A stretch of DNA of 64,000 bases from an uncultured Pelagibacteraceae bacterium (GTDB lineage: Bacteria > Pseudomonadota > Alphaproteobacteria > Pelagibacterales > Pelagibacteraceae): positions 62,001 through 126,000 of the forward strand of contig CACHIV010000001.1 of the NCBI GenBank assembly GCA_902579985.1. Reading direction: 5' to 3'. The translations under genes and the position numbers were made by a program. Below, one piece after another: positions 1 to 64,000 of the stretch (its first letter is position 1; every line of letters starts with the position of its first letter). The notes beneath the pieces are model-generated. The model ran no database searches and was not told the DNA's origin. It was given only the letters and a program-made list of their open reading frames with translations.

Positions 1-249
1 AGTGCCATCAGGTAATTTTAATAATTGTAAAATATTACCTTCACAACCATACATAAAAACATCTGTTTTCTTAGGATCGTCTATTTCAGAATTTTTTTGT
101 GTAACAAAGATTATCTTTTTATCTTTTTTCATCACTTCATTTAAAGCTGAAATAGATTTATCTCTCCCTACAAATAATGGAATAACCATATTAGGAAATA
201 CAACTATATCTCTTAGGGGTAATAATGGTTTTTCAAATTTAATATCCAT
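1..249 (-). CDS. lon: Lon ATP-dependent protease, N-terminal fragment (runs off window)
   Basis: Only the first 83 codons lie in the window, starting at the ATG complementary to 247-249. The N-terminus carries the Lon substrate-binding domain signature (PLLPLRDIVVFPNMVIPLFV, then a VGRDKS segment), as in class A Lon proteases. Lon degrades damaged and regulatory proteins in the cytoplasm. The ATPase and Ser-Lys protease domains lie beyond the left edge. It follows tig-clpP-clpX on the same strand, the classic proteobacterial order, 63 bases after clpX, so it may be co-transcribed with clpX. Confidence 0.93.
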   Translation of the reverse strand, partial: MDIKFEKPLLPLRDIVVFPNMVIPLFVGRDKSISALNEVMKKDKKIIFVTQKNSEIDDPKKTDVFMYGCEGNILQLLKLPDGT

Positions 250-312
250 TAACTAAATATGGATATTAAATATAATATTGCAATAGCTATTTATTACTTA
301 TTAACCTTAAAA

Positions 313-1581
313 TTAAGCTGCAGAGGTTTTATCCGTCTTTGTTTTGCTATTATTTTTAGAATGCACTAAGATGGGTTGAGACTGGCCTTTGGCCGCACCT
401 ATATCTACAATTACTTCTTCAACATTTTCTTTACTCGGTAACTCATACATAGTTTTTAATAAAATATTTTCCAAAATAGATCTAAGTCCTCTTGCTCCAG
501 TTTTTTTACTTATAGCCTTTTGTGCTATTTCCTTAATGGCGTTATCTTTAAAGGTCAGTTTTGCTCCATCTAATTTAAATAGTTCTTGATATTGTTTAAT
601 TAAAGAATTTTTTGGTTCTTGTAATATTCTTACAAGAGATTTTTCATTCAAATCATCTAAAGTTGCTATCATCGGCAACCTTCCGATAAACTCAGGTATT
701 AGACCATACTTTAATAAATCCTCTGGTTCCAAACCTTTCATCCATTCACCAGTTTTTTTATCCTCTGTTTTTTTTACATTTGCACCAAAGCCAATCGATG
801 TCCCTTTGTCTCTTTGAGAAATTATCTTATCTAAACCAGCAAATGCTCCTCCACAAATAAATAAAATATTAGTAGTATCTACTTGTAAAAACTCTTGTTG
901 AGGATGTTTTCTTCCTCCTTGAGGAGGTACGCTTGCAATGGTTCCTTCCATAATTTTTAATAATGCCTGTTGTACTCCTTCACCTGAAACATCTCTAGTT
1001 ATTGATGGGTTTTCAGATTTTCTACTAATTTTATCCACCTCATCAATATATACTATTCCTCTTTGAGCTTTTTCAACATTATAGTCTGCTGTTTGTAATA
1101 ATTTTAAAATAATATTCTCAACATCTTCTCCTACATATCCTGCCTCAGTTAAAGTAGTAGCATCAGCCATTGTAAATGGTACATCGAGTATTCTTGCTAA
1201 GGTTTGAGCTAATAAAGTTTTACCACAACCTGTAGGTCCAACTAAAAGAATATTAGATTTCGAAAGTTCAACTGTTTTACTAGTTTTGTTTTCATAATTA
1301 AGTCTTTTATAATGATTATGTACAGCTACTGATAAAACTTTTTTTGCATGCGGTTGACCAATTACATAATCATCTAATACAGTACAAATTTCTTTAGGAG
1401 ATGGTAATCCGTCTTTATGTTTAACAAAAGTATCTTTGCTTTCTTCTTTAATAATGTCCATACAAAGCTCAACACACTCATCACAAATAAAAACTGTTGG
1501 CCCTGCAATTAGCTTTCTTACTTCGTGTTGACTTTTGCCACAGAAAGAACAATAAAGAATATTTTTATTATTAGTACTCAT
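313..1581 (-). CDS. clpX: ClpX, ATP-binding unfoldase subunit of ClpXP
   Basis: 422 aa, the usual ClpX length. An N-terminal C4 zinc finger (Cys11, Cys14, Cys33, Cys36) precedes an AAA+ module with Walker A GPTGCGKT near residue 115, a Walker B-like [10 protein letters not shown], and the [14 protein letters not shown] pore-loop region. The C-terminal AAA lid contains [14 protein letters not shown]. ClpX unfolds tagged substrates and feeds them to ClpP in the cytosol. It lies 89 bases downstream of clpP and upstream of lon, in conserved order. The C-terminal tail is rich in Lys, Asn, Ser and Thr, as is common in SAR11 proteins. Identification is secure. Confidence 0.98.
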
Positions 1582-1670
1582 AAATTTATAAACGAATCAA
1601 TTAATTTACTTTAGTATAGGTTATTCACATTAATCAAGTGTGCGTTTAAACACTCTCTAAATATTGTATA

Positions 1671-2282
1671 TCAAGATCTATTTTCTACCACTTCGTCTAT
1701 TAAGCCAAATTCTTTAGCTGCTTCAGCAGTCATAAAATTATCTCGCTCAAGAGCTATTTTTATATCTTCTTCTGATTTATCTGTATGTTTTGAATAAATT
1801 GCATTTAATCTTTTTTTTAATGCCAAAACTTCATTAGCGTGTATTTCAATATCTGTTGCTTGACCTTGAAAACCAGCAGATGGCTGATGAACCATAATTC
1901 TAGAATTTGGGAGTGAAAATCTTTTACCTTTCTTTCCTGCGGCTAATAAAAAAGATCCCATTGAGGCAGCTTGGCCGATACATAATGTTGACACATCTGG
2001 TTTAATATATTGCATAGTATCATAAATACCCAATCCTGCTGTAACTAAACCTCCTGGACTATTTATATATAAACTGATTTCTTTTTTTGGATCTTCAGAC
2101 TCTAAAAATAAAAGCTGTGCTGTTACTAAAGATGCTACATTGTCATTAATTGTCCCAACTAAAAAAATTATCCTTTCTTTTAAAAGTCTTGAATAAATGT
2201 CATAGGCTCTCTCACCTTTATTAGACTGTTCCACTACCATTGGAACAAGAGTATTCATTTGATCAGAAAAATTTTTTACCAT
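1671..2282 (-). CDS. clpP: ClpP, serine protease subunit of ClpXP
   Basis: 203 aa. The catalytic triad is visible as Ser107 (GQAASMGS), His132 (MVHQPSAG) and Asp181 (LERDNFMTA). The INSPGG segment near residue 75 is the substrate-binding strand. ClpP forms the tetradecameric proteolytic chamber that degrades ClpX-unfolded proteins. It sits between tig and clpX on the same strand, 32 bases after tig, consistent with a tig-clpP-clpX(-lon) operon. Length and motifs are normal and nothing is unusual. Confidence 0.98.
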
Positions 2283-2314
2283 AAATTGATTCGTTTAGTT
2301 TATACAACTTGTGA

Positions 2315-3736
2315 TTACTTTTTGCTAATCTTTTTTACTTTTTTTACTTTAGTTTCTTTAGATTTCGCCTTTGTTGCAACTTTTTTTGTAAGAGCTTTTT
2401 TTTCTTTTGCTGGTTCTTGTTCATGCTCATGGTCTGAATGTTCTTTCTGATGATTTTCTTTTAAAATTCTTTCTGCTTCTTCTTTGCTAATTTCTTTTTT
2501 ATTAGGTTTAGCTTTAGCTTTAATTAAGTTAACAATTTTTTCCTCATAAACAGTTCCTTTTAAACTAGCTAATGCTGATGGATTTTTTTTATAAAATTCC
2601 ATAACCATCTTTTCTTGTCCTGGCATCATCCTAAGTTGTTTTTGAACTTCTGCTTGTATTTCTTGTTCTGAAACTTGAATCTTATTTTGTTCACCAATTT
2701 CGTTCAAAATTAATCCTACTTTAATTCTTTTTTTAGCTGTCTGTTCAAATTGTTTTCTATTTTTTTTTGCTTCATCTTCTTTCATGCCTTGAGATAAGAT
2801 TTTAATTTCATCTTCTACTAAATTTTCAGGAATTTCTTCAACCTTAAATTTCTCAATTTCATTAAGAATTTGATTTTTTGATAAATTATTTAAAGAATTT
2901 TTATATTCATCATTAATTTGTTTTGATATTAATTTTTTAAGATCAGTAAGATCTTTTGCCCCTAAATTTTTTGCAAATTCATCATTAATTTTAACTTCTT
3001 CAGGTTTTTTTATATTCATTATTTTACATTTAAATTTAGCATTCTTATTAACAAATTCTTTTTGAGGGTAATTTTCAGGTAATTTTACCTCAACAAATTT
3101 TTCATCATTTTTTTTTACTCCTATTAATTGCTTGTCAAATCCTTTGATAAATAAATCTTTACCTAAAATTAATTGAGTATTTTTACCTTCACCGCCTTTA
3201 AAGTCTTTTTCATTAATAGTTGCCTTGTAATCAAAAATTACTAAATGTCCCTCTTCTGCTTTAAAATCATCAGAAACATCTTTAAAATTATTTTGATTTT
3301 TAGCTATATCAACAATTCTTTTATCCGTTTCTTTTTCATCAATCTTTACGGAATATTCATCAAATTTAATTTGTTCAACTGATTTCAATTCAACTTTTGG
3401 AAGTTCAGTAACTGAAATAATATATTCAAGCTCTTTATCTTCACCGTATGTTTTTAAGTCAATTTTTGGCTGTCCGGCTGGTTTAATTTTGTTTTCTTTT
3501 AAAGCTTTTGTAGTTGTGTCTCTTAAAACTTTATCTAATACATCAGTAAAAATAGCTTTGCCAAATTGTCTTTTTAAAATCTCTTTTGGAACCTTTCCTG
3601 GTCTAAAACCTTTTAAATTAACAGAACCTTTAATTTCCTCATATTTTAGCTCCATATGAGAATTCATAGTTTTTTTATCTATGAAAACTTTTAAATTTTT
3701 ATTTAAACCTTTTTTATTTTCTATTGTTACTTTCAT
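2315..3736 (-). CDS. tig: Trigger factor, ribosome-associated chaperone and PPIase
   Basis: 473 aa. The N-terminal ribosome-binding domain contains GFRPGKVP near residue 44, the family docking signature. A central FKBP-type PPIase segment (about residues 155-245) and a long helical C-terminal chaperone arm follow. Trigger factor binds at the ribosome exit tunnel and assists folding of nascent chains. The last 50 or so residues form a Glu/His then Lys-rich tail (KVATKAKSKETKVKKVKK), longer than in E. coli and probably disordered. The gene heads the leftward tig-clpP-clpX-lon block, directly downstream of tRNA-Leu. Confidence 0.97.
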   Translation of the reverse strand: MKVTIENKKGLNKNLKVFIDKKTMNSHMELKYEEIKGSVNLKGFRPGKVPKEILKRQFGKAIFTDVLDKVLRDTTTKALKENKIKPAGQPKIDLKTYGEDKELEYIISVTELPKVELKSVEQIKFDEYSVKIDEKETDKRIVDIAKNQNNFKDVSDDFKAEEGHLVIFDYKATINEKDFKGGEGKNTQLILGKDLFIKGFDKQLIGVKKNDEKFVEVKLPENYPQKEFVNKNAKFKCKIMNIKKPEEVKINDEFAKNLGAKDLTDLKKLISKQINDEYKNSLNNLSKNQILNEIEKFKVEEIPENLVEDEIKILSQGMKEDEAKKNRKQFEQTAKKRIKVGLILNEIGEQNKIQVSEQEIQAEVQKQLRMMPGQEKMVMEFYKKNPSALASLKGTVYEEKIVNLIKAKAKPNKKEISKEEAERILKENHQKEHSDHEHEQEPAKEKKALTKKVATKAKSKETKVKKVKKISKK

Positions 3737-3745
3737 ATTTTTTTT

Positions 3746-3830
3746 TGGTAGGCGAAATAGGACTCGAACCTACACAGATTGCTCTATCGGTTCCTAAGAC
3801 CGACGCGTCTACCAATTCCGCCATTCGCCC
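3746..3830 (-). tRNA. tRNA-Leu (anticodon TAG)
   Basis: The reverse complement folds as a class II tRNA: acceptor GGGCGAA pairs with TTCGCCT (first pair G-U), there is a long variable arm, the T-arm carries GGTTCGAGTCC, and the anticodon stem TCGGT/ACCGA closes the loop CTTAGGA with anticodon TAG. The 3' CCA is encoded (3746-3748). It lies immediately upstream of tig on the same strand. Folded by hand. Confidence 0.95.
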
Positions 3831-3933
3831 ACAAATCAAGAGGCTTTATATATTATTGAATGAATTTGTCCAATGACAATAATTATAAAATATATTAATA
3901 ATCTTTTATAATAATATAAAATTTATAAAAATA

Positions 3934-4185
3934 ATGATTATTTCTCCATGTATTAGCATTTGTAAGACTGATCCTCAAACAGGTTATTGCTATGGCTGTG
4001 GAAGAAGTAATGAAGAAAAAAAATTATGGAAATTAGAGACAACAGATGATGAATGGAAAAAAGAAAATTTAATTATTATTGAAAAAAGACTTACAGGATG
4101 GCAGCTAAAAAGCTTTAAAGAATCATATAAAAATAAAGTGGAAACTGGTATTTCGCTTTTCAAAAAAAATTTAATCAATGAATAA
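3934..4185 (+). CDS. DUF1289 family small cysteine protein
   Basis: 83 aa. The N-terminus SPCISICKTDPQTGYCYGCG has four cysteines (Cys6, Cys10, Cys19, Cys22), the hallmark of DUF1289 proteins, which are thought to bind a metal or Fe-S centre; their biochemical role is unknown. The rest is helical and charged, with a WKKE-type segment. Its last 8 bases overlap the start of the next small membrane ORF, suggesting translational coupling. It is the first gene of a rightward pair reading away from tRNA-Leu. Confidence 0.85.
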   Translation: MIISPCISICKTDPQTGYCYGCGRSNEEKKLWKLETTDDEWKKENLIIIEKRLTGWQLKSFKESYKNKVETGISLFKKNLINE

Positions 4186-4348
4186 GTCCACTATTGCAAT
4201 TTTAATTTATATAATTGGCTTAATATTCGGAGCCTTAGTATTGGATTTATGGAGTGCTGAAACTGGCCCTAAAGCTTTTATAGGTATTGCGTGGACAGTA
4301 ATACTTTTAATTGCACTCTTTTACAGTGAAGAATATAAAAATAAATAA
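4178..4348 (+). CDS. Small hydrophobic protein of 56 aa, unknown function
   Basis: An ATG at 4178 overlaps the end of the DUF1289 gene by 8 bases and opens a 56-aa frame ending in TAA at 4346-4348. The product has two hydrophobic helices (IAILIYIIGLIFGALVLDLW and FIGIAWTVILLIALFY) joined by SAETGPKA, so a two-pass inner-membrane protein is likely. The tail is charged (SEEYKNK). I do not recognise a family. The tight overlap and clean membrane pattern support its being real and co-expressed with the DUF1289 gene. Confidence 0.65.
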   Translation: MNKSTIAILIYIIGLIFGALVLDLWSAETGPKAFIGIAWTVILLIALFYSEEYKNK

Positions 4349-4349
4349 A

Positions 4350-4484
4350 TTAAGAAATTTTTTTTTTATCAAATTTATTTAATTGATTTTTTTTTTTAAA
4401 TTTAAATCTATTTTTAGTAATGTTACTTCTATGTTTGGCGAAAGCTTTTTTTTGAGCTAGCTTCATAGCTTTTTTTGACGACAT
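4350..4484 (-). CDS. Very basic 44-aa protein, unknown
   Basis: A minus-strand ATG (complement of 4482-4484) opens a 44-codon frame through several poly-A runs to TAA at 4350-4352. The product is dominated by Lys, with some Arg, Asn and Gln, and begins MSSKKAMKLAQKKAFAKHRS. It would bind RNA or DNA nonspecifically and resembles a ribosome-associated small protein in composition only; no family is recognised. It ends 2 bases from the stop of the convergent 56-aa ORF. Low-complexity sequence makes chance ORFs possible, so confidence is moderate. Confidence 0.45.
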   Translation of the reverse strand: MSSKKAMKLAQKKAFAKHRSNITKNRFKFKKKNQLNKFDKKKIS

Positions 4485-4530
4485 ACTACTAAGATAGTAT
4501 ATTTATTTCGCAAAAAAAAATTATTTTTTT

Positions 4531-5211
4531 ATGGAAATTAAATTCAGAAAACTAAACAACTTAATAATAAATTGTGAAAAATGCCCAAGATTAATTAAGT
4601 TTAGTAAAGACATTAGTAAAAAAAGAAGAAAAAAAAATATAAATGAAGTTTATTGGGGTAAACCAGTTACAGGATTTGGTGATATAAATGCCAAGCTGAT
4701 GATTATTGGTTTAGCTCCAGCCGCCCATGGAGGAACAAGAACAGGTAGGGCTTTTACTGGAGATAAATCAGGAGATTTTTTATTCAAATCTTTATTAGCA
4801 GCTAAAATTTCCAATTTGTCATCATCAACGCATATCAATGATGGATTAAAAATAAAAAAAACTTTTATTACAAATATCCTCAAATGTGTACCGCCAAATG
4901 ACAAACCACTTAAGAAAGAATTAAATAATTGTTCTAAATATTTTGGTGCTGAAATATCAAATCTTAAAAAATTAAAAGTGATTGTTACATTAGGTAAAGT
5001 GGCTTTTGATAATTGTTTAAAGTTTTATAAAAAAAATTATCTTTTTAATAAAAAATTAATTTTTAAACATGGAGCTAAATATCTTTTACCCGATGGTAAA
5101 ATATTAATACCAAGCTACCATCCTAGTCCTAGAAATGTTAATACAAAAATTATAACCCCTATAATGATTAATCAATTATTTAGAAAAGCAAAAAAGATTG
5201 CTAAATTTTAA
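4531..5211 (+). CDS. Family 5 uracil-DNA glycosylase (UDGb type)
   Basis: 226 aa. Four cysteines (Cys15, Cys18, Cys119, Cys134) fit the 4Fe-4S cluster of thermophile-type UDGs. Motif 1, GLAPAAHGGTRTGRAFTGD at about 60-78, has the Ala-containing form and the TGRxFTGD segment of family 5, rather than the family 4 GExPG form. Motif 2, PSYHPSPRN, has His197. Such enzymes remove uracil and other deaminated bases from DNA to start base-excision repair. It converges on the ybgC gene with an 11-base overlap. Family assignment is firm; substrate range is inferred. Confidence 0.88.
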   Translation: MEIKFRKLNNLIINCEKCPRLIKFSKDISKKRRKKNINEVYWGKPVTGFGDINAKLMIIGLAPAAHGGTRTGRAFTGDKSGDFLFKSLLAAKISNLSSSTHINDGLKIKKTFITNILKCVPPNDKPLKKELNNCSKYFGAEISNLKKLKVIVTLGKVAFDNCLKFYKKNYLFNKKLIFKHGAKYLLPDGKILIPSYHPSPRNVNTKIITPIMINQLFRKAKKIAKF

Positions 5212-5623
5212 TACTATCACAAAAATAAGGTTTAAATTTTGAATAAATTTCTTCTGGAATTTTCACTGGTTTTCCCTCTTTATTAATAAAAACCAAATGT
5301 ACTTGGGCTTCGACAATTATATCTTTTTCTTTTGAAATTATTTGGTTCATAGAAAAAGATGTTTTGGTGATTGATTTTACAAAAGATCTAATAGTCAATT
5401 CATCTTCTAAATGAGCAGATTTTTTATATTCAATATTGCAAGATTTCACAACAATTAAAGAATTAAATTTATCTTGAATTTTCTTATTACTAAAACCTGT
5501 CGAAAATAACGCTTCAGTTCTTGCTCTCTCTAAAAATTTTAAATAATTCGCATAAAAAACTACACCTCCAGCATCTGTATCTTCATAATAAACTTTTATT
5601 TTATGAAAAAAGTTTTCATGCAT
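5201..5623 (-). CDS. ybgC: YbgC-type acyl-CoA thioesterase (hotdog fold)
   Basis: 140 aa. The signature YYEDTDAGGVVFYANYLKFL at residues 12-31 is diagnostic of YbgC 4-hydroxybenzoyl-CoA-like thioesterases, with the catalytic Asp in DTDAGG. YbgC hydrolyses short acyl-CoAs or acyl-ACPs and in many proteobacteria sits with tolQRAB. Here it stands alone, converging on the UDG gene. Its own promoter should lie in 5624-5680. Function of the family is known biochemically; the physiological substrate is not. Confidence 0.9.
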   Translation of the reverse strand: MHENFFHKIKVYYEDTDAGGVVFYANYLKFLERARTEALFSTGFSNKKIQDKFNSLIVVKSCNIEYKKSAHLEDELTIRSFVKSITKTSFSMNQIISKEKDIIVEAQVHLVFINKEGKPVKIPEEIYSKFKPYFCDSIKI

Positions 5624-5680
5624 ATAAAAATTATATCAAATTATTAATTTTTTTACAGAAACTAAGGTATAAAGATTAAT

Positions 5681-5821
5681 ATGAATATCTTTATCATATG
5701 GTTAATAATGGTTATTGCTTGGAATTTCGGTTATCCAGAAGCCAGCCCTCTTGAGGATGTGATTGTGGCAGTTTTATTATCAGTATTTAATCTTGTTTTA
5801 AAAAGATATTTTAAAATTTAA
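5681..5821 (+). CDS. Small membrane protein of 46 aa, unknown
   Basis: The ATG at 5681 opens a 46-codon frame ending TAA at 5819-5821, directly abutting the stop of the convergent DUF3047 gene. The product has two hydrophobic stretches (IFIIWLIMVIAWNFGY and DVIVAVLLSVFNLVL) separated by PEASPLED and ends KRYFKI. Two-pass membrane topology is likely. No family recognised. Exact fit between neighbours and a plausible membrane pattern argue for a real gene. Confidence 0.6.
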   Translation: MNIFIIWLIMVIAWNFGYPEASPLEDVIVAVLLSVFNLVLKRYFKI

Positions 5822-6469
5822 TTACTCAGATGAAAAATAAATATTTTGATAATAAGCTATTGCTTTCATTTTTGAATTATCAGTATCTGACATAATAGCA
5901 AGTCCATCTAATTCATTAACTTCTAAATTGTGAAATTTTTTAAAGTCTTCTTTTACATTAGCTTTAACTGTTACCCACTCATTTAAATTCTCTGTTGTAG
6001 TAGACAGGACATTGTCTATAGACTTTTTTGTATATGGACTTGGTGAATTAAATCCAATCTCATTATTACTTGAAAAAACATAATTAATTGCCCTGTTCGA
6101 AAGTGGAGTTACACCAATTTTCTTAACAGCAAAAACCCTAGCGGCAAAATCATGACCTTTTTTTGTATCTTCTTTTATTCCTGCTAAATCTTTCTCAATT
6201 TTCCATGTAATATTTATAAAAGGAGTTTTTTTTAAATCTATTTTAACTTCTTTCCCTAGTCCTGAAGCAGCATTATCTGCTATAGCCTTTAAATAATTAC
6301 CATTTTCATTAGACCCTAAAATATATACTGTTTTTTTATCTGCTCCTCTTACTTTTCTAACTTTTAGTTTAGAAATTTCAGACTCTGTAAAGTCAAAAAT
6401 TTTTATCTCATTAGCAAAACTAACATTGCACAAAATAAGAAGTAAAATTAAATATTTTATATAAATCAT
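5822..6469 (-). CDS. Secreted DUF3047 family protein
   Basis: The preferred start is the internal ATG at 6467-6469, giving 215 aa, because it opens a clean signal peptide (MIYIKYLILLLILCNVSFA, cleavage before NEI). An upstream ATG at 6509-6511 would add 14 residues before that signal. The mature part has the DUF3047 features: a TWKIEKD strand, a GHDFAARVFAV segment, and a late DGLAIMSDTDNS followed by AYYQNIYF, typical of a jelly-roll carbohydrate-binding-like fold. Function is unknown; location is probably periplasmic. Confidence 0.8.
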   Translation of the reverse strand: MIYIKYLILLLILCNVSFANEIKIFDFTESEISKLKVRKVRGADKKTVYILGSNENGNYLKAIADNAASGLGKEVKIDLKKTPFINITWKIEKDLAGIKEDTKKGHDFAARVFAVKKIGVTPLSNRAINYVFSSNNEIGFNSPSPYTKKSIDNVLSTTTENLNEWVTVKANVKEDFKKFHNLEVNELDGLAIMSDTDNSKMKAIAYYQNIYFSSE

Positions 6470-6555
6470 AGAATTAATTTTAAAAAACTTGTTAATACAT
6501 GATTTTGACAAAATTTAAACATTCAAAAATCATTTTTTATAATTATCTATTAATT

Positions 6556-6693
6556 ATGAAAACAATTTCAACTTTTATTTTACTAATTTACTGGTCAATT
6601 ATGATTTTTGCCCCAGTTATGTCTAAAGATGTAAAAATGAGCCGAGCAAAAATAAATCAAATAAAAATAATTGAGCTAAAGCCTCGTAATTAA
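6556..6693 (+). CDS. Small protein of 45 aa with N-terminal membrane or signal helix, unknown
   Basis: The ATG at 6556 begins MKTISTFILLIYWSIMIFAP, a single hydrophobic helix with signal-peptide character, followed by a basic tail (KMSRAKINQIKIIELKPRN). A longer frame exists upstream from 6499, but it lacks a sensible N-terminus, so 6556 is favoured. It reads rightward from the DUF3047 promoter side and overlaps the end of the SDR by 4 bases. No family recognised. Confidence 0.4.
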   Translation: MKTISTFILLIYWSIMIFAPVMSKDVKMSRAKINQIKIIELKPRN

Positions 6694-7436
6694 TAAGTCG
6701 AGCGACCACCACTTATATCGAATACTGCAGCAGTAGAAAATGAATTCTCCTCAGATGAAAGCCAACAAATTAGAGAGGTAAATTCCTTTATTTCCAAAAA
6801 TCTTCCTCTTGGAACTTTAGATAACATTCTTGCAACATGTTCTTTGGACATTTGGTCTAGTATTCTAGTTTTAGCTCCTGCTGGAGTAACTGCATTCACA
6901 GCAATATTTTTATCGGCTAATTCCTTACCTAATGACTTAGTTAAACCAATAGTTCCTGCTTTAGCTGAACTATAAGCACTTGCATTAGCATTTCCATCTT
7001 TTCCAGCAACCGATGCAACATTGACTATTCTGCCATAATCATTTTTGATCATATAAGGAACTATAGTTTTGCAACAATTAAAGGTTCCCATTAAATTAAT
7101 TTGAACTATTTTGATCCATTCATCAACATCATACTCCCATAGAGATGATGTTGAGCCAGTGATACCAGCATTATTAATTAAAATATCAATATTGCCAGAT
7201 TTAGCAATTTTATCTACAGTATCTTTAACTTTTTTGAAATTTGAAACATCTACAACATTGTAAGAAAGGTTTGAGCTATTAATATCCTTAGATGCCTTAA
7301 CTAGCTGATTTTCATCAATATCCCATATTATAGTCTTTGCTCCAGATTTTAAAAATCTTTTAGCTATATCAAGACCAAAACCTTGGGCTCCACCAGTAAT
7401 AATTGCAGTTTTATTTTTTAAATCAAATTGATGCAT
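6690..7436 (-). CDS. Short-chain dehydrogenase/reductase (SDR), classical type
   Basis: 248 aa. Cofactor motif TGGAQGFG at 14-21, NNAG at 88-91, and catalytic Ser142, Tyr155 and Lys159 (YSSAK). Asp39 in IIWDID after the second strand suggests NAD(H) preference. Classical SDRs of this type oxidise secondary alcohols or sugar acids or reduce 3-oxoacyl groups; the substrate here is not evident. It starts 4 bases after the NCS1 permease stop, so the two are probably an operon, which may link it to degradation of the imported compound. Confidence 0.85.
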   Translation of the reverse strand: MHQFDLKNKTAIITGGAQGFGLDIAKRFLKSGAKTIIWDIDENQLVKASKDINSSNLSYNVVDVSNFKKVKDTVDKIAKSGNIDILINNAGITGSTSSLWEYDVDEWIKIVQINLMGTFNCCKTIVPYMIKNDYGRIVNVASVAGKDGNANASAYSSAKAGTIGLTKSLGKELADKNIAVNAVTPAGAKTRILDQMSKEHVARMLSKVPRGRFLEIKEFTSLICWLSSEENSFSTAAVFDISGGRSTY

Positions 7437-7440
7437 ATAA

Positions 7441-8898
7441 TTATCTACTAGCTAATAAATAATAAGTTAAAGAGGAGATAAACATACCAATAATCCATGA
7501 ATAAGATTGCAAATGCATCAGATTTTCATTCCAAATAGTTGCGGCTGCAAAAATAAAACCTATTATTAAAGAGTAAACAGCTTTGTAATGCCAACCGTTA
7601 GAATAAAAATAAGCTCCGTTTTCATCTGATGAAAAAATATCTTTATTTATTAAATCCTTTTTCTGAATCAAGTAATAGTCAATAACAATAATACCAAAAA
7701 AAGGACCAAAGAAACAAGCAAATGTATCTATAAAAGATAAAGCACCAATCTGACTCAATAGAGTAAGCCATAAAGCTCCAATAACTAAACCAAAAATAGC
7801 AATAATAATTCCAACACTTTTTATATTAAGCTTGTTAGGAATAAAATTTAAAAGAGAATTTTGAGTTGGAATATAGTTTGCTATCAAATTGGTAGAAGAT
7901 GAAGCAAAGAAAATAAAAAATAACACAACCGTAGTTATTAAAATATTATCAAATTTAGCTATAATATCTGTTGGATTTGTCAAAATTCGCTCAATGCTCT
8001 CTAAATTTTTATTTAAGATTACATCTGATCCTAACACTATAAATACTGCTAAAAATGAAAAAATAACTAGATTTAAAAGTAAACTTAAATTTCCTTTTTT
8101 TAACTCTCTTTTATTCTTAACATATCTAGTAAAGTCACCATAATTTATCAAGGTAATCGAAAAATAAGTAAAAATAGTTGCAGCTACACTTATAATTGGA
8201 CCAAGACTATCTTTATTAAAAATATCTTTATAAACAAATAAATTTTTAAAAGCTTGAGTTACGTATTCATATTCATAAAGTATAATAATAAAAAAGAAAG
8301 ATAGCATTCCCATATAAACAATTATTGCAGAAAAATTAATAAATAACTGATTAAATTTATGACTCTTACTAAATAAATATATTTGAAGTATGACTGCTAA
8401 AAATAAAGATACAAAATCAATAATATTCAAACCTAAAAGAAATATTAAAAAAATATCTTGATCTAGCAATGTATCATCATATGAAAAAATTAATATTCTA
8501 ATTAAATAACTTATAGCTTTAGATAGAAAATAAGTTTGAATACCAAACATAAAAATACCCACTAATCCTCTAATCAAAGAAAAATACTTTGCACCTTTAA
8601 TTCCAAAAGAAGTTCTTAATAAAACCGTAAAAGGAATTCCGTGTTTTTGTGAGGGTGTACCAATTAAGTTAGCAAATAAATAAATCAAAAAAGATCCAGC
8701 TAAACATCCTATAAAAACTAATAAAATATTAAGTTCATAAACTAAATAAAGTGAAGATATTAAAGAAAAAGCAATTATACTTTGAATATTTATTCCCCAA
8801 AAACAAAAAAGACTGCCCCAAGACCAATTTTTATCATTCGGATTAACTGAAACTAATTCCCAATTTATAAGACTATTTTTTGATTTATCATGATTCAC
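7441..8898 (-). CDS. NCS1 family permease (nucleobase/allantoin/hydantoin-type cation symporter)
   Basis: 485 aa with about 12 hydrophobic helices. Near the N-terminus, NWSWGSLFCFWGINIQS is the NCS1 signature around helix 1, and GTPSQKHGIPFTVLLRTSFG is the conserved loop after helix 2. NCS1 proteins import nucleobases, allantoin, hydantoins or pyridoxine with Na+ or H+. The substrate cannot be read from sequence. It is immediately upstream of an SDR and 25 bases downstream of dctM on the same strand, so it may belong to a longer transcript with the TRAP genes. Confidence 0.88.
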   Translation of the reverse strand: MNHDKSKNSLINWELVSVNPNDKNWSWGSLFCFWGINIQSIIAFSLISSLYLVYELNILLVFIGCLAGSFLIYLFANLIGTPSQKHGIPFTVLLRTSFGIKGAKYFSLIRGLVGIFMFGIQTYFLSKAISYLIRILIFSYDDTLLDQDIFLIFLLGLNIIDFVSLFLAVILQIYLFSKSHKFNQLFINFSAIIVYMGMLSFFFIIILYEYEYVTQAFKNLFVYKDIFNKDSLGPIISVAATIFTYFSITLINYGDFTRYVKNKRELKKGNLSLLLNLVIFSFLAVFIVLGSDVILNKNLESIERILTNPTDIIAKFDNILITTVVLFFIFFASSSTNLIANYIPTQNSLLNFIPNKLNIKSVGIIIAIFGLVIGALWLTLLSQIGALSFIDTFACFFGPFFGIIVIDYYLIQKKDLINKDIFSSDENGAYFYSNGWHYKAVYSLIIGFIFAAATIWNENLMHLQSYSWIIGMFISSLTYYLLASR

Positions 8899-8923
8899 AA
8901 TATTTATAATAAACTAAAAAAAT

Positions 8924-10258
8924 CTACTGTCCATACAACATGGTAGGTAACCATAATACAATCTTAGGAAATACAATAATTATTATTAATCCAATAATTT
9001 GAAGAACCATAAATTGCATCATTCCTAGATAAATATCTTTTAAGTCCCATTCTGGAACAACTCCTTTTAAAAAGTAGGCTGATAAAGCTACAGGTGGAGA
9101 AAGCCAAGCAGTCTGAAGGTTAACTGCTACCAGAATAGCAAACCATGTTAAGTTGAACCCCAAAGCTTCAACCAATGGTAAAATAATTGGAATTATAATC
9201 ATTACAATTGGAACCCATTCTAAAGGCCAACCTAATAAAAATATCATTATCATTATCATTGCGAGAATAAGATACTTGTTCATTTCTAAGCCTAATAAAA
9301 ATTCAGTTAATAGTGTTGGAGTTCCTAATCTAGCAAATACTGCGCCAAAAAAATTTGAAGCTGCGACTAAAACCATAATTAAAGCCGTTATCTCTAAAGT
9401 TTTTACTAAGGCTTCTTGCAATTTTGGAAGAGTAAGTTTTTTATATGATAATGATAAAAGTAAAGCTCCCATTGCTCCACAACCTGCTGCTTCTGTCGGA
9501 GTAGCAAATCCAAATAAAATACTTCCTAGTGCAGCAAAAACTAATGCCGCTGGAGGCACTAATCCAAGAAAAAACTCAATCCAAACTTCTTTCATGCTTG
9601 CTGCCCGCATATCTTCTGGCAACACAGGTCCTAATTTTGGATTAATCATACATCGAATTGTTGTATAAGCGGCGTATAGTGAAGCTAATAAAATTCCAGG
9701 TAATATAGCAGCGGCAAATAAATCAATTACAGGTATTTCCATGATAGGGCCCATAACAACCAACATAATACTTGGAGGAATTAAAATTCCCAAAGTACCA
9801 CCAGCAGTAATTGTACCTGCTGCAAGTTTGACATCATAGCCAGACCTATTCATAGATTTAGCAGCCATAATTCCAAGAATAGTGACCGATGCACCAACAA
9901 TACCTGTTGCTGCTGCAAATATCACAGAAACAAATAAAACTGCATAATACAATGATCCTCTAACTTTAGATAACATTAACTGGAAAGCAGAAAATAATCT
10001 TTCCATTAATCCAGCTTGTTCCATCATAATTCCCATAAAGACAAAGAGGGGTACAGCTGCAAGAGTCTGTTCTGTCATTACCATAGAAAATTGTAGTGTC
10101 ATTAAATAGAAAACTAATTTTCCAAATCCAAGATATCCGAAAACAAAACCAAGAAATATTAAGGTAAATGAAATTGGAAATCCTACAAAAATTGCAAAAA
10201 GCATTACTCCAACTAAAATAAATCCTAAAATTGCTGGGTCTATTAATTCTGCAATCAT
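8924..10258 (-). CDS. dctM: TRAP transporter large permease subunit (DctM type)
   Basis: 444 aa, about 12 membrane helices. DctM landmarks include FAAATGIVGASVTILG, the GTLGILIPPSIMLVVMGP segment and GWPLEWVPIVMIIIPIILP. The large subunit is the Na+-driven transport channel of tripartite ATP-independent periplasmic transporters. Its ATG overlaps the end of dctQ by 4 bases, indicating translational coupling. Substrate specificity is set by the DctP partner encoded upstream. Confidence 0.95.
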   Translation of the reverse strand: MIAELIDPAILGFILVGVMLFAIFVGFPISFTLIFLGFVFGYLGFGKLVFYLMTLQFSMVMTEQTLAAVPLFVFMGIMMEQAGLMERLFSAFQLMLSKVRGSLYYAVLFVSVIFAAATGIVGASVTILGIMAAKSMNRSGYDVKLAAGTITAGGTLGILIPPSIMLVVMGPIMEIPVIDLFAAAILPGILLASLYAAYTTIRCMINPKLGPVLPEDMRAASMKEVWIEFFLGLVPPAALVFAALGSILFGFATPTEAAGCGAMGALLLSLSYKKLTLPKLQEALVKTLEITALIMVLVAASNFFGAVFARLGTPTLLTEFLLGLEMNKYLILAMIMIMIFLLGWPLEWVPIVMIIIPIILPLVEALGFNLTWFAILVAVNLQTAWLSPPVALSAYFLKGVVPEWDLKDIYLGMMQFMVLQIIGLIIIIVFPKIVLWLPTMLYGQ

Positions 10259-10869
10259 TTATTTTCTCCTGGCCATTCACCTTTTTTTGCTGCCCAGTAA
10301 CTTTTAAATAATTCTGATAAACCTTGAACAAGTAAAAATATTATTCCTATTAAAAGACAAGTTTTAATTGGCCACATATATGGCATCCAGGTAGTATCCA
10401 TACCTCTCTCGCCTCTTCTTATTGACTCCTCTACAAAACCAATTGTCATGTAAAGAAAAACGATCAAACCAGGAAAATAAAATAAAATATATAACCAAAA
10501 ATCTATTAATCCTTGAGTTTTGACTTTAAAGTTTCTATATAAAAAGTCTGCTCTTATATGTACTCCTCTGGAAAGAGCATAACCAGCTCCTAACATAAAT
10601 AATGCTCCATAGAGAAAACGACTTATATCATAAGCCCAAATTGTTGGCGCAAGAAATAACTTTCTTGCAAATACTTCGTATGTCATTGCAAATATTAATG
10701 GTATTAATATCCAACAAACTATATTTCCAATTAACTTACTAAACTTATCTATTTTAATAATAGTGTTAGCCATCCACGATGGCATTTCTTCTGGCATCTT
10801 GCTTGAACCACCTCGCCTTTCGGCTATCATTTCATCTGATATATCTAATTTTGATGGTTCATCTGACAT
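10255..10869 (-). CDS. dctQ: TRAP transporter small permease subunit (DctQ type)
   Basis: 204 aa. Four hydrophobic helices follow a 30-residue polar N-terminus. The conserved DctQ segment LGAGYALSRGVHIRADFLY is present near the middle. DctQ pairs with DctM in the inner membrane. It overlaps dctM by 4 bases and follows dctP after a 71-base gap that contains a perfect 9-bp hairpin, likely adjusting permease relative to binding-protein synthesis. Length and layout resemble the mannitol/chloroaromatic-type TRAP small subunits. Confidence 0.93.
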   Translation of the reverse strand: MSDEPSKLDISDEMIAERRGGSSKMPEEMPSWMANTIIKIDKFSKLIGNIVCWILIPLIFAMTYEVFARKLFLAPTIWAYDISRFLYGALFMLGAGYALSRGVHIRADFLYRNFKVKTQGLIDFWLYILFYFPGLIVFLYMTIGFVEESIRRGERGMDTTWMPYMWPIKTCLLIGIIFLLVQGLSELFKSYWAAKKGEWPGENK

Positions 10870-10893
10870 AAAATTTTTTTGTTATAAACAATA

Positions 10894-10916
10894 AGAGCGG
10901 ACATAAAGTCCGCTCT
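10894..10916 (-). terminator. Intercistronic hairpin between dctP and dctQ (leaky terminator or mRNA stabiliser)
   Basis: A perfect 9-bp inverted repeat AGAGCGGAC/GTCCGCTCT with a 5-base loop, GC-rich for this genome, starting 24 bases after the dctP stop. The downstream T content is modest (TTATTGTTT), so it is more likely a partial terminator or 3'-end stabiliser than a full stop. Such hairpins commonly allow binding proteins to be made in excess of permeases. Confidence 0.65.
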
Positions 10917-10940
10917 AATTAAATTAAGATTTTATACTGA

Positions 10941-12032
10941 TTACTTTAATGTCGCTGCGTGAGCCATTCCTAGCTTAGCATTAGACATTTGAGCACCACT
11001 CCAATATGGAACTGCTATATCAGCAAACTCTTTCATAGAGTCGTACACTTCTTTAAAAAACGCATTTTGTTCAGCATTTTTGTTTAAAGAAGCTAAAGCA
11101 GCTGCCATATATTCTGTGAAATAATCTGAAGGTGTATCCTCTAAAATTACTCCATGTTTAGTAGTTAACTCTCTTAAAGCTTTTCCATTTTCATAGATTC
11201 TGTAACTCAAAGACTTAGCCAATGAAGCATTAGCGGCAACTTCAAGAGACTTCTTCTCATGAGCACTCATAGCATTATATGTTTTACCAGTAATATAAAA
11301 GTCAGCATTTACGACTACTTGGTGTAAACCTTGTAGGTAGTAGTGCTTTAATACTTTTTGAAAACCAAACGTTAAGTCTGGTTTTGGACAACACCATTCT
11401 GCAGCATCAATAGTTCCCGCTTCTAAAGCTGGTAGAATATCTCCACCACCCATAGCAACAGATGCTATACCGATGTCTTTATAAGTTTGTCCTGGAATTC
11501 CTGGAGGAGTTCTGAACTTATATTTTCTAAAGTCAGCCATATCTTTAATTGGTTTTGGAAACCAACCTAAAGCTTCTGGTCCAACTGGTTGAATCATAAA
11601 TCCTTTAATATCTCTTCCCATTTCTTTCCATAGTCTGTCGTATAGCTCTTTTCCTCCACCATATTGAAACCATGATAAGAATGCGATGTTGTCAATACCA
11701 ACACCACCACCTGCTACTGGTGAACCAAATAACATTGCGGCAGGGTGATCGCCTGACCAATAGTGAGTCCAAGCAAATCCACAGTCAATTAAGCCTTTAT
11801 CAACTGCGTCTAAAGTTTCTTTAACTCCAACAACTGCTCCAGCTGGTAAAATTTCAAATTTCAATGAACCGCCTGTAAGAGTTGTTACAGTGTCAGTAAA
11901 GTCCTTTAACATTTTCACTTCATCAGCTTTAGTGTTTAGAACAGTCTGACATTTTAATGTTTTAGCGTTAGCATTCGACATAAAGCCAAGCACTAAAAAC
12001 GCCGCAAACATCAACGAGATGATTTTTTTCAT
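10941..12032 (-). CDS. dctP: TRAP transporter periplasmic substrate-binding protein (DctP type)
   Basis: 363 aa. A signal peptide covers about residues 1-23 (MKKIISLMFAAFLVLGFMSNANA). DctP features include EILPAGAVVGVKETLDAVDKG, the KYKFRTPPGIPGQTYKDIG strand with the conserved Arg expected to salt-bridge a carboxylate or sulfonate, and DAAEWCCPKPDLTFGF. It captures an organic acid in the periplasm. It heads dctPQM. The close divergent GMC dehydrogenase suggests they act on the same compound; the substrate is not established. Confidence 0.94.
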   Translation of the reverse strand: MKKIISLMFAAFLVLGFMSNANAKTLKCQTVLNTKADEVKMLKDFTDTVTTLTGGSLKFEILPAGAVVGVKETLDAVDKGLIDCGFAWTHYWSGDHPAAMLFGSPVAGGGVGIDNIAFLSWFQYGGGKELYDRLWKEMGRDIKGFMIQPVGPEALGWFPKPIKDMADFRKYKFRTPPGIPGQTYKDIGIASVAMGGGDILPALEAGTIDAAEWCCPKPDLTFGFQKVLKHYYLQGLHQVVVNADFYITGKTYNAMSAHEKKSLEVAANASLAKSLSYRIYENGKALRELTTKHGVILEDTPSDYFTEYMAAALASLNKNAEQNAFFKEVYDSMKEFADIAVPYWSGAQMSNAKLGMAHAATLK

Positions 12033-12165
12033 TATTTTCCCTTTTTGTTAGTTAAATTTAAAGCGACATCCAACCAGAAAAACTAATTTGATACAAGTGA
12101 CAATTGTTCCATATAGGTATAAAAATGATTAAATAACAATTATTAAAAAAACAATTCAACTATAA

Positions 12166-13776
12166 ATGGAAAATTTTGATTTTATTATTATTGGTGCAGG
12201 ATCGGCTGGATGCGTCTTAGCCAACAGACTTTCAACAAATCCAAAAAATAAAGTTTTACTTTTAGAAGCAGGAGGAAAGGATAATTATCCTTGGATACAT
12301 ATCCCTGTTGGGTATTACAAAACTATGCATAATCCAAAAGTTGATTGGTGTTTTTATACAGAGAAAGATGAAAGCATGAACAATAGATCAATAAGATATC
12401 CTAGAGGCAAAACATTAGGAGGAAGCTCTTCAATTAATGGACTTCTTTGGATAAGAGGTCAGAGTAATGACTATGATAACTGGCGTCAACAAGGTAATAA
12501 TGGCTGGGGCTGGGATGATGTTTTACCTTACTTTATAAAATCTGAAAATAATGAACTGGGTAAAAATAAATTTCATAGTGATAGTGGTCCCATAATGGTT
12601 TCAAACAAAAAAATTAAATTAAAAATGCTTGAAGAATTTATAAATGCTGCAGAAGAGAAAGGTATTCCTAAAGTTAATGATTTTAACACTGGTGACAATT
12701 TTGGAGTAGGTTATTATCAATTTACAACAAGTCATAGCCATATAGGTCTAAAATTAAGATGTAGCGCTGCTAAAGGATATTTGAACCCCATTAAAAAAAG
12801 ACCAAACCTAAAAATTATTACAAATGCACATGTTCAGAAAATAAATTTTGAAGGAAAAAAAGCTATTAGTTTAAATTATATAAACAAAGACAAATCAATT
12901 GAAGTTAAAGTAAATAAAGAAATAATTTTATCAGCAGGATCTATAGGGTCTCCTCATATATTACAAGTCTCTGGTATTGGAGATAGTGAAAAGTTAAAAG
13001 ATCTTGGAATAAATACTATTAATCAATTGAAGGGAGTTGGAAAAAATTTACAAGATCATTTAATGTTTAGGCCAGTTTATAAAGTAAAAAATCTTAAATC
13101 TTTAAATAAAAAGATTAATAGTATTTTCGGAAATTTTTTAATTGGATTGGAGTATATTTTTAATCAAAGTGGGCCTATGACTATGGGAGCAAGTCAGGTA
13201 TGTGGTTTTGCAAAAAGTGATAGCTCTAGAGAAACTCCAAATTTACAATTTCATGTTCAACCAATTAGCACAGATGTATTAGGTGCAACAAAACTACATA
13301 ATTTTGATGGTATAACTCCTACAGTAGCAAATATTAGACCAACTAGTCGAGGTGAAATAAATATAATAAGTAATGATATTAAAGATTATCCTAAAATTAA
13401 AATGAATTATCTTTCGACTGATGACGATAGATATGTTGCTGCTCAAGGACTTAAGCTTGTAAGAAAAATAATGTTAGAAACTGACACATTTAAAAAATAT
13501 CAACCAGAGGAATATAGACCAGGATTACATATTCAAGATGACGAAGCACTAGTTAAAGCAGGCAGTGATCATACTCAAACTATTTTTCACCCCGTTGGAA
13601 CTTGTAAAATGGGTCAAGATGATATGGCAGTGGTTGATGAGAAACTAAAAGTTAAAGGTATTAAAAATTTAAGAGTAATCGATGCATCAATAATGCCAAA
13701 CATTACTTCGGGAAACACTAATGCACCAACAATAATGATTGCGGAGAAAGGTGCTGATATGATACTTACAAATTGA
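12166..13776 (+). CDS. GMC-family FAD-dependent alcohol/choline dehydrogenase
   Basis: 536 aa. ADP-binding motif GAGSAG at 10-15, GMC signature 1 (PRGKTLGGSSSINGLLWIRG, about 79-98), a signature 2 region (SAGSIGSPHILQVSGIG), and C-terminal catalytic residues in HPVGTCKMG and GNTNAPTIMIAEK. GMC enzymes oxidise primary alcohols such as choline, and also isethionate (IseJ). It is divergent from dctP and overlaps yjbE by one base (TGATG). The pairing with a TRAP system suggests oxidation of an imported alcohol. Family is certain, substrate unknown; betA is the usual automatic name. Confidence 0.9.
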   Translation: MENFDFIIIGAGSAGCVLANRLSTNPKNKVLLLEAGGKDNYPWIHIPVGYYKTMHNPKVDWCFYTEKDESMNNRSIRYPRGKTLGGSSSINGLLWIRGQSNDYDNWRQQGNNGWGWDDVLPYFIKSENNELGKNKFHSDSGPIMVSNKKIKLKMLEEFINAAEEKGIPKVNDFNTGDNFGVGYYQFTTSHSHIGLKLRCSAAKGYLNPIKKRPNLKIITNAHVQKINFEGKKAISLNYINKDKSIEVKVNKEIILSAGSIGSPHILQVSGIGDSEKLKDLGINTINQLKGVGKNLQDHLMFRPVYKVKNLKSLNKKINSIFGNFLIGLEYIFNQSGPMTMGASQVCGFAKSDSSRETPNLQFHVQPISTDVLGATKLHNFDGITPTVANIRPTSRGEINIISNDIKDYPKIKMNYLSTDDDRYVAAQGLKLVRKIMLETDTFKKYQPEEYRPGLHIQDDEALVKAGSDHTQTIFHPVGTCKMGQDDMAVVDEKLKVKGIKNLRVIDASIMPNITSGNTNAPTIMIAEKGADMILTN

Positions 13777-14369
13777 TGTTTGCTGATTTATTTACTCCAG
13801 AGCAATTAACGATTTTAACTCAAATTATTTTGATTGATTTAGTCCTAGCTGGAGATAATGCAATTATTATTGGAATGGTTGCATCAAAATTTCCTTTAGA
13901 ACAAAGAAAAAAAATTATTTTTTGGGGAATTGGGGGAGCTGTATTTTTAAGAATAATATTAACTTTACTCACAGCCTATTTACTTCAAATAACTGGTTTA
14001 AGACTTATTGGAGGAATACTATTGCTTTATATAGTCTACAAACTTTATACAGATGTTATAAAAGGTTCAAACCACGATGAAAATATAAAAGTTGATAATT
14101 CAAGTTTTTTAAAAGCTATCTGGACAATTTTATTAGCAGATTTTACAATGAGCCTAGATAATGTTTTAGGAGTTGCTGGAGCAGCTGGTGATCATTATGC
14201 TTTATTAGTTTTCGGTTTAGTATTGTCGATAGCTTTAATGGCATTTGCCGCAACATTAATCTCAAATTGGATTAAAAAATACAAATGGATCGCTTGGGCA
14301 GGTTTAGTAGCTATTTTAGCTGTTGCTATTGAATTGATTTATACAGATATTCAAATATTATTTTTATAA
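13776..14369 (+). CDS. TerC-family integral membrane protein, YjbE type
   Basis: 197 aa from the ATG at 13776, which shares a base with the stop of the GMC gene (TGATG); a TTG one codon earlier is less likely. The family landmarks LVLAGDNAIIIGMVA and DFTMSLDNVLGVAGAA each place acidic residues inside membrane helices, as in TerC/YjbE/YkoY proteins, several of which export Mn2+ or take part in metal homeostasis. About seven helices are predicted. It ends with a TAATG overlap into the next SDR, so it is mid-operon. Confidence 0.88.
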   Translation: MFADLFTPEQLTILTQIILIDLVLAGDNAIIIGMVASKFPLEQRKKIIFWGIGGAVFLRIILTLLTAYLLQITGLRLIGGILLLYIVYKLYTDVIKGSNHDENIKVDNSSFLKAIWTILLADFTMSLDNVLGVAGAAGDHYALLVFGLVLSIALMAFAATLISNWIKKYKWIAWAGLVAILAVAIELIYTDIQILFL

Positions 14370-15136
14370 TGTACTTAAAAAATTATAACCTAAAAAATAA
14401 GATAGCTGTCGTAACTGGAGCTGGAAAAGGACTTGGAAGAGCATGTGCCATAGCTTTAGCAGAAACGGGTGCTAACTTGGTAATAATTAGCAGAACCAAA
14501 AAAGATCTAGATGAAGTTTCAAAAAAAATTAAGAAACTAAAATCAAAATGTAAATCTTATGTATGTGATATCACAAATTATAATGAGATAAAAAAAATTA
14601 TAAATGAACAGCCAAAAATAGATATTTTAATTAATAATGCAGGAAATAATATTCCTGAACACTTTACAAAAGTTAAAACTAAAAATATGGAATATCTAGT
14701 AAAAATAAATACTATTGCCACTTTCAATCTTGCTCAATTGTGCGCTCTTAAAATGATAACATACAAAAATAGAAAAAAAATTGGTGGAGCAATAGTGAAT
14801 ATGTCCTCTCAAATGGGTCATGTGGGTGGACCTATAAGAAGTGTATATAATATGACTAAATTTGGATTAGAGGGGCTTACCAAAGGTATGTCTATTGATC
14901 TAGCAAAATACAATATTAGAGTGAATACTGTATGTCCTACGTTTGTTGTGACACCTATGACCAGAAAGTTTTTAAAAAGTAAAAAATTTAAAAAAGAAGT
15001 TTTAGGTAATATACCACTAAAAAAATTTGCAGAGCTTTCAGATGTTGCAAGTGCAGCTGTTTTTCTTGCATCTGATGCTGCATCTATGATTACAGGGACT
15101 TCATTGTTGGTTGATGGTGGATGGACAGCAAAATAA
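14369..15136 (+). CDS. Short-chain dehydrogenase/reductase (SDR), classical type
   Basis: 255 aa. Cofactor motif TGAGKGLG at 16-23, NNAG at 89-92, Ser146 or Ser147, Tyr160 and Lys164 (YNMTK), and the C-terminal SMITGTSLLVDGGW of classical SDRs. Arg42 in IISRTK after strand 2 suggests NADP(H). Relatives include gluconate 5-dehydrogenase and 3-oxoacyl-ACP reductase-like enzymes. It starts on the stop of yjbE and its end overlaps the M23 gene by 16 bases, so all four rightward genes look co-transcribed. Substrate unknown. Confidence 0.87.
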   Translation: MYLKNYNLKNKIAVVTGAGKGLGRACAIALAETGANLVIISRTKKDLDEVSKKIKKLKSKCKSYVCDITNYNEIKKIINEQPKIDILINNAGNNIPEHFTKVKTKNMEYLVKINTIATFNLAQLCALKMITYKNRKKIGGAIVNMSSQMGHVGGPIRSVYNMTKFGLEGLTKGMSIDLAKYNIRVNTVCPTFVVTPMTRKFLKSKKFKKEVLGNIPLKKFAELSDVASAAVFLASDAASMITGTSLLVDGGWTAK

Positions 15137-15912
15137 TTAAATTAGTTTTTGTTATCTTTTTAATCACTTTTAAAGTATGCGCTGTTGAATTTAGAGGTAA
15201 ATTTATTCAGGGTCATTTCATAATAGGAAAAACTGAACCTAATTCTAAAATTATTATTGATAAAAAAGTAGTTAAAGTAACAAAAGATGGATATTTTGCT
15301 TTTGGAATTGGGAAAGATAGAAAATTTGATATCGTAATAACCATTAATGATAAAAAAATTGTTAAAAAAATTCAAAAACGAAAATATAAAATTCAAAAAA
15401 TTGAAGGATTACCTAAAAAAAAAGTTACACCTCCTGAAGAATTTTATGCAAGAATTAAAAAGGAGAACAAATTAATTGCAGCTGCAAGAGAAATTGATAG
15501 TGATTTATCATTCTTTAAAGAAAAATTTATTTTTCCAGTTGATGATGCAATAATTACAGGAGTTTATGGTAGTCAAAGAATTTTAAATGGAATTCCTAAA
15601 TGGCCTCATTATGGATTAGATTTTGCTCAAAAAAAAGGAACTCCTATTAAAGCTATGAATACTGGTATTGTCACTTTAGCTGAAAAAGATTTATTTTATA
15701 CAGGCGCAACTTTAATTTTTGATCATGGTCATGGTATCTCAACTCTTTACATGCATATGGATAAAATTTTTGTAAACAAAGGTGATCATGTAAAACAAGG
15801 AGATATTATAGGAACTGTTGGTTCTAGTGGTAGGTCAACAGGGCCTCATTTAGATATAAGATTAAATTGGTTCGGTATAAGACTTGACCCAGCAACTATT
15901 TTATATAATTAA
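15121..15912 (+). CDS. Secreted M23-family metallopeptidase (LytM type)
   Basis: 263 aa. A signal peptide (about 1-21), a beta-rich N-terminal region with a linker, then a C-terminal M23 domain. Active-site residues are His163 and Asp167 in HYGLD and His243 in GPHLD. The last zinc ligand, normally His in HLH, is Asp245. It probably cleaves peptidoglycan cross-bridges in the periplasm or activates another hydrolase. It starts inside the end of the SDR and overlaps the stop of the convergent methyltransferase-like gene by 4 bases. Confidence 0.88.
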   Translation: MDSKIIKLVFVIFLITFKVCAVEFRGKFIQGHFIIGKTEPNSKIIIDKKVVKVTKDGYFAFGIGKDRKFDIVITINDKKIVKKIQKRKYKIQKIEGLPKKKVTPPEEFYARIKKENKLIAAAREIDSDLSFFKEKFIFPVDDAIITGVYGSQRILNGIPKWPHYGLDFAQKKGTPIKAMNTGIVTLAEKDLFYTGATLIFDHGHGISTLYMHMDKIFVNKGDHVKQGDIIGTVGSSGRSTGPHLDIRLNWFGIRLDPATILYN

Positions 15913-16478
15913 TTTCCATCATAAGTTAAAAGAACCTGTTCTTTTGTCTCATTTATAATCCTAAAATTATTTTTTATCATAAAATCTATAGAAAGATTAG
16001 TTTTTGAACCTTTATCATCTAATAAAACAAGAGAGTCTTTTTTCAAATTCTTAATAGCAAATTTTATTTCTTTTAATTGATGCTCGGATGCATCTTTAAA
16101 TTGACCATCTAAAGAGTCTAAATACAAAAAATCTATAGGATCTCTAAAATTTTCTAAAAAATTAAGACTATCATCAATTATAAATGTAACAAATTCTTTA
16201 TTATCTTTACAAAACTTTTTTGCATTATTGATATTTTGAGATTCTATATCGCAAGTATAAAGATTTCCTTTTATATATTTAGCATAATCTGAAAAAATCA
16301 TAGTACTCATGCCGTCTTTCCAATTAACCTTAGAAAATAAAAAAAATTTAACTTTACCTCGTGATACTCCAGTTTCTACAAGCGTTTTATGGTTTCTCTT
16401 TTTTGCTTCTTTAAGGGCAAATTCAAAAGATTTAAATCTAAAATTTTTTATATGATTATATTTTTGTAAAAAATTCAT
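15909..16478 (-). CDS. Methyltransferase-like protein (Rossmann fold, class I SAM type)
   Basis: 189 aa from the ATG at 16476-16478; an earlier ATG at 16526 would overlap the divergent hydratase start, so it is not used. LVETGVSRG resembles a degenerate SAM motif I, followed by NLYTCDIE (motif II acidic end) and PIDFLYLDSLDG (motif IV/post-I), the pattern of Methyltransf_24-type proteins found in sugar clusters. Substrate unknown. It sits at the left end of an island of sugar-type genes. Confidence 0.65.
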   Translation of the reverse strand: MNFLQKYNHIKNFRFKSFEFALKEAKKRNHKTLVETGVSRGKVKFFLFSKVNWKDGMSTMIFSDYAKYIKGNLYTCDIESQNINNAKKFCKDNKEFVTFIIDDSLNFLENFRDPIDFLYLDSLDGQFKDASEHQLKEIKFAIKNLKKDSLVLLDDKGSKTNLSIDFMIKNNFRIINETKEQVLLTYDGN

Positions 16479-16514
16479 TATTCCGATAATATAATTAATA
16501 TATAGATTATAATA

Positions 16515-17288
16515 ATGAATAAACAATTAGATAAATTATCAAATAAGTTAGTTAACGCCTTTCTTAAAAATAAAATTATTGCGCCTCTGCCAAATAAATT
16601 TACTCGAAAGTTAAAAAATGCTCAAAAATTTAGATTAGCTTGTGAAAGTAAAATTAAGGAACCAATAATTGGATTCAAGGCTGCAGGAACAGCAATTCCT
16701 GTCATCAAAAAATTAAAGGAAAAGGAGCCTTTTTATGCAACGGTTTATAAAAAAAATTTTTTAAAAAATGGGAAAAAAGTTAAGATTAATAAATACGTGT
16801 TAGGTATTGAATTAGAGGTCTGTTATTTAATTAAAAAAAAGTTTTTTCAATCTAAAAAATTAGTTACACGAAAAAATGTTTCAAAATATATATCTCATAT
16901 GGCACCTTGTATTGAAATTGTAGGTTATAGACAAAGAAAAAAAGGTATATCTTCATTTGGTGATCTATGTAGCGATTTTGGAGCAAACGTAAAATTTATA
17001 ATTGGTAGAAAAAAAAGATACAAAAAAATAAAAATTGAAAATTTAAGGACAGTGATTTCAAATAATAAAATTAACCAAAAAATTATCGGAAATACAAATA
17101 CTGTTTATATTAACCCATTAAATTCACTTAGTTTTGTGCTTAATAAAATGAGAAAAGATAAAATTAATTTAAATAAAAATTTTTATGTTTTTACCGGCTC
17201 GACTGTTGGTGTTGTCCCTATTCTAGCTAAAGGACTTTACAATGGAAAAATAGATAGCCTAGGATCAGTTAGCACTATTATTTATTAA
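16515..17288 (+). CDS. 2-keto-4-pentenoate hydratase/decarboxylase-like protein (FAH superfamily, MhpD group)
   Basis: 257 aa. VLGIELEVCYLI and APCIEIVGYR supply the paired acidic metal ligands of the fumarylacetoacetate hydrolase superfamily. Residues 52-58 (GFKAAGT) and the ending TGSTVGVVPI...GSVSTII match the hydratase group. These enzymes hydrate 2-oxopent-4-enoates or decarboxylate oxo-acids, but no meta-cleavage genes are nearby, so the role is open. The product is unusually rich in Lys and Asn, in keeping with the adjoining island. Confidence 0.75.
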   Translation: MNKQLDKLSNKLVNAFLKNKIIAPLPNKFTRKLKNAQKFRLACESKIKEPIIGFKAAGTAIPVIKKLKEKEPFYATVYKKNFLKNGKKVKINKYVLGIELEVCYLIKKKFFQSKKLVTRKNVSKYISHMAPCIEIVGYRQRKKGISSFGDLCSDFGANVKFIIGRKKRYKKIKIENLRTVISNNKINQKIIGNTNTVYINPLNSLSFVLNKMRKDKINLNKNFYVFTGSTVGVVPILAKGLYNGKIDSLGSVSTIIY

Positions 17289-17304
17289 GTTATAAATAAT
17301 TATA

Positions 17305-19131
17305 TTATCTAAATACAATTTTTCTATTTCCAATAATTAAGTCATTAGTAAAATTTTTATTAATGTAATCTGTTAACATGGGATATTTAATATCTAAAGC
17401 AGGGCCCCATTTATGTAATTTCATTTTTTTATCAATCACTCCATTTTGAATAATATAATTTGTACTATCTAATTCTCTAATAAAATCTATTTGATTTTTT
17501 TTGGATCCTATGATCCATACAAAATAATATTTTGTACAATTAGGTTTTTTTAAAAAGTATAATAAAGCAGCATCGTTAGTATATAATTGAATACATTTTT
17601 CATTTTCTATTAAGGGTGATATCTGCTCAATAAAATCAATATCTGTCTCAGTTAAAAAATTATTATCATCTAATTGAACATATTTAATTAATCTATTTTT
17701 AAAATTAATGATTTTAGAATAGTCAATATTTAAATTTACGTGAATTACTATTAGAAAAGGAATTAACACTAATAGAAATTTTTTTGTATCATAATTATGA
17801 AATTTATATTTTTGATAAATAAAATAGAATAAATAAAAAAGTAAATAACAACTTAAAAAAATTATAGGAAAACCAAAAACTTGTTTTAAATGAGTGTAAT
17901 CTGTTCTACCTAATGCATAAATATAACTCAGAAATGATACTAAACTTAAAGAAGTCAAGGAGATTTTGTATCTGTAAGATAATTTACCCTTTTCTTTAAA
18001 GAAAAAACTAAAAGAAATTAATAAAGATATTAAAATTAATAAAATAGTTTTTGTAGATCTAGAAGCATTTGCACCATCGCTAAAAGGTATTGGATGAACA
18101 AATCCATTAATTTCTGACATTTCTTTAAAAATAGATATTGTATTTAATATAAAAAATAAAAACTCACCTTTTAAAAAAAAATAAAAAAACAACCAAAAAA
18201 ATATGACAGATAATAATATTATTAAAATATTTTTATAATTCTTATTAATTAGTAAGAAAATACTAATAAATATTACAAATAGATTTAAAACTAATGCTCT
18301 ATCAATACTCCAAAAAAAAGTCGATACTGATAAAAAACCTACAATGATATATGGAAAATATAATTGATTTCCATTATTTAAACTTCTAATAAAAAATAAT
18401 AAAGTTAATAAAATTGGAATTTCTCTAAACTTAATCAAATCAACGTTAGAATTATAATTAGTCAATGACAATAAAATTATTGATAAAAGCATAAAAAAAA
18501 TACTTTTAAAAAATAAATTTAAATTAGTATTTTTTGAAATCTCAAAACTTAAAAAAATTAAAATTAATTTGGTTAAAAGTACAAAAAGAATATCTAAAAA
18601 TCTTAAAAGACCTACACTTTCTTGATTAAAAATTTCCCATAAATATTTAGGTCCTAAAATTTCATATATAATACCTGTTGATATATAAGATCCTGACCAT
18701 AAACTGCCGTCTAATTTACTTTTAAATGAAGAACTTAATCTGGCACCTTCGTGAAATAAATCAATTTTATCTAATGAAAATTGAACTGATAAAAATTCTA
18801 AAATAATAAAAAAAATAAATAAAAATAATAAGATATAAACTTTAATATTAATGTCTGTATTTTCATTTTCAAATCTTATTTTAAAAAAAAAATCACTTAT
18901 CTTTTTTTTTTCAAAATATATTTTCCAAATAAAATAAAATAAAATTGGAATAGCGATGAAAATTATATATCCAAGTACATCGTTAAATGAGTTTAAGTTT
19001 TTTAAAGAATAGTCACCAACTATTTCATTATTTGATAAAGGTAAATTTATTAATTTCCAACAAAAAGTACCTAGACATACTGATAATCCCAATAGTAAAA
19101 AAAAATAAATACTTTTTTTAATAATTTTCAT
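17305..19131 (-). CDS. Large multi-pass membrane protein, possibly GT-C glycosyltransferase-like
   Basis: 608 aa with about 12-13 hydrophobic helices, then a C-terminal soluble region of about 130 residues (QLDDNNFLTETD to the end). An early loop carries DLFHEGARLSSS after the first few helices, comparable to acidic first-loop motifs of GT-C enzymes that use polyprenyl-linked sugars, but I recognise no exact family. It is one of the most AT-rich genes here, with very high Ile, Phe, Asn and Lys. Position beside sugar genes suggests envelope glycan assembly; this is inference. Confidence 0.6.
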   Translation of the reverse strand: MKIIKKSIYFFLLLGLSVCLGTFCWKLINLPLSNNEIVGDYSLKNLNSFNDVLGYIIFIAIPILFYFIWKIYFEKKKISDFFFKIRFENENTDINIKVYILLFLFIFFIILEFLSVQFSLDKIDLFHEGARLSSSFKSKLDGSLWSGSYISTGIIYEILGPKYLWEIFNQESVGLLRFLDILFVLLTKLILIFLSFEISKNTNLNLFFKSIFFMLLSIILLSLTNYNSNVDLIKFREIPILLTLLFFIRSLNNGNQLYFPYIIVGFLSVSTFFWSIDRALVLNLFVIFISIFLLINKNYKNILIILLSVIFFWLFFYFFLKGEFLFFILNTISIFKEMSEINGFVHPIPFSDGANASRSTKTILLILISLLISFSFFFKEKGKLSYRYKISLTSLSLVSFLSYIYALGRTDYTHLKQVFGFPIIFLSCYLLFYLFYFIYQKYKFHNYDTKKFLLVLIPFLIVIHVNLNIDYSKIINFKNRLIKYVQLDDNNFLTETDIDFIEQISPLIENEKCIQLYTNDAALLYFLKKPNCTKYYFVWIIGSKKNQIDFIRELDSTNYIIQNGVIDKKMKLHKWGPALDIKYPMLTDYINKNFTNDLIIGNRKIVFR

Positions 19132-19186
19132 TTCAATAATGATCTTTAATTAATATATATAATAGAAATTAATAAATAAAACTATA

Positions 19187-20416
19187 ATGAAAAAATTAGA
19201 TAAAAAATTTATAAATAGACTAATTAAAAAAGAGAAGAAAAACACAAAAAATATTTATCCACTATCACCAGACTCATTTTCAAACGAAGATATAATAAAA
19301 GGGATTGAAGTCCTTTTAACAAAAAAAATTACAATGTCACAAATAACGAAAAAATTTGAAAAAGAGTTTGCTAAATTTATAGGATCGAAATATGCTTTAA
19401 TGGTAAACTCAGGTTCTTCTGCAAATCTATTAGCTACTTTTGCACTAATAAATCCTTTAAAAAAAAATAAACTTAATAAAGGTGATGAATGTTTAATTCC
19501 ATCACTGTGTTGGTCAACATCTTTATGGCCAATAGTTCAGGCTGGTTTAATTCCAAAATTTGTTGATATTGATCCTAAAACTTTAAACATATCAATTTCA
19601 GATTTAAAAAATAAAATTAGCAAAAAAACTAAAGCAATTATGAGTGTTCATGTTCTTGGCAATTCTACAAATATGAATGAATTAATGAAAATAGTAAAAA
19701 AAAATAAACTATATTTAATAGAAGATACTTGTGAGTCGTTGGGTTCAACATTCAATAATAGATACTTAGGAAATTTTGGAGATTTTGGTACATTTTCTTT
19801 TTACTACTCTCACCAAATAACTGCTGGCGAAGGAGGTATGTTAATATGTAATGATAAAACTAATTATGAAATAATACATTCTCTCAGAGCCCATGGTTGG
19901 GATAGAGGTTTAAAAAATAATAAAAATAATTTTAATTTTATTAACTCCGGTTTTAATCTAAGACCACTTGAAATTTCAGCGGCAATTGGATTTAACCAAT
20001 TTAAAAGATTAAATAAATTTAAAAAAATAAGGTTTAATAATAGAATCAAAATTATAAATAAACTCAAAAATTCTAAAAAATGGAATGAACAATTTACTTT
20101 TATAAATCCTATAAAAAATCTAAATCCAAGTTGGTTTGGATTACCAATATTAATTAATAGTAAATATAAAAAGAAAAAAAATAAATTTTTAAATTTTTTA
20201 AATAAAAATGGAATTGAAACAAGGCCAATTATAAGTGGAAATTTTTTAAATCAACCATCAGTAAAATTATACAAACTTAACAAAAATAAAATATTATTTA
20301 AAGGTTCACAAGATGTTGAAGAAAAAGGTTTTTTTATTGGAATACATGTTGATCCAATTTCAAATAAAAAATTAAATTTATTAGAAAATAAATTACTTAA
20401 AATTAGTGAAATTTAA
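19187..20416 (+). CDS. DegT/DnrJ/EryC1/StrS-family PLP protein, probable sugar 3-dehydratase (catalytic Lys replaced by His)
   Basis: 409 aa. The fold is clear: VNSGSSANLLA (PLP phosphate loop, about 74-84), LIEDTCES with Asp180 for the pyridine nitrogen, and FSFYYSHQITAGEGGM. In aminotransferases of this family the last motif is SK(N/H)xTxGEGG with the Schiff-base lysine; here that position is His209 (codon CAC at 19811-19813). ColD and E1/RfbH-type sugar 3-dehydratases carry the same Lys-to-His change and remove the C3 hydroxyl of 4-keto-6-deoxysugars. A 3,6-dideoxysugar or related role is therefore likely. Confidence 0.8.
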   Translation: MKKLDKKFINRLIKKEKKNTKNIYPLSPDSFSNEDIIKGIEVLLTKKITMSQITKKFEKEFAKFIGSKYALMVNSGSSANLLATFALINPLKKNKLNKGDECLIPSLCWSTSLWPIVQAGLIPKFVDIDPKTLNISISDLKNKISKKTKAIMSVHVLGNSTNMNELMKIVKKNKLYLIEDTCESLGSTFNNRYLGNFGDFGTFSFYYSHQITAGEGGMLICNDKTNYEIIHSLRAHGWDRGLKNNKNNFNFINSGFNLRPLEISAAIGFNQFKRLNKFKKIRFNNRIKIINKLKNSKKWNEQFTFINPIKNLNPSWFGLPILINSKYKKKKNKFLNFLNKNGIETRPIISGNFLNQPSVKLYKLNKNKILFKGSQDVEEKGFFIGIHVDPISNKKLNLLENKLLKISEI

Positions 20417-20432
20417 ATTTTTTAATATTTAA

Positions 20433-21152
20433 TTATTTTAGCCTTTTTTTTATAATTGCTAATTTTATAAGTCCATACAGTGAGGCTAATACTAGTTTTA
20501 AATTTACAGAACTCACTCCTCTTTCTCTATTAACAAATTTTGTATTGATTTCACCAATCTTCATAAAATTATTTTTAATTACAACTATAATTTCAGATAA
20601 AAGTATAAAACCATCTCCAATATTTCCGCAAGATAAGATAATACTATTTATAGCTCCGGGTGAATATATTCTAAAACCATTAGTAAAATCTTTTAATGGA
20701 ATATTCAATAAATTCCTGGCAAGAAAGTTTGACAATTTAGATAATATTCTTCGTGACAAACTCCAATTTATAATTTGGCTTCCAGTTAAATATCTACTTG
20801 CAATTAATAAATCTAATTTCTTTTTTTCAAAAAAATCTATATTTCTTAATAATTCATTTGGATCATGTGAAAAATCAGCATCCATTTCAATAAAAATTTC
20901 ATATTTATTTTCATCTCTTATAGCTTTGTTAAAACCATAAATCACAGCAGACCCTCGACCTGATGCATCACTTCTATGAAAATAATTTACTTTAAGGTTT
21001 TTATTTTTAATCAATTCGCCAATTTCTTTTGTTTTTGAATCATCTATAATAAAGATTTTTGCTTCTGGTAATTTTATTTTAATTTCATGAATTAATTTTT
21101 CTATATTTTCTAATTCATTAAAAGTAGGAATTACTATAGCTATATTTTTCAC
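20433..21152 (-). CDS. Family 2 glycosyltransferase, polyprenyl-phosphate mannosyl/glucosyltransferase-like
   Basis: 239 aa. The GT-A fold begins IAIVIPTFNELENIEKLI, has FIIDDSK, ASGRGSAVIYGF, and the metal-binding FIEMDADFSHDP (Asp91-Ala-Asp93), then SRYLTGS and FTNGFRIYS. This arrangement matches DPM1-like enzymes that transfer a hexose from a nucleotide sugar to polyprenyl phosphate. No C-terminal membrane helices, so a soluble or peripheral enzyme. It could charge the lipid carrier used by the large membrane protein nearby. It converges on the DegT-family gene. Confidence 0.85.
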   Translation of the reverse strand: MKNIAIVIPTFNELENIEKLIHEIKIKLPEAKIFIIDDSKTKEIGELIKNKNLKVNYFHRSDASGRGSAVIYGFNKAIRDENKYEIFIEMDADFSHDPNELLRNIDFFEKKKLDLLIASRYLTGSQIINWSLSRRILSKLSNFLARNLLNIPLKDFTNGFRIYSPGAINSIILSCGNIGDGFILLSEIIVVIKNNFMKIGEINTKFVNRERGVSSVNLKLVLASLYGLIKLAIIKKRLK

Positions 21153-21177
21153 TTTTATATATTTTACTTTATTTTAA

Positions 21178-23187
21178 CTAATTTTTTTTTAGTTTAAATG
21201 CATAAATCTTATTTCCAGATTTTGATATATTTGGATAAGCCAATCTTAAAGAAATTGCTCCTGTTGATGGGACTAAAATATATTGTTCATTATTATATTC
21301 ATAAATTGTTGGTGGACTAGACCCTGAAAATGGAAGTGTGTAACTCCATAATTCTTGACCATTTCTACTATCAAAAGCTCTTAATTTATTATCTAAAGTT
21401 CCGGTAGCAAAAACTAGATTTCCAGCAGTAGCTGTAGCACCTCCATAATTAAAAGTACCTGTAATCGGTATTCCTCTTTCTGATAACTCTTCATATTCCC
21501 CAAAGGGAACTTGCCAAATTTTTTTACCTGAATTTAAATCGATTGCAGTTAATTTACCCCATGGTGGTTTAGATCCTGGATATCCTAGATGATCTTCAAG
21601 TAACTTAGTTTTGATGCCATATTCATAATAAGTATATTTTTCTTTTGATTTTTCTAGCCAAATTAAATTTGGTATATCATTAGACGGTACGTACATAATG
21701 CCATTTTTATTATCAACACTAGCTCCCATCCACTGTGCGCCACTCTTATAAACAATATTTTTTTTATCTATTGCGTGTGGTTTAAAAAATCCATGCGTAG
21801 TATTTTGTATCTCTTTTTTTACATATTCACGACTTTCTTTAGATAAATTTGTTATATCGTTTTTTTTAAAATATTGATTAGAAAATGGTTCTGGCAAACT
21901 AATTACTTTTTGGTAAAATGAAACCTTTTCACCTGGAACACTAGAAAGTGGTACTTTTTTATTAACATATCCAAAGATACTTTCTCCAGTAAGCCTGTCT
22001 AAAACTAAAGTGTTACCAAATTTAGTAGGTGCAACAACTACATCTATTTTTTTATCTTTTCTTCTAATTGAAGTTAAGATCGGTGGCGATGCAATATCTA
22101 AGTTCCAAATATCATGTTCAATTTCTTGAAATTCCCACAATAGCTTTTTATTTTTTATATCTATTGCTACTATAGAATTTGAATATTTATTATTACCAGG
22201 TCTAGTTGTTCCTTCGTAAAATCTGCCAGCATTACCAGTAGAAACATAAACAATTTCTCTATCAAGGTCTGCTGAAATTCCTCCCCAAGGATTACCCCCA
22301 GAGTAATCATACCTTTTTCCACCATATCTAAAGTATTCTTTATTTTTCTTTTTTAAAAGAAACTTCCATAAAAGCTTTCCTTTTTTAATATCGTAAACTT
22401 CTATTGCAGGTTCAAAAGTTCCTATAATAATTTTATCTTTAATTATGACTGGAGTTATTTGACATTTTTTTTTGAGTTTTATTTTACCTTGTGTTCCAAA
22501 TTTTTTAACTTCTTTTCCGTTAAAAGCATCTAATGCTATTAAATTACCTTGATCACAAAAATAAATTTTTGAATTATTCTCTTCATTAAAAATTAAACCA
22601 CGAATAGCTGCTCTACCCTTAGTTTTATATTCCCATTTTTTTTTTCCATCTTTTGCATGAAGAGCAACTAATGACTCACCTGCTGTAGAAGCCATGTAAA
22701 TAGTTTTATCAAAATAAATTGGATTACCAGGGATATCACCATTTTTATTAAACTCGTAAATCCAGGCAACTTCTAAATCTTTAATATTTTTTGTATTTAT
22801 CTGATCTAAATCAGAGAATTTATTTGATGAATGGTTTCCGTGGCTTCTTTTCCAATCTATAGTGTTATTATAATTTTTGTTATTTGATATTGTTAAATTA
22901 TCATATGATGGTGGAATGACTATTTCATTGGATAAGCTATTATATTTTTCAATATCTTGATTAAAAAATTCATGTTGTTTTTTCTTACTTAAATTGAAAT
23001 AAAAAGAGCCAATATATAAATCTAATTTTCTAGCAAATCTTTTTAATGGGGGATTTCTTACATTATTAATATCAATATCTATTGTTGATCTATTAACATA
23101 TCTACTGTCAATAGAAGTAAATTCATAGATTGAAAAAAAAATTAATAATACTAATAAATATATAAGAGCTTTTAAAATTTTTTTCAT
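21178..23187 (-). CDS. Membrane-anchored PQQ-dependent dehydrogenase (quinoprotein glucose dehydrogenase-like)
   Basis: 669 aa. One N-terminal anchor helix (about 7-23) precedes an eight-bladed propeller. Blade motifs recur (DGKKKWEYKTKGRAAIRG, GKLLWKF, NKKLLWEFQEIEHDIWNLD, GKKIWQVPFG, GQELWSYTLP). HDIWNLD with the acidic residue is the conserved active-site region, and GGATATAGNLVFATGTLD is typical of the membrane glucose dehydrogenase group. It would oxidise an alcohol or sugar in the periplasm and pass electrons to the quinone pool. No pqq biosynthesis gene lies in the window. It is 23 bases downstream of xsc on the same strand. Confidence 0.87.
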   Translation of the reverse strand: MKKILKALIYLLVLLIFFSIYEFTSIDSRYVNRSTIDIDINNVRNPPLKRFARKLDLYIGSFYFNLSKKKQHEFFNQDIEKYNSLSNEIVIPPSYDNLTISNNKNYNNTIDWKRSHGNHSSNKFSDLDQINTKNIKDLEVAWIYEFNKNGDIPGNPIYFDKTIYMASTAGESLVALHAKDGKKKWEYKTKGRAAIRGLIFNEENNSKIYFCDQGNLIALDAFNGKEVKKFGTQGKIKLKKKCQITPVIIKDKIIIGTFEPAIEVYDIKKGKLLWKFLLKKKNKEYFRYGGKRYDYSGGNPWGGISADLDREIVYVSTGNAGRFYEGTTRPGNNKYSNSIVAIDIKNKKLLWEFQEIEHDIWNLDIASPPILTSIRRKDKKIDVVVAPTKFGNTLVLDRLTGESIFGYVNKKVPLSSVPGEKVSFYQKVISLPEPFSNQYFKKNDITNLSKESREYVKKEIQNTTHGFFKPHAIDKKNIVYKSGAQWMGASVDNKNGIMYVPSNDIPNLIWLEKSKEKYTYYEYGIKTKLLEDHLGYPGSKPPWGKLTAIDLNSGKKIWQVPFGEYEELSERGIPITGTFNYGGATATAGNLVFATGTLDNKLRAFDSRNGQELWSYTLPFSGSSPPTIYEYNNEQYILVPSTGAISLRLAYPNISKSGNKIYAFKLKKN

Positions 23188-23210
23188 TAGTTGTTAGATT
23201 TTATAAAATA

Positions 23211-24995
23211 TTAAGAATTTTGAGAAGGTTGCTTCCTCATATCTTCTTTATTAATGCCTGCAACTCTAACTGGCTTTTTCATTGCATCTCTTCTGAATGG
23301 TTCTCCGAGTTCTTGGTTTAATATAACCTCAATAAATGTTGTAATTCCCTTTTTTTGGTCTTCACAAGATTTTTTTATTGCTTTAGTAGTTTCTTCCATT
23401 GTTGTAACTTTAACACCCTTTAAACCACAAGCGATTGCGACCTTCGCATAACTTAATTCAGGATCCAATTCTGTTCCTACAAAGTTATCATCGAACCAAA
23501 GAATAGAATTTCTTTTTTCAGCTCCCCATTGATAATTTCTAAAAATAACCATTGTAATTGCTGGCCACTCTTCTCTTGCACACGAACTCATCTCATTCAT
23601 GCTAATTCCAAAAGCACCGTCTCCAGCAAAACCTATAACTGGTGTATCTGGACATCCAATTTTAGCTCCTAAAATTGAAGGAAAACCATATCCGCAGGGA
23701 CCAAATAAACCAGGAGCCAAATATTTTCTTCCTTTTTCAAAAGTTGGGTAAGCATTTCCTATTGCACAATTATTTCCTATATCACTTGAAATTATTACAT
23801 CCCCAGGCATAGCTGCTTGAATTGCTCTCCATGCTTGTCTAGGAGACATTCTATCTTTGTCTCTTTCTCTTGCTTCTTTATTCCATACAGTTCCTTCATC
23901 ATCTTCTTCATGATCCAGACTAGATAATTTTTGTAACCAAGCAGATTTTGTTTGATGAATAATATCCTTTCTTTTCTGTCTATTATTATCACCTGCTGTT
24001 GGTGAAAGTTGTTCTAAAATTTGTTGAGCAACTAATTTTGCATCTCCACAAATACCTACAGTTACTTTTTTTGTTAAACCAATTCTATCAGAATTCATAT
24101 CAACTTGAATTATGTTTGCATTTTTTGGCCAATAATCCATTCCATAACCTGGTAAAGTTGAAAAAGGATTCAGTCTAGTTCCTAATGCTAAAACCACATC
24201 TGCTTGTTTGATTAATTCCATTCCAGCTTTTGAACCATTATAACCAAGAGGTCCTGCAGCCAATGGATGACTTCCTGGAAAGCTATCATTGTGTTGATAA
24301 CCTGAACAAACTGGGGCATCTAATTTTTCTGCAAGTTTAATACAATCTTCAATTGCTCCTCCTATTACAACACCTGCCCCAGATAATATAACTGGAAATT
24401 TTGCGCTCGATAATAAATCTGCAGCTTTTTTTATTGCGTCTACTCCACCTGCTTGCCTTTCAAGTCTAACAATTGGTGGAAGATCTATATCAATCACTTG
24501 AGTCCAATAGTCTCTTGGAACATTTATTTGAGCTGGTGCTGATCCTCTAATAGCTTTTTCTATGACTCTATTTAATACTTCAGCCATTCTTGAAGGGTCT
24601 CTGACTTCTTCTTGATAACAAACCATATCTTTAAATAGATTCATTTGTTCTACTTCTTGAAATCCTCCTTGACCCATTGTTTTATTGGCTGCTTGAGGCG
24701 TGACTAAAAGTAAAGGAGTATGATTCCAATAAGCTGTTTTAATTGGAGTAACTAATCCTGTAATTCCTGGACCATTTTGTGCAATAACCATAGACATTTT
24801 ACCGGTAGCTCGTGTATATCCATCAGCAATTAAACCACCATTAGTTTCATGAGCAACGTCCCAAAATGTTATTCCTGCATCGGGAAAAATATCTGAGATA
24901 GGCATAAATGCTGAACCAATTATTCCAAAAGCATGTTCAATACCATGCATTTGTAAAACTTTTACAAAAGCCTCTTCTGTTGTCATTTTGGTCAT
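23211..24995 (-). CDS. xsc: Sulfoacetaldehyde acetyltransferase (Xsc), TPP-dependent
   Basis: 594 aa. A TPP enzyme with catalytic Glu50 (AHETNGG), the GDGAFGISMNEM metal/TPP motif at 458-469, and the Xsc-specific ITFWDVAHE, NVPRDYWTQVIDID and RNYQWGAEKRN segments. It converts sulfoacetaldehyde and phosphate to acetyl phosphate and sulfite, the last step of taurine and isethionate catabolism. It is divergent from suyAB across a 115-base region with an inverted repeat. A second ATG three codons in is an equally good start. No pta is seen nearby. Confidence 0.95.
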   Translation of the reverse strand: MTKMTTEEAFVKVLQMHGIEHAFGIIGSAFMPISDIFPDAGITFWDVAHETNGGLIADGYTRATGKMSMVIAQNGPGITGLVTPIKTAYWNHTPLLLVTPQAANKTMGQGGFQEVEQMNLFKDMVCYQEEVRDPSRMAEVLNRVIEKAIRGSAPAQINVPRDYWTQVIDIDLPPIVRLERQAGGVDAIKKAADLLSSAKFPVILSGAGVVIGGAIEDCIKLAEKLDAPVCSGYQHNDSFPGSHPLAAGPLGYNGSKAGMELIKQADVVLALGTRLNPFSTLPGYGMDYWPKNANIIQVDMNSDRIGLTKKVTVGICGDAKLVAQQILEQLSPTAGDNNRQKRKDIIHQTKSAWLQKLSSLDHEEDDEGTVWNKEARERDKDRMSPRQAWRAIQAAMPGDVIISSDIGNNCAIGNAYPTFEKGRKYLAPGLFGPCGYGFPSILGAKIGCPDTPVIGFAGDGAFGISMNEMSSCAREEWPAITMVIFRNYQWGAEKRNSILWFDDNFVGTELDPELSYAKVAIACGLKGVKVTTMEETTKAIKKSCEDQKKGITTFIEVILNQELGEPFRRDAMKKPVRVAGINKEDMRKQPSQNS

Positions 24996-25073
24996 AATGG
25001 GTCTCTTCTTTCTCGAATTAATTGTTAAAATTTTATAAAAAATTTGTTAACTTAAAGGATTAATATATATAAG

Positions 25074-25090
25074 ATTTGAAAAATTCAAAT
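25074..25090. promoter_or_regulatory. Inverted repeat in the xsc-suyA divergent promoter region (candidate operator)
   Basis: ATTTGAA-AAA-TTCAAAT, a perfect 7-bp inverted repeat with a 3-base spacer, 20 bases before the suyA start codon and just after a TATATATAAG stretch that could be a -10 element. Its position suits an operator controlling suyAB. In AT-rich DNA a 7-bp repeat can arise by chance, and no regulator gene is adjacent. Confidence 0.35.
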
Positions 25091-25110
25091 AACAAATCGA
25101 CCCTATAAAT

Positions 25111-25395
25111 ATGGCAACAGATATTATAATTCATGATGAAAAAGACAATGTGGGGGTTGTAGTTATTGACAAAATTAAACCCAAACAAGAATGTTCCTGT
25201 TGGATTATGGAAAACGATAAAACGGTAAAAATTGAGTCTATAAACGAAATTCAATTAGGTCATAAAATTGCAATGATTGATCTAAATGAAGGTGATACTA
25301 TTTTAAAATATGGTCATGATATAGGAAAAGTAGTTAAATCAATTAAAAAAGGTGAACATGTGCATGTTCATAATGTCAAAACTAAGAAGTGGTAA
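25111..25395 (+). CDS. suyA: (2R)-3-sulfolactate sulfo-lyase, small subunit (SAF domain)
   Basis: 94 aa. A single SAF/UxaA N-terminal-type domain, as in altronate dehydratase: IIHDEKDNVGVVVIDKIKP at the start and IPLGHK-like IQLGHKIAMIDLNEGD in the middle. The small size and the following SuyB identify it as SuyA rather than the fused altronate dehydratase. SuyAB eliminates sulfite from 3-sulfolactate to give pyruvate. It is 3 bases upstream of suyB and divergent from xsc, another sulfite-releasing enzyme, which supports the sulfonate assignment. Confidence 0.9.
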   Translation: MATDIIIHDEKDNVGVVVIDKIKPKQECSCWIMENDKTVKIESINEIQLGHKIAMIDLNEGDTILKYGHDIGKVVKSIKKGEHVHVHNVKTKKW

Positions 25396-25398
25396 TAT

Positions 25399-26565
25399 AT
25401 GGAAATTCCAAAAAGTTTTTTAGGTTATAAAAGAGAAAATGGCAGAGCAGGGACTAGAAACCATGTAATAATTCTACCAGTAGATGATATTTCAAATGCT
25501 TGTGCTGAAGCAGTAGCAAATAATATAAAAGGTACAATAGCTTTACCTCATTCTTATGGAAGACTTCAATTTGGAGCAGATTTAGAATTACATTTTAGAA
25601 CTATGATTGGAACAGGAAGCAATCCTAATGTGGCAGCAGTAATTGTTATTGGTATAGAGCCTAAGTGGACAAAAAAAATTGTTGATGGAATTGCAAAAAC
25701 AGGAAAACCAGTTGAAGGTTTTCACATCGAACGGACAGGAGATATTGGTACAGTAATGAAAGCATCTAAAAAAGCTCAAGAATTTGTAATGTGGGCCTCA
25801 GAGAAACAAAGAGAAGAATGTCCAATCAGTGACTTATGGATTTCTGTAAAATGTGGTGAATCTGATACTACATCAGGACTTGCTGCAAATCCAACCGTAG
25901 GAAATTTAATGGATAAGCTTGAGCCTCATGGTGTTCATTTATGTTTTGGTGAAACTTCTGAGCTTACAGGTGCTGAAAAAGTTTGTGCAACAAGAGGTGC
26001 AACAAAAGAGGCTTCAGATAAATTTATGAAAACTTGGAGTGCTTATAATGATTTTATTTTAAAAGAAGCAACAGATGATCTTTCTGAGAGTCAACCCACA
26101 GCTGGAAATATTGCTGGTGGTCTGACAACTATCGAAGAAAAAGCTTTTGGAAATTTCCAAAAAATTGGGTCTTGTAAATTTATCGATGTATTAGAACCAG
26201 CAGAAGAGCCCAAAAAAGGTAAAGGTTTATATTTTATGGATACATCTTCAGCAGCAGCTGAGTGTGTGACGCTTCAAGCAGCTGCAGGTTTTAACATTCA
26301 TTTATTTCCTACTGGACAAGGAAACATTGTAGGTAATCCAATAGAACCAGTAATAAAATTAACTGCGAACCCTTTAACCGTAAAAGGAATGGGCGAACAT
26401 ATAGATTGTGATGTTTCAAAAATCCTTTCTAGAGAAATGAACATGTCCGAAGCTGGAGACGAGTTAATAAAAACAACTTTAAGAGTTGCCAATGGAAGAC
26501 TAACTTGTGCAGAAGCATTAGGTCATAAAGAATTTGTAATGACTAAACTTTACAGAAGTGCCTAA
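25399..26565 (+). CDS. suyB: (2R)-3-sulfolactate sulfo-lyase, large subunit
   Basis: 388 aa, UxaA/SuyB C-terminal family. It opens with [20 protein letters not shown], shared with altronate and galactarate dehydratases, has [19 protein letters not shown] with the Cys of the Fe or Fe-S site, and [20 protein letters not shown]. Together with SuyA it releases sulfite and pyruvate from 3-sulfolactate, produced from DHPS, sulfoquinovose breakdown or cysteate. Located between xsc and a UPF0324 gene. Altronate dehydratase activity is the alternative but lacks context here. Confidence 0.92.
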
Positions 26566-26580
26566 TTAAAAAATTATTAA

Positions 26581-27646
26581 ATGTTTCAAATAAAAAATTT
26601 GGTAGTTATACCAGGTATTATTCTTGCTTTTGTTCTCTACACACTCTCACAAGGTTTGAATAACATAATTGGTATAGAACTTTTAGGATATGATAAAAGT
26701 CCAATTTCTACAGCTATGATTGCTATATTAATTGGAATCATATTTGGAAATATTTTTCAAATTAGAGATTCTTTTCAAAAAAGGTTTATATTTTACTAGA
26801 GAGTATATATTAAAACTTGGAATTATTTGTCTTGGAATTCAATTAAAACCATTTGAATTTTTAGATTTTGGTAAAATAGCAATTCCTTTAATCATAGTAT
26901 GTATTTTAAGTGTTTTAATTTTAGTCAAACTTTTAATAAAAAAACTTAAAATACCAACAAGAATGGCTTATCTGATTTCTATTGGAAGTACAGTGTGTGG
27001 AACAACAGCCATTATAGCGACTGCACCCCTTATTAAGGCGAATAAAAGTGAAGTAACTTACGCAATAGCAAACATCACAGTTTTCGGAATTCTTTCGATG
27101 TTGATATATCCTTATTTTGCAAATCTTTATTTTAATGCTGAACCTTTACTTGTTGGATTATTTTTAGGGACTGCTATTCATGAAACTTCACAGGTCGCAG
27201 CTGCTGGTTTAATTTATGATCAACAATTTAATAGCCCAGAAACATTAAATATTGCAACTGTCACAAAACTAATAAGAAATACTTTTTTAATTATAATGAT
27301 TCCTTTGTTTTCGTTTTTATATAATAGAAATAAATCAAAAGTTAAAAGTTACTCCTTAATAAATATTTTCCCATATTTTGTATTAGGTTTTATTCTATTA
27401 ATCATTTTTAGAAACGTTGGAGATCAAATATTTTTAACGGAAAGTACAATAAATATTTGGCAAGATGTTATATTAATTATTAAAGATTCTGCAAAAGTAT
27501 TCTTAACTATGGCTATGGCAGCTATTGGTTTATCAACTAATATTAAAGATGTTAAATCTATGGGTTATAAGCCTTTTATAGTAGGATTTATTGCAATGAT
27601 TACTGTAGGCTTTGTTAGTATCATTACAATGCAATTATTAATATAA
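26581..27646 (+). pseudogene. UPF0324/YeiH family putative sulfite-sulfate exporter, interrupted by a one-base frameshift
   Basis: The first frame (ATG 26581) encodes helices MFQIKNLVVIPGIILAFVLY and a GIIFGNIF segment, then meets TAG at 26797-26799. The continuation lies in the +1 frame, FTREYILKLGIICLGIQLKP and STVCGTTAIIATAPLIKA, ending at 27646. The frames join at the A6 run 26778-26783 (TTTTCAAAAAAGG); one A fewer gives a continuous product of about 354 aa, the family's normal length. UPF0324 proteins have been proposed to export sulfite or sulfate in sulfonate degraders, which fits the place after suyB. Sequencing error, slippage or true decay are all possible. Confidence 0.82.
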
Positions 27647-27652
27647 AAATAT

Positions 27653-28627
27653 ATGTTCAAAATTAAAAATATTTTAATAACTGGTGGAGCTGGATATATA
27701 GGTAGCCATATTGTTGAAAAATTAGTTGAAAAAAAAAATGTTATTATTCTAGATAATTTAATTACTGGATATAAAAAATTAATTAATAAAAAAGCTAAAT
27801 TTATTTACGGAGATATTAGAGATAGAAAAAAAATATCTAAGATTATTAAGAATCATAAAATAGAAACTATAATCCATTTAGCAGCATTTCTTAATGTAAA
27901 AGAGTCTGAAAATAATAAAAAAAAATATTATAAAAATAATATTCAAGGTACTTTAAATTTGGTTCATGCTTGTAAAAATTCAACAGTAAAAAATATTATT
28001 TTCTCCTCTTCTTGCTCTGTATATGGGAATGTTAAAGGTGCTGTTAACGAAAAGAAAAAACTTAATCCTCAAAACTATTATGCATTTACAAAACTTAAAG
28101 CTGAAGAGATAATTAAAAGATTCTCAAATAAATATAAATATCAATATGGTATTTTAAGATACTTTAACGTCGCTGGAGCTAGTTCATCAGGTAAAATTGG
28201 AGAGATTGAAACTTCTCATGGACATCTAATTAAAAATATAGCTATACAAGCGTCTAAAAAAAAACCTATTATTTCTATTTATGGAAATGATTATAATACA
28301 AAAGATGGAACTTGTATTAGAGATTATATACATGTTTTAGATTTAGTGGATATTCATATTAAAACTTTAAAATATGTAAATACTAAATCTAAATCCTTAA
28401 TTTTGAATTGTGGTTACGGAAAAGGATATTCTGTTTTAGATATTATAAAAATTTTTAAAAAAACCACTAAAAATTTAATTATTAATTATAAAACTAGAAG
28501 AATTGGAGATGTAGACATGGTTTATGCAGATGTTACGAAAATAAAATCTATATTAAAATGGAAACCTAAATATAATAATATAAAAAAAATAATTAAAAGT
28601 TCAATTAAATGGGAGTCAACTTTATAA
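27653..28627 (+). CDS. galE: UDP-glucose 4-epimerase-type NAD-dependent epimerase
   Basis: 324 aa. Rossmann motif TGGAGYIGSH near the N-terminus, SSSCSVYG with catalytic Ser, YYAFTK with the catalytic Tyr-Lys pair, RYFNVAGA, and DGTCIRDYIHVLDLVDIH, a GalE hallmark. It interconverts UDP-glucose and UDP-galactose or a related pair, supplying sugars for envelope glycans. It starts 6 bases after the UPF0324 frame and converges on the transaldolase gene. Lys/Asn-rich composition resembles the sugar island at 16-21 kb. Confidence 0.88.
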   Translation: MFKIKNILITGGAGYIGSHIVEKLVEKKNVIILDNLITGYKKLINKKAKFIYGDIRDRKKISKIIKNHKIETIIHLAAFLNVKESENNKKKYYKNNIQGTLNLVHACKNSTVKNIIFSSSCSVYGNVKGAVNEKKKLNPQNYYAFTKLKAEEIIKRFSNKYKYQYGILRYFNVAGASSSGKIGEIETSHGHLIKNIAIQASKKKPIISIYGNDYNTKDGTCIRDYIHVLDLVDIHIKTLKYVNTKSKSLILNCGYGKGYSVLDIIKIFKKTTKNLIINYKTRRIGDVDMVYADVTKIKSILKWKPKYNNIKKIIKSSIKWESTL

Positions 28628-28633
28628 ATTTAA

Positions 28634-29341
28634 TCAAATTTTAAAACCTGCAGATTTTGCATCTTTATAAAATGTCCTTACAGTTTCTAGTGTCAATTGA
28701 TTAAAGGATTTGCCAAATTTTTCAATTTTTTCAATCGTTTCAGGTGGAATGGTTATAATATGACAACCCAGTTGTTTTGCTTGAATAAAGTTATATGGTT
28801 CTCTGACGCTAGCCCATAAAATTTCTACATTTTTAAATTTTTTTGCTAAAAAAATACTTTTTTTAAATTCAGGGATAGGATCTTTACCTGTATCCCCTGC
28901 TCTACCTGCAAATATTGAAATAATTACTTTTGATTTTTTATTGATAGATTTTAAAATTTTTTGTGTTTGTTTAAAATTATAAACAGCTGTTATGTTTAAT
29001 TTTATGTTCATATTATTTAATTCTTTTATAATTTTTCCAGTAAAAATTCCTTTCGAATTTGTTACAGGTATTTTTACGTAAACGTTTTTTCCCCATTGAT
29101 TTATCTTTAAAGCTTGATTTTTCATATTCTTAAAATCATCTGCAAATACCTCTAGGGAAACTGGTTTGTTTTTACAAATCTTGAGTATTTTTTTCGAGTA
29201 AGCCTTATAATTTTTGGCGCCAGCTTTTTTCATTAAACTTGGATTAGTAGTAAAACCTTTAACAGATTTTTTTTTGTTAAATCTTTTAATTTGAGTTAAT
29301 TCAGCAATATCACAAAAAATTTTAATCTTTTTTTTTTTCAT
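28634..29341 (-). CDS. Transaldolase-family protein (short, fructose-6-phosphate aldolase-like)
   Basis: 235 aa, the size of the small transaldolase/Fsa group. KGFTTNPSLMKKAG matches the first strand signature, YVKIPVTN carries the Schiff-base lysine, and FAGRAGDTGKDPIPEF and ILWASVREPYNF complete the barrel. It could be housekeeping, part of deoxysugar synthesis, or a sulfofructose transaldolase. It follows tauE on the same strand by 57 bases in a stretch of sulfur genes; that placement is suggestive only. Confidence 0.8.
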   Translation of the reverse strand: MKKKKIKIFCDIAELTQIKRFNKKKSVKGFTTNPSLMKKAGAKNYKAYSKKILKICKNKPVSLEVFADDFKNMKNQALKINQWGKNVYVKIPVTNSKGIFTGKIIKELNNMNIKLNITAVYNFKQTQKILKSINKKSKVIISIFAGRAGDTGKDPIPEFKKSIFLAKKFKNVEILWASVREPYNFIQAKQLGCHIITIPPETIEKIEKFGKSFNQLTLETVRTFYKDAKSAGFKI

Positions 29342-29398
29342 ATTTCAAAATGATTATTCAATTTTTTTATTAAAAGCTAGTTATTATTTATTTATTAA

Positions 29399-30481
29399 TT
29401 ATGCTGTTTTTTGAAAATATTTTTTTCTTAAATTAGATAAAAACCTTCTAATAAATGCAGCGGCTACTCCTAAAATTATTGCTGATACGATTGAGAATAA
29501 GCCATACAAAACTGGAACCTCTAAAGATAATTTTTTTACAAACATTGATAATGGATTTAATTCATCAACATTTATTTTTATAACACCATTAACTGTATGC
29601 TCGGCAAAAAAAGTATCATAAGCTATAGCGATACCAACTATTAGTAATAAAATAGCAAGAAGAGTTTTTAAACCAGTACTATCAACTGACTCCCCAATTT
29701 TTTGTCCACACTGAACACCTACTATTGATCCTGTTACTAACATTAAAACTAAAATTAAATCAATAGAACCATAGTTAAATGAATGTAAAAAAGTTACTAT
29801 TACACTAACAAAAATTGTGACAAATAAAGAAGTTCCAGGAATTAATTTAGTTGGCATACCAATTATGTAAATCATAGCAGGTACTAAGATAAAAGCTCCT
29901 CCAATTCCCATTATTGCAGCTATAAATCCTACCATTAATCCAATAATAATCGGAGTAAACGCACTTTCGTACAACTTAGATTTTTTAAAACGCATCCTTA
30001 ATGGAAGACCATGTATCCAATAATGAACATGTAATTTTTTTTTAGTTATAATTTTTTTTCTTGCTTTATCAATTTCACCAAGACCTTCTACAAGCATGGC
30101 TGTTCCAATAATAGCAAGAATGTACATGTAAGCTAAAGAAATAACTATATCGATTTTTCCAATTCCTTTGAAATAAGTAAATGTCCAAATTCCTATTAAG
30201 GTTCCAACGGCTCCTCCAATTACAATTATAAATCCCATTTTATAATCGAGAGTATCTTTTAAGTAATGAGTTGTAGAGCCTGATACAGAAGTAGCAAGAA
30301 TATTATTTGCTTCATTAGCAACTGCATATGTTGGTGGCACACCTAAAAATATTAAAAAAGGTGTCATTAAAAAACCACCACCGACACCAAATAATCCTGA
30401 AAGAATACCAACTATACCGCTTAATGAAATAATTGCTAAAATATTTACTGAAACTTCTGCAACTGGTAAAAATACTTCCAT
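29399..30481 (-). CDS. tauE: TauE/SafE family (COG0730) sulfite exporter candidate
   Basis: 360 aa with 8-9 helices. The family repeat is present twice: GILSGLFGVGGGFLMTPFLIFLG near the N-terminus and GFIAAIMGIGGAFILVPAMIYI in the second half. A cytoplasmic loop (KARKKIITKKKLHVHYWIHG) separates the halves, typical of the longer TauE subgroup. Family members export sulfite or other sulfur anions. The neighbouring apr, suy and xsc genes strongly suggest sulfite as the substrate. Same strand as aprMBA, preceded by a 41-aa ORF. Confidence 0.87.
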   Translation of the reverse strand: MEVFLPVAEVSVNILAIISLSGIVGILSGLFGVGGGFLMTPFLIFLGVPPTYAVANEANNILATSVSGSTTHYLKDTLDYKMGFIIVIGGAVGTLIGIWTFTYFKGIGKIDIVISLAYMYILAIIGTAMLVEGLGEIDKARKKIITKKKLHVHYWIHGLPLRMRFKKSKLYESAFTPIIIGLMVGFIAAIMGIGGAFILVPAMIYIIGMPTKLIPGTSLFVTIFVSVIVTFLHSFNYGSIDLILVLMLVTGSIVGVQCGQKIGESVDSTGLKTLLAILLLIVGIAIAYDTFFAEHTVNGVIKINVDELNPLSMFVKKLSLEVPVLYGLFSIVSAIILGVAAAFIRRFLSNLRKKYFQKTA

Positions 30482-30571
30482 AAATAATTATTTAATGGAT
30501 ATTCCTGTAAAATATTATTGTCAATAAATAGATTTTAAAAAAATGAAATAAATTAATCTATATTAAAGAAT

Positions 30572-30697
30572 TTAATTTATAGATAATATAGTGCCTACGA
30601 GTATGACGCCCCAATAAGCACCTAATCCTACAATAACGCCTGTTTTTAGTTTATTTTTTTTAATTTCTGAGGGTAAGTTTTTAATTAAATCAGGCAT
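30572..30697 (-). CDS. Small single-pass membrane protein of 41 aa, unknown
   Basis: A minus-strand ATG (complement of 30695-30697) opens a 41-codon frame ending TAA at 30572-30574. The N-terminal half is polar (MPDLIKNLPSEIKKNKLKTG), and the C-terminal half is one hydrophobic helix (VIVGLGAYWGVILVGTILSI). It lies in the roughly 300-base gap between orf116 and tauE, otherwise empty, on the same strand. No family recognised; it could be a subunit or modulator of a membrane complex in the cluster. Confidence 0.5.
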   Translation of the reverse strand: MPDLIKNLPSEIKKNKLKTGVIVGLGAYWGVILVGTILSIN

Positions 30698-30781
30698 TTA
30701 ATTGTAATAAACATGAACTAAATATTTGTCAAACATTTAGTTTGGTATTTTCAAAAAAAATTTAAGAAATAATGAATGAAA

Positions 30782-31132
30782 TTAATAAATTGTAGCTCCA
30801 AAAACTTTCACCTCATCGCCCTCAATGCCAAGAACTAATCTACCCAGAAACTCTCCTTCTATCTCTTTGCTTCTTTGTTTAAATAGTATTGTGATATTCT
30901 TGCCTCTTCTAAGGCATCCAAAGGCCTCATAGTCCTCTTTAAGGCTTGTTAATATCTTGTTATTAGCCCATTGTTTGCCGAGCTCTACTTCATTTGCTCC
31001 AAATAACATTTGAGTTCCAAAATCTTTAGTAAAACCTCCATAATCTTTCATGTTAGAAGATTTTATTAAATTATCCCAAATAGGTTTAGCTATTGCTATA
31101 ATCTCATCATCAGATTTATCTAGAAAATTCAT
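30782..31132 (-). CDS. Conserved-looking 116-aa protein downstream of aprA, unknown
   Basis: 116 aa, soluble, beginning MNFLDKSDDEIIAIAKPIWD and ending LGIEGDEVKVFGATIY. The pattern (N-terminal helices, then strands TILFKQRSKE and GEFLGRLVLGIEGDEVKVFG) is reminiscent of small alpha+beta NTF2-like proteins, but I cannot assign a family. It begins 18 bases after the aprA stop, so it is almost certainly co-transcribed with aprMBA and is a candidate accessory factor. Confidence 0.75.
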   Translation of the reverse strand: MNFLDKSDDEIIAIAKPIWDNLIKSSNMKDYGGFTKDFGTQMLFGANEVELGKQWANNKILTSLKEDYEAFGCLRRGKNITILFKQRSKEIEGEFLGRLVLGIEGDEVKVFGATIY

Positions 31133-31150
31133 AAAATTGTATTAAATTTA

Positions 31151-33010
31151 TTAAGAAGCTTTTTTCTTCTCGTTTTCATCAACTATATGGTAAACGGGTA
31201 CTTTTTCCATTGAGAATTTACCTGTTTGAGGATCTCTTCTAGATACTGTTAAACAATGCCAATTTTCATCATCTAGTTTCATGTGATCGCCTCTATAATA
31301 ATATCCGGGCCAACGAGTTTCTTCACGAAACATTGTATGCTCTGTTACACACTGAGATGTTAAGGCTCTATGTTTTAGTTCCCAAGCTCTCATCAGTTGG
31401 TGATAATCTTCAGCTCCAACATTTTCTAGGTCTTCTTCTAACCAATTTAATAATTCTAAGCCTCTTTTAAGCATATTAGCATTAGTCATATAATTTGTTG
31501 CAATACCACCAACATATTCATCCATAATTCTTTGAAGACGTTGTAGACCTTGTATTGGAGAAATAAAGCTTGGAGAAACGGTTCCACCAGTAATTTCATT
31601 TTGGCCTACTGTATAATTTTCCAATGGTTTATATACTACTTTTTTAAAGTCATCACATTGTTTGTCTGTAACTTTAATACCCTCAGCTTTTTTATCTTCT
31701 ATATATTTTACTGCAGCTTTAGCAGCTAAACGACCCTCAGTAAATGATCCTGAAGAAAATTTGTGAGCACTTCCTCCAACAGTATCACCAGCTCCGAAAA
31801 GTCCATCAATTGTTAACATTCTATTGTAGCCCCAAAAATACTCTGGTGGAGATAAATCCTCAGGTCCGCTTACCCATGCTCCAGAACAAGTAGCGTGAGA
31901 ACCCATAACATAGGGTTCTGATGTAGTTAATTCGGGATTAGTGTATTTAGGATCAATATTTTGAGAGGCCCAAACTACTGCTTGTCCAACTGTCATTCCT
32001 AGAAAATTCTCCCAACCAACAGTTTCTAAATGAGGATCTTGAAAAGCTTCTTTTGTAACCATATGAATTGGTCCACCTCCAGCCATAGTCTCTTGAATAA
32101 ATGCATGATTTCTTAAACATGTAGGAGTTGGATGATGATCAATGTACTCACCAACTAATTCTTTTGTTTGATCATACCACTTTTTTTCATAATTTTCACC
32201 ATTTGCATTTTGAGTATAAGTTTTTAGATGAAGAAAATATGCTCCAACTGGACCATAGCCATCTTTAAATCTACATAAAACAATTCTATTTTCCATTTGT
32301 GTCATTTTAGCTCCTGCAGCAATTGGTAATGCATATGCAGAACCATTACTCCAAGGTGCGTACCAAGTTCTTCCCATTCCCTCACCAACTGCTCTTGGTT
32401 TAAAGATATGTGATGCTCCACCTGCTGCAACAATTACAGTTTTAGCTCTAAATACATGAAAATCACCAGTTCTCATATTAAAGCCAACTGCACCACCTAC
32501 TCTATTTTCTTTAGCTTCATCCATTAAAAGATGCGTGATCATAATTCTATTATAAATTTTATCAGCTGACTTTTTGGCTGCCTCTGCAACGATAGGTTTA
32601 TAACTTTCACCATGTATCATAATCTGCCATTTACCTTCTCTAAGATAACGGCCAGTTTTTTCGTTCTTCATCATCGGTAAGCCCCATTCATCAAACATAT
32701 GAACAGTTGAGTCTACATGTCTAGCCATATCATAACCCAAATCTTCTCTAACCATTCCCATTAAATCGTTACGAGCATATCTTACATGATCCTCTGGTTG
32801 GTTTTCATCCCATTGCATTCCCATATAACAATTAATTGCATACAAGCCTTGTGCAACTGCTCCACTTCTATCTATGTTTGCTTTTTCGACACAAACAATC
32901 TTTAAATCTCTACCCCAATGTCTAGCTTCAAAAGTAGCTCCCGTTCCAGCCATTCCGCCTCCAACAACTAAAATATCACATTCTTCATAATGCGTTTTGT
33001 GCTTAGCCAT
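31151..33010 (-). CDS. aprA: Adenylylsulfate (APS) reductase, alpha subunit
   Basis: 619 aa. FAD-binding GGGMAGTG at 17-24, then GAVAQGLYAINCYMG, GAAGGASHIFKPR-like VVAAGGASHIFKPRA, and the C-terminal MFREETRWPGYYYRGDH, all AprA hallmarks. AprAB interconverts APS with sulfite and AMP; without a dsr pathway in view, the sulfite-oxidising direction is likely. Its ATG overlaps the aprB stop by one base (TAATG). SAR11-type AprA is known; a role in disposing of sulfite from organosulfur breakdown fits the neighbours. Confidence 0.97.
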   Translation of the reverse strand: MAKHKTHYEECDILVVGGGMAGTGATFEARHWGRDLKIVCVEKANIDRSGAVAQGLYAINCYMGMQWDENQPEDHVRYARNDLMGMVREDLGYDMARHVDSTVHMFDEWGLPMMKNEKTGRYLREGKWQIMIHGESYKPIVAEAAKKSADKIYNRIMITHLLMDEAKENRVGGAVGFNMRTGDFHVFRAKTVIVAAGGASHIFKPRAVGEGMGRTWYAPWSNGSAYALPIAAGAKMTQMENRIVLCRFKDGYGPVGAYFLHLKTYTQNANGENYEKKWYDQTKELVGEYIDHHPTPTCLRNHAFIQETMAGGGPIHMVTKEAFQDPHLETVGWENFLGMTVGQAVVWASQNIDPKYTNPELTTSEPYVMGSHATCSGAWVSGPEDLSPPEYFWGYNRMLTIDGLFGAGDTVGGSAHKFSSGSFTEGRLAAKAAVKYIEDKKAEGIKVTDKQCDDFKKVVYKPLENYTVGQNEITGGTVSPSFISPIQGLQRLQRIMDEYVGGIATNYMTNANMLKRGLELLNWLEEDLENVGAEDYHQLMRAWELKHRALTSQCVTEHTMFREETRWPGYYYRGDHMKLDDENWHCLTVSRRDPQTGKFSMEKVPVYHIVDENEKKKAS

Positions 33011-33480
33011 TAATAATAAACTCCTTTTTTGAATGCACTTTTTTCAACTTTTGGTAATTCTTTATTAGTGTTCAAGCCTTCAGGTTCTGAATAAAGAATT
33101 TGAGAGTTTATTTCTCCCTGATTTGGTTTATCACCTTCTGCTAATTTAGGAATAAACTTACCCCAAGGCTTTGTTGTAATAGGAGATACAAAATCTTTTG
33201 TAGTTCCATTTCTAAATTTTATTTTCCATGAAATTGTTCCTTTTTCCTCTTCTCTTCTAACCCTGACACTGTGTCCCATTGGTGCAAAATCAGCATAACC
33301 CCTCACATCAATCGCATGGTTTGGACATGCTTTAACGCAAGAATAACATTCCCAACAAAAATTTGGCTCAATATTTTTTGCACGTCTAATGTTTTCGTCT
33401 ATATGCATAATATCAGATGGGCAAATATCCACACAATGACCACATCCATCACAACGAGTCATATATACAAAAGTTGACAT
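33010..33480 (-). CDS. aprB: Adenylylsulfate (APS) reductase, beta subunit (ferredoxin-like)
   Basis: 156 aa. Two 4Fe-4S motifs: Cys10, Cys13, Cys16, Cys20 and Cys42, Cys45, Cys48, Cys52. A C-terminal tail of about 100 residues wraps AprA in known structures. It shuttles electrons between AprA and the membrane partner. It lies between aprM and aprA, coupled to aprA by a TAATG overlap, and follows aprM by 28 bases. Confidence 0.97.
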   Translation of the reverse strand: MSTFVYMTRCDGCGHCVDICPSDIMHIDENIRRAKNIEPNFCWECYSCVKACPNHAIDVRGYADFAPMGHSVRVRREEEKGTISWKIKFRNGTTKDFVSPITTKPWGKFIPKLAEGDKPNQGEINSQILYSEPEGLNTNKELPKVEKSAFKKGVYY

Positions 33481-33508
33481 AATTTATTTTGCTCCTTTCA
33501 AAATCATA

Positions 33509-34312
33509 TTAATAGTGTTTTGGTCTGTCTCTACTTATACCTAATCCAAATTGCTTTGGGGCATCTGCTTCAGGCGGCAAATTGTCTCTGGAGCCATCAG
33601 CTTCAGCTAAATTTTTTTGTAAAGCTGCACCAGGTTTATAAAACATATGTGCAAATTTAGACCAATACACTCCCCCAAACAATACAATGTTTGAGAAAAT
33701 AAATAATACTAAAAATACTTTATCATCCCATCTATCATTTAAATTTAAAGTTTGTAAATAAGACCAAACTAGACCTGTAAATGAAGATGCAATAAGAGCA
33801 AGAACGAATAAGTCTGCTTTTATTATTCTGTACCAAGGTTGAGCTTCAGAGTAAACATCTACTCTTAAAAAAAACCAAAACCAACCTCCTCCTACAACTG
33901 TCATAATTGCTCCTACGTGCCAAATAATAGGCCAGAAAGATGGAGCATCTGATTCAGGACTTGAGTAACAAAAAATCAAAATTGCGGAACCTACCCAAAA
34001 TAAAATTGTTCCATACATTCCAAGCAAATGTGCCACTCTTCTTTTGCCAGCACCTAACTCTGATGTTGTAGCAATGTCACTTACAATAGTTTTTGAAATT
34101 ACAGATATTTTTTCTCCCGTACTTAAAGTTTTTGTAGCAGATAATTTCGCTTTTTTTGCATTTTGAAAAAAATACTTAACATTTTTTTTATGAATAATGT
34201 CTAAAAGGGTTCCAATGATAATTAACATAACCATTGCAACCACAAAAGCTTGCATAAAAATCGGTGAAACCGATTGTGCTAATATAGAAAATGGATTAAC
34301 AGATAAAAACAT
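33509..34312 (-). CDS. aprM: AprM, putative membrane anchor of APS reductase
   Basis: 267 aa with about six hydrophobic helices: VSPIFMQAFVVAMVMLIIIG, GMYGTILFWVGSAILIFCY, HVGAIMTVVGGGWFWFFLRV and others. Conserved histidines in IIWHVGAIM and WSKFAHMFYKPG could ligate haem, as in NarI/DsrM-like anchors. In aprM-aprB-aprA loci this protein is proposed to pass electrons from AprBA to the quinone pool. It is the first gene of the aprMBA-orf116 transcript. The C-terminus is soluble and acidic. Confidence 0.85.
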   Translation of the reverse strand: MFLSVNPFSILAQSVSPIFMQAFVVAMVMLIIIGTLLDIIHKKNVKYFFQNAKKAKLSATKTLSTGEKISVISKTIVSDIATTSELGAGKRRVAHLLGMYGTILFWVGSAILIFCYSSPESDAPSFWPIIWHVGAIMTVVGGGWFWFFLRVDVYSEAQPWYRIIKADLFVLALIASSFTGLVWSYLQTLNLNDRWDDKVFLVLFIFSNIVLFGGVYWSKFAHMFYKPGAALQKNLAEADGSRDNLPPEADAPKQFGLGISRDRPKHY

Positions 34313-34360
34313 GATTATTCTCCTTTAGAAGAAAGTTTTTAGTATAGTTGAGAAAATAGA

Positions 34361-35134
34361 TCAACCCTTATATCTGGGACAATTCGCAATAGCTTTTGCA
34401 TAAATTTTAGACAAAAATCTATAATTTTTTAAACTTTTTCTTTTCCAATCTATTTTATCAATACGATTCACTGAAACCACTCCTTTTCCAGAACCAATAA
34501 GTAAAATTTCGTCATAATCTTTGAGAGAATCAATTGATATATTTCTTTTTTTAATTTTTCTTAATTTTTTAAAAAAAAAATTAAAAGTTGTTCCCTTATA
34601 AAAATTTTTAATTGGTGAATATATTTCATTATCTTTAAAGAATAATAAATTAGAAGTTCCTGTTTCAAGTATTCTTTTATTTTTATACAAAGCTATATCT
34701 GACTTACTATTGTCTAATTTTTCAAGATAATTTAAAATTTTTTTGTATTTCAGATTTTTATATTCAGGATCTATTCTTTTATAATTAACTAATCTAAGAG
34801 TAAAATTTAATTTTGGTTTAATTCGTTTTCTTAATGAAATTGAAATAATTTTTTTACTTACAGCAACTCTTAGGAGGTGATCAAAGTTTTTTCTTTTTGA
34901 TAAATTTATTTTAATTAATTTAAAAATTTTTTTTTTTAAATCTTTTGTATTTAATTTATAAATCTTTGAAGACTTTATAAGGTTATCTATGTGTTCATTA
35001 AAAAATAGTATCTTTTTATTGTTTCCAATAACTCTCATAGTTGTAAAAACTCCATAAGAGTTCCAAAGATCTTTAAATTTTACTTCATTAAGATCTTTAT
35101 GCTGATAAGATTTTTTTAATAATAAAGTCACCAT
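34361..35134 (-). CDS. pabC: Class IV aminotransferase fold, aminodeoxychorismate lyase candidate
   Basis: 257 aa. N-terminal DLWNSYGVFTTMRV matches the fold-type IV PLP entry segment, and RILETGTSNLLFFKDNEIYSP matches the conserved E-(T/S)SN-F motif of PabC and branched-chain aminotransferases. As the third gene of a pabB-pabA-pabC run, it should release pyruvate from aminodeoxychorismate to give p-aminobenzoate for folate. It overlaps pabA by 38 bases; no better later start is visible. Confidence 0.82.
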   Translation of the reverse strand: MVTLLLKKSYQHKDLNEVKFKDLWNSYGVFTTMRVIGNNKKILFFNEHIDNLIKSSKIYKLNTKDLKKKIFKLIKINLSKRKNFDHLLRVAVSKKIISISLRKRIKPKLNFTLRLVNYKRIDPEYKNLKYKKILNYLEKLDNSKSDIALYKNKRILETGTSNLLFFKDNEIYSPIKNFYKGTTFNFFFKKLRKIKKRNISIDSLKDYDEILLIGSGKGVVSVNRIDKIDWKRKSLKNYRFLSKIYAKAIANCPRYKG

Positions 35135-35654
35135 TTTTTGTTAAAAAAGATTCAGGATGAAACTGAAATCCATATATATTATTTTTTACATCTTCAAAAC
35201 CCATTGCTATATTAGTTTTAGAGCATCTCATAGTTATTTTAATCTCATTTGATTGATATGGTTCATATAATTTTAACGAATGATACCTTCCTACAAAGAA
35301 TATTTTATTTTTTTTGAATAATTTACTTTCTGCTGTAATTTTAATTTTTGATTGGTATCCATGATAAATTTTTGTTTGTTGAACTATTTTTCCTTTTTCA
35401 CAAAATAGTATTTGTTGATAGCCTAAACAAATACCTATTATCTTTTTTTTTCCTTTAAATCTTTTATAAATTTCAGAAGTAAGAGGATAGTCTTTTGGTG
35501 AGCCAGGACCTGGTGAAAAAACTATAGCATCACTCTGGTTAAGTTTTTTTTCATTAATCTCAAAATAATTTGAACAATGAACTTTATCAAATTTTGAAAA
35601 TTGATGTACAACATTCCATGTAAAAGAGTCTTGATGGTCTATTATGTAAATCAT
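35097..35654 (-). CDS. pabA: Aminodeoxychorismate synthase glutamine amidotransferase subunit
   Basis: 185 aa, class I amidotransferase. VFSPGPGSPKDYP oxyanion region, nucleophile Cys76 in GICLGYQQ, and His166/Glu168 in GFQFHPESF. It supplies ammonia from glutamine to PabB. TrpG is the main alternative, but the flanking pabB and pabC favour PabA; it may serve both. It overlaps pabB by 4 bases and pabC by 38, so the three are translationally coupled. Confidence 0.87.
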   Translation of the reverse strand: MIYIIDHQDSFTWNVVHQFSKFDKVHCSNYFEINEKKLNQSDAIVFSPGPGSPKDYPLTSEIYKRFKGKKKIIGICLGYQQILFCEKGKIVQQTKIYHGYQSKIKITAESKLFKKNKIFFVGRYHSLKLYEPYQSNEIKITMRCSKTNIAMGFEDVKNNIYGFQFHPESFLTKNGDFIIKKILSA

Positions 35655-36865
35655 TTATATAACTCTAATAAAGATTTTGCTTTAATGAAATTTTCATTAA
35701 ATTCTTTTTTTGCAGAACTATCAAGAACCACGCCTGATGCTGCTGATATTTCAGAAATTCTTTTATAATTAAGTATTGATCTAATTATAATATTAAATCT
35801 CATATCTTGATTAAACTTTATATATCCAAAACTACCGGTAAAAATATTTCTACCCTCTTTTTCTTGATTATTTAATAATTCTAAGGTTTTAATTTTTGGA
35901 CACCCAATTACAGAACCTCCAGGCATCATTGATTTTATAATTTCTTTTATAGTTATATTTTTTTTAAGATTTCCTTGAATTGATGTAACATAATGAAATA
36001 AATGCTTATATTCTTCTACAAATTTTTCTTTTATAATTTTTACACTTCCGGTCTTACAGATTTTTGATAAATCATTTCTCTCCATATCTACAATCATATT
36101 ATGTTCTTTTGTCTCTTTAGTATTATTTCTGAAAAAATTTAGAGCTTTTTTAGGGTTTATACCACTTCGTTTCTTCAAAGTTCCTGCAATAGGTTTAGTA
36201 ATTATTTTTGCTCCAGATCTCTCAATTAATGTTTCGGGTGAGCAGCTTACTATAGAATAATCATTATCTCTAATCATAAAAGATTCTGGTGCAGAATTTA
36301 CCCTCATTAATTTCCAAAAAAAATTTATAGGATTTATTTTAGAATTATTTTTGTACTTAGTACATATCTTAATTTGATATGTCTCACCTTGTTTTATTTT
36401 TTTTGAAAAAAATTTAAAAATCTTATTATATTGTCTATAATCTATATTCAATTTAAATGAAGAAAGTACTTGGGTGTCATTAAAAAAATTCCTAAACTTA
36501 AATTTTTTAAGTGTAGTGATAACCTTTATATCATTTCTAATTTTTATTATTGTCTCTGGTTTATAAAATAAACCTTTATAAAAATTAATCTTTTTTTGAT
36601 TTTTTATTTTAATATTCAACAAATTACATAAAATTTCATAGCCAAAAAATCCAATATATAAATCTGTTTCCTTGCCTGTTTTTTTTTTATCAAATCTTTT
36701 TAAAAACTTGTTTATATTATTGTTGTTTAAAATAATCTTTTTTGAAAAGTCGGTATAAATATTATATCCATTTTTTACTTTATATATTATTAAGGCCTTA
36801 TCTGATTGATAAAGTTTCTCCAAAAATGGATTAAATTTAAGTTTATGCTTTTTGTAATCGTTCAA
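35651..36865 (-). CDS. pabB: Aminodeoxychorismate synthase component I
   Basis: 404 aa, chorismate-utilising fold. Key segments: QGETYQIKICTKY-like KIKQGETYQIKICTKY, SPETLIERSGAKIITKPIAGT with the PIAGT lysine-type active-site stretch, DMERNDLSKIC, and MMPGGSVIGCPKIKTLELLN. PabB with PabA makes 4-amino-4-deoxychorismate from chorismate. The PIAGT form is the PabB/TrpE ammonia-type signature. Its ATG overlaps the end of the MFS gene by 23 bases. Together with pabA and pabC it gives a complete PABA branch. Confidence 0.9.
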   Translation of the reverse strand: MNDYKKHKLKFNPFLEKLYQSDKALIIYKVKNGYNIYTDFSKKIILNNNNINKFLKRFDKKKTGKETDLYIGFFGYEILCNLLNIKIKNQKKINFYKGLFYKPETIIKIRNDIKVITTLKKFKFRNFFNDTQVLSSFKLNIDYRQYNKIFKFFSKKIKQGETYQIKICTKYKNNSKINPINFFWKLMRVNSAPESFMIRDNDYSIVSCSPETLIERSGAKIITKPIAGTLKKRSGINPKKALNFFRNNTKETKEHNMIVDMERNDLSKICKTGSVKIIKEKFVEEYKHLFHYVTSIQGNLKKNITIKEIIKSMMPGGSVIGCPKIKTLELLNNQEKEGRNIFTGSFGYIKFNQDMRFNIIIRSILNYKRISEISAASGVVLDSSAKKEFNENFIKAKSLLELYK

Positions 36866-38063
36866 CTGGCTGCTCTTTTATTGGTAAATGTATTAAACCA
36901 GCAAATATAGACAATGCAATTGCCAAATACCACGCATAGTCATAAGAGCCATATAAATCATAAAATAAACCACCCAAATATGCTCCAAAAAATGAACCAA
37001 TTTGATGGCTCAAAAAAACAAGCCCATATAATAATCCTAAATATTTTGTTCCAAATATATGAGCTACTATTCCGCTAGTTGCTGGAACAGTAGACAGCCA
37101 TAAAAATCCAAAACTAGCACCAAAAATAATAGAACTAATCGTGCTCGGTGGAGTAAATATAAATAAACAAATTGAAACCCCTCTTAAAAAATAAATTGAA
37201 CTTAAAATTATTTTTTTACTAATTTTTGTTGATAAATAGCCGCTTAAAAGAGATCCAAAAATATTAAAAAAACCAATAAGTGATAAAATCATAGCTGCTG
37301 TCCAATCCTCTAAGCCCCTATCTAATACATATTTTGGAACATGAGTTCCAACTAATGTAATATGAAAACCACATACAAAAAAACCTGCTGTCAAAAGTAC
37401 ATAACTTTTATTTTGAAATGCCTCCTTTAATGCACTTATAGTATCTTGGTTATCTGATTGTTCTATCGATTGACTGGATTTTGGAGACCTTACAAAAAAA
37501 GATATAACTAAACCAACCATCAAAAAAATCATAAAATAAATTAAAGTTTGGATCCACCCATTATTTTGAAGGGAATAATTTGTAAAAAGTGGTGATATAA
37601 AATAACCAAATGAGCCTACAGCTGTAACAATACTCATTGCTATTGTCCTATTAGATAAAGGAAAATGTTTTCCAACTACCGACATTGGAATACTTATTGC
37701 TGTACCACCGCATCCTATTCCAATTAAAACACCTAAACTGAGCTGAAAGTAGATACCAGTATTTGGACCAGCAAATAAGAAATAAATTCCTAATATATAA
37801 AAAATAAAAGCTAAACTAATTGCTTTATGTCCACCATATCTATCTGCTATAGCTCCAAAAATAGGACCAGAAAAACCCCACCCTAACATTTGAATGCCTA
37901 TGGCTAGACCAAATTCTGTATTAGATATTCCTAAATCATTATTAAAATCAACAAAAAACATTCCAAAGACTTGTCTTACACTTAGAGATAATAGAACAAC
38001 TAAACATGCTGCAATAAGAGTTATTAAAGCTGTTTTGTTACGTATAAATTTTTCTGCAGTCAT
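36843..38063 (-). CDS. MFS transporter (OxlT-like, 12 TM)
   Basis: 406 aa with 12 helices. GPIFGAIADRYGGHKAI after helix 2 is the MFS loop 2-3 motif, and GSLLSGYLSTKISKK is the counterpart in the second half. ALITLIAACLVVLLSLSVRQ at the N-terminus and GFLWLSTVPATSGIVAHIFG in a late helix resemble oxalate/monocarboxylate-type MFS members. Substrate unknown. It overlaps metC by 4 bases upstream and pabB by 23 bases downstream, so it is embedded in the same transcript. Confidence 0.85.
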   Translation of the reverse strand: MTAEKFIRNKTALITLIAACLVVLLSLSVRQVFGMFFVDFNNDLGISNTEFGLAIGIQMLGWGFSGPIFGAIADRYGGHKAISLAFIFYILGIYFLFAGPNTGIYFQLSLGVLIGIGCGGTAISIPMSVVGKHFPLSNRTIAMSIVTAVGSFGYFISPLFTNYSLQNNGWIQTLIYFMIFLMVGLVISFFVRSPKSSQSIEQSDNQDTISALKEAFQNKSYVLLTAGFFVCGFHITLVGTHVPKYVLDRGLEDWTAAMILSLIGFFNIFGSLLSGYLSTKISKKIILSSIYFLRGVSICLFIFTPPSTISSIIFGASFGFLWLSTVPATSGIVAHIFGTKYLGLLYGLVFLSHQIGSFFGAYLGGLFYDLYGSYDYAWYLAIALSIFAGLIHLPIKEQPVERLQKA

Positions 38064-39235
38064 TTAATATATTTAATAGATTTTTTTAAATCTCTAATTA
38101 AATCTTTAGGGTCTTCTAAGCCAATATGTAATCTAACCAAATGTTCATCTTTTGATAGACTTAAAAATTTTCTGTTTCCTTGTTCTCTTTTATCTTGATA
38201 CAAAGCTAAACTTTCAAATCCACCCCAACTATAACCATAACCAAATAATTTTAATGAATTAACAAATTTAATCACTGAGTTTTTATTTTTCGATTTAATC
38301 TTAATGCCCATTAATCCTGATGCACCAGTATAATATTTTTTCCACATTCTAAAATTATGAGAATCTTTTTTATGTGGGTATAAAAGTTTAATATTCTTAT
38401 ATTTAGATAAAAATTTTGATATTTTTTTGGCATTTTTTTCATGAGCATCTAAACGAACATCTAATGTTCTTAAACCACGAGTAATCAAATAAGCATCGTC
38501 TGGCCCAAGTCTTAATCCTGTAATTTTATTAGCTTTATTGACGTATTTAAAAATTTTTTTATTAACAGCAAGACTTCCTCCCATTACATCAGAATGACCT
38601 GAGTAATATTTTGTAGCTGAAACAATTGACATATCAAAACCTAGTTTGATTGGTTTTAAAAAATATGGAGTTCCCCATGTATTATCTATTGCAGTTAAAA
38701 TCTTATTTTTTTTCGCAATTGATATTATTTTTCCTAGATCTTGAAAGTCAAAAGAATTACTTCCTGGATTTTCGACAAAAATTAATTTAGTTTTCTTATT
38801 AATTATTTTTTCTAAAGTTTTTAAATCATGTGGATTATAAAAATTTGTTTTAATATTAAACTCTTTTAAAAAATCTTCTGTTAAGATTCTAGTTGGATTA
38901 TATATAGGATCAGAAACTATTATTTCATCCCCTGGCCTCGTAACACTAAAAATTGCTAAAAAAATAGCTCCAAACCCTGTAGGAGTTAAGAATACATGGT
39001 ATGACTCTTCCAGCTCATTCAATATTCTTGAGAGAATATGTGTTGTAGACGTCCCTTGCCTACCATAGTCAAAATATCCACCAGTAGGATTTTTTTTAGC
39101 TTTATTCTGCATTTTTCTAATATCTTGTATTGTTTTAAAAATAATTGTCGATGCTCTTACTACTGGAGGGTTAACAGACTGATTATGGTAATCTTTAGCA
39201 GTATGTTTTAAAAATGTTTTAAAAGATTTTGACAT
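38060..39235 (-). CDS. metC: Cystathionine beta-lyase (Cys/Met metabolism PLP enzyme)
   Basis: 391 aa, trans-sulfuration family. TPTGFGAIFLAIF PLP-phosphate region, FVENPGSNSFDFQDL, AIDNTWGTPYFLKP with Asp for the pyridine nitrogen, and the PLP lysine Lys209 in SATKYYSGHSDVMGG. The SATKYxxGHSD form is typical of MetC. It cleaves cystathionine to homocysteine, pyruvate and ammonia, or acts as a cysteine desulfhydrase. It begins a long leftward run through pab and apr genes. Confidence 0.9.
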   Translation of the reverse strand: MSKSFKTFLKHTAKDYHNQSVNPPVVRASTIIFKTIQDIRKMQNKAKKNPTGGYFDYGRQGTSTTHILSRILNELEESYHVFLTPTGFGAIFLAIFSVTRPGDEIIVSDPIYNPTRILTEDFLKEFNIKTNFYNPHDLKTLEKIINKKTKLIFVENPGSNSFDFQDLGKIISIAKKNKILTAIDNTWGTPYFLKPIKLGFDMSIVSATKYYSGHSDVMGGSLAVNKKIFKYVNKANKITGLRLGPDDAYLITRGLRTLDVRLDAHEKNAKKISKFLSKYKNIKLLYPHKKDSHNFRMWKKYYTGASGLMGIKIKSKNKNSVIKFVNSLKLFGYGYSWGGFESLALYQDKREQGNRKFLSLSKDEHLVRLHIGLEDPKDLIRDLKKSIKYIK

Positions 39236-39309
39236 AAAAAAATTGATAAGTTAATTTGACAATGCTATATCCCTCCAATAACGTCAATAAAATTATAAAA
39301 TAGAATAAT

Positions 39310-39393
39310 ATGGGATATCCAAAAAAACATAGAGGTCGAAGAAAACAAGGATCTAAAAAAAGAAGAGCTAAAAGAAAAAGTAAAAAAAAGTAG
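39310..39393 (+). CDS. Very basic 27-aa peptide, unknown (ribosomal-like composition)
   Basis: ATG at 39310, TAG at 39391-39393. The peptide begins MGYPKKHRGRRKQGSKKRRA and continues almost only with Lys, Arg and Ser. More than half of its residues are Lys or Arg. It resembles bTHX/bS22-type tiny ribosomal proteins in size and charge but does not match either by memory. It lies in the divergent gap between metC and a membrane protein, with only 8 bases to the next start, so it could be translated from the same message. Confidence 0.55.
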   Translation: MGYPKKHRGRRKQGSKKRRAKRKSKKK

Positions 39394-39401
39394 TCTATCT
39401 G

Positions 39402-40115
39402 ATGGATAACATCAAGAAAGCTAAATATATAAGTATTTGGATATTCTTTGTTCCTTTTTTTGCTATAAACACCTGTTTAATACTAATTACCCAATTCCAC
39501 GAATTATATCCAGAACCAGCATCTGTTATACATTGGACATTTCCGTATATTGATGGAGGTGCTTCAATAAGTAGAACGGCCAGACCTTATCCTAGTTGGT
39601 TAATATTTAAACCTGCTATGTTTTTAACTTCTTATCTTTTAATAAAGTATTGGATTTATAACAGGTCTATAATTAAATCCTTTAATAGTGAGCATAAGTA
39701 TATAAAAAGAATTTTCAATTTTGGTATAGCTTCAGCAGTAGCTTTAACTCTTCATTCAATTTTTCTTGGTATAAAATTTGATTATGATTTATATAAACTT
39801 TTTAGAAGAGTAATATTGCTTTCATTTATAATCTTTGAATTAGTAGCTCAAACTTATTTAGTTGCAACATTATACTCTTTAAAAGAAAAATTATTACCAT
39901 ATATAAATCCTACTATGTTGAAACTTAAATTAATTTTAGTATCTATACTTATTGTCGTTGCTTCAATCAGTATTCCTATAATAAGTTTACCAGGAAATGA
40001 TTTTTTAGGATTTAATTTAAAATTTTTTAAACATGCTTTAGAATGGGATTACTTTCTTGGTATAATAAGTTTTTATTTATTAACATTTTTTATGTGGAAA
40101 AATAAGTCAAAATAG
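39402..40115 (+). CDS. Six-helix membrane protein, weakly Frag1/DRAM-like
   Basis: 237 aa. About six helices: IWIFFVPFFAINTCLILITQ, then a loop with PYIDGGASISRTARPYPSW, then PAMFLTSYLLIKYWIY and three more pairs. The first-loop pattern P-x-I-(D)-x-x-S-x-S-R-T resembles Frag1/DRAM/Sfk1 proteins, whose eukaryotic members act in lipid remodelling or autophagy; the match is weak and by eye. It reads toward the YLDPGTGS small protein and the sulfatase-like gene, possibly one unit. Confidence 0.55.
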   Translation: MDNIKKAKYISIWIFFVPFFAINTCLILITQFHELYPEPASVIHWTFPYIDGGASISRTARPYPSWLIFKPAMFLTSYLLIKYWIYNRSIIKSFNSEHKYIKRIFNFGIASAVALTLHSIFLGIKFDYDLYKLFRRVILLSFIIFELVAQTYLVATLYSLKEKLLPYINPTMLKLKLILVSILIVVASISIPIISLPGNDFLGFNLKFFKHALEWDYFLGIISFYLLTFFMWKNKSK

Positions 40116-40134
40116 AATAGATAATAATTGTTCT

Positions 40135-40347
40135 ATGAAAAAAATATTAATTTCATCATTTGCTTTTATAATTTTGTTTAATACTAAAGCGTTTGCATAT
40201 CTTGATCCAGGAACCGGTAGTATTATTTTACAGGCAATATTAGGAGCAATAGCTGCTGGTGCTACATGGTGTTCAATGTACTGGCAAAAAGTAAAGAATT
40301 TTTTTAGTAAAAAAACTAAAAAAAAGGATGATGATAATAATTCATAA
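40135..40347 (+). CDS. Small secreted/membrane protein with YLDPGTGS motif
   Basis: 70 aa. A signal-like helix (MKKILISSFAFIILFNTKAFA) is followed by YLDPGTGSIILQAILGAIAAG, a motif seen in small proteins encoded next to sulfatase-like or phosphoglycerol-transferase-like genes in many bacteria, then a basic/acidic tail (KKTKKKDDDNNS). Function unknown. It is 41 bases upstream of the sulfatase-like gene on the same strand, so a two-gene functional pair is likely. Confidence 0.8.
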   Translation: MKKILISSFAFIILFNTKAFAYLDPGTGSIILQAILGAIAAGATWCSMYWQKVKNFFSKKTKKKDDDNNS

Positions 40348-40388
40348 AGAAATTCAAAATAACATAAATTTAATTTTTTAAATATATA

Positions 40389-41825
40389 GTGGTAATTAAT
40401 TATATAGATATAAAAAAAGTAAACCTTTTAATAATCATTTCTTTTTTTCCTAACTTCATTTTTAGGTCAAACTTAAATTTAAATGAAATTATCTATACAA
40501 TTATAATTTTTATTATCCCTGTCTTATTAATAAATTATCTAATTATGAAAAAAAAATATCTAAATAATTTTTTTTTTATCTTTTATATATCTTTAATAAT
40601 TATTTATGGAGTTGACAATCATTTAGGTCTTTGGAATGGGCTCATTTTACCTTTTAAACATGATTTTATAGATTTTTTCGGAATACTTTATATCCCTGGA
40701 ATAATTCTTTTTTTTATTTTATCCTTATTAACTAGCTATTTATTTTTAATTGGTAGAGAAAAATTTTATAAAATTATTTTAGTTTTTTTATCTACTATTT
40801 TTATTTTTGGAATTATTGACCAGACTAAGTCATTTAATGGAATTATTAGTTTTAAAAAAGATACTGATAAAGAATTTATTAATACTGATGTAGTAATGGT
40901 TTTTGATGAAATGGCTGGTATTAACAGCTTTGAAAGTTCTAATGATGTTGCACCAACTGCCAGTGATTATATTAAAGATTTTTTTAAAAAATATAATTTT
41001 GAATTCTATACAGATGTAGAATCTCTTTCTCGAAATACTGCAGCTTCTATGTCAGCATTAGTAAATTTTTCTGAAGATATTACTATACGAGAGAAGGTTT
41101 TAAAGAAATCACCTAATTATTTTACTGAATATGAACTTACTAAAAATTCGCTTTTTAAAAAATATAAAAATGTAAGTATTTATCAAAATACTCACATTGA
41201 CTTTTGTAATTTTGAAAATATTTCAAAATGCGAGAGTTATAATCCTTTCTTAGAAAAAAAATATTTAAAAGGGTTCAAAAATACATATTTTACAAAAATT
41301 ATTTCTATTTGGAAATTAAATGGTTCCATTTCGTCAATACTTGTATGGAGATCATTAAGACAACTAAGACTAATAGATAGTATTCTAGAACCTGAGGGAC
41401 ATAAAATTTCTTTTCCAAATTTATTTCATGCAGTGAAGAAAGATATAATTTCAAAAAAATATGATCTTATTTTTGTACATACTTTAGTTCCTCATAGACC
41501 TTATGGTTTTGATAACAAATGCAATTATGATGGAAGTTTATCTTTAACAAATAGATATTTTTCAATAGCAAAAATGATTAAACAGCATAACATTGAGAGA
41601 AAATGTACTTTTTTTTACTTAGATATTTTTTTAAAGGGATTAACTGATAATAATTCTATTGACTCTATTAATTTGACTATTTTATCAGATCATGGTTCTA
41701 GAATTCAAAGAACAAAAGATAGTGATCTCCCTTCAATTTTTGGATTTCGAAACAATCAAACTGCTTATAAAGAAATTAAAGAAAAAAAAATATTACATAG
41801 TTTATTTACTGAACATTTAAAATAG
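40389..41825 (+). CDS. Membrane-anchored sulfatase/phosphoglycerol transferase-like protein (alkaline phosphatase superfamily)
   Basis: 478 aa from a GTG start at 40389. Four or five N-terminal helices cover about residues 1-155, then an extracytoplasmic domain with DVVMVFDEMAGINSF (metal-binding first strand), FYTDVESLSRNTAASMSALV with a candidate nucleophile Ser/Thr, FVHTLVPHRPYGFD and LTILSDHGSR (Asp-His metal ligands). The layout is that of LtaS/OpgB-like enzymes, which transfer or hydrolyse phosphoglycerol or sulfate groups on envelope glycans. Substrate unknown. Very AT-rich coding. Confidence 0.75.
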   Translation: MVINYIDIKKVNLLIIISFFPNFIFRSNLNLNEIIYTIIIFIIPVLLINYLIMKKKYLNNFFFIFYISLIIIYGVDNHLGLWNGLILPFKHDFIDFFGILYIPGIILFFILSLLTSYLFLIGREKFYKIILVFLSTIFIFGIIDQTKSFNGIISFKKDTDKEFINTDVVMVFDEMAGINSFESSNDVAPTASDYIKDFFKKYNFEFYTDVESLSRNTAASMSALVNFSEDITIREKVLKKSPNYFTEYELTKNSLFKKYKNVSIYQNTHIDFCNFENISKCESYNPFLEKKYLKGFKNTYFTKIISIWKLNGSISSILVWRSLRQLRLIDSILEPEGHKISFPNLFHAVKKDIISKKYDLIFVHTLVPHRPYGFDNKCNYDGSLSLTNRYFSIAKMIKQHNIERKCTFFYLDIFLKGLTDNNSIDSINLTILSDHGSRIQRTKDSDLPSIFGFRNNQTAYKEIKEKKILHSLFTEHLK

Positions 41826-41850
41826 AGTTAAGGATTGGTATACTAATAAA

Positions 41851-42966
41851 TTAACCTTTTATCCACCCTCCACCTAGTACTTTATATCCTAGGGCATTTT
41901 TTAAATAAAAAACACAAGCTTGTCCTGGTGCTATTCCATGTTCCTCTTCTAATAAATCAACTTTTGCATTAGTGTTTTGAAGATTTATTTTGGCCTTAAT
42001 TAATCTACCGGTAGATCTCACTTTTACAAACAATTCTTTCTTAAAATCATTTCGATCATTCGTTATTATATTTATATCTTTTAGATTAATTTCAGTCTTA
42101 ACTAAATGATTTTTACTACCAACTATAATTTCATTTTTATTTGCATTGATATCTACAACATATAAAGGAATTTTATCTGAAACTCCGATTCCTTTTCTTT
42201 GGCCTATCGTATAATTAACAATCCCATCATGTACCCCTATTACGTCTCCATTTATATTTTTAATGTTTCCCTTATTGAATGAATCAGGCCTTAGTTTTTC
42301 TATTACTGATACATAATCACCATTTGGAACAAAACATATATCTTGGCTATCTGGTTTATCTGCAACATTAAGTTCAAGTTTTCTCGCAATATTTCTTGTT
42401 TCATTTTTAAGAAGACTCCCTAGAGGAAATCTTAAGAAATTTAGTTGATCTTTGCTTGTATTAAATAAAAAATAACTTTGATCTCTCTTTAAATCTATTC
42501 CTCGATACATTTCTGTATTATTTTTTTCAGTAATACTTTTAACATAATGTCCTGTAACTAAAGCATCAGCATTTAGTCTCTTTGCTTCTGTAAGCAAATC
42601 TGTAAATTTTACTTTTTTATTACATTGAACACAGGGTATTGGTGTCTCGCCTTTCAAATAACTATCAACAAAGTTATTGATAACACCTTCTTTAAATTTA
42701 TTTTGATAATAAAGAATTTTATGTTCTATTTTCAATTTTTCAGCTACTCTTTTAGCATCCATAATATCTTGACCAGCACAGCATTGTTTTGATTGAGATG
42801 TTTGTTTGGTGTCATCATAAAGCTTTAAAGTTATTCCTAGAACATTATAGCCTTCATTTTTCATCATGGCCGCAACTGTTGAAGAATCTACCCCACCAGA
42901 CATAGCGACAACTATAAAAGTATCTTTTGGCTTTTTAGCTATTCCAATAGAATTCAATTTTGTCAT
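41851..42966 (-). CDS. mnmA: tRNA-specific 2-thiouridylase MnmA
   Basis: 371 aa. PP-loop SGGVDSST at 23-30, catalytic Cys115 (PCVQCNK) and Cys211 (SQDICFVP), TGHYVK, and the C-terminal [11 protein letters not shown] barrel. MnmA thiolates U34 of tRNA-Lys, -Glu and -Gln using ATP and sulfur relayed from cysteine desulfurase. It is divergent from the DUF3553 ORF. No unusual features. Confidence 0.97.
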
Positions 42967-43008
42967 ATTTAATGATATTTATTATTTTATTCGGTATAAG
43001 TAAATTAA

Positions 43009-43179
43009 ATGATTTTAGATTATGAACCAGGCGACAAAGTCACTAATCCAAGCAAAAAAAATTGGGGAATTGGACATGTTCAGTCGATAATTAATAATAA
43101 GGCTACAATAAATTTTGAAAATGTGGGAAAAAAAGTAATTAATACAAAAATTATCAAGTTGGAAAAAATTAGTAGATGA
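43009..43179 (+). CDS. DUF3553 family small protein
   Basis: 56 aa, ATG at 43009. The sequence EPGDKVTNPSKKNWGIGHVQ followed by INFENVGKKVI matches DUF3553, an alphaproteobacterial small beta-barrel resembling the CarD/UvrD C-terminal Tudor-like fold that could contact RNA polymerase or nucleic acid; its role is unknown. Its TGA overlaps the cysQ ATG (ATGA, 4 bases), indicating coupling. Confidence 0.8.
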   Translation: MILDYEPGDKVTNPSKKNWGIGHVQSIINNKATINFENVGKKVINTKIIKLEKISR

Positions 43180-43946
43180 ATATTGAAGATACAAGAAAAA
43201 TAACACTATCATTGTTAGATACTTTTAATGAAGCTGGAAATATTTCTTTAAACTTAAGAAAAGCTGGATTAAAAAAAAAAAATAAATCTGATAATACACC
43301 AGTAAGCAATGCCGATATTGAAGTAAATGAATTATTAACTAAAAAAATTTATAATATAACACCAAACATCGCTATTATTTCTGAAGAAAACATAGAACAT
43401 AAAAATGATAAAAATTTAAAAGATTTTTGGTTAATAGATCCAATAGACGGCACAAGAGATTACATTGATAACAAAGACGAATTTACTATAAATGCTGCTT
43501 TAATATTAAATAATAAACCAGCTATAGGAATAATTAATGCTCCAGCTAAAAAAAGACTTTTTTACTCTTATGGAATTTCAAATAGTTATGAATTAATCAA
43601 TAATAAAGAGATAAAATTAATTGATAAAAAAAAAAAAAATAAAGAAATAAAAGCTGTTAGCTATTCTAAAGAATTAAAACCTGAAATTTCAGCAATACAC
43701 AAAGAATATAAAGTTAAGTCATACCAAAAAATGAAAAGTTCTCTTAAATTCTGTGTTGTTGCTGCTGGAGAATTTGATTTATATGCTTCTGAGCCAAGAG
43801 CATTTGAGTGGGATATAGCTGCAGGACATGCAATATTAATTCATGCTGGAGGAAAATTAACTGACTTTAAAGGAAATGAGATTTACTACGGAAAACCAGA
43901 TTTTAAAAATTCAAGTATAATCTTAAAAAGTAAAAATATTATCTAA
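43176..43946 (+). CDS. cysQ: 3'(2'),5'-bisphosphate nucleotidase CysQ (inositol monophosphatase superfamily)
   Basis: 256 aa. Metal sites: EE at 70-71, Asp88-Pro-Ile-Asp91-Gly-Thr93, and the late EWDIAAGHAILIHAGG motif. SDNTPVSNADIEVN is typical of CysQ. It dephosphorylates PAP to AMP. In organisms that do not assimilate sulfate, PAP still arises from carrier-protein phosphopantetheinylation, which may explain retention. It overlaps DUF3553 upstream and the next 46-aa ORF downstream (TAATG). Confidence 0.9.
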   Translation: MNIEDTRKITLSLLDTFNEAGNISLNLRKAGLKKKNKSDNTPVSNADIEVNELLTKKIYNITPNIAIISEENIEHKNDKNLKDFWLIDPIDGTRDYIDNKDEFTINAALILNNKPAIGIINAPAKKRLFYSYGISNSYELINNKEIKLIDKKKKNKEIKAVSYSKELKPEISAIHKEYKVKSYQKMKSSLKFCVVAAGEFDLYASEPRAFEWDIAAGHAILIHAGGKLTDFKGNEIYYGKPDFKNSSIILKSKNII

Positions 43947-44086
43947 TGAGTGAACAATTAAGAATAATATTAATTATAATAGTATCGGTTTCGATATTTG
44001 GCTTATTAATTTTCATTTTTGTAAAAAACTATGTAAAAAATAAAATTGATTACCTTGTTAAAAAAGAAAAGAAAAAATTAAAGTAA
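43946..44086 (+). CDS. Small single-pass membrane protein of 46 aa, unknown
   Basis: ATG at 43946 shares a base with the cysQ stop (TAATG). The product has one hydrophobic helix (IILIIIVSVSIFGLLIFIFV) and a lysine-rich C-terminal tail (VKKEKKKLK). It overlaps the convergent recX stop by 9 bases. No family recognised. Tight coupling to cysQ supports expression. Confidence 0.55.
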   Translation: MSEQLRIILIIIVSVSIFGLLIFIFVKNYVKNKIDYLVKKEKKKLK

Positions 44087-44641
44087 TTTGATTATTTTAA
44101 TATAATCATCTTTATCAATATCCATAATCCTTTTTGAAGTTTCAAAATCAAAACCATTTCTTGCAAGTACAGAAATATCTTTCTTGTAGAATAATGATCT
44201 ATTATCTTCATTTCTAGCTGGTCCAATTCTTTTTTTTTTACAAATTTTTATACCTGAAAAAAAATCTTGGTCAGAATTTGCTTGTTGAATCTTATCAATA
44301 GTTTCTTTTATATATTTATCATTTATACCTTTTCTAAAAAGATAACTTCTTATCTTATTAATAGAGCTTCCTCTTTGAATTAAGCTTCTTGATTTACTTT
44401 CAGAATAAAATTTATCACTAATAAACTTGCTTTTTTCAAGATCAGCTAAAATAACATCAATAAGATCTGTGATATCTTGTTTCTTTACACTAGATATTTT
44501 AGCTTTAAGGTATTTTTTTAAAAGATAAGTTCTTAATTGTTGTTTTGAAGGCGCATATTTCTCAATATAGGCATGAGAAAATTTTCTCATTTCTTCAATT
44601 GTAATCTCCAAAGTTTTTTTTCTATTTCTAATAGGAATCAT
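44078..44641 (-). CDS. recX: RecX family regulatory protein
   Basis: 187 aa, helical repeats typical of RecX: SKQQLRTYLLKKYLKAK, DLEKSKFISDKFYSESKSR with the conserved Asp/Phe/Arg pattern, and GSSINKIRSYLFRKGINDKY. RecX modulates RecA filaments. It stands alone, not next to recA, convergent with cysQ and the 46-aa ORF and divergent from the ABA4-like gene by 28 bases. Confidence 0.82.
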   Translation of the reverse strand: MIPIRNRKKTLEITIEEMRKFSHAYIEKYAPSKQQLRTYLLKKYLKAKISSVKKQDITDLIDVILADLEKSKFISDKFYSESKSRSLIQRGSSINKIRSYLFRKGINDKYIKETIDKIQQANSDQDFFSGIKICKKKRIGPARNEDNRSLFYKKDISVLARNGFDFETSKRIMDIDKDDYIKIIKLL

Positions 44642-44669
44642 GTTATCTTGTAATATAATACACTAAAAA

Positions 44670-45143
44670 ATGATCGAAAAAATTTATACATTTTTCACTG
44701 CAGAAATGACTTATCTATGGTTAAATATAGGTGTATTACCTTTTTGGTTATTACTAATATTTTTCCCACAATCAAAAATATCTAAAGTTTTTGTTGCTTC
44801 AATTTTTCCTATTTTCATTTTAAGTTTAGCATACGTTTATCTTCTATATACATCTTACTTAGATGGATATGATTTTTTTCAGAACTTTAAACTATATTTA
44901 GGACTTAATGAAATTTCTAACTTATTTAATAATAAACATTTTTTACTAATTTTTTGGACTCATTTTTTGGCTATAAACTTATTTTGTGGATCTTGGATAG
45001 TGAAAGACTCTCTGAAATTTGAAATAAATAAAGTTCTAGTTTTCTTCCCACTTTTAATTACCTACTTAATTGGCCCAATTGGATTAACTGTTTATTGGAT
45101 AATAAGAATATTTTATGCCAAAAGAATAAGTCTTTATGACTAA
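44670..45143 (+). CDS. ABA4-like (DUF4281) membrane protein
   Basis: 157 aa, four helices. WLNIGVLPFWLLLIFFPQS at the N-terminus, LIFWTHFLAINLFCGSWIVKD with the W-xx-x-D arrangement, and LITYLIGPIGLTVYWIIRI near the end match the ABA4-like family, named after the plant protein needed for neoxanthin synthesis. A bacterial role is not established; a carotenoid link is tempting but unproved. It overlaps the next gene by 8 bases. Confidence 0.8.
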   Translation: MIEKIYTFFTAEMTYLWLNIGVLPFWLLLIFFPQSKISKVFVASIFPIFILSLAYVYLLYTSYLDGYDFFQNFKLYLGLNEISNLFNNKHFLLIFWTHFLAINLFCGSWIVKDSLKFEINKVLVFFPLLITYLIGPIGLTVYWIIRIFYAKRISLYD

Positions 45144-45720
45144 ATCTATAGACTTTTATTTTGATTTTATTAGCCCCTACGCTTACTTAGCACATAATAA
45201 GATAAAAAATATAAAACATAAAAAAAATATTGATTTTAATTATAAGCCAATTTTACTTGGGGGTCTTCATAAGCTTCAAGGAATAACTGCGCCCGCTTTT
45301 ATAAAATCTAAATTAAATCACATGATTAATGATTGTCATTTAATTTCCAAAAAAAATAATTTTGACTTTAAATGGAATTCTAAATTTCCTCTAAATTCAT
45401 TAAATATAATGCGTGGTTATCTTTATATAAACTCAGATGTTAAAAATTTATATTTAGATATAATTTTTAAAGCTTACTGGAAAGATAATCTTGATATTTC
45501 TAATGAAGAGATATTAAAAAATCTTCTTGAAAAATGTAATATTGATACAAATAGTTTTTTGCAAGGAATCAAAGAATCACGAATAAAGAATGATTTAAAA
45601 AATATTACCGAAGAGGCTTATAATAAAGAAATATTTGGTGCTCCTACATTCGTCGTAAATAATAAAATATTTTGGGGACAGGACAGATTAGAATTCGCCA
45701 TTGAAGAATATAATAAATAA
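45136..45720 (+). CDS. 2-hydroxychromene-2-carboxylate isomerase-like protein (DsbA/GST-kappa family)
   Basis: 194 aa. SIDFYFDFISPYAYLAHNKI at the start is the family signature, with the SPY/A pattern replacing the CxxC of DsbA, and IFGAPTFVVNNKIFWGQDRL near the C-terminus is the cis-Pro/GVPTF motif. Related enzymes are glutathione-dependent isomerases in naphthalene breakdown or GST-kappa proteins. No aromatic pathway is nearby, so a general glutathione-dependent role is plausible. Coupled to the ABA4-like gene. Confidence 0.82.
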   Translation: MTKSIDFYFDFISPYAYLAHNKIKNIKHKKNIDFNYKPILLGGLHKLQGITAPAFIKSKLNHMINDCHLISKKNNFDFKWNSKFPLNSLNIMRGYLYINSDVKNLYLDIIFKAYWKDNLDISNEEILKNLLEKCNIDTNSFLQGIKESRIKNDLKNITEEAYNKEIFGAPTFVVNNKIFWGQDRLEFAIEEYNK

Positions 45721-45721
45721 T

Positions 45722-46105
45722 CTAAATTATTTTAAAGTCACTTTGACTTATTTTTGCAAATCCACCATCTATATGTGAAACTTTTTCAAAACCCATTTCT
45801 TTTAATGATTTAGCTGCAAGTGCAGATCTTAAGCCACCCGCACAAAAAAGAACTAGCTCTTTATTCATATCTATTTTACCAGTTTTAAAATATTGACTTT
45901 CTGGGTCTAGCCAAAATTCTAACATTCCTCTCGGTATATGATTTGAGCCTTCCACTCTACCTGTTTTATCTAACTCTCCCTTTTCTCTTATATCAATTAA
46001 ATTACATTTTCCACTATTTGACAGTTTATAGGCTTCATCAACAGAAATAGTTTTTACTTCTTTAAGTGCATTTTCCACTAATTTTGAAGACGATTTAATT
46101 TTCAT
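45722..46105 (-). CDS. Rhodanese-domain protein
   Basis: 127 aa, single rhodanese domain. NLIDIREKGELDKTGRVEGS and VEGSNHIPRGMLEFWLD lead to the active loop LFCAGGLRSALAA with catalytic Cys88. Such proteins carry persulfide sulfur for transfer to thiols or cyanide. It is monocistronic and convergent with the isomerase-like gene. The natural sulfur acceptor is unknown. Confidence 0.88.
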   Translation of the reverse strand: MKIKSSSKLVENALKEVKTISVDEAYKLSNSGKCNLIDIREKGELDKTGRVEGSNHIPRGMLEFWLDPESQYFKTGKIDMNKELVLFCAGGLRSALAAKSLKEMGFEKVSHIDGGFAKISQSDFKII

Positions 46106-46157
46106 TTTTTTAATTCTTTAAGTTAAAAAATTATATAATACAATATTACTTCAATAT

Positions 46158-47204
46158 ATGAAAAATAAGATACTCAGTCAAAAAAAATCTTTTTTAAATA
46201 AATTTTTTATTAAGTTAATTAGAAAATTTGGATATGAAGTAATAGATCAAGCAAATCTAAATATTCCTTCTAAAAACAGTGAAGCTAATGAAAATTTAAG
46301 TGAAAGTGGAAAGAGATCGATCAATATACCATTAGGTAAAACTGAAATAACAAGAAAAGTAAAAAGCTTAACTATAATAATTAGATCCTATACGTTTGGA
46401 GATAATAACGATGGAAAAGTTATGTTAGATCAAAATAAAAAACGGATATTTAATTTACCAAAAATTGAATACACTCTTAGAACTATAAGGTCAGTTATCA
46501 AATCCTCTGAATTAGCAAAAGATTATTTTAAAGATGTTGATATTAAAATTATTATTACAGATGATAAATCAACCGAGAAAAACTTAGAAAGAATTAATCA
46601 ACTTTTAAGATCCTGTAATCTTAAAACTGAAGTGATCAATTTAAAAGAAAATGAGTTTGATAATGAAATTAAAACTATAGATATAAATGGAAAAAATATT
46701 TCAAAAAATATGATCTCTAATATGAGAAATTTATATAAGTCAATTAAAATTACTGAAGCTCAAGAGGCAGATTTATTTTATTTCTTAGAAGATGATTATA
46801 TTCATAAAAGAGAAGCCATAACTGAAATGCTTTTTACTTATGAAAAAATTAGTTCTCAATTAAAACAGGAGCTTTTTTTATGCCCTGCCGATTATCCTTA
46901 TTTATATTCATCAATTGATAATTCAAAAATATTTTTTGGAAATATGAGGCATTGGCGATCAGTTAATGAGTCTTTATTGACTTTTTTAACTAGTAAGAAA
47001 ATGATTAACAAATATCTTAATGAACTTAAATTAATGTCAACTATAAGACATCACCCAATGGAACTTAAATTACATGAAATATACAAAAAAGAATACTGTA
47101 TCTCTCCTATTCCATCTTTAGCTATGCATACAACGAATATAAATTCTACGTATGGATTGCCTCCAAACTTTAATTGGAAAAAGATTTGGGATGAAAATGA
47201 ATAA
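46158..47204 (+). CDS. Glycosyltransferase-like protein (GT-A fold), unknown specificity
   Basis: 348 aa. After a basic N-terminus, TIIIRSYTFGDNN, KIEYTLRTIRSVIKSSELA and DIKIIITDDKS form a GT-A-like Rossmann half, and DLFYFLEDDYIHKREAITEM gives a DxD-like acidic cluster. Histidines in TIRHHPMELKLHEIY and SLAMHTTNI are conserved-looking. It resembles proteins of sugar clusters that I cannot assign to a GT family. It stands alone between the rhodanese and amtB, followed by a strong terminator. Confidence 0.6.
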   Translation: MKNKILSQKKSFLNKFFIKLIRKFGYEVIDQANLNIPSKNSEANENLSESGKRSINIPLGKTEITRKVKSLTIIIRSYTFGDNNDGKVMLDQNKKRIFNLPKIEYTLRTIRSVIKSSELAKDYFKDVDIKIIITDDKSTEKNLERINQLLRSCNLKTEVINLKENEFDNEIKTIDINGKNISKNMISNMRNLYKSIKITEAQEADLFYFLEDDYIHKREAITEMLFTYEKISSQLKQELFLCPADYPYLYSSIDNSKIFFGNMRHWRSVNESLLTFLTSKKMINKYLNELKLMSTIRHHPMELKLHEIYKKEYCISPIPSLAMHTTNINSTYGLPPNFNWKKIWDENE

Positions 47205-47210
47205 TAAAAA

Positions 47211-47235
47211 AAACAGCCCCAAAGAGGGGCTGTTT
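47211..47235. terminator. Bidirectional Rho-independent terminator between the glycosyltransferase-like gene and amtB
   Basis: A 10-bp stem AAACAGCCCC/GGGGCTGTTT with a 5-base loop, followed by T's in both directions; the longer T run (complement of 47203-47213 region) serves the leftward amtB transcript. It is the clearest terminator in the window. Confidence 0.88.
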
Positions 47236-47263
47236 TTAACTTATAGAGGGATAATAATTTCTT

Positions 47264-47301
47264 AAGGGATACTCTGTGGGTAGAGATTCAAAGTATCCCT
47301 T
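47264..47301 (-). other. Hairpin in the amtB 3' untranslated region
   Basis: AAGGGATACT/AGTATCCCTT, a perfect 10-bp inverted repeat with an 18-base loop, beginning 11 bases after the amtB stop and 28 bases before the terminator stem. It gives the amtB message a structured 3' end of about 100 bases, long for this genome, which could hold a 3'-derived small RNA or a stabilising structure. Confidence 0.6.
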
Positions 47302-47311
47302 GATCTTAAGA

Positions 47312-48616
47312 TTAGTCTCTTATTGCGTAAGCAATTACACCTGTCTCAGTTACATCAGTACCTTTAGTCTCTCCTTCTTTACTTAACCTGATACCAATTG
47401 TAGCTTTCATTATTGACCATACAATAAACGCGACAACAAATACAAAAGCGTTTACTGAAATGACACCAAGAACCTGTGCACCAAATGAAACATCAGAATT
47501 TGTTATTGGAACAGCTAATGTTCCCCAAATTCCAGCGAATAAGTGTGCAGGTACTGCACCTACTACATCGTCAATTTTCAATGCAAATAGCATTTTAGTT
47601 CCATAAACTACTATTACACCACCAACACCACCAATTAAGATTGCTGCTAAAGGTGAAGGCATTAATGGTTCAGCGGTAATCGCTACTAATCCACCAATAC
47701 ATCCGTTTAACATTTGTATAACGTCAGTTTTACCAAATCCTAATCTAGTTACTAAAGCTGCTGCCATTACTCCACCAGCTCCTGCTAAAAATGTATTAAT
47801 AAAAATAGTTGAAACTGCAATTGCATCATCTGCTGTTCCCATAGCTAATTGAGAACCACCGTTAAATCCGAACCAGCCTAACCATAGAATAAATATTCCT
47901 ATTGTTACTAATGGAATTGATGAAGCCGCAAATGGCTTTAGAGGTGCTGGAGCTCCAGTTTTAGTAAATCTTCCTAATCTAGGCCCTAAAATAATTGCAC
48001 CTGCTAATGCTGCTGCACCACCAGTTGAGTGAACAAGTGTAGATCCTGCAAAATCTGAGAATCCAGCAGAAGCTAACCAGCCTCCTCCCCACTGCCAACC
48101 CATTACGATTGGATATATAATTCCTGCTAAAATTGCTGCAAATAAGAAAAATGGCCATAATTTAATTCTTTCAGCCAAAGTTCCTGAAACAATTGAAACT
48201 GTTGTTGCACAGAAGACCATTTGGAAATACCAATCTGAACCATCAGAATATCCAGTATCCACTGCACTAGAATCAGACCAAGGTGTAAAACTACCAATAT
48301 AGCCACCTTCTGGAATTCCATATGCAAGATTATATCCAACCATCCAGAACATTATTCCAGCTATTGAAAATAATCCTATATTTTTTGCACAAATTACAGA
48401 CACACTTTTTGATGTTACACTTCCTGCTTCAAGCATTGCAAAACCAGCAGCCATAAACATGACTAAAAATCCACAAATTAAGAATAGAAGGGTATTAAAA
48501 ATGAATCCAACTTCTGCAGAAACTGTTGTCTCTGCCATACCCACACTGTTCATGTTTAATAAAAATATTAAACTAAACAAAGGTATATATATTTTTTTTT
48601 TTAAAAATTTACTCAT
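47312..48616 (-). CDS. amtB: Ammonium transporter (Amt family)
   Basis: 434 aa. A cleavable signal (about 1-28, ending GMAE) and 11 helices. AAGFAMLEAGSV, FAGSTLVHSTGGAAALAGA with the first pore His, and PAHLFAGIWGTLAVP with the second pore His are all present. It imports ammonium across the inner membrane. A strong Shine-Dalgarno GGAGG precedes the start (48619-48625 region), unusual in this AT-rich window. No glnK is adjacent, so regulation by a PII protein would be in trans. Confidence 0.97.
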   Translation of the reverse strand: MSKFLKKKIYIPLFSLIFLLNMNSVGMAETTVSAEVGFIFNTLLFLICGFLVMFMAAGFAMLEAGSVTSKSVSVICAKNIGLFSIAGIMFWMVGYNLAYGIPEGGYIGSFTPWSDSSAVDTGYSDGSDWYFQMVFCATTVSIVSGTLAERIKLWPFFLFAAILAGIIYPIVMGWQWGGGWLASAGFSDFAGSTLVHSTGGAAALAGAIILGPRLGRFTKTGAPAPLKPFAASSIPLVTIGIFILWLGWFGFNGGSQLAMGTADDAIAVSTIFINTFLAGAGGVMAAALVTRLGFGKTDVIQMLNGCIGGLVAITAEPLMPSPLAAILIGGVGGVIVVYGTKMLFALKIDDVVGAVPAHLFAGIWGTLAVPITNSDVSFGAQVLGVISVNAFVFVVAFIVWSIMKATIGIRLSKEGETKGTDVTETGVIAYAIRD

Positions 48617-48687
48617 AATCCTCCGTTGTTAAAGAACCACTATATTAAGTAAATTTTTTCAGACTAACGCTGATTAGGTAAACTGGC

Positions 48688-48704
48688 TATGCAGTATTTG
48701 CATA
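48688..48704 (-). promoter_or_regulatory. Small inverted repeat upstream of amtB
   Basis: TATGCA-5-TGCATA, 6-bp arms with a 5-base spacer, about 70 bases before the amtB start. It could be an operator or a second small hairpin of the amtB leader. Weak evidence on its own. Confidence 0.25.
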
Positions 48705-48708
48705 TAGT

Positions 48709-48742
48709 AACAGCCTTATCACATTTCTGTAAAAAGGCTGTT
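48709..48742 (-). terminator. Long hairpin with GAAA tetraloop between hup and amtB
   Basis: The minus strand folds as AACAGCCTT/AAGGCTGTT (9 bp), a T-T mismatch, then 5 more pairs closed by a GAAA loop. It starts 23 bases after the hup stop. No U run follows, so it may be the processed 3' end of the hup mRNA rather than a classical terminator. Confidence 0.55.
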
Positions 48743-48765
48743 ATTTGTAAATAAATTAAAACTAA

Positions 48766-49041
48766 CTATTTATTAAATATTTCTTTAAGTGCTTTAGCAG
48801 GTAAAAATTTTACTTTTTGAGAAGCAGCTATCTGAATTTGCTCCCCAGTTCTTGGATTTCTTCCAACTCTAGCTTTTCTTTTGGCTACTTTATAAGTTCC
48901 AAATCCTGCGATTTTAACTGTATCATCACCTTTTAAAGCGTCTAAAATAGTGTTTGTGATCGTATCAAATGTACGTTCTGCATCAGCTTTACTAAGATTT
49001 AAAGAACCTGAAAGTTGATTAACTAATTGTTTTTTGTTCAT
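48766..49041 (-). CDS. hup: HU-family nucleoid DNA-binding protein
   Basis: 91 aa. MNKKQLVNQLSGSLNLSKAD dimerisation helices, then KIAGFGTYKVAKRKARVGRN and PRTGEQIQIAASQKVKFLPA, the DNA-wrapping arm with the invariant Arg-Asn-Pro-x-Thr-Gly. HU bends DNA and compacts the nucleoid. A GGAG Shine-Dalgarno lies upstream of the start. The 160 bases upstream (49042-49201) hold no gene, only a near-perfect 14-base palindrome at 49132-49145. Confidence 0.96.
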   Translation of the reverse strand: MNKKQLVNQLSGSLNLSKADAERTFDTITNTILDALKGDDTVKIAGFGTYKVAKRKARVGRNPRTGEQIQIAASQKVKFLPAKALKEIFNK

Positions 49042-49201
49042 TTTCAGCTCCGGTTTTATTGGTTATTTTCTCATAATTTACATAAAAGCTTATAAATCAA
49101 GCATTTTATTAGTGTTTATATAAATAATTAACACCACATGTAGTGATTCTGTAAATTAGCATTGATTTTAAAGGGTTTTTAAAATTTAAAAAAATGATTA
49201 A

Positions 49202-50311
49202 TTAAAACAATCCAAGGTCTTTTAGATCATTGAGGGTTGTAAAAAACATTAGCGATATCAACAAAAACAAACCGATTCGAAAAAACCCTTCTTGAGTTTT
49301 CTGAGATAGTGGACGACCTAAAACTTTCTCAAAAGCATAAAACATTAAATGTCCTCCATCTAACATAGGGATTGGAAATAAATTAACCAGACCAAGGCTT
49401 ATCGAAATATAAGCCATCATACTAATAAATGCTAACACCCCAAATTCTGCAACTTGGCCAGAAATTTTAGCAATTCTAATCGGTCCACCTAATTGAGAAG
49501 TATCTGCCTTACCAATTATCATTCCGCCTATATATTTTAAAGATGAAACACTTACATAATATATTTCATGAGCAGCATAATAAATTGCTTTTATTGGACT
49601 TAGCTTAATATGATTGATCTCATTGTTGTAAGCTCCTAATTTAATTCCAACAATTCTTTTATTTATTTTGTTACCAAGATTATCTTCACCTAAAATCATA
49701 TCAGGTTTAATCTTTAATAAAAATTCAACTTCTGAGCGTTTTACTTTAAAATCAATAAAATCGGAAGTAGACATAGTAATATATTTAGAGACATCCATGA
49801 TGCTTTTAACTTTGTTGCCATCAATCTCTAAAATAATATCATTTTGTTTTAATCCACCAACCATAGCTGGACTATCTTTTTGAACTTCATTAATTACCGC
49901 AGGAGTAAAATCTTTTCCAATAAAAGTGTAAATAGAAAAAAATATTAATAAAGCTAATAAAAAATTAGCCAATGGTCCTCCAAAAACAATTAAAACTCTT
50001 TGATATAAAGGTTTTAAAATAAATAGTTTTTGTCTATCTTCTTCATTATATTTTTCAATAATTTTTTCTTGGTCTGCTTGAGAAAAAACATTTCGATCGC
50101 CAAAAAATTTAACGTATCCCCCGAGTGGTATCCAACATATTTTCCATCTTGTGCCTGATTTATCATACCAGCCGAAAATTTCTTTACCAAAGCCTATCGA
50201 AAAATCAGTAACACCGACTCCATACTTTTTTGCAAAATAATAATGTCCGTACTCATGAATGAAAACTACAACTAAAATTAATGATAAAAATGGAAAGATA
50301 TAACTAATCAT
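49202..50311 (-). CDS. rseP: RseP-type site-2 metalloprotease
   Basis: 369 aa. HEYGHYYFAKKYGVGVTDFS near the N-terminus gives the HExxH zinc motif (His19, Glu20, His23). A single PDZ domain spans roughly 120-200 (SPAMVGGLKQNDIILEIDG), and LVNLFPIPMLDGGHLMFYAFE supplies the third ligand Asp. It cleaves membrane-spanning proteins such as anti-sigma factors. It is usually next to bamA and dxr; here it follows a cupin and bamB instead. Confidence 0.94.
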   Translation of the reverse strand: MISYIFPFLSLILVVVFIHEYGHYYFAKKYGVGVTDFSIGFGKEIFGWYDKSGTRWKICWIPLGGYVKFFGDRNVFSQADQEKIIEKYNEEDRQKLFILKPLYQRVLIVFGGPLANFLLALLIFFSIYTFIGKDFTPAVINEVQKDSPAMVGGLKQNDIILEIDGNKVKSIMDVSKYITMSTSDFIDFKVKRSEVEFLLKIKPDMILGEDNLGNKINKRIVGIKLGAYNNEINHIKLSPIKAIYYAAHEIYYVSVSSLKYIGGMIIGKADTSQLGGPIRIAKISGQVAEFGVLAFISMMAYISISLGLVNLFPIPMLDGGHLMFYAFEKVLGRPLSQKTQEGFFRIGLFLLISLMFFTTLNDLKDLGLF

Positions 50312-50317
50312 AAAATT

Positions 50318-50746
50318 TTATTTTTTTGCTTTAAAGTCTATACCATATTCAGATCTTGGACCTTTTCTTAAACCAAATGGTCCAGATATGAAAAGTGTTA
50401 AAGGTTTTGTATTTTTTTTTAAATCTACCCGATGTAAAGTATTTGAAGATCTAAAACCAATATACCCAGCGGGTCGCCAAAATTTACCCTCTTTTAATGT
50501 TTCCCAATAACCGTCCCTAAGAATTATAGTTATAAACGGAAATGTATGATTATGAACTCCTTCACCATGATCATCTGCTAACATCTCATGTATAAGTATA
50601 TTAAAAGGAAACCATTTTGGCCTATGTCTCATCAAAATATAATATCTATTCATCCAAGGTTTTGCTTCATTATATTTTGGATGTGAAGGTCCACGATCTA
50701 AAACTACTTTTTTTCTTCCTAATTTTTCAAGTAATCTTAAAAACAT
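50318..50746 (-). CDS. Cupin-fold protein, unknown
   Basis: 142 aa. FNILIHEMLADDHGEGVHNH followed by TFPFITIILRDGYWETLKEG and GFRSSNTLHRVDL follow the cupin metal-site order (HxH ... E ... H). It resembles small cupins related to cysteine dioxygenase-like proteins, without a clear assignment. It starts at the base next to the bamB stop and lies 6 bases before rseP, so it is within that operon. Confidence 0.7.
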   Translation of the reverse strand: MFLRLLEKLGRKKVVLDRGPSHPKYNEAKPWMNRYYILMRHRPKWFPFNILIHEMLADDHGEGVHNHTFPFITIILRDGYWETLKEGKFWRPAGYIGFRSSNTLHRVDLKKNTKPLTLFISGPFGLRKGPRSEYGIDFKAKK

Positions 50747-52153
50747 TTAATCTAGTTTTATAATAGCATCTTCTTTAATTAAAAATAAATTTTTATTCAA
50801 AATTACTGGTCTAGAAATCTGATTATTATCTATTTTAATTATTGATTTTGTTTTACCTGTTTCTATATCAACAACCAATAATCTGCCATTACTTGTTGTT
50901 AAATATATATTTTTCGTGGCAACAATAAAGCCAACTGGTATAAATTTATTTTTCCTATTTGTTTCTTTTTTTTGCATACCAAAAATACTGTCTTCTGGAA
51001 TTTTATCAAACATTTCATCCATAAAGTTTATAGGATTTTTTTTATTTTTAGTTTTACTAAATTGTCCAAATAAATCAGTAATTCTTAATATATTGCCAGT
51101 TTTTGAGTCTAAAATTATGAAAAAACCTTCTTTCGTAACAGTAAAAATTAGATTGTTAATAATAGTAGGTTGTACACTTGAATTTATATTTTGTTTCCAT
51201 CGTAAACTACCAGTTTTTAAGTCTATTGAATAAAATTCATTTCTATTATTTGAAAAGATAATCATTTCATTATTCGCCACAATATTTGAATTTTTAAATA
51301 AAAAGGTATTCTCGTATGTTGTTTTATTTTGTGTCGGTCTTTGCCATAACATATTACCTGTATTGATATCTACTGCAGTTATGTCGCCTGTTGAGTTATT
51401 AAAATAGAGAACATTACTGATAATAATAATTGATAATTTTTTTGATGATTTTATAAAAGTGTCATCTGCTTTTACATTCCAAAATTCTTTACCATCTTTA
51501 ATTGAAATACATCTTAAGATATTATTTAGATCAATTACAAAAAACTTATCATTATAAATTTTTATTTGGGAGTTAAAAGGAGAAGAATTATAATTCGACC
51601 ATAATAAACTCCCGTTTTTTTTATTTATAGCATAATATTTAGATATATTGTCAGCAACAATTAAAATTTCTGAACTTTGTGCCAAATTTAAAATAGGATT
51701 TAATTTTTTTTCCTCCTTGCTATAATAATTTTTTTTCCAAACTATTTTAGAATTTAAATCAAATTTTATTATTGAACCTTTTTTATCAAAAAAAATCAAA
51801 TTATTAGAATCAAATATCAACTCTGGTTCATAATATTCAAAATTTTTAATTTTAGAAAATTTAAATTTAGATATTCTTTTTAATTCACCATTATAATTAA
51901 TTCTTCCATTATTGTTTGTTAAATTGTTTATGAAGCTATTATTTATTAATCTTGATGATAGTTTTATTCTTAAATTTGAATTGAATTCTTCTTCTAAAAT
52001 TTTATCTTTAATAAAAACTTGGGTAACATTTTCTTTTTCTATTTTTACGGTTTTAGTATCTTTCTTCTCTGTCCAAATTCCTGACTTTGTGTCTAAAGAA
52101 CAATTATTTAATAAAATAAATACTATTAAATATTTAAAAATATTATTCACCAA
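50747..52153 (-). CDS. bamB: BamB-like outer membrane assembly lipoprotein (beta-propeller)
   Basis: 468 aa. A lipoprotein signal with lipobox LLNNCS near residue 18, a disordered stretch, then PQQ-like propeller repeats: KIVWKKNYYSK, GSLLWSNYNSS, GKEFWNVKADD, GNMLWQRPTQN, GSLRWKQNINS. BamB supports BamA in folding outer membrane porins. It overlaps the yfgM-like gene by 11 bases, the conserved yfgM-bamB arrangement of proteobacteria. It lacks the cofactor residues of quinoproteins. Confidence 0.85.
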   Translation of the reverse strand: MVNNIFKYLIVFILLNNCSLDTKSGIWTEKKDTKTVKIEKENVTQVFIKDKILEEEFNSNLRIKLSSRLINNSFINNLTNNNGRINYNGELKRISKFKFSKIKNFEYYEPELIFDSNNLIFFDKKGSIIKFDLNSKIVWKKNYYSKEEKKLNPILNLAQSSEILIVADNISKYYAINKKNGSLLWSNYNSSPFNSQIKIYNDKFFVIDLNNILRCISIKDGKEFWNVKADDTFIKSSKKLSIIIISNVLYFNNSTGDITAVDINTGNMLWQRPTQNKTTYENTFLFKNSNIVANNEMIIFSNNRNEFYSIDLKTGSLRWKQNINSSVQPTIINNLIFTVTKEGFFIILDSKTGNILRITDLFGQFSKTKNKKNPINFMDEMFDKIPEDSIFGMQKKETNRKNKFIPVGFIVATKNIYLTTSNGRLLVVDIETGKTKSIIKIDNNQISRPVILNKNLFLIKEDAIIKLD

Positions 52154-52787
52154 AATCTCTATTTAATCTTTTTTGCGATTCTATTTTAATGTCTCTATTA
52201 CTATTTTCCAAAACTATAATTTGATTAAAAAATTCTTTCGCTTTTTGTTTTTCATTTTTTGAATAAAAATATTCTGCTAATAAATATAACGCATGAGATT
52301 TCCATATACTCTCAGAATTGATTATGGGGTTAAGTATCTTCAATAAATTATTTTCTGATTCAAATTCAGAATTGAATAAACCTTTCTTATATATAATTAA
52401 ATTTTTAATTTCTTTTTCTAAGTCAGTTTTATTAATTAATTCATCAAATAAAATATTTAAATCTTTTCTATTATCTATTAAATTATTATCAATTAAAAAA
52501 TATAAAGCTAAAGGGGAATAAGTAGAATCATTTTCTTTTACTAAATCACTTAATATTTCAATTGTTTTTTGTTTATTTTCATTATTAAAATTCATTGTTA
52601 TAGCGTTATATTGATTAGCTAATTTTATTTTGCTTTTTTCTTTAATTTTTTCTAAAGAAAAATAACAAGCTACAATAATGAGTATTATTGAAATGGCTAT
52701 TATAATAATTTTTCTGTTATTAATTAAGAAATTTTTTATTTTTTCATTTCTAGTGTTAGTGTCTATAATTGAAATATCTTCATCCAT
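52143..52787 (-). CDS. YfgM-like tetratricopeptide membrane protein
   Basis: 214 aa. One transmembrane helix (IIIIAISIILIIVACYFSL, about 27-46) after a polar N-terminus, then TPR-like helices in the periplasm (SPLALYFLIDNNLID, WKSHALYLLAEYFYSKNEKQ). This matches YfgM, which associates with SecYEG and chaperones. Linkage to bamB is the classic neighbour relation. It lies 2 bases after acnA on the same strand. Confidence 0.78.
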   Translation of the reverse strand: MDEDISIIDTNTRNEKIKNFLINNRKIIIIAISIILIIVACYFSLEKIKEKSKIKLANQYNAITMNFNNENKQKTIEILSDLVKENDSTYSPLALYFLIDNNLIDNRKDLNILFDELINKTDLEKEIKNLIIYKKGLFNSEFESENNLLKILNPIINSESIWKSHALYLLAEYFYSKNEKQKAKEFFNQIIVLENSNRDIKIESQKRLNRDFGE

Positions 52788-52789
52788 GT

Positions 52790-55459
52790 TTAAATCATAT
52801 TCCTCAAAACATACTGCAGAATTCCACCATTTTTATAGTATTCAAGCTCATTTTTTGTATCAATTCTACAGAGAGTTTTAATTTTTTTAATATCCCCTGT
52901 TGCATATTTTATCTCAACTTGCACTTTGTCTAAAGGGTTTATTCCCTTTTGAATATCGATAATAGAAATTAGTTCTGATCCCTTTAAATTTAATTTAATT
53001 CTATTAGCTCCATCTATAAATTGCAAAGGCAGTATCCCCATTCCAATTAAATTTGATCTATGAATTCTTTCAAAACTTTCTGCAATTACAACTTTAATTC
53101 CTAATAGTTTTGTTCCTTTTGCTGCCCAATCTCTTGATGATCCTGTTCCATATTCTTTACCAGCAATAACAACTAAATCAGTTCCTCTTTTTTTATATTC
53201 AACAACCGCATTGTATACGGGCATCACTTTTCCCTCAGGATATAATTTTGTAAATCCACCTTCAGTGCTTGGAGCCATCTCATTTCTTATCCTAATATTT
53301 GCAAAGGTGCCTCTCATCATAACTTCATGATTTCCTCTTCTTGAACCATAAGAATTATAGTCTTTTGGTAATACTTGATGTTTCATAAAATATTCTCCAG
53401 ATGGGCTCTCTTTTTGAATATTACCTGCTGGGGAAATGTGGTCAGTTGTTATCATATCTCCTAAAATCAATAATGGTCTTGCATCTTTAATTTCTTTGAA
53501 ACCTTCAGGTTCATCTGAAAGATTATCAAAAAAAGGTGGTTTTTTAACATAAGTTGAATTTTCTTCCCAATTATAAATACTACTTTTTTCAGTCTTAATT
53601 TGTTGCCATTGTTTTGGTCCTTTGGAGATATTTGAATATCTTTTAACAAACATTTGAGCATTTAAAGACGATTTTAAGATTTCTTCAATTTCTTTATTGC
53701 TAGGCCAAATATCTTTCATAAAAATATTATTTCCATTTATATCTTGTCCAAGCGGTTCCTTATAAAGGTCAAAACCCATATGACCTGCTAAAGCATAAGC
53801 GACAACTAGTGGAGGAGATGCTAAATAATTTGCTTTAATATATGGTGAAATTCTACCTTCAAAATTTCTATTTCCTGATAGAATTGATACTGCATAAATG
53901 TTTTCTTTTTGAATAGCCTCAACAATATTTTCAGCTAATGGACCAGAATTTCCAATACAAGTAGTACAACCATAGCCAACAAGATTAAATCCAAGTTTAT
54001 CTAAATAGGTATTTAACCCAGCTTTCTCTAAATAATCCGTAACAACTTTCGACCCAGGTGCTAATGAAGTTTTTACCCATGGTTTTACTTCAAGTCCTAA
54101 TTCTACTGCTTTTTTTGCAAGTAAACCTGCTCCGATAAGAACATTAGGATTAGAAGTGTTAGTGCAAGATGTTATTGCTGCAATTAAAATTGAACCATCT
54201 TTTATTTCATAATCTGTATTAGAAATTTTAAAAGATGAAAAATCTTTTTTTTTTGTTATTGCTGAAAAGCTTTCTTTAAAATTTGTTGAAGCTTCAGTTA
54301 ATAACACTTTGTCTTGAGGTCTTTTAGGTCCAGAGATTGTTGGAACAATAGTTGACATATTTAAAATTAAAGTATCTGTAAATTCTATATCATTACTAGC
54401 CCACAAACCTTGTGCTTTTGCATACTCCTCGACTATCTTAACTGTTAATTGATCTCTTCCTGAAAATTTTAGGTATTTTAAAGTTTCATCATCTATTGGA
54501 AAAAAACCACAGGTAGCACCATATTCTGGAGCCATATTAGCAATAGTAGCCCGATCAGCTAATGTTAAATTTTTTAATCCTTCTCCATAAAACTCAACAA
54601 ATTTTCCAACTACGCCTTTATCTCTTAACATTTTTACAATTGTCAAAACTAAATCAGTTGCAGTGGTACCTTCAGGCATTTTACCTTTAACTTCGAAGCC
54701 AATAACCTCAGGAATTAACATTGAAATTGGTTGACCTAACATGCCTGCTTCCGCTTCTATACCGCCAACTCCCCATCCTAAAACTGACAAGCCATTTACC
54801 ATAGTTGTATGACTATCTGTTCCAACTAAAGTATCTGGAAACAAATATACATCACCTTTATATTTCTCTGACCAAACTACTTTTGATAAATATTCTAAAT
54901 TAACCTGATGGCAAATACCTGTGCCTGGAGGCACAATTCTAAAATTATTAAAAGCTTGTTGCCCCCATTTCAAAAAAGAATATCTTTCACCATTTCTTTT
55001 AAATTCTATATCTACATTTTTTTCAAACGAATCTGGCTTAGAAGATCGGTCTACTTGAACTGAATGATCTATAACTAAATCAACTGAAGAAAGTGGATTT
55101 ATAGTATTTGGATCTTTATTTTTTTTTTTTACAGCTTCTCGCATTGCAGCTAAATCTGCTACCGCTGGTATACCAGTATAATCTTGTAATAAAACTCTTG
55201 CTGGTCTATATGCAATTTCTGTAGTAGATTTTTTTTCATCTATCCAATTTTTTATTGCTTTTATTTGGGCTTTATTTACAGATAAATCATCCTCATATCT
55301 AAGTAAATTTTCCAAAAGTACCTTTAATGATTTTGGCAACTTTGAAATATTATTTAGCCCATTTTTTTCAGCTTCAATTAGAGAATAAAATTTATAATTC
55401 TTTCCATTAATATTAATAGATTTCAAAGATTTATAAGAATTTTTATTTCCTGGTTTCAT
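52790..55459 (-). CDS. acnA: Aconitate hydratase (AcnA type)
   Basis: 889 aa, normal AcnA length. Fe-S ligands in AAITSCTNTSNPNVLIGAG and GYGCTTCIGNSGPL, substrate region DSHTTMVNGLSVLGWGVGGI, and the C-terminal swivel domain with GKEYGTGSSRDWAAKGTKLL. It isomerises citrate and isocitrate in the TCA cycle. It heads a leftward operon acnA-yfgM-bamB-cupin-rseP. Confidence 0.97.
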   Translation of the reverse strand: MKPGNKNSYKSLKSININGKNYKFYSLIEAEKNGLNNISKLPKSLKVLLENLLRYEDDLSVNKAQIKAIKNWIDEKKSTTEIAYRPARVLLQDYTGIPAVADLAAMREAVKKKNKDPNTINPLSSVDLVIDHSVQVDRSSKPDSFEKNVDIEFKRNGERYSFLKWGQQAFNNFRIVPPGTGICHQVNLEYLSKVVWSEKYKGDVYLFPDTLVGTDSHTTMVNGLSVLGWGVGGIEAEAGMLGQPISMLIPEVIGFEVKGKMPEGTTATDLVLTIVKMLRDKGVVGKFVEFYGEGLKNLTLADRATIANMAPEYGATCGFFPIDDETLKYLKFSGRDQLTVKIVEEYAKAQGLWASNDIEFTDTLILNMSTIVPTISGPKRPQDKVLLTEASTNFKESFSAITKKKDFSSFKISNTDYEIKDGSILIAAITSCTNTSNPNVLIGAGLLAKKAVELGLEVKPWVKTSLAPGSKVVTDYLEKAGLNTYLDKLGFNLVGYGCTTCIGNSGPLAENIVEAIQKENIYAVSILSGNRNFEGRISPYIKANYLASPPLVVAYALAGHMGFDLYKEPLGQDINGNNIFMKDIWPSNKEIEEILKSSLNAQMFVKRYSNISKGPKQWQQIKTEKSSIYNWEENSTYVKKPPFFDNLSDEPEGFKEIKDARPLLILGDMITTDHISPAGNIQKESPSGEYFMKHQVLPKDYNSYGSRRGNHEVMMRGTFANIRIRNEMAPSTEGGFTKLYPEGKVMPVYNAVVEYKKRGTDLVVIAGKEYGTGSSRDWAAKGTKLLGIKVVIAESFERIHRSNLIGMGILPLQFIDGANRIKLNLKGSELISIIDIQKGINPLDKVQVEIKYATGDIKKIKTLCRIDTKNELEYYKNGGILQYVLRNMI

Positions 55460-55505
55460 AAGTATATATTATATAGTTTATTTCGGCTAAATTATGAATC
55501 TAAAA

Positions 55506-56096
55506 TTATAGATAAAATGTTACAATACAAGCCAATAAGAAAGATGACATAACATAATTAAATACCTTAATAAATTTCTCATTTGTCGCAAATCTTCTAA
55601 AAAATTTACCAACAAAAGTCCAAAAAGTAATACTTATTAGTGCGCACAAGAATGAAACAAGAATTACCCAAAATGAATAATTTACAAAATTACTTCCACT
55701 TTCAACATAAGTAGAAACAATAATTATTGCTACAATTACTCCTTTTGGATTCAAAAACTGAAAAAAAAATGTTTCTATAAATTTAACTGGATTTTCTTTT
55801 TTTTTTTCTTTTAGATTTTGAGAAAATGCTATTTTATAAGCCAAATAAACTAGAAAAATTGATCCAGAAAATTTCAATACTTCTTGAATTAATGGATAGA
55901 GCTTAAAAATATTTATTAAACCAAAATTTAATACACACACTACTGAAGTAAATCCAAAAATTACCCCTAACATATGTGGAAAAGTTTTTACTACTCCAAA
56001 ATTGAATCCAGAATAAGATGCAACTATATTATTTGGACCTGGTGAACAACTTGTACCTAACATAAATAATGATAACGACAAAAGCTCAGGGTGCAT
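55506..56096 (-). CDS. LysE/RhtB family exporter
   Basis: 196 aa, six helices. LGTSCSPGPNNIVASYSGFN is the LysE signature (SPGPN), followed by FPHMLGVIFGFTSVVCVLNF, and FFFQFLNPKGVIVAIIIVST with the conserved NPK. LysE proteins export amino acids or related metabolites. It lies 4 bases after the csaA gene. The substrate is not predictable. Confidence 0.88.
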   Translation of the reverse strand: MHPELLSLSLFMLGTSCSPGPNNIVASYSGFNFGVVKTFPHMLGVIFGFTSVVCVLNFGLINIFKLYPLIQEVLKFSGSIFLVYLAYKIAFSQNLKEKKKENPVKFIETFFFQFLNPKGVIVAIIIVSTYVESGSNFVNYSFWVILVSFLCALISITFWTFVGKFFRRFATNEKFIKVFNYVMSSFLLACIVTFYL

Positions 56097-56100
56097 AAAA

Positions 56101-56442
56101 TTAAGCTATTGGCAAACCATCTTCTACTTTTTGAGATGGATGAACTAAAATTACTTTGCCCTCTTTATCAATTGAGCCTAAAATTAAAACTTGTGAAACT
56201 ACACCAGCAATATTCTTTTCAGCGAAATTACAAATACCTATTACTTGTTTTCCTTTTAAATTTTCTTCATTATAATAATGAGTAATTTGAGCAGAAGATT
56301 TTTTAATACCTATATCTTTTCCAAAATCAACTTCTATTACTAAAGAGGGTTTTCTTGCTTTTTCATTTTTTTTTACTGATATCACAGTTCCAGCTCTAAT
56401 ATCAACTTTATCAAAAATATCGTAAGTTATTTGTTCTTTCAT
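56101..56442 (-). CDS. csaA: CsaA-like tRNA-binding domain protein
   Basis: 113 aa. A stand-alone OB-fold tRNA-binding domain: DIFDKVDIRAGTVISVKKNE, PSLVIEVDFGKDIGIKKSSA, and VVSQVLILGSIDKEGKVILV. CsaA is described as a secretion-related chaperone in Bacillus; the same domain occurs in MetRS and Arc1p. It probably acts on tRNA or unfolded proteins. Operonic with the lysE gene; divergent from argE. Confidence 0.88.
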   Translation of the reverse strand: MKEQITYDIFDKVDIRAGTVISVKKNEKARKPSLVIEVDFGKDIGIKKSSAQITHYYNEENLKGKQVIGICNFAEKNIAGVVSQVLILGSIDKEGKVILVHPSQKVEDGLPIA

Positions 56443-56471
56443 AAATGCAGTATATATATTAATTATTGGTA

Positions 56472-57662
56472 ATGAGTACAGAAATTAATTTAGAAAAATT
56501 ATACAATAATTCAGTAAAAATTTTATCCGATCTTATTAGTTTTAAAACAATTTCTGGAGAAGATAATAGTGCTTTAATCAATTATTGTGAGGATTTTCTT
56601 CAAAAACTTGGTGCTACATCTTTTAAAACTTATGATAAAGAAAAGAAAAGAGTAAATCTCTTTGCAACTATTAAAGCAAAAAAAATAAATGGTACTAAGC
56701 CGATAATTTTATCTGGGCATACTGATACTGTGCCTGTTTCTAAAAGTTGGAGTACTGACCCATTTAAAGCTACAATCAAAGATAATAAACTTTATGGAAG
56801 AGGGGCATGCGATATGAAAGGTTTTATTGCTTGTGTATTAGCCTTCGCACCAATTTATTCAAAATCAAATCTAAATAGAGATATTCATTTTTCATTTACT
56901 TTTGATGAAGAGACAGCATGTCTAGGAGCTCCAATTTTGATTCAAGAACTTAAAAAAAGAAAAATTCAAGATGGAATATGTATTATTGGAGAACCAACCA
57001 AAATGAAAATTATAGATGCTCACAAAGGTTGTTATGAATACACAACTTACTTTGAAGGATTAGCTGGTCATAGTTCAGAACCTCACAAAGGAGTTAGTGC
57101 TGTAGAATTTGCAACAAAATATGCAAATAAATTAATTGAGCTAAGAGAAGAATTAAAAAAAAGAACTCCAAAAGACTCCATTTTTGATCCTCCTTTCTCA
57201 ACTTTACAAGTAGGAGGTATATTTGGAGGAATTGCTCATAATGTTATCGCAGATAAATGCTACATTAATTGGGAAACAAGACCAGTAGTTAAAGAAGATG
57301 GAGTATATTTGAATAAAGAAATAGACAAATATGCAAATGAGGTGCTTTTGCCAGAGATGAAAAAAATATTTCCAAAATCAAATATTAAAAAAGAAATTAT
57401 TGGTGAAGTTATTGGATTTGATAGAGTAAAAGAATCAGAGGCTTGTGATTTAGTCTCAAGTTTAACTGGTGATAACTCAAGAGAAGTAGTTTCTTTTGGA
57501 ACAGAAGCAGGTTTGTTTCAAGAAATTGGGATAAGTACAGTTGTTTGTGGCCCAGGTTCAATCGAGCAAGCGCATAAAGTTGATGAATTTATAGAACTCA
57601 ACGAACTAAAAAAATGTTTAAAATTTCTTGATGGAATTAAAAAAAAATTTACTGTAAATTAA
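56472..57662 (+). CDS. argE: Acetylornithine deacetylase-like M20 peptidase
   Basis: 396 aa from the ATG at 56472; an in-frame TTG two codons earlier is less likely. Metal-binding SGHTDTVPVSKSWSTDP, GRGACDMKGFIACV, FTFDEETACLGAP and the dimerisation lid around GLAGHSSEPHKG are ArgE/DapE features. ArgE makes ornithine from N-acetylornithine. The convergent aldehyde dehydrogenase and agmatinase make amino-acid or guanidino degradation an alternative setting. The specific substrate is a best guess. Confidence 0.84.
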   Translation: MSTEINLEKLYNNSVKILSDLISFKTISGEDNSALINYCEDFLQKLGATSFKTYDKEKKRVNLFATIKAKKINGTKPIILSGHTDTVPVSKSWSTDPFKATIKDNKLYGRGACDMKGFIACVLAFAPIYSKSNLNRDIHFSFTFDEETACLGAPILIQELKKRKIQDGICIIGEPTKMKIIDAHKGCYEYTTYFEGLAGHSSEPHKGVSAVEFATKYANKLIELREELKKRTPKDSIFDPPFSTLQVGGIFGGIAHNVIADKCYINWETRPVVKEDGVYLNKEIDKYANEVLLPEMKKIFPKSNIKKEIIGEVIGFDRVKESEACDLVSSLTGDNSREVVSFGTEAGLFQEIGISTVVCGPGSIEQAHKVDEFIELNELKKCLKFLDGIKKKFTVN

Positions 57663-59092
57663 CTCCAACCACCTACTGATTTTACTTCTAGAAATTCTTC
57701 AAGACCATGTTCTCCAGCTTCTCTTCCAATCCCAGAGTGTTTAAATCCACCAAATGGAGCATCAACTGCAATACCTGCACCATTAACATCAACCATTCCT
57801 GATCTTAATTTTCTAGCAACTCTTTTAACTTTTTCTTTATCTTGGGTTTGAATATAATTTGTTAAACCATAAGGAGTATCATTAGCAATTTGAATTGCTT
57901 CCTCTTCAGTATCGAATGACATTACTGATAATACTGGTCCAAAAATTTCTGTTCTTGCAACTTCCATATTATTATTTACATCTGCAAATACAGTGGGTTT
58001 AACAAAATAACCTTTATCTAAACCTATCGGTTTACCAGGTCCGCCTGCAATTAATTTGGCACCTTCATCTATTCCTTTTTTAATTAAAGTTTGAATTTTA
58101 TTATATTGAGTTTCAGAAATTACTGGACCTATATGCTCTCCCTCTTTTTGTGGATCGCCTACTTGAAAATTTTCTGTATATTTTTTTAATCTTTCTATAG
58201 CTTCGTTGTAGATAGATTTTTCAACTAACATTCTTGTGGGAGCATTACATGATTGACCAGAATTTCTAAAACATCTTAATGCGCCTCTTTCAATTGCATC
58301 AGGGTCAGCATCTTTAAATATAATATTAGCACCTTTTCCACCCAATTCTAAACTTACTCTTTTAAAATCTTTTGCAGCATTTTGTGAAATCAAAGCTCCT
58401 GCTCTCGTAGACCCAGTAAAAGAAATCATATTTACATCTGGATGACTAGTTAGTGCATCACCAGTAGTGGCTCCATCTCCATTAACTAAATTAAATACAC
58501 CTGCAGGAAATTTAGTTTCATCAATGAGCTCGGCAAGTATCATAGACGATAATGGTGCGAGTTCAGATGGTTTTAGTATCATTGTGCACCCAGAAGCCAA
58601 TGCTGGTATCACTTTTAAACATACTTGGTTCATAGGCCAATTCCAAGGTGTAATTAATGCGCAAACACCTTTAGGTTCATAAATCAACCTTTGGTCAGGG
58701 GCATGATCTCCTAATACTTTTTCAAATTCGAAATTTTTCAAATACCTAATAAAAGATTTTTGATGACTAGCACCAGTTCCTGCTTGTAATTTAATTGCAA
58801 AATCTTTTGGAGCTCCCATTTCAATAGTAATTGCATTTGCAATATCTGCCCATCTTCTTTTATAATTTTCATATAATTTTTCTAATAATTTTATTCTCTC
58901 CTCTTTCAAAGAAAATGACCAAGACTCATAAGCTTTTTTTGCAGATCTTACAGCTAAATCCACATCTTCTTTATTACCCAGAGTTATAATTGCACAATCT
59001 TCTTCAGTTGCAGGATTTATTACTTTAATCTCTTTTTTACTTTTTGGTATTACCCATTTTCCATCGATATAAAAATTTTTTTTATTTTCCAT
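57659..59092 (-). CDS. NAD(P)-dependent aldehyde dehydrogenase
   Basis: 477 aa. Asn151 in ITPWNWPMNQ, catalytic Glu249 (LELGGKG) and Cys282 (NSGQSCNAPTRM) are all present. It converts an aldehyde to its acid. It lies 20 bases downstream of the agmatinase gene on the same strand, so 4-aminobutyraldehyde or 4-guanidinobutyraldehyde are reasonable substrates, but betaine-aldehyde type activity cannot be excluded. It overlaps the convergent argE end by 4 bases. Confidence 0.9.
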   Translation of the reverse strand: MENKKNFYIDGKWVIPKSKKEIKVINPATEEDCAIITLGNKEDVDLAVRSAKKAYESWSFSLKEERIKLLEKLYENYKRRWADIANAITIEMGAPKDFAIKLQAGTGASHQKSFIRYLKNFEFEKVLGDHAPDQRLIYEPKGVCALITPWNWPMNQVCLKVIPALASGCTMILKPSELAPLSSMILAELIDETKFPAGVFNLVNGDGATTGDALTSHPDVNMISFTGSTRAGALISQNAAKDFKRVSLELGGKGANIIFKDADPDAIERGALRCFRNSGQSCNAPTRMLVEKSIYNEAIERLKKYTENFQVGDPQKEGEHIGPVISETQYNKIQTLIKKGIDEGAKLIAGGPGKPIGLDKGYFVKPTVFADVNNNMEVARTEIFGPVLSVMSFDTEEEAIQIANDTPYGLTNYIQTQDKEKVKRVARKLRSGMVDVNGAGIAVDAPFGGFKHSGIGREAGEHGLEEFLEVKSVGGWS

Positions 59093-59112
59093 ATCAGACT
59101 CCTAACCTTTCT

Positions 59113-60072
59113 TTACTTTTTTGCAAATAAATTTGTTAATTCATAAACAATTGTTGCGGCAGCCAAAGAAGTAACTTCAGCATGGTCGTAAGCTGGCGAA
59201 ACTTCAACAACATCTGCTGAAATTAAATTTAGTCCAGATAATCCTCTTATTACGTTAACAATTTCTCTTGTTGTCATGCCTGCTATCTCTGGTGTACCAG
59301 TTCCTGGAGCAAAAGCTGGATCAAGAACATCTATGTCAATTGATAAATATAGCGGTTTATTACCTACTCTATTTCTTATTCTCTCAACTATTTTATCAGT
59401 GCCTTGAGTTTGAAATTCATCACAATGTATAATTTTGAAACCAAACTCTTCATCATTTTTTATATCATCTCTGCTATATAGTGGGCCTCTAATACCAACA
59501 TGCATTGAAGCATCATCTAAAAATAAATTTTCTTCTCTAGCTCTTCTAAAAGGAGTTCCATGAGTATAAGGGGCACCAAAGTAAGTATCCCAAGTGTCTA
59601 AATGAGCATCAAAATGTACTAAAGCAACTGGACCGTTATTAATTTTATTCATTGCTCTAAGTAATGGTAAAGCAATAGTATGATCACCTCCTAAACTAAT
59701 AATTCCGCCTACTTTATTTAATATTGCTTTAGCGCCTTCCTCAATTTGTTTTATAGCCTCATTTATATTAAATGGATTACAGGAAATATCGCCAGCATCT
59801 GCAACTTGTTGAACTTTGAAAGGCTCAACATCATAACTTGGATGATAATTTGTTCTTAAATGTCTAGATGCCTGTCTTATGCTCATAGGGCCAAAACGTG
59901 CTCCTGGTCTATAACTTGTACCGGCATCAAAAGGAATTCCGATAATTGCAACATCACAATTTTCTACATCTCTCAATTCAGGTAATCTTGCAAAAGTTGA
60001 GGGTCCAGCAAATCTTGGTACTTTAGTTCCACTTACTGGTTGAATAGGATCTTTATAACTTTTTTTTTTCAT
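59113..60072 (-). CDS. speB: Agmatinase-family ureohydrolase
   Basis: 319 aa. Binuclear Mn sites: GGIISLGGDHTIALPLLRAM, VHFDAHLDTWDTYFG and SIDIDVLDPAFAPGTGTPEI. N-terminal GIPFDAGTSYRPGARFGP is typical of agmatinase and guanidinobutyrase. It hydrolyses agmatine or 4-guanidinobutyrate to urea and putrescine or GABA. The downstream aldehyde dehydrogenase would continue the path. Substrate choice between guanidino compounds is open. Confidence 0.9.
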   Translation of the reverse strand: MKKKSYKDPIQPVSGTKVPRFAGPSTFARLPELRDVENCDVAIIGIPFDAGTSYRPGARFGPMSIRQASRHLRTNYHPSYDVEPFKVQQVADAGDISCNPFNINEAIKQIEEGAKAILNKVGGIISLGGDHTIALPLLRAMNKINNGPVALVHFDAHLDTWDTYFGAPYTHGTPFRRAREENLFLDDASMHVGIRGPLYSRDDIKNDEEFGFKIIHCDEFQTQGTDKIVERIRNRVGNKPLYLSIDIDVLDPAFAPGTGTPEIAGMTTREIVNVIRGLSGLNLISADVVEVSPAYDHAEVTSLAAATIVYELTNLFAKK

Positions 60073-60126
60073 TATAAAAACTCTATCACATTCTTACAAA
60101 TTGGAATATCTTCAATAGTAATAATT

Positions 60127-60849
60127 ATGAAATTATTTAAGTTAATTTTATTGTGTTTTTTTTTAATTTATCATGTTAAGGCAGATACCATTTATGATTT
60201 AATAAAGATCCCAAATCTTGAGATTTATAATATCAAAACAGAAAATAAATTGAGATATCTTTATGCTAAACGACCATTTACAATTGGGATAGATAATAAT
60301 ATCAAATGTTATAAATCTTCAAAGCGAGACTTAGATCAAAAATATAGAATAATAAAAAATAATTTAAATAGATATCCTAAAAATTTTTTAAAAAAAATTA
60401 ATCTAAAATATATTGTTCTTTGTGAAGACTTATCAATTTCTGGCGTAAATACTGCTGGAATACCTGATAATAAATTAAAAACTTTAATTTTAGATATTAA
60501 ATTTGATGAAAAATATTTTGAAAGAGTGATACATCATGAAGTATTTCATATAATAAATGATAGTTTTAAAAATATTTTTAATGAAAAAACTTGGTCAAGT
60601 TTTAATCCTGTTAATTTTAATTATGCGAAATGTTCAACTTGTACAAAAAAATTGGGTTTAGACACCAATTCAAAACCTAAAGGATTTATAACTGAATATT
60701 CGGAATCAACTGCATCTGAAGATATGGCTGAAGTTTTTTCTCACTTAATGCATGGAAGTTTACCACTCAAAATTGATCCTATTCTTCAAAAAAAGATAGA
60801 ATTTATTAAGTTTAACATACTTAAAATTGATAAAAATTTTATCTTATGA
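60127..60849 (+). CDS. Secreted putative zinc metallopeptidase (HExxH)
   Basis: 240 aa from the ATG at 60127, chosen because it gives a signal peptide (MKLFKLILLCFFLIYHVKAD); an earlier ATG at 60040 lies inside the divergent agmatinase start. HHEVFH at 136-141 contains HExxH (His137, Glu138, His141), and EDMAEVFSHLMHG supplies a likely third ligand Glu202. Two Cys-x-x-Cys cysteines (CSTC, near 169-172) may form a disulfide. No family name is certain. It overlaps the cyclophilin gene by 4 bases. Confidence 0.7.
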   Translation: MKLFKLILLCFFLIYHVKADTIYDLIKIPNLEIYNIKTENKLRYLYAKRPFTIGIDNNIKCYKSSKRDLDQKYRIIKNNLNRYPKNFLKKINLKYIVLCEDLSISGVNTAGIPDNKLKTLILDIKFDEKYFERVIHHEVFHIINDSFKNIFNEKTWSSFNPVNFNYAKCSTCTKKLGLDTNSKPKGFITEYSESTASEDMAEVFSHLMHGSLPLKIDPILQKKIEFIKFNILKIDKNFIL

Positions 60850-61490
60850 TTGAAAAAATAAAAGCCTCAACATCAGAAAAAATAATATTTACATTTGTTC
60901 TGATATTGGGCTTATTTTCAATAACTTCTTTTTTTTTATTAAAAGATAAATGTTTATTTATAAAAAATTATGATCCACAAAAAATAAATTTTAAAAATCC
61001 AAACAATATTGCAATTCTTAATGTCGGTTGTGGCAATGTAATAATTGAATTATATCCACAAATCTCTCCAAATGGAGTTGAAAGATTCAAAACTTTAATA
61101 AAATCAAAAGCATATGACGATGTTGCTTTTCATAGAGTAATAAAAGGTAAACTTGTTCAAGCAGGTGATCTAGAGTTTGGAAAAAAAGGTAATATTAATT
61201 ATACAAAAATTGGAACAGGCCAATCAGGTTTAGGAACAATAAAATCTGAGATTGATAAAGAATTCAATTATAGTAAAGGAAGTGTAGGATTGGCTAGATC
61301 TTTAAAATACAATACTGAAGATAGTCAATTTTTTATTATTCTACAGGATGAACCTTTGTATGAAGGAGAATATACACCGATTGGTAGAGTAATATACGGA
61401 ATAGAAGTCTTGAATAAAATAAAATATTTAGATAAATCTGAATACGTATTAAGGCCTGATTTTATCAATTCCTTAAAAATGTTTAAATAA
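60846..61490 (+). CDS. Membrane-anchored cyclophilin-type peptidyl-prolyl isomerase
   Basis: 214 aa. One N-terminal helix (about 15-33), then a cyclophilin domain: VIIELYPQISPNGVERFKTL, YDDVAFHRVIKGKLVQAGD (FHRV catalytic region), GLARSLKYNTEDSQFFIILQ and GRVIYGIEVLNKI. It would assist folding in the periplasm. Coupled to the metallopeptidase gene by a 4-base overlap. Confidence 0.88.
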   Translation: MIEKIKASTSEKIIFTFVLILGLFSITSFFLLKDKCLFIKNYDPQKINFKNPNNIAILNVGCGNVIIELYPQISPNGVERFKTLIKSKAYDDVAFHRVIKGKLVQAGDLEFGKKGNINYTKIGTGQSGLGTIKSEIDKEFNYSKGSVGLARSLKYNTEDSQFFIILQDEPLYEGEYTPIGRVIYGIEVLNKIKYLDKSEYVLRPDFINSLKMFK

Positions 61491-61561
61491 GCTTATAAAC
61501 CTTAACAATTTTAGTTAATATTTAACTTTTTTTATTATTTAAAGTTTGATTAAATTATTAA

Positions 61562-62668
61562 ATGAAAAAAAAGGGTGGAAAAAAAAAGAATAAAAAAAAA
61601 TTTGATAAAGAAAAAATTATTGAAGAACCATTAAAAATTTTAAAAAAAATTAGTTCTTTCTCTTTAAACAAAACATTTGATAGCTTAAAAGAAAAAATAA
61701 AAAAAGCTGAGATAGAAAGAGCTAAATCTCAAAAAAAAGAAAAAATTAGAGAGGCTAAAAAAGAAAAATTAGAACTTAAAAGACAAAAAATAGAAGAGGC
61801 AAAAGAAATAAAAAGAGAGCATTTACAAAAAATAAAAGAAGAAAAACAAAGAATAATAGATCAAGAAAAACAAAGATACAAACTTGAAAAACAACAGCAA
61901 CAAATAGAAAAACAAAAAATTAAGATTGAACAACAAAGAATTAAAACTGAAGAACAAAAATTAAAAGATGAGGCTGATAAAAAGATAAGAGAAGATAATT
62001 TAAGATTAAAAGAAGAAAAGTTAAGACTAGAATTCTTAGAAAAACAAAGAATAAGACAAGAAAAACAAAAAGAAAGAGTAGAACAAGAAAGACTAAAAAA
62101 AATTGAAAGAGAAAAAATCGAAGAAGAAAAAAGAAGAGTAAGAGAAGAAAAACAAAGATTAAAAGATATTGAAATTAATAAACAAAAAGAAGAACAATAT
62201 AGATTAGATGAGGAAGAACGTAAATTACAATACCAAGAACAAAAGTTAAAAGAAGCAGAACAGAGATTAAAAGATATTGAAGCTCAAAGATTAAGAGAAA
62301 TTGAAATTCAAAAATTAAAAGAAGCGGATCAATTAAGAAATAAAGAAGAAGAACTTAAATTGAAAGAGCAAGAAGAAATTGAGGAATTAAAAGCCTTAAA
62401 ACTTAAAGCAGAAGAAAATAAGAAAAGGGAAGAAGAGCAAAAAAAAAGAGAGGAAGAAATTAGAATTCAGGAATTAAAAGAACAAAAAGTAAAAGAAGCT
62501 AAAATTGAAGAAGAAATTAGAAGAAAAGTGGAAGATGAGAGAATTAAAGAATGGGAAAGAAAATTTGATGAAGAGCAAAAAAAGAAAGAAGAAGAGCTAT
62601 TAAGAAAAATTGAAGAAAGAGAAAATAAAATAAAGCAACAAACTACAAAAGATCATTCTAATAACTAG
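61562..62668 (+). CDS. Highly charged Lys/Glu/Gln/Arg-rich coiled-coil protein, unknown
   Basis: 368 aa. After a basic start (KKKGGKKKNKKKFDKEK) the rest is almost one long helix of Glu, Lys, Arg, Gln and Leu with recurrent short units such as EKQRIK, EEKLRL and EERIKE; there are no cysteines, few aromatic residues and no membrane segment. A long single alpha-helix or coiled coil is expected. No enzymatic motif. The DNA is also simple-repeat-like. It may be structural or nucleic-acid associated. Confidence 0.7.
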   Translation: MKKKGGKKKNKKKFDKEKIIEEPLKILKKISSFSLNKTFDSLKEKIKKAEIERAKSQKKEKIREAKKEKLELKRQKIEEAKEIKREHLQKIKEEKQRIIDQEKQRYKLEKQQQQIEKQKIKIEQQRIKTEEQKLKDEADKKIREDNLRLKEEKLRLEFLEKQRIRQEKQKERVEQERLKKIEREKIEEEKRRVREEKQRLKDIEINKQKEEQYRLDEEERKLQYQEQKLKEAEQRLKDIEAQRLREIEIQKLKEADQLRNKEEELKLKEQEEIEELKALKLKAEENKKREEEQKKREEEIRIQELKEQKVKEAKIEEEIRRKVEDERIKEWERKFDEEQKKKEEELLRKIEERENKIKQQTTKDHSNN

Positions 62669-62679
62669 TATAATTAAAT

Positions 62680-64000
62680 CTAATTAATTAATGGCTTGCC
62701 AGTTGCCAAGGTATGTTTAATTCTATCTTGTGTTTTTTGTGTTTCAATTAATCTCATAAAAGAATCTAATTCTAAATTAAATAAATCATCTTCAGATATA
62801 GTTTTATCTATAGTTGTATCTCCGCCACTTAAGACATGTGCTAATTCTTTTGCAACTACAACTCCATGATCTAAAATAACTTTTTCATTATAAAGTTTTT
62901 CTATAATTTTATTCATTTCTTCTCTAACTCCTTTGCCAGGAAGTTTAAATTGAATTTCATCTGGTGAATTAAAATTTTTATTATCCATAAGAATCTTTTT
63001 AGAAACTTCTAATAAACTATTTCTATTCATTATCTTTTTATCCTCTGGCCTCAAATATTTCATAGGCTCAGCTTCGACTGGAGAGGTAGCAGTTTTCCCA
63101 TAACCAATAATGTCAAAAACTTTTAAAGGTGCATAGTTAGGGTCTGCCTTTCCTTCCTCGGTATTTAACCATCTCGCTAACATTTCTTTACATCCTCCTC
63201 CTGCTGGAATCAAACCTACAATAGTCTCAACTAAACCAACTACAATATTTGTGTGCGACGCAACAAAATTACTTTGAACCATCACTTCAAATCCTCCTCC
63301 TAATGTTAATCCTGAAGGAGCTGAAATGACTGGAAATTTCGAATATTTTAAATGTTTACATGTTTCTTGAAAATATTTTATAAATTTTTCTATAGATTTA
63401 AAATCATTTTTATCAGCAAATTGCATTGTATAAGTTAAATTTACTCCAGCTGAAAATTGCATACTCTCATTAATTATTATAAGTGGTTTATCTGTTGCCT
63501 TTTTAAGAGCATCCATTGAGTCATAATCTAAAGCGTTAGCTTTAGTAGTAAACTCAACAATATTATAACCATTGAACCTATAAATTTTTGCAGAGTCATT
63601 TCCATCTAAACTTAAAGCACTTTTCTTAACTTTTCCCAAAGTTTCAATATTTGTATACTTTTGTCTTTCACCATAAAAATCCTCATTTTCAGATTTTGAT
63701 AATTTTTGTAAAAAATCATTTCCTTCAAAATTATCAATCTTATCAAAGAAGTTTTTTACACCAATTTCTTCAAGCATTTCAAATGGTCCTTTAGCCCAAT
63801 TAAAACCTAATCTCATTGCTTCATCAATGTCATTAAATTCTTTTGTAATTCCTGGAACTAATGAAGAAGCATATTTAATTATTTTGGATAGAACAGACCA
63901 AGCATACTCACCATATTTATCTTTTCTATGAATTAATCCCTTTAGATCTACTTTATCTGACTTAAGGTCAATTTTTTTGCTTGGTGAATAATTTCCAGTC
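62680..64000 (-). CDS. FadN-type 3-hydroxyacyl-CoA dehydrogenase/enoyl-CoA hydratase, C-terminal part (runs off window)
   Basis: The frame is open from the stop at 62680 to the right edge, so an ATG at 63814-63816 is internal, not the start. The part nearest 64000 reads YGEYAWSVLSKIIKYASSLV then NDIDEAMRLGFNWAKGPFEM, the 3-hydroxyacyl-CoA dehydrogenase C-terminal domain. It is followed by an enoyl-CoA hydratase domain (FSAGVNLTYTM, TLGGGFEVMVQSNFVAS, IVGLIPAGGGCKEMLARW). The order HADH then ECH is that of FadN, not FadB. It acts in fatty acid beta-oxidation. The N-terminus lies outside. Confidence 0.88.
   Translation of the reverse strand, partial: TGNYSPSKKIDLKSDKVDLKGLIHRKDKYGEYAWSVLSKIIKYASSLVPGITKEFNDIDEAMRLGFNWAKGPFEMLEEIGVKNFFDKIDNFEGNDFLQKLSKSENEDFYGERQKYTNIETLGKVKKSALSLDGNDSAKIYRFNGYNIVEFTTKANALDYDSMDALKKATDKPLIIINESMQFSAGVNLTYTMQFADKNDFKSIEKFIKYFQETCKHLKYSKFPVISAPSGLTLGGGFEVMVQSNFVASHTNIVVGLVETIVGLIPAGGGCKEMLARWLNTEEGKADPNYAPLKVFDIIGYGKTATSPVEAEPMKYLRPEDKKIMNRNSLLEVSKKILMDNKNFNSPDEIQFKLPGKGVREEMNKIIEKLYNEKVILDHGVVVAKELAHVLSGGDTTIDKTISEDDLFNLELDSFMRLIETQKTQDRIKHTLATGKPLIN

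Follow-up and report, generated by a model that had tools for sequence, protein, structure and literature searches.

A probable sulfonate-desulfonation and sulfite-disposal locus in Pelagibacter with two small genes behind aprA

We propose that a block of genes in a Pelagibacter (SAR11) genome is probably a locus for sulfonate desulfonation and sulfite disposal. Xsc and SuyAB would free cytoplasmic sulfite from sulfoacetaldehyde and sulfolactate, leaving acetyl phosphate and pyruvate. Part of this sulfite would be exported by TauE, and AprBA, linked to the membrane through AprM, would join the remainder to AMP to form APS and pass on two electrons. A 116-aa protein and the product of a micro-ORF, both encoded behind aprA, most likely serve as small accessory parts of AprMBA (e.g., in assembly, docking, or APS handling), and APS would most likely exit via a hydrolase or phosphorolase encoded outside the window, our term for the whole 64,000-nucleotide stretch analyzed. 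The analysis itself shows gene content, conservation, the enzymes for which no match was found, the coding signature of the micro-ORF, and the predicted fold of the 116-aa protein; the substrates, the direction of AprBA, the export by TauE, what the two small proteins do, and the way out for APS are inferred from these.

Gene content of the block

The source genome (G000) is 95.3% complete in 25 contigs, so a gene may have been missed in it. It was compared within a set of 121 genomes including G000, 73 in the window's genus and 48 in a sister family (f2). The initial annotation had placed xsc, suyAB, a TauE-type exporter, a UPF0324 frame, and aprMBA within positions 21178–34312, and every one of these genes is present there:

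21178–23187, minus strand: PQQ-type dehydrogenase, directly behind xsc (PF01011, 406 bits)
23211–24995, minus strand: xsc, sulfoacetaldehyde acetyltransferase (NF005713, 1038 bits; TIGR03457, 963 bits against a cut-off of 676)
24996–25110, no strand: intergenic region between the divergent xsc and suyA, containing a conserved GATTAATATATAA element at about 25058–25073
25111–25395, plus strand: suyA, putative small subunit of (2R)-sulfolactate sulfo-lyase (weak N-terminal TIGR03248 match, 35 bits)
25399–26565, plus strand: suyB, putative large subunit of sulfolactate sulfo-lyase (PF20629, 286 bits; PF04295, 115 bits)
26581–27646, plus strand: UPF0324/YeiH-type exporter gene in two frames, 26581–26799 and 26732–27646 (PF03601, 202 bits, second frame)
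29399–30481, minus strand: TauE/SafE-type (DUF81) putative sulfite exporter (PF01925, 146 bits against a cut-off of 33)
30572–30697, minus strand: unannotated micro-ORF of 41 codons plus stop, with one hydrophobic, membrane-like segment (..GAYWGVILVGT..)
30782–31132, minus strand: 116-aa protein with a predicted NTF2-type fold (predicted-structure comparison; no sequence family)
31151–33010, minus strand: aprA, APS reductase alpha subunit (TIGR02061, 988 bits against a cut-off of 642)
33010–33480, minus strand: aprB, iron-sulfur beta subunit (TIGR02060, 188 bits against a cut-off of 136)
33509–34312, minus strand: aprM, putative membrane link of AprBA to the electron chain (position before aprB; weak QmoC match)

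Position 21178 is the end of the PQQ-type dehydrogenase gene, and the ORFs between the named genes encode a GalE-like epimerase, a transaldolase, the 116-aa protein, and the micro-ORF product. No ORF of the block was recognized as pta, a regulator, or a gene for taking up or oxidizing taurine or isethionate, and an Rfam search over positions 10000–46000 returned no RNA family at the gathering score. Because the genes lie on both strands, the block comprises several transcription units.

Xsc exceeds the cut-offs of both its models, including the TIGR03457 equivalog, and by its family would convert sulfoacetaldehyde and phosphate to acetyl phosphate and sulfite; its orthologue occurs in 59/73 genus genomes, and no relative was found among PDB sequences at E 1e-60. 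SuyA and SuyB are the two parts of a galactarate dehydratase (UxaA)-type enzyme split into two subunits: SuyA covers the N-terminal part of TIGR03248 and SuyB the remainder, with scores far below the TIGR03248 cut-off. No SuyAB-specific model was matched, and galactarate dehydratase 6u7l was the only relative found with a solved structure; family membership points to (2R)-sulfolactate as the probable substrate. In the examined loci that reach suyA it immediately precedes suyB, which has an orthologue in 61 of the 73 genus genomes and in 0/48 sister-family genomes. The GATTAATATATAA element between xsc and suyA, a putative shared two-way promoter/operator, is exact in 18 of 21 aligned genus loci, occurs as a variant in L039 and in the window, where the copy has an extra TA, and was not seen in L044.

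The PQQ-type dehydrogenase was considered as an isethionate-type dehydrogenase of the block and dropped, as a near-orthologue (81%) occurs only in G007 among 120 relatives; homologues at 44–46% are found elsewhere in G009, G017, and G037. It is a rare passenger outside the conserved block.

AprA and AprB both score above their equivalog cut-offs, as expected of a dissimilatory APS reductase. AprA aligned to 2FJA chain A over residues 6–611 and keeps Asn74, Glu141, Trp234, Arg265, and His398 (positions counted by hand), which we take to be the substrate-site residues of the A. fulgidus enzyme. AprBA would run in the oxidative direction, forming APS from sulfite and AMP. AprM matches QmoC with 27 bits against a cut-off of 300, and because this match is weak the name derives mainly from gene position; aprM before aprB is described for lineage I of sulfur-oxidizing bacteria (SOB) in the available part of PMC2211403. 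According to the accessible text of PMC12636525, aprAB is under strong purifying selection and xsc and suyAB are core or near core. Slightly more AprA peptides (6:5) are given for sulfur-limited than for control stationary cells in the sections at hand of PMC5069961, a ratio that counts against the disposal reading.

TauE clearly belongs to its family, and its gene follows the 116-aa gene at ≤400 nt in 69 of the 75 named loci with enough sequence; from the family, it probably exports sulfite. YeiH is present in 9/21 loci of one set and in 58/70 named loci with the suyB–TauE interval in view. In the window its frame is broken at a run of six A near 26778, which may be real or an assembly error; all nine fetched relatives carrying the gene have a single open frame. 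TauE is thus the steadier exporter of the block and YeiH is optional. The earlier proposal that export and oxidation routes occur together holds in the genus for an exporter and the APS-forming sulfite oxidase, but the second exporter is neither general nor intact here.

Conservation of gene order

xsc and suyB stand side by side in all 57 genus genomes holding both, with gaps of 363–407 bp, and xsc is <10 kb from aprA in 52/53 genus genomes with both on one contig. In this gene-order comparison the sulfite producers, the exporter, and the APS-forming sulfite oxidase are co-conserved within the genus, so the suggestion of a dedicated sulfite-handling module was not undone by a lack of co-conservation. 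The module does not extend beyond the genus as one unit: suyB is missing from the sister family, where xsc and aprA are 10–20 kb apart, with other genes between, in all 18 genomes that have the two on a single contig (in 8 others they are on separate contigs).

Stable SAR11 gene order could by itself account for such a neighborhood, with sulfonate breakdown and AprMBA not forming one module. In the fetched genus loci reaching that far, aprM retains pabABC, an MFS gene, and metC as neighbors, in the way that xsc and suyAB are retained on the opposite side, so order conservation by itself argues only weakly for joint function. The use of both strands and the sister-family arrangement point the same way, as does a split of the block by about 31 kb in G061, in which xsc, suyAB, YeiH, and TauE remain one group (L048) and the micro-ORF still follows the 116-aa gene (L069). 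Against this, the block genes share one metabolite by family role, sulfite, and even in the sister family xsc and aprA keep within 10–20 kb of each other in every one-contig genome. We regard mere neighborhood as unlikely and retain the interpretation as a sulfonate-desulfonation and sulfite-disposal locus.

The fate of APS and the genes around aprA

ATP sulfurylase (PF01747) was not found in 118 and CysD (TIGR02039) not in 114 of the 121 genomes, G000 being among both groups, and sulfite reductase was found in 0/121. The three Sat matches lie in apparent glycan/sulfation islands, as judged by eye. By comparison, sat is present in 19 of 20 other AprA genomes from alphaproteobacteria, in 17 cases on the same contig and <15 kb from aprA. 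The complete flow to sulfate read into the initial annotation therefore breaks off: AprBA stops at APS, and no Sat, CysD, or sulfite reductase was found in G000, nor the Sat or CysDN expected if sulfite were oxidized to sulfate via APS with a gain of ATP. These non-matches argue that the exit step of APS is not ATP sulfurylase. The absence of sat and cysDNCHIJ is already stated for Ca. P. ubique in the available portions of PMC5069961 and PMC12636525.

Directly behind aprA lies the 116-aa gene, in 32/32 Pelagibacterales loci read (20 from the genus and 12 from the sister family); aprA ends ≤100 nt before it in all 79 named loci with upstream sequence. No sequence family was found for its product in Pfam, NCBIfam, PHROG, or PDB. 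The structural model (pLDDT 91.8) has mostly NTF2-like/cystatin-like PDB neighbors, with Z values reaching about 10 (4i4k, the top natural protein, has Z 10.1, rmsd 3.2, and 107 aligned residues), and predicts an NTF2/cystatin-like fold; the best Foldseek E value was 1.3e-3, none being 0.001 or better. The gene also follows aprA in two other alphaproteobacteria, G407 and G314, and because both carry sat as well, the idea that the protein simply replaces Sat is weakened. In the genus the micro-ORF accompanies the 116-aa gene in 80/80 named and 18/20 other loci, and its pN/pS of 0.42 in frame, against 1.02 and 1.27 in the shifted frames, makes it look protein-coding.

A different use of APS is suggested by the sister family. 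None of the seven CysD genomes has AprA, and in f2 cysD and aprA are mutually exclusive (Fisher p = 4e-4, not corrected for relatedness), which fits an AprA that starts from sulfite and not from sulfate-derived APS. In genus g2 of this family both occupy the same site beside gene g1, in 4/4 cysD loci (two with YeiH between) and in 8/8 aprMBA loci with that side in view. Of the AprA-less sister-family genomes, which were examined for YeiH at the apr site where they bear xsc, G074 and G098 have YeiH with cysDNC at the apr site; G101 and G085 (77% and 88% complete, their xsc matches being paralogues only) have no YeiH there, and the contigs of G079, G088, and G095 end short of the site and are uninformative on YeiH.

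AprMBA might accordingly feed sulfation, forming APS from sulfite and AMP for an APS kinase that yields PAPS, and so stand in for the sulfate-using CysDNC. Exclusion and shared site speak for this, as does the lack of any sulfite reductase match, so CysDNC in these genomes would not be assimilatory through that enzyme. Beside sister-family aprMBA lies an APS-kinase-like gene (PF01583, 28.9 bits against a cut-off of 21.1) whose modeled product has mostly APS kinases as best PDB fold neighbors, and the window holds a CysQ-like gene (188 bits, below the cut-off of 229). The nucleotidyltransferase gene (g9) paired with this kinase gene (g8) occurs in 28 of 30 sister-family AprA genomes, the exceptions G102 and G114 holding only an aprA fragment, and in none without AprA. 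Several observations oppose sulfation. The second-best neighbor of the kinase model is the sugar kinase 4eun, nearly equal to the best (E 1.6e-7 vs 1.3e-7) and followed by other P-loop kinases, and residues 98–123 are a low-confidence stretch. The nucleotidyltransferase most resembles NMN adenylyltransferases, so the pair could serve another pathway. In the window's genus the pair is located elsewhere; a search of G000 found no g9, and six genomes lacking an AprA match carry it. On these grounds the g8/g9 pair was rejected as the missing step for APS. Moreover, aprMBA adjoins other genes at two g4 loci (L054 and L060), another gene separates aprM from g1 at L065, and the AprA genomes G068 and G100 have separate Sat-bearing islands. 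We consider the sulfation role very unlikely. Equally improbable is the broader view that the Pelagibacterales APS reductase, instead of starting the oxidation of sulfite to sulfate, supplies APS for some other use (e.g., PAPS for sulfation), with the 116-aa protein and the micro-ORF product as undescribed enzyme parts that handle or pass on APS.

Comparison with known systems

SAR11 cells, among the ocean's most abundant, import taurine, DHPS, and other sulfonates, and the fate of their sulfite therefore affects the return of organic sulfur to sulfate. The block shows which genes keep together and that this lineage has a final step unaccounted for, while other AprA alphaproteobacteria keep sat. 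The two small, constant, and undescribed partners of aprA are directly testable, and, given the exchange of apr and cysDNC at one site, so are the direction and purpose of the SAR11 APS reductase.

Sulfonate-degradation clusters of Cupriavidus and Paracoccus combine xsc or suyAB with TauE or TauZ exporters. The Pelagibacter block is like them in having these genes near a DUF81 or UPF0324 exporter gene, and unlike them in that no uptake or oxidation gene for taurine or isethionate, no pta, and no regulator was recognized in it, and in being adjoined by AprMBA as a further sulfite sink.

The removal of sulfonate-derived sulfite by AprAB was already proposed for Pelagibacteraceae (PMC5069961, PMC12636525), with the same genes in the same role, so the core idea is not new; the accessible parts of these papers are silent on the physical block, the pair of small genes, and the sister-family cysDNC exchange. 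New here are the 116-aa NTF2-fold partner of aprA and, behind it in the genus, an unannotated membrane micro-ORF of 41 codons, as well as the finding that sister-family aprMBA, in a version with an APS-kinase-like gene, and cysD-cysNC are mutually exclusive and occupy a common site. A literature search combining aprA, NTF2, and sulfite oxidation returned no paper.

In A. vinosum the operon partners of sat are presumably aprMBA. The available text of PMC3779200 describes sat there as part of one operon and co-transcribed. The Pelagibacter genes share the aprM-aprB-aprA order and the families of SOB Apr lineage I (Allochromatium/Thiobacillus type), with AprM instead of Qmo, as far as the accessible part of PMC2211403 covers it. 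Unlike that lineage with its sat, the Pelagibacter genome, in which no sat was found, carries an extra NTF2-fold gene and a micro-ORF behind aprA.

Layout and conservation of the block

The initial annotation had placed xsc, suyAB, a TauE gene, a UPF0324 frame and aprMBA within positions 21178-34312 of the window, and we recovered all of them there in the source genome G000 (1.16 Mb, completeness 95.3%, 25 contigs), whose contig C1 contains the window at 62001-126000. The features follow one another as listed.

aprM, aprB and aprA, in that order, - strand
30782-31132, - strand, gene of a 116-aa protein, behind aprA
30572-30697, - strand, micro-ORF (41 codons plus stop) between the 116-aa gene and the TauE gene, encoding one hydrophobic segment
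TauE gene, - strand
Transaldolase gene (- strand) and GalE-like epimerase gene (+ strand), beyond the TauE gene
26581-27646, + strand, YeiH/UPF0324 gene, beyond the epimerase gene
suyB and suyA, in that order, + strand
xsc and a PQQ-type dehydrogenase gene, - strand, beyond suyA

The divergent xsc and suyA are separated by 115 bp. An alignment of 21 genus loci shows an element in this gap, GATTAATATATAA, that is kept in 18; the window carries an extra TA, locus L039 a variant and locus L044 no such element. We read the element as a putative shared two-way promoter. Elsewhere in the window (8924-13776) a TRAP transporter (DctP) gene adjoins a choline-dehydrogenase-like GMC gene; the best PDB match of this DctP is the ketoacid-binding protein 7ug8, and DctP and GMC genes also lie near xsc in three relatives' loci (L034, L036, and L047).

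Our searches for Xsc, AprA and SuyB covered G000 and 120 relatives (72 of the same genus, Pelagibacter, and 48 of a sister family in the same order), 121 genomes in all, and we counted the orthologues sorted from the results. Among the 73 Pelagibacter genomes, many of them incomplete, xsc was present in 59, aprA in 63 and suyB in 61. All 57 genomes with both xsc and suyB had them on a common contig, 363-407 bp apart, and xsc and aprA shared a contig in 53 of 56 genomes, less than 10 kb apart in 52 of the 53; the sole exception was G061, with 32 kb between them. None of the 48 sister-family genomes had suyB, and xsc and aprA shared a contig in 18 of the 26 with both, always spaced by 10-20 kb. 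Because the linkage is tight in Pelagibacter but wider and without suyB in the sister family, the compact block belongs to the genus and builds on an xsc-apr linkage that is older and looser. One caution against reading its order as more than chance is that the fetched genus loci extending far enough past aprM also keep pabABC, an MFS gene and metC next to it.

The commonest arrangement among 80 loci from named records, which were selected by the 116-aa protein, was aprMBA, the 116-aa gene, TauE, YeiH, suyBA, and xsc (46 loci); 11 differed only in lacking YeiH, and the remainder were interrupted by contig ends or carried inserts. A transaldolase or GalE insert like that of the window occurred in three of the 80, and a near-orthologue of the PQQ dehydrogenase behind xsc was found in only one of the 120 relatives (G007). 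Of the 75 named loci with sufficient sequence, 69 had TauE less than 400 nt behind the 116-aa gene; in the other six it was more distant (three) or not shown (three). With suyB and TauE both in view, 58 of 70 named loci and 9 of 21 other fetched genus loci carried YeiH. The window copy of YeiH has a one-base frameshift at a run of six A, and the gene is a single open frame in all nine fetched relatives that have it; the window copy is either a pseudogene or an assembly error. Genes for probable sulfite export and oxidation are conserved together in the genus, and the second exporter, YeiH, is optional. The block is real and conserved, and the initial annotation's account of its logic largely agrees with the literature.

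Two constant partners of aprA

Of greatest interest are the ORFs that had been left as unknown, since two of them constantly accompany aprA. The 116-aa gene directly followed aprA in all 32 Pelagibacterales loci inspected (20 Pelagibacter, 12 sister family), and aprA ended less than 100 nt before it in all 79 named loci with upstream sequence, loci that were themselves chosen by the 116-aa protein. Among 385 genomes drawn evenly from the class, 23 had AprA; the protein was found in five of the 385 (three Pelagibacter, two of one other family), all with AprA, and not in the other 18 AprA genomes. Its nearest matches among named records were from Pelagibacter, Pelagibacteraceae or Pelagibacterales. 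It had no match in NCBIfam, PHROGs or PDB sequences, and a single weak Pfam match in one of 21 members. The predicted model (mean pLDDT 91.8) has mostly NTF2-like or cystatin-like fold neighbours, with Z up to about 10; in Foldseek nothing reached E 0.001 (best 1.3e-3).

Every one of the 80 named loci contained the micro-ORF, as did 18 of the 20 other fetched genus loci having the 116-aa gene; in the two exceptions, L036 and L043, the gap is just 44 nt. It was not found in sister-family loci. Differences between pairs fell mostly at third codon positions, and pN/pS was 0.42 in frame but 1.02 and 1.27 when the frame was shifted (an informal comparison over 1014 pooled pairs, which share ancestry).

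The fate of APS

AprBA yields APS. The initial annotation had described a complete flow with sulfite exported or oxidised through APS, but the route to sulfate appears incomplete in G000, where we found no Sat (PF01747 search), CysD or sulfite reductase. Across the 121 genomes, PF01747 matched in three (G068, G086, and G100), CysD was found in seven, all of the sister family, and sulfite reductase in none; in 91 of the 93 AprA genomes the Sat and CysD searches both gave nothing. In the class draw, by contrast, Sat was present in 19 of the 20 AprA genomes from outside the window's genus, on the same contig as aprA and within 15 kb in 17 of these 19 (within 3 kb in 15).

The Sat neighbours in G068, G086, and G100 are, by eye, sugar-modification and sulfotransferase-like genes, with an APS-kinase-like gene immediately before Sat in two of the three, and we took these regions for putative sulfation islands. 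Fetched loci L193, L194, and L195 hold islands with Sat-like, pyruvate-kinase-like and small DUF81-like membrane genes (the latter two by eye), with an APS-kinase-like gene as well in L194 and L195; they are apparent SAR11 sulfation clusters. The window also encodes a CysQ-like 3'(2'),5'-bisphosphate nucleotidase (43176-43946), which scores 188 bits and so falls short of the 229 cut-off; searches of the same genome for Sat, CysD and sulfite reductase had no hit.

An exchange of aprMBA and cysD-cysNC in the sister family

In one sister-family genus (g2), aprMBA, the 116-aa gene and two further genes, g9 and g8, adjoin a gene numbered g1 in all eight loci with that side in view. One gene intervenes in L065, from another genus, and gene g1 is absent beside aprMBA in L054 and L060 (genus g4). 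Four g2 genomes without AprA (G074, G085, G098, and G101) instead have a CysD-containing gene and cysN-cysC by gene g1, with YeiH in between in two of them, and the far flank holds the same four genes in G074 (cysD) and G083 (aprA). The contig of a fifth g2 genome with cysD (G113) is too short to show the site, and in G075 and G086, of one other genus, cysD has different surroundings. None of the seven cysD genomes has AprA.

YeiH accompanies the cysD set in G074 and G098, which carry xsc, and is not beside it in G085 and G101, where xsc was not found. Loci L183 (8448-13275), L184, L185, and L186 show the CysD-containing gene and cysNC where relatives have aprMBA, in three of the loci with a small gene that we take to be DUF2061-like. 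The L183 CysD protein (9686-11155) is extended at its N terminus by about 195 residues that match nothing in Pfam; PF01507 spans residues 217-444.

The product of g8 resembles APS kinases in Pfam (28.9 bits against a cut-off of 21.1), in the PDB profile comparison (2yvu, E 7e-10) and in fold, where a sugar kinase is a close second; g9 encodes a small nucleotidyltransferase nearest to NMN adenylyltransferases. In the sister family g9 occurs in 28 of 30 AprA genomes, the two others holding aprA fragments only, and in none of the AprA-less genomes. Pelagibacter has a more distant pair sited elsewhere (9 of 10 fetched loci showed g8 together with g9); its g9 has no tie to AprA and did not turn up in G000. 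This Pelagibacter kinase/nucleotidyltransferase pair (L209-L218; for example, L209 9784-10559) has large ORFs between the two genes in some loci, and 54 of 73 genomes have its second gene. The two sister-family proteins match a phage family, PHROG 10255, as the two halves of one protein. Because of the cysD exchange at one site and the g8/g9 pattern, a link of AprMBA to APS/PAPS use is possible, albeit far from shown.

PMC5069961 describes Ca. P. ubique as being without cysDNCHIJ and sat, and states that AprBA may detoxify sulfite there. A connection of aprAB to xsc and suyAB, as genes of the core or near it, is made in PMC12636525, and PMC6018831 describes putative sorAB sulfite oxidation in an LD12 isolate, calling it infrequent in SAR11. 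The core idea of the block is therefore already known, and the missing APS exit and the sister-family exchange are the points that it offers for testing.
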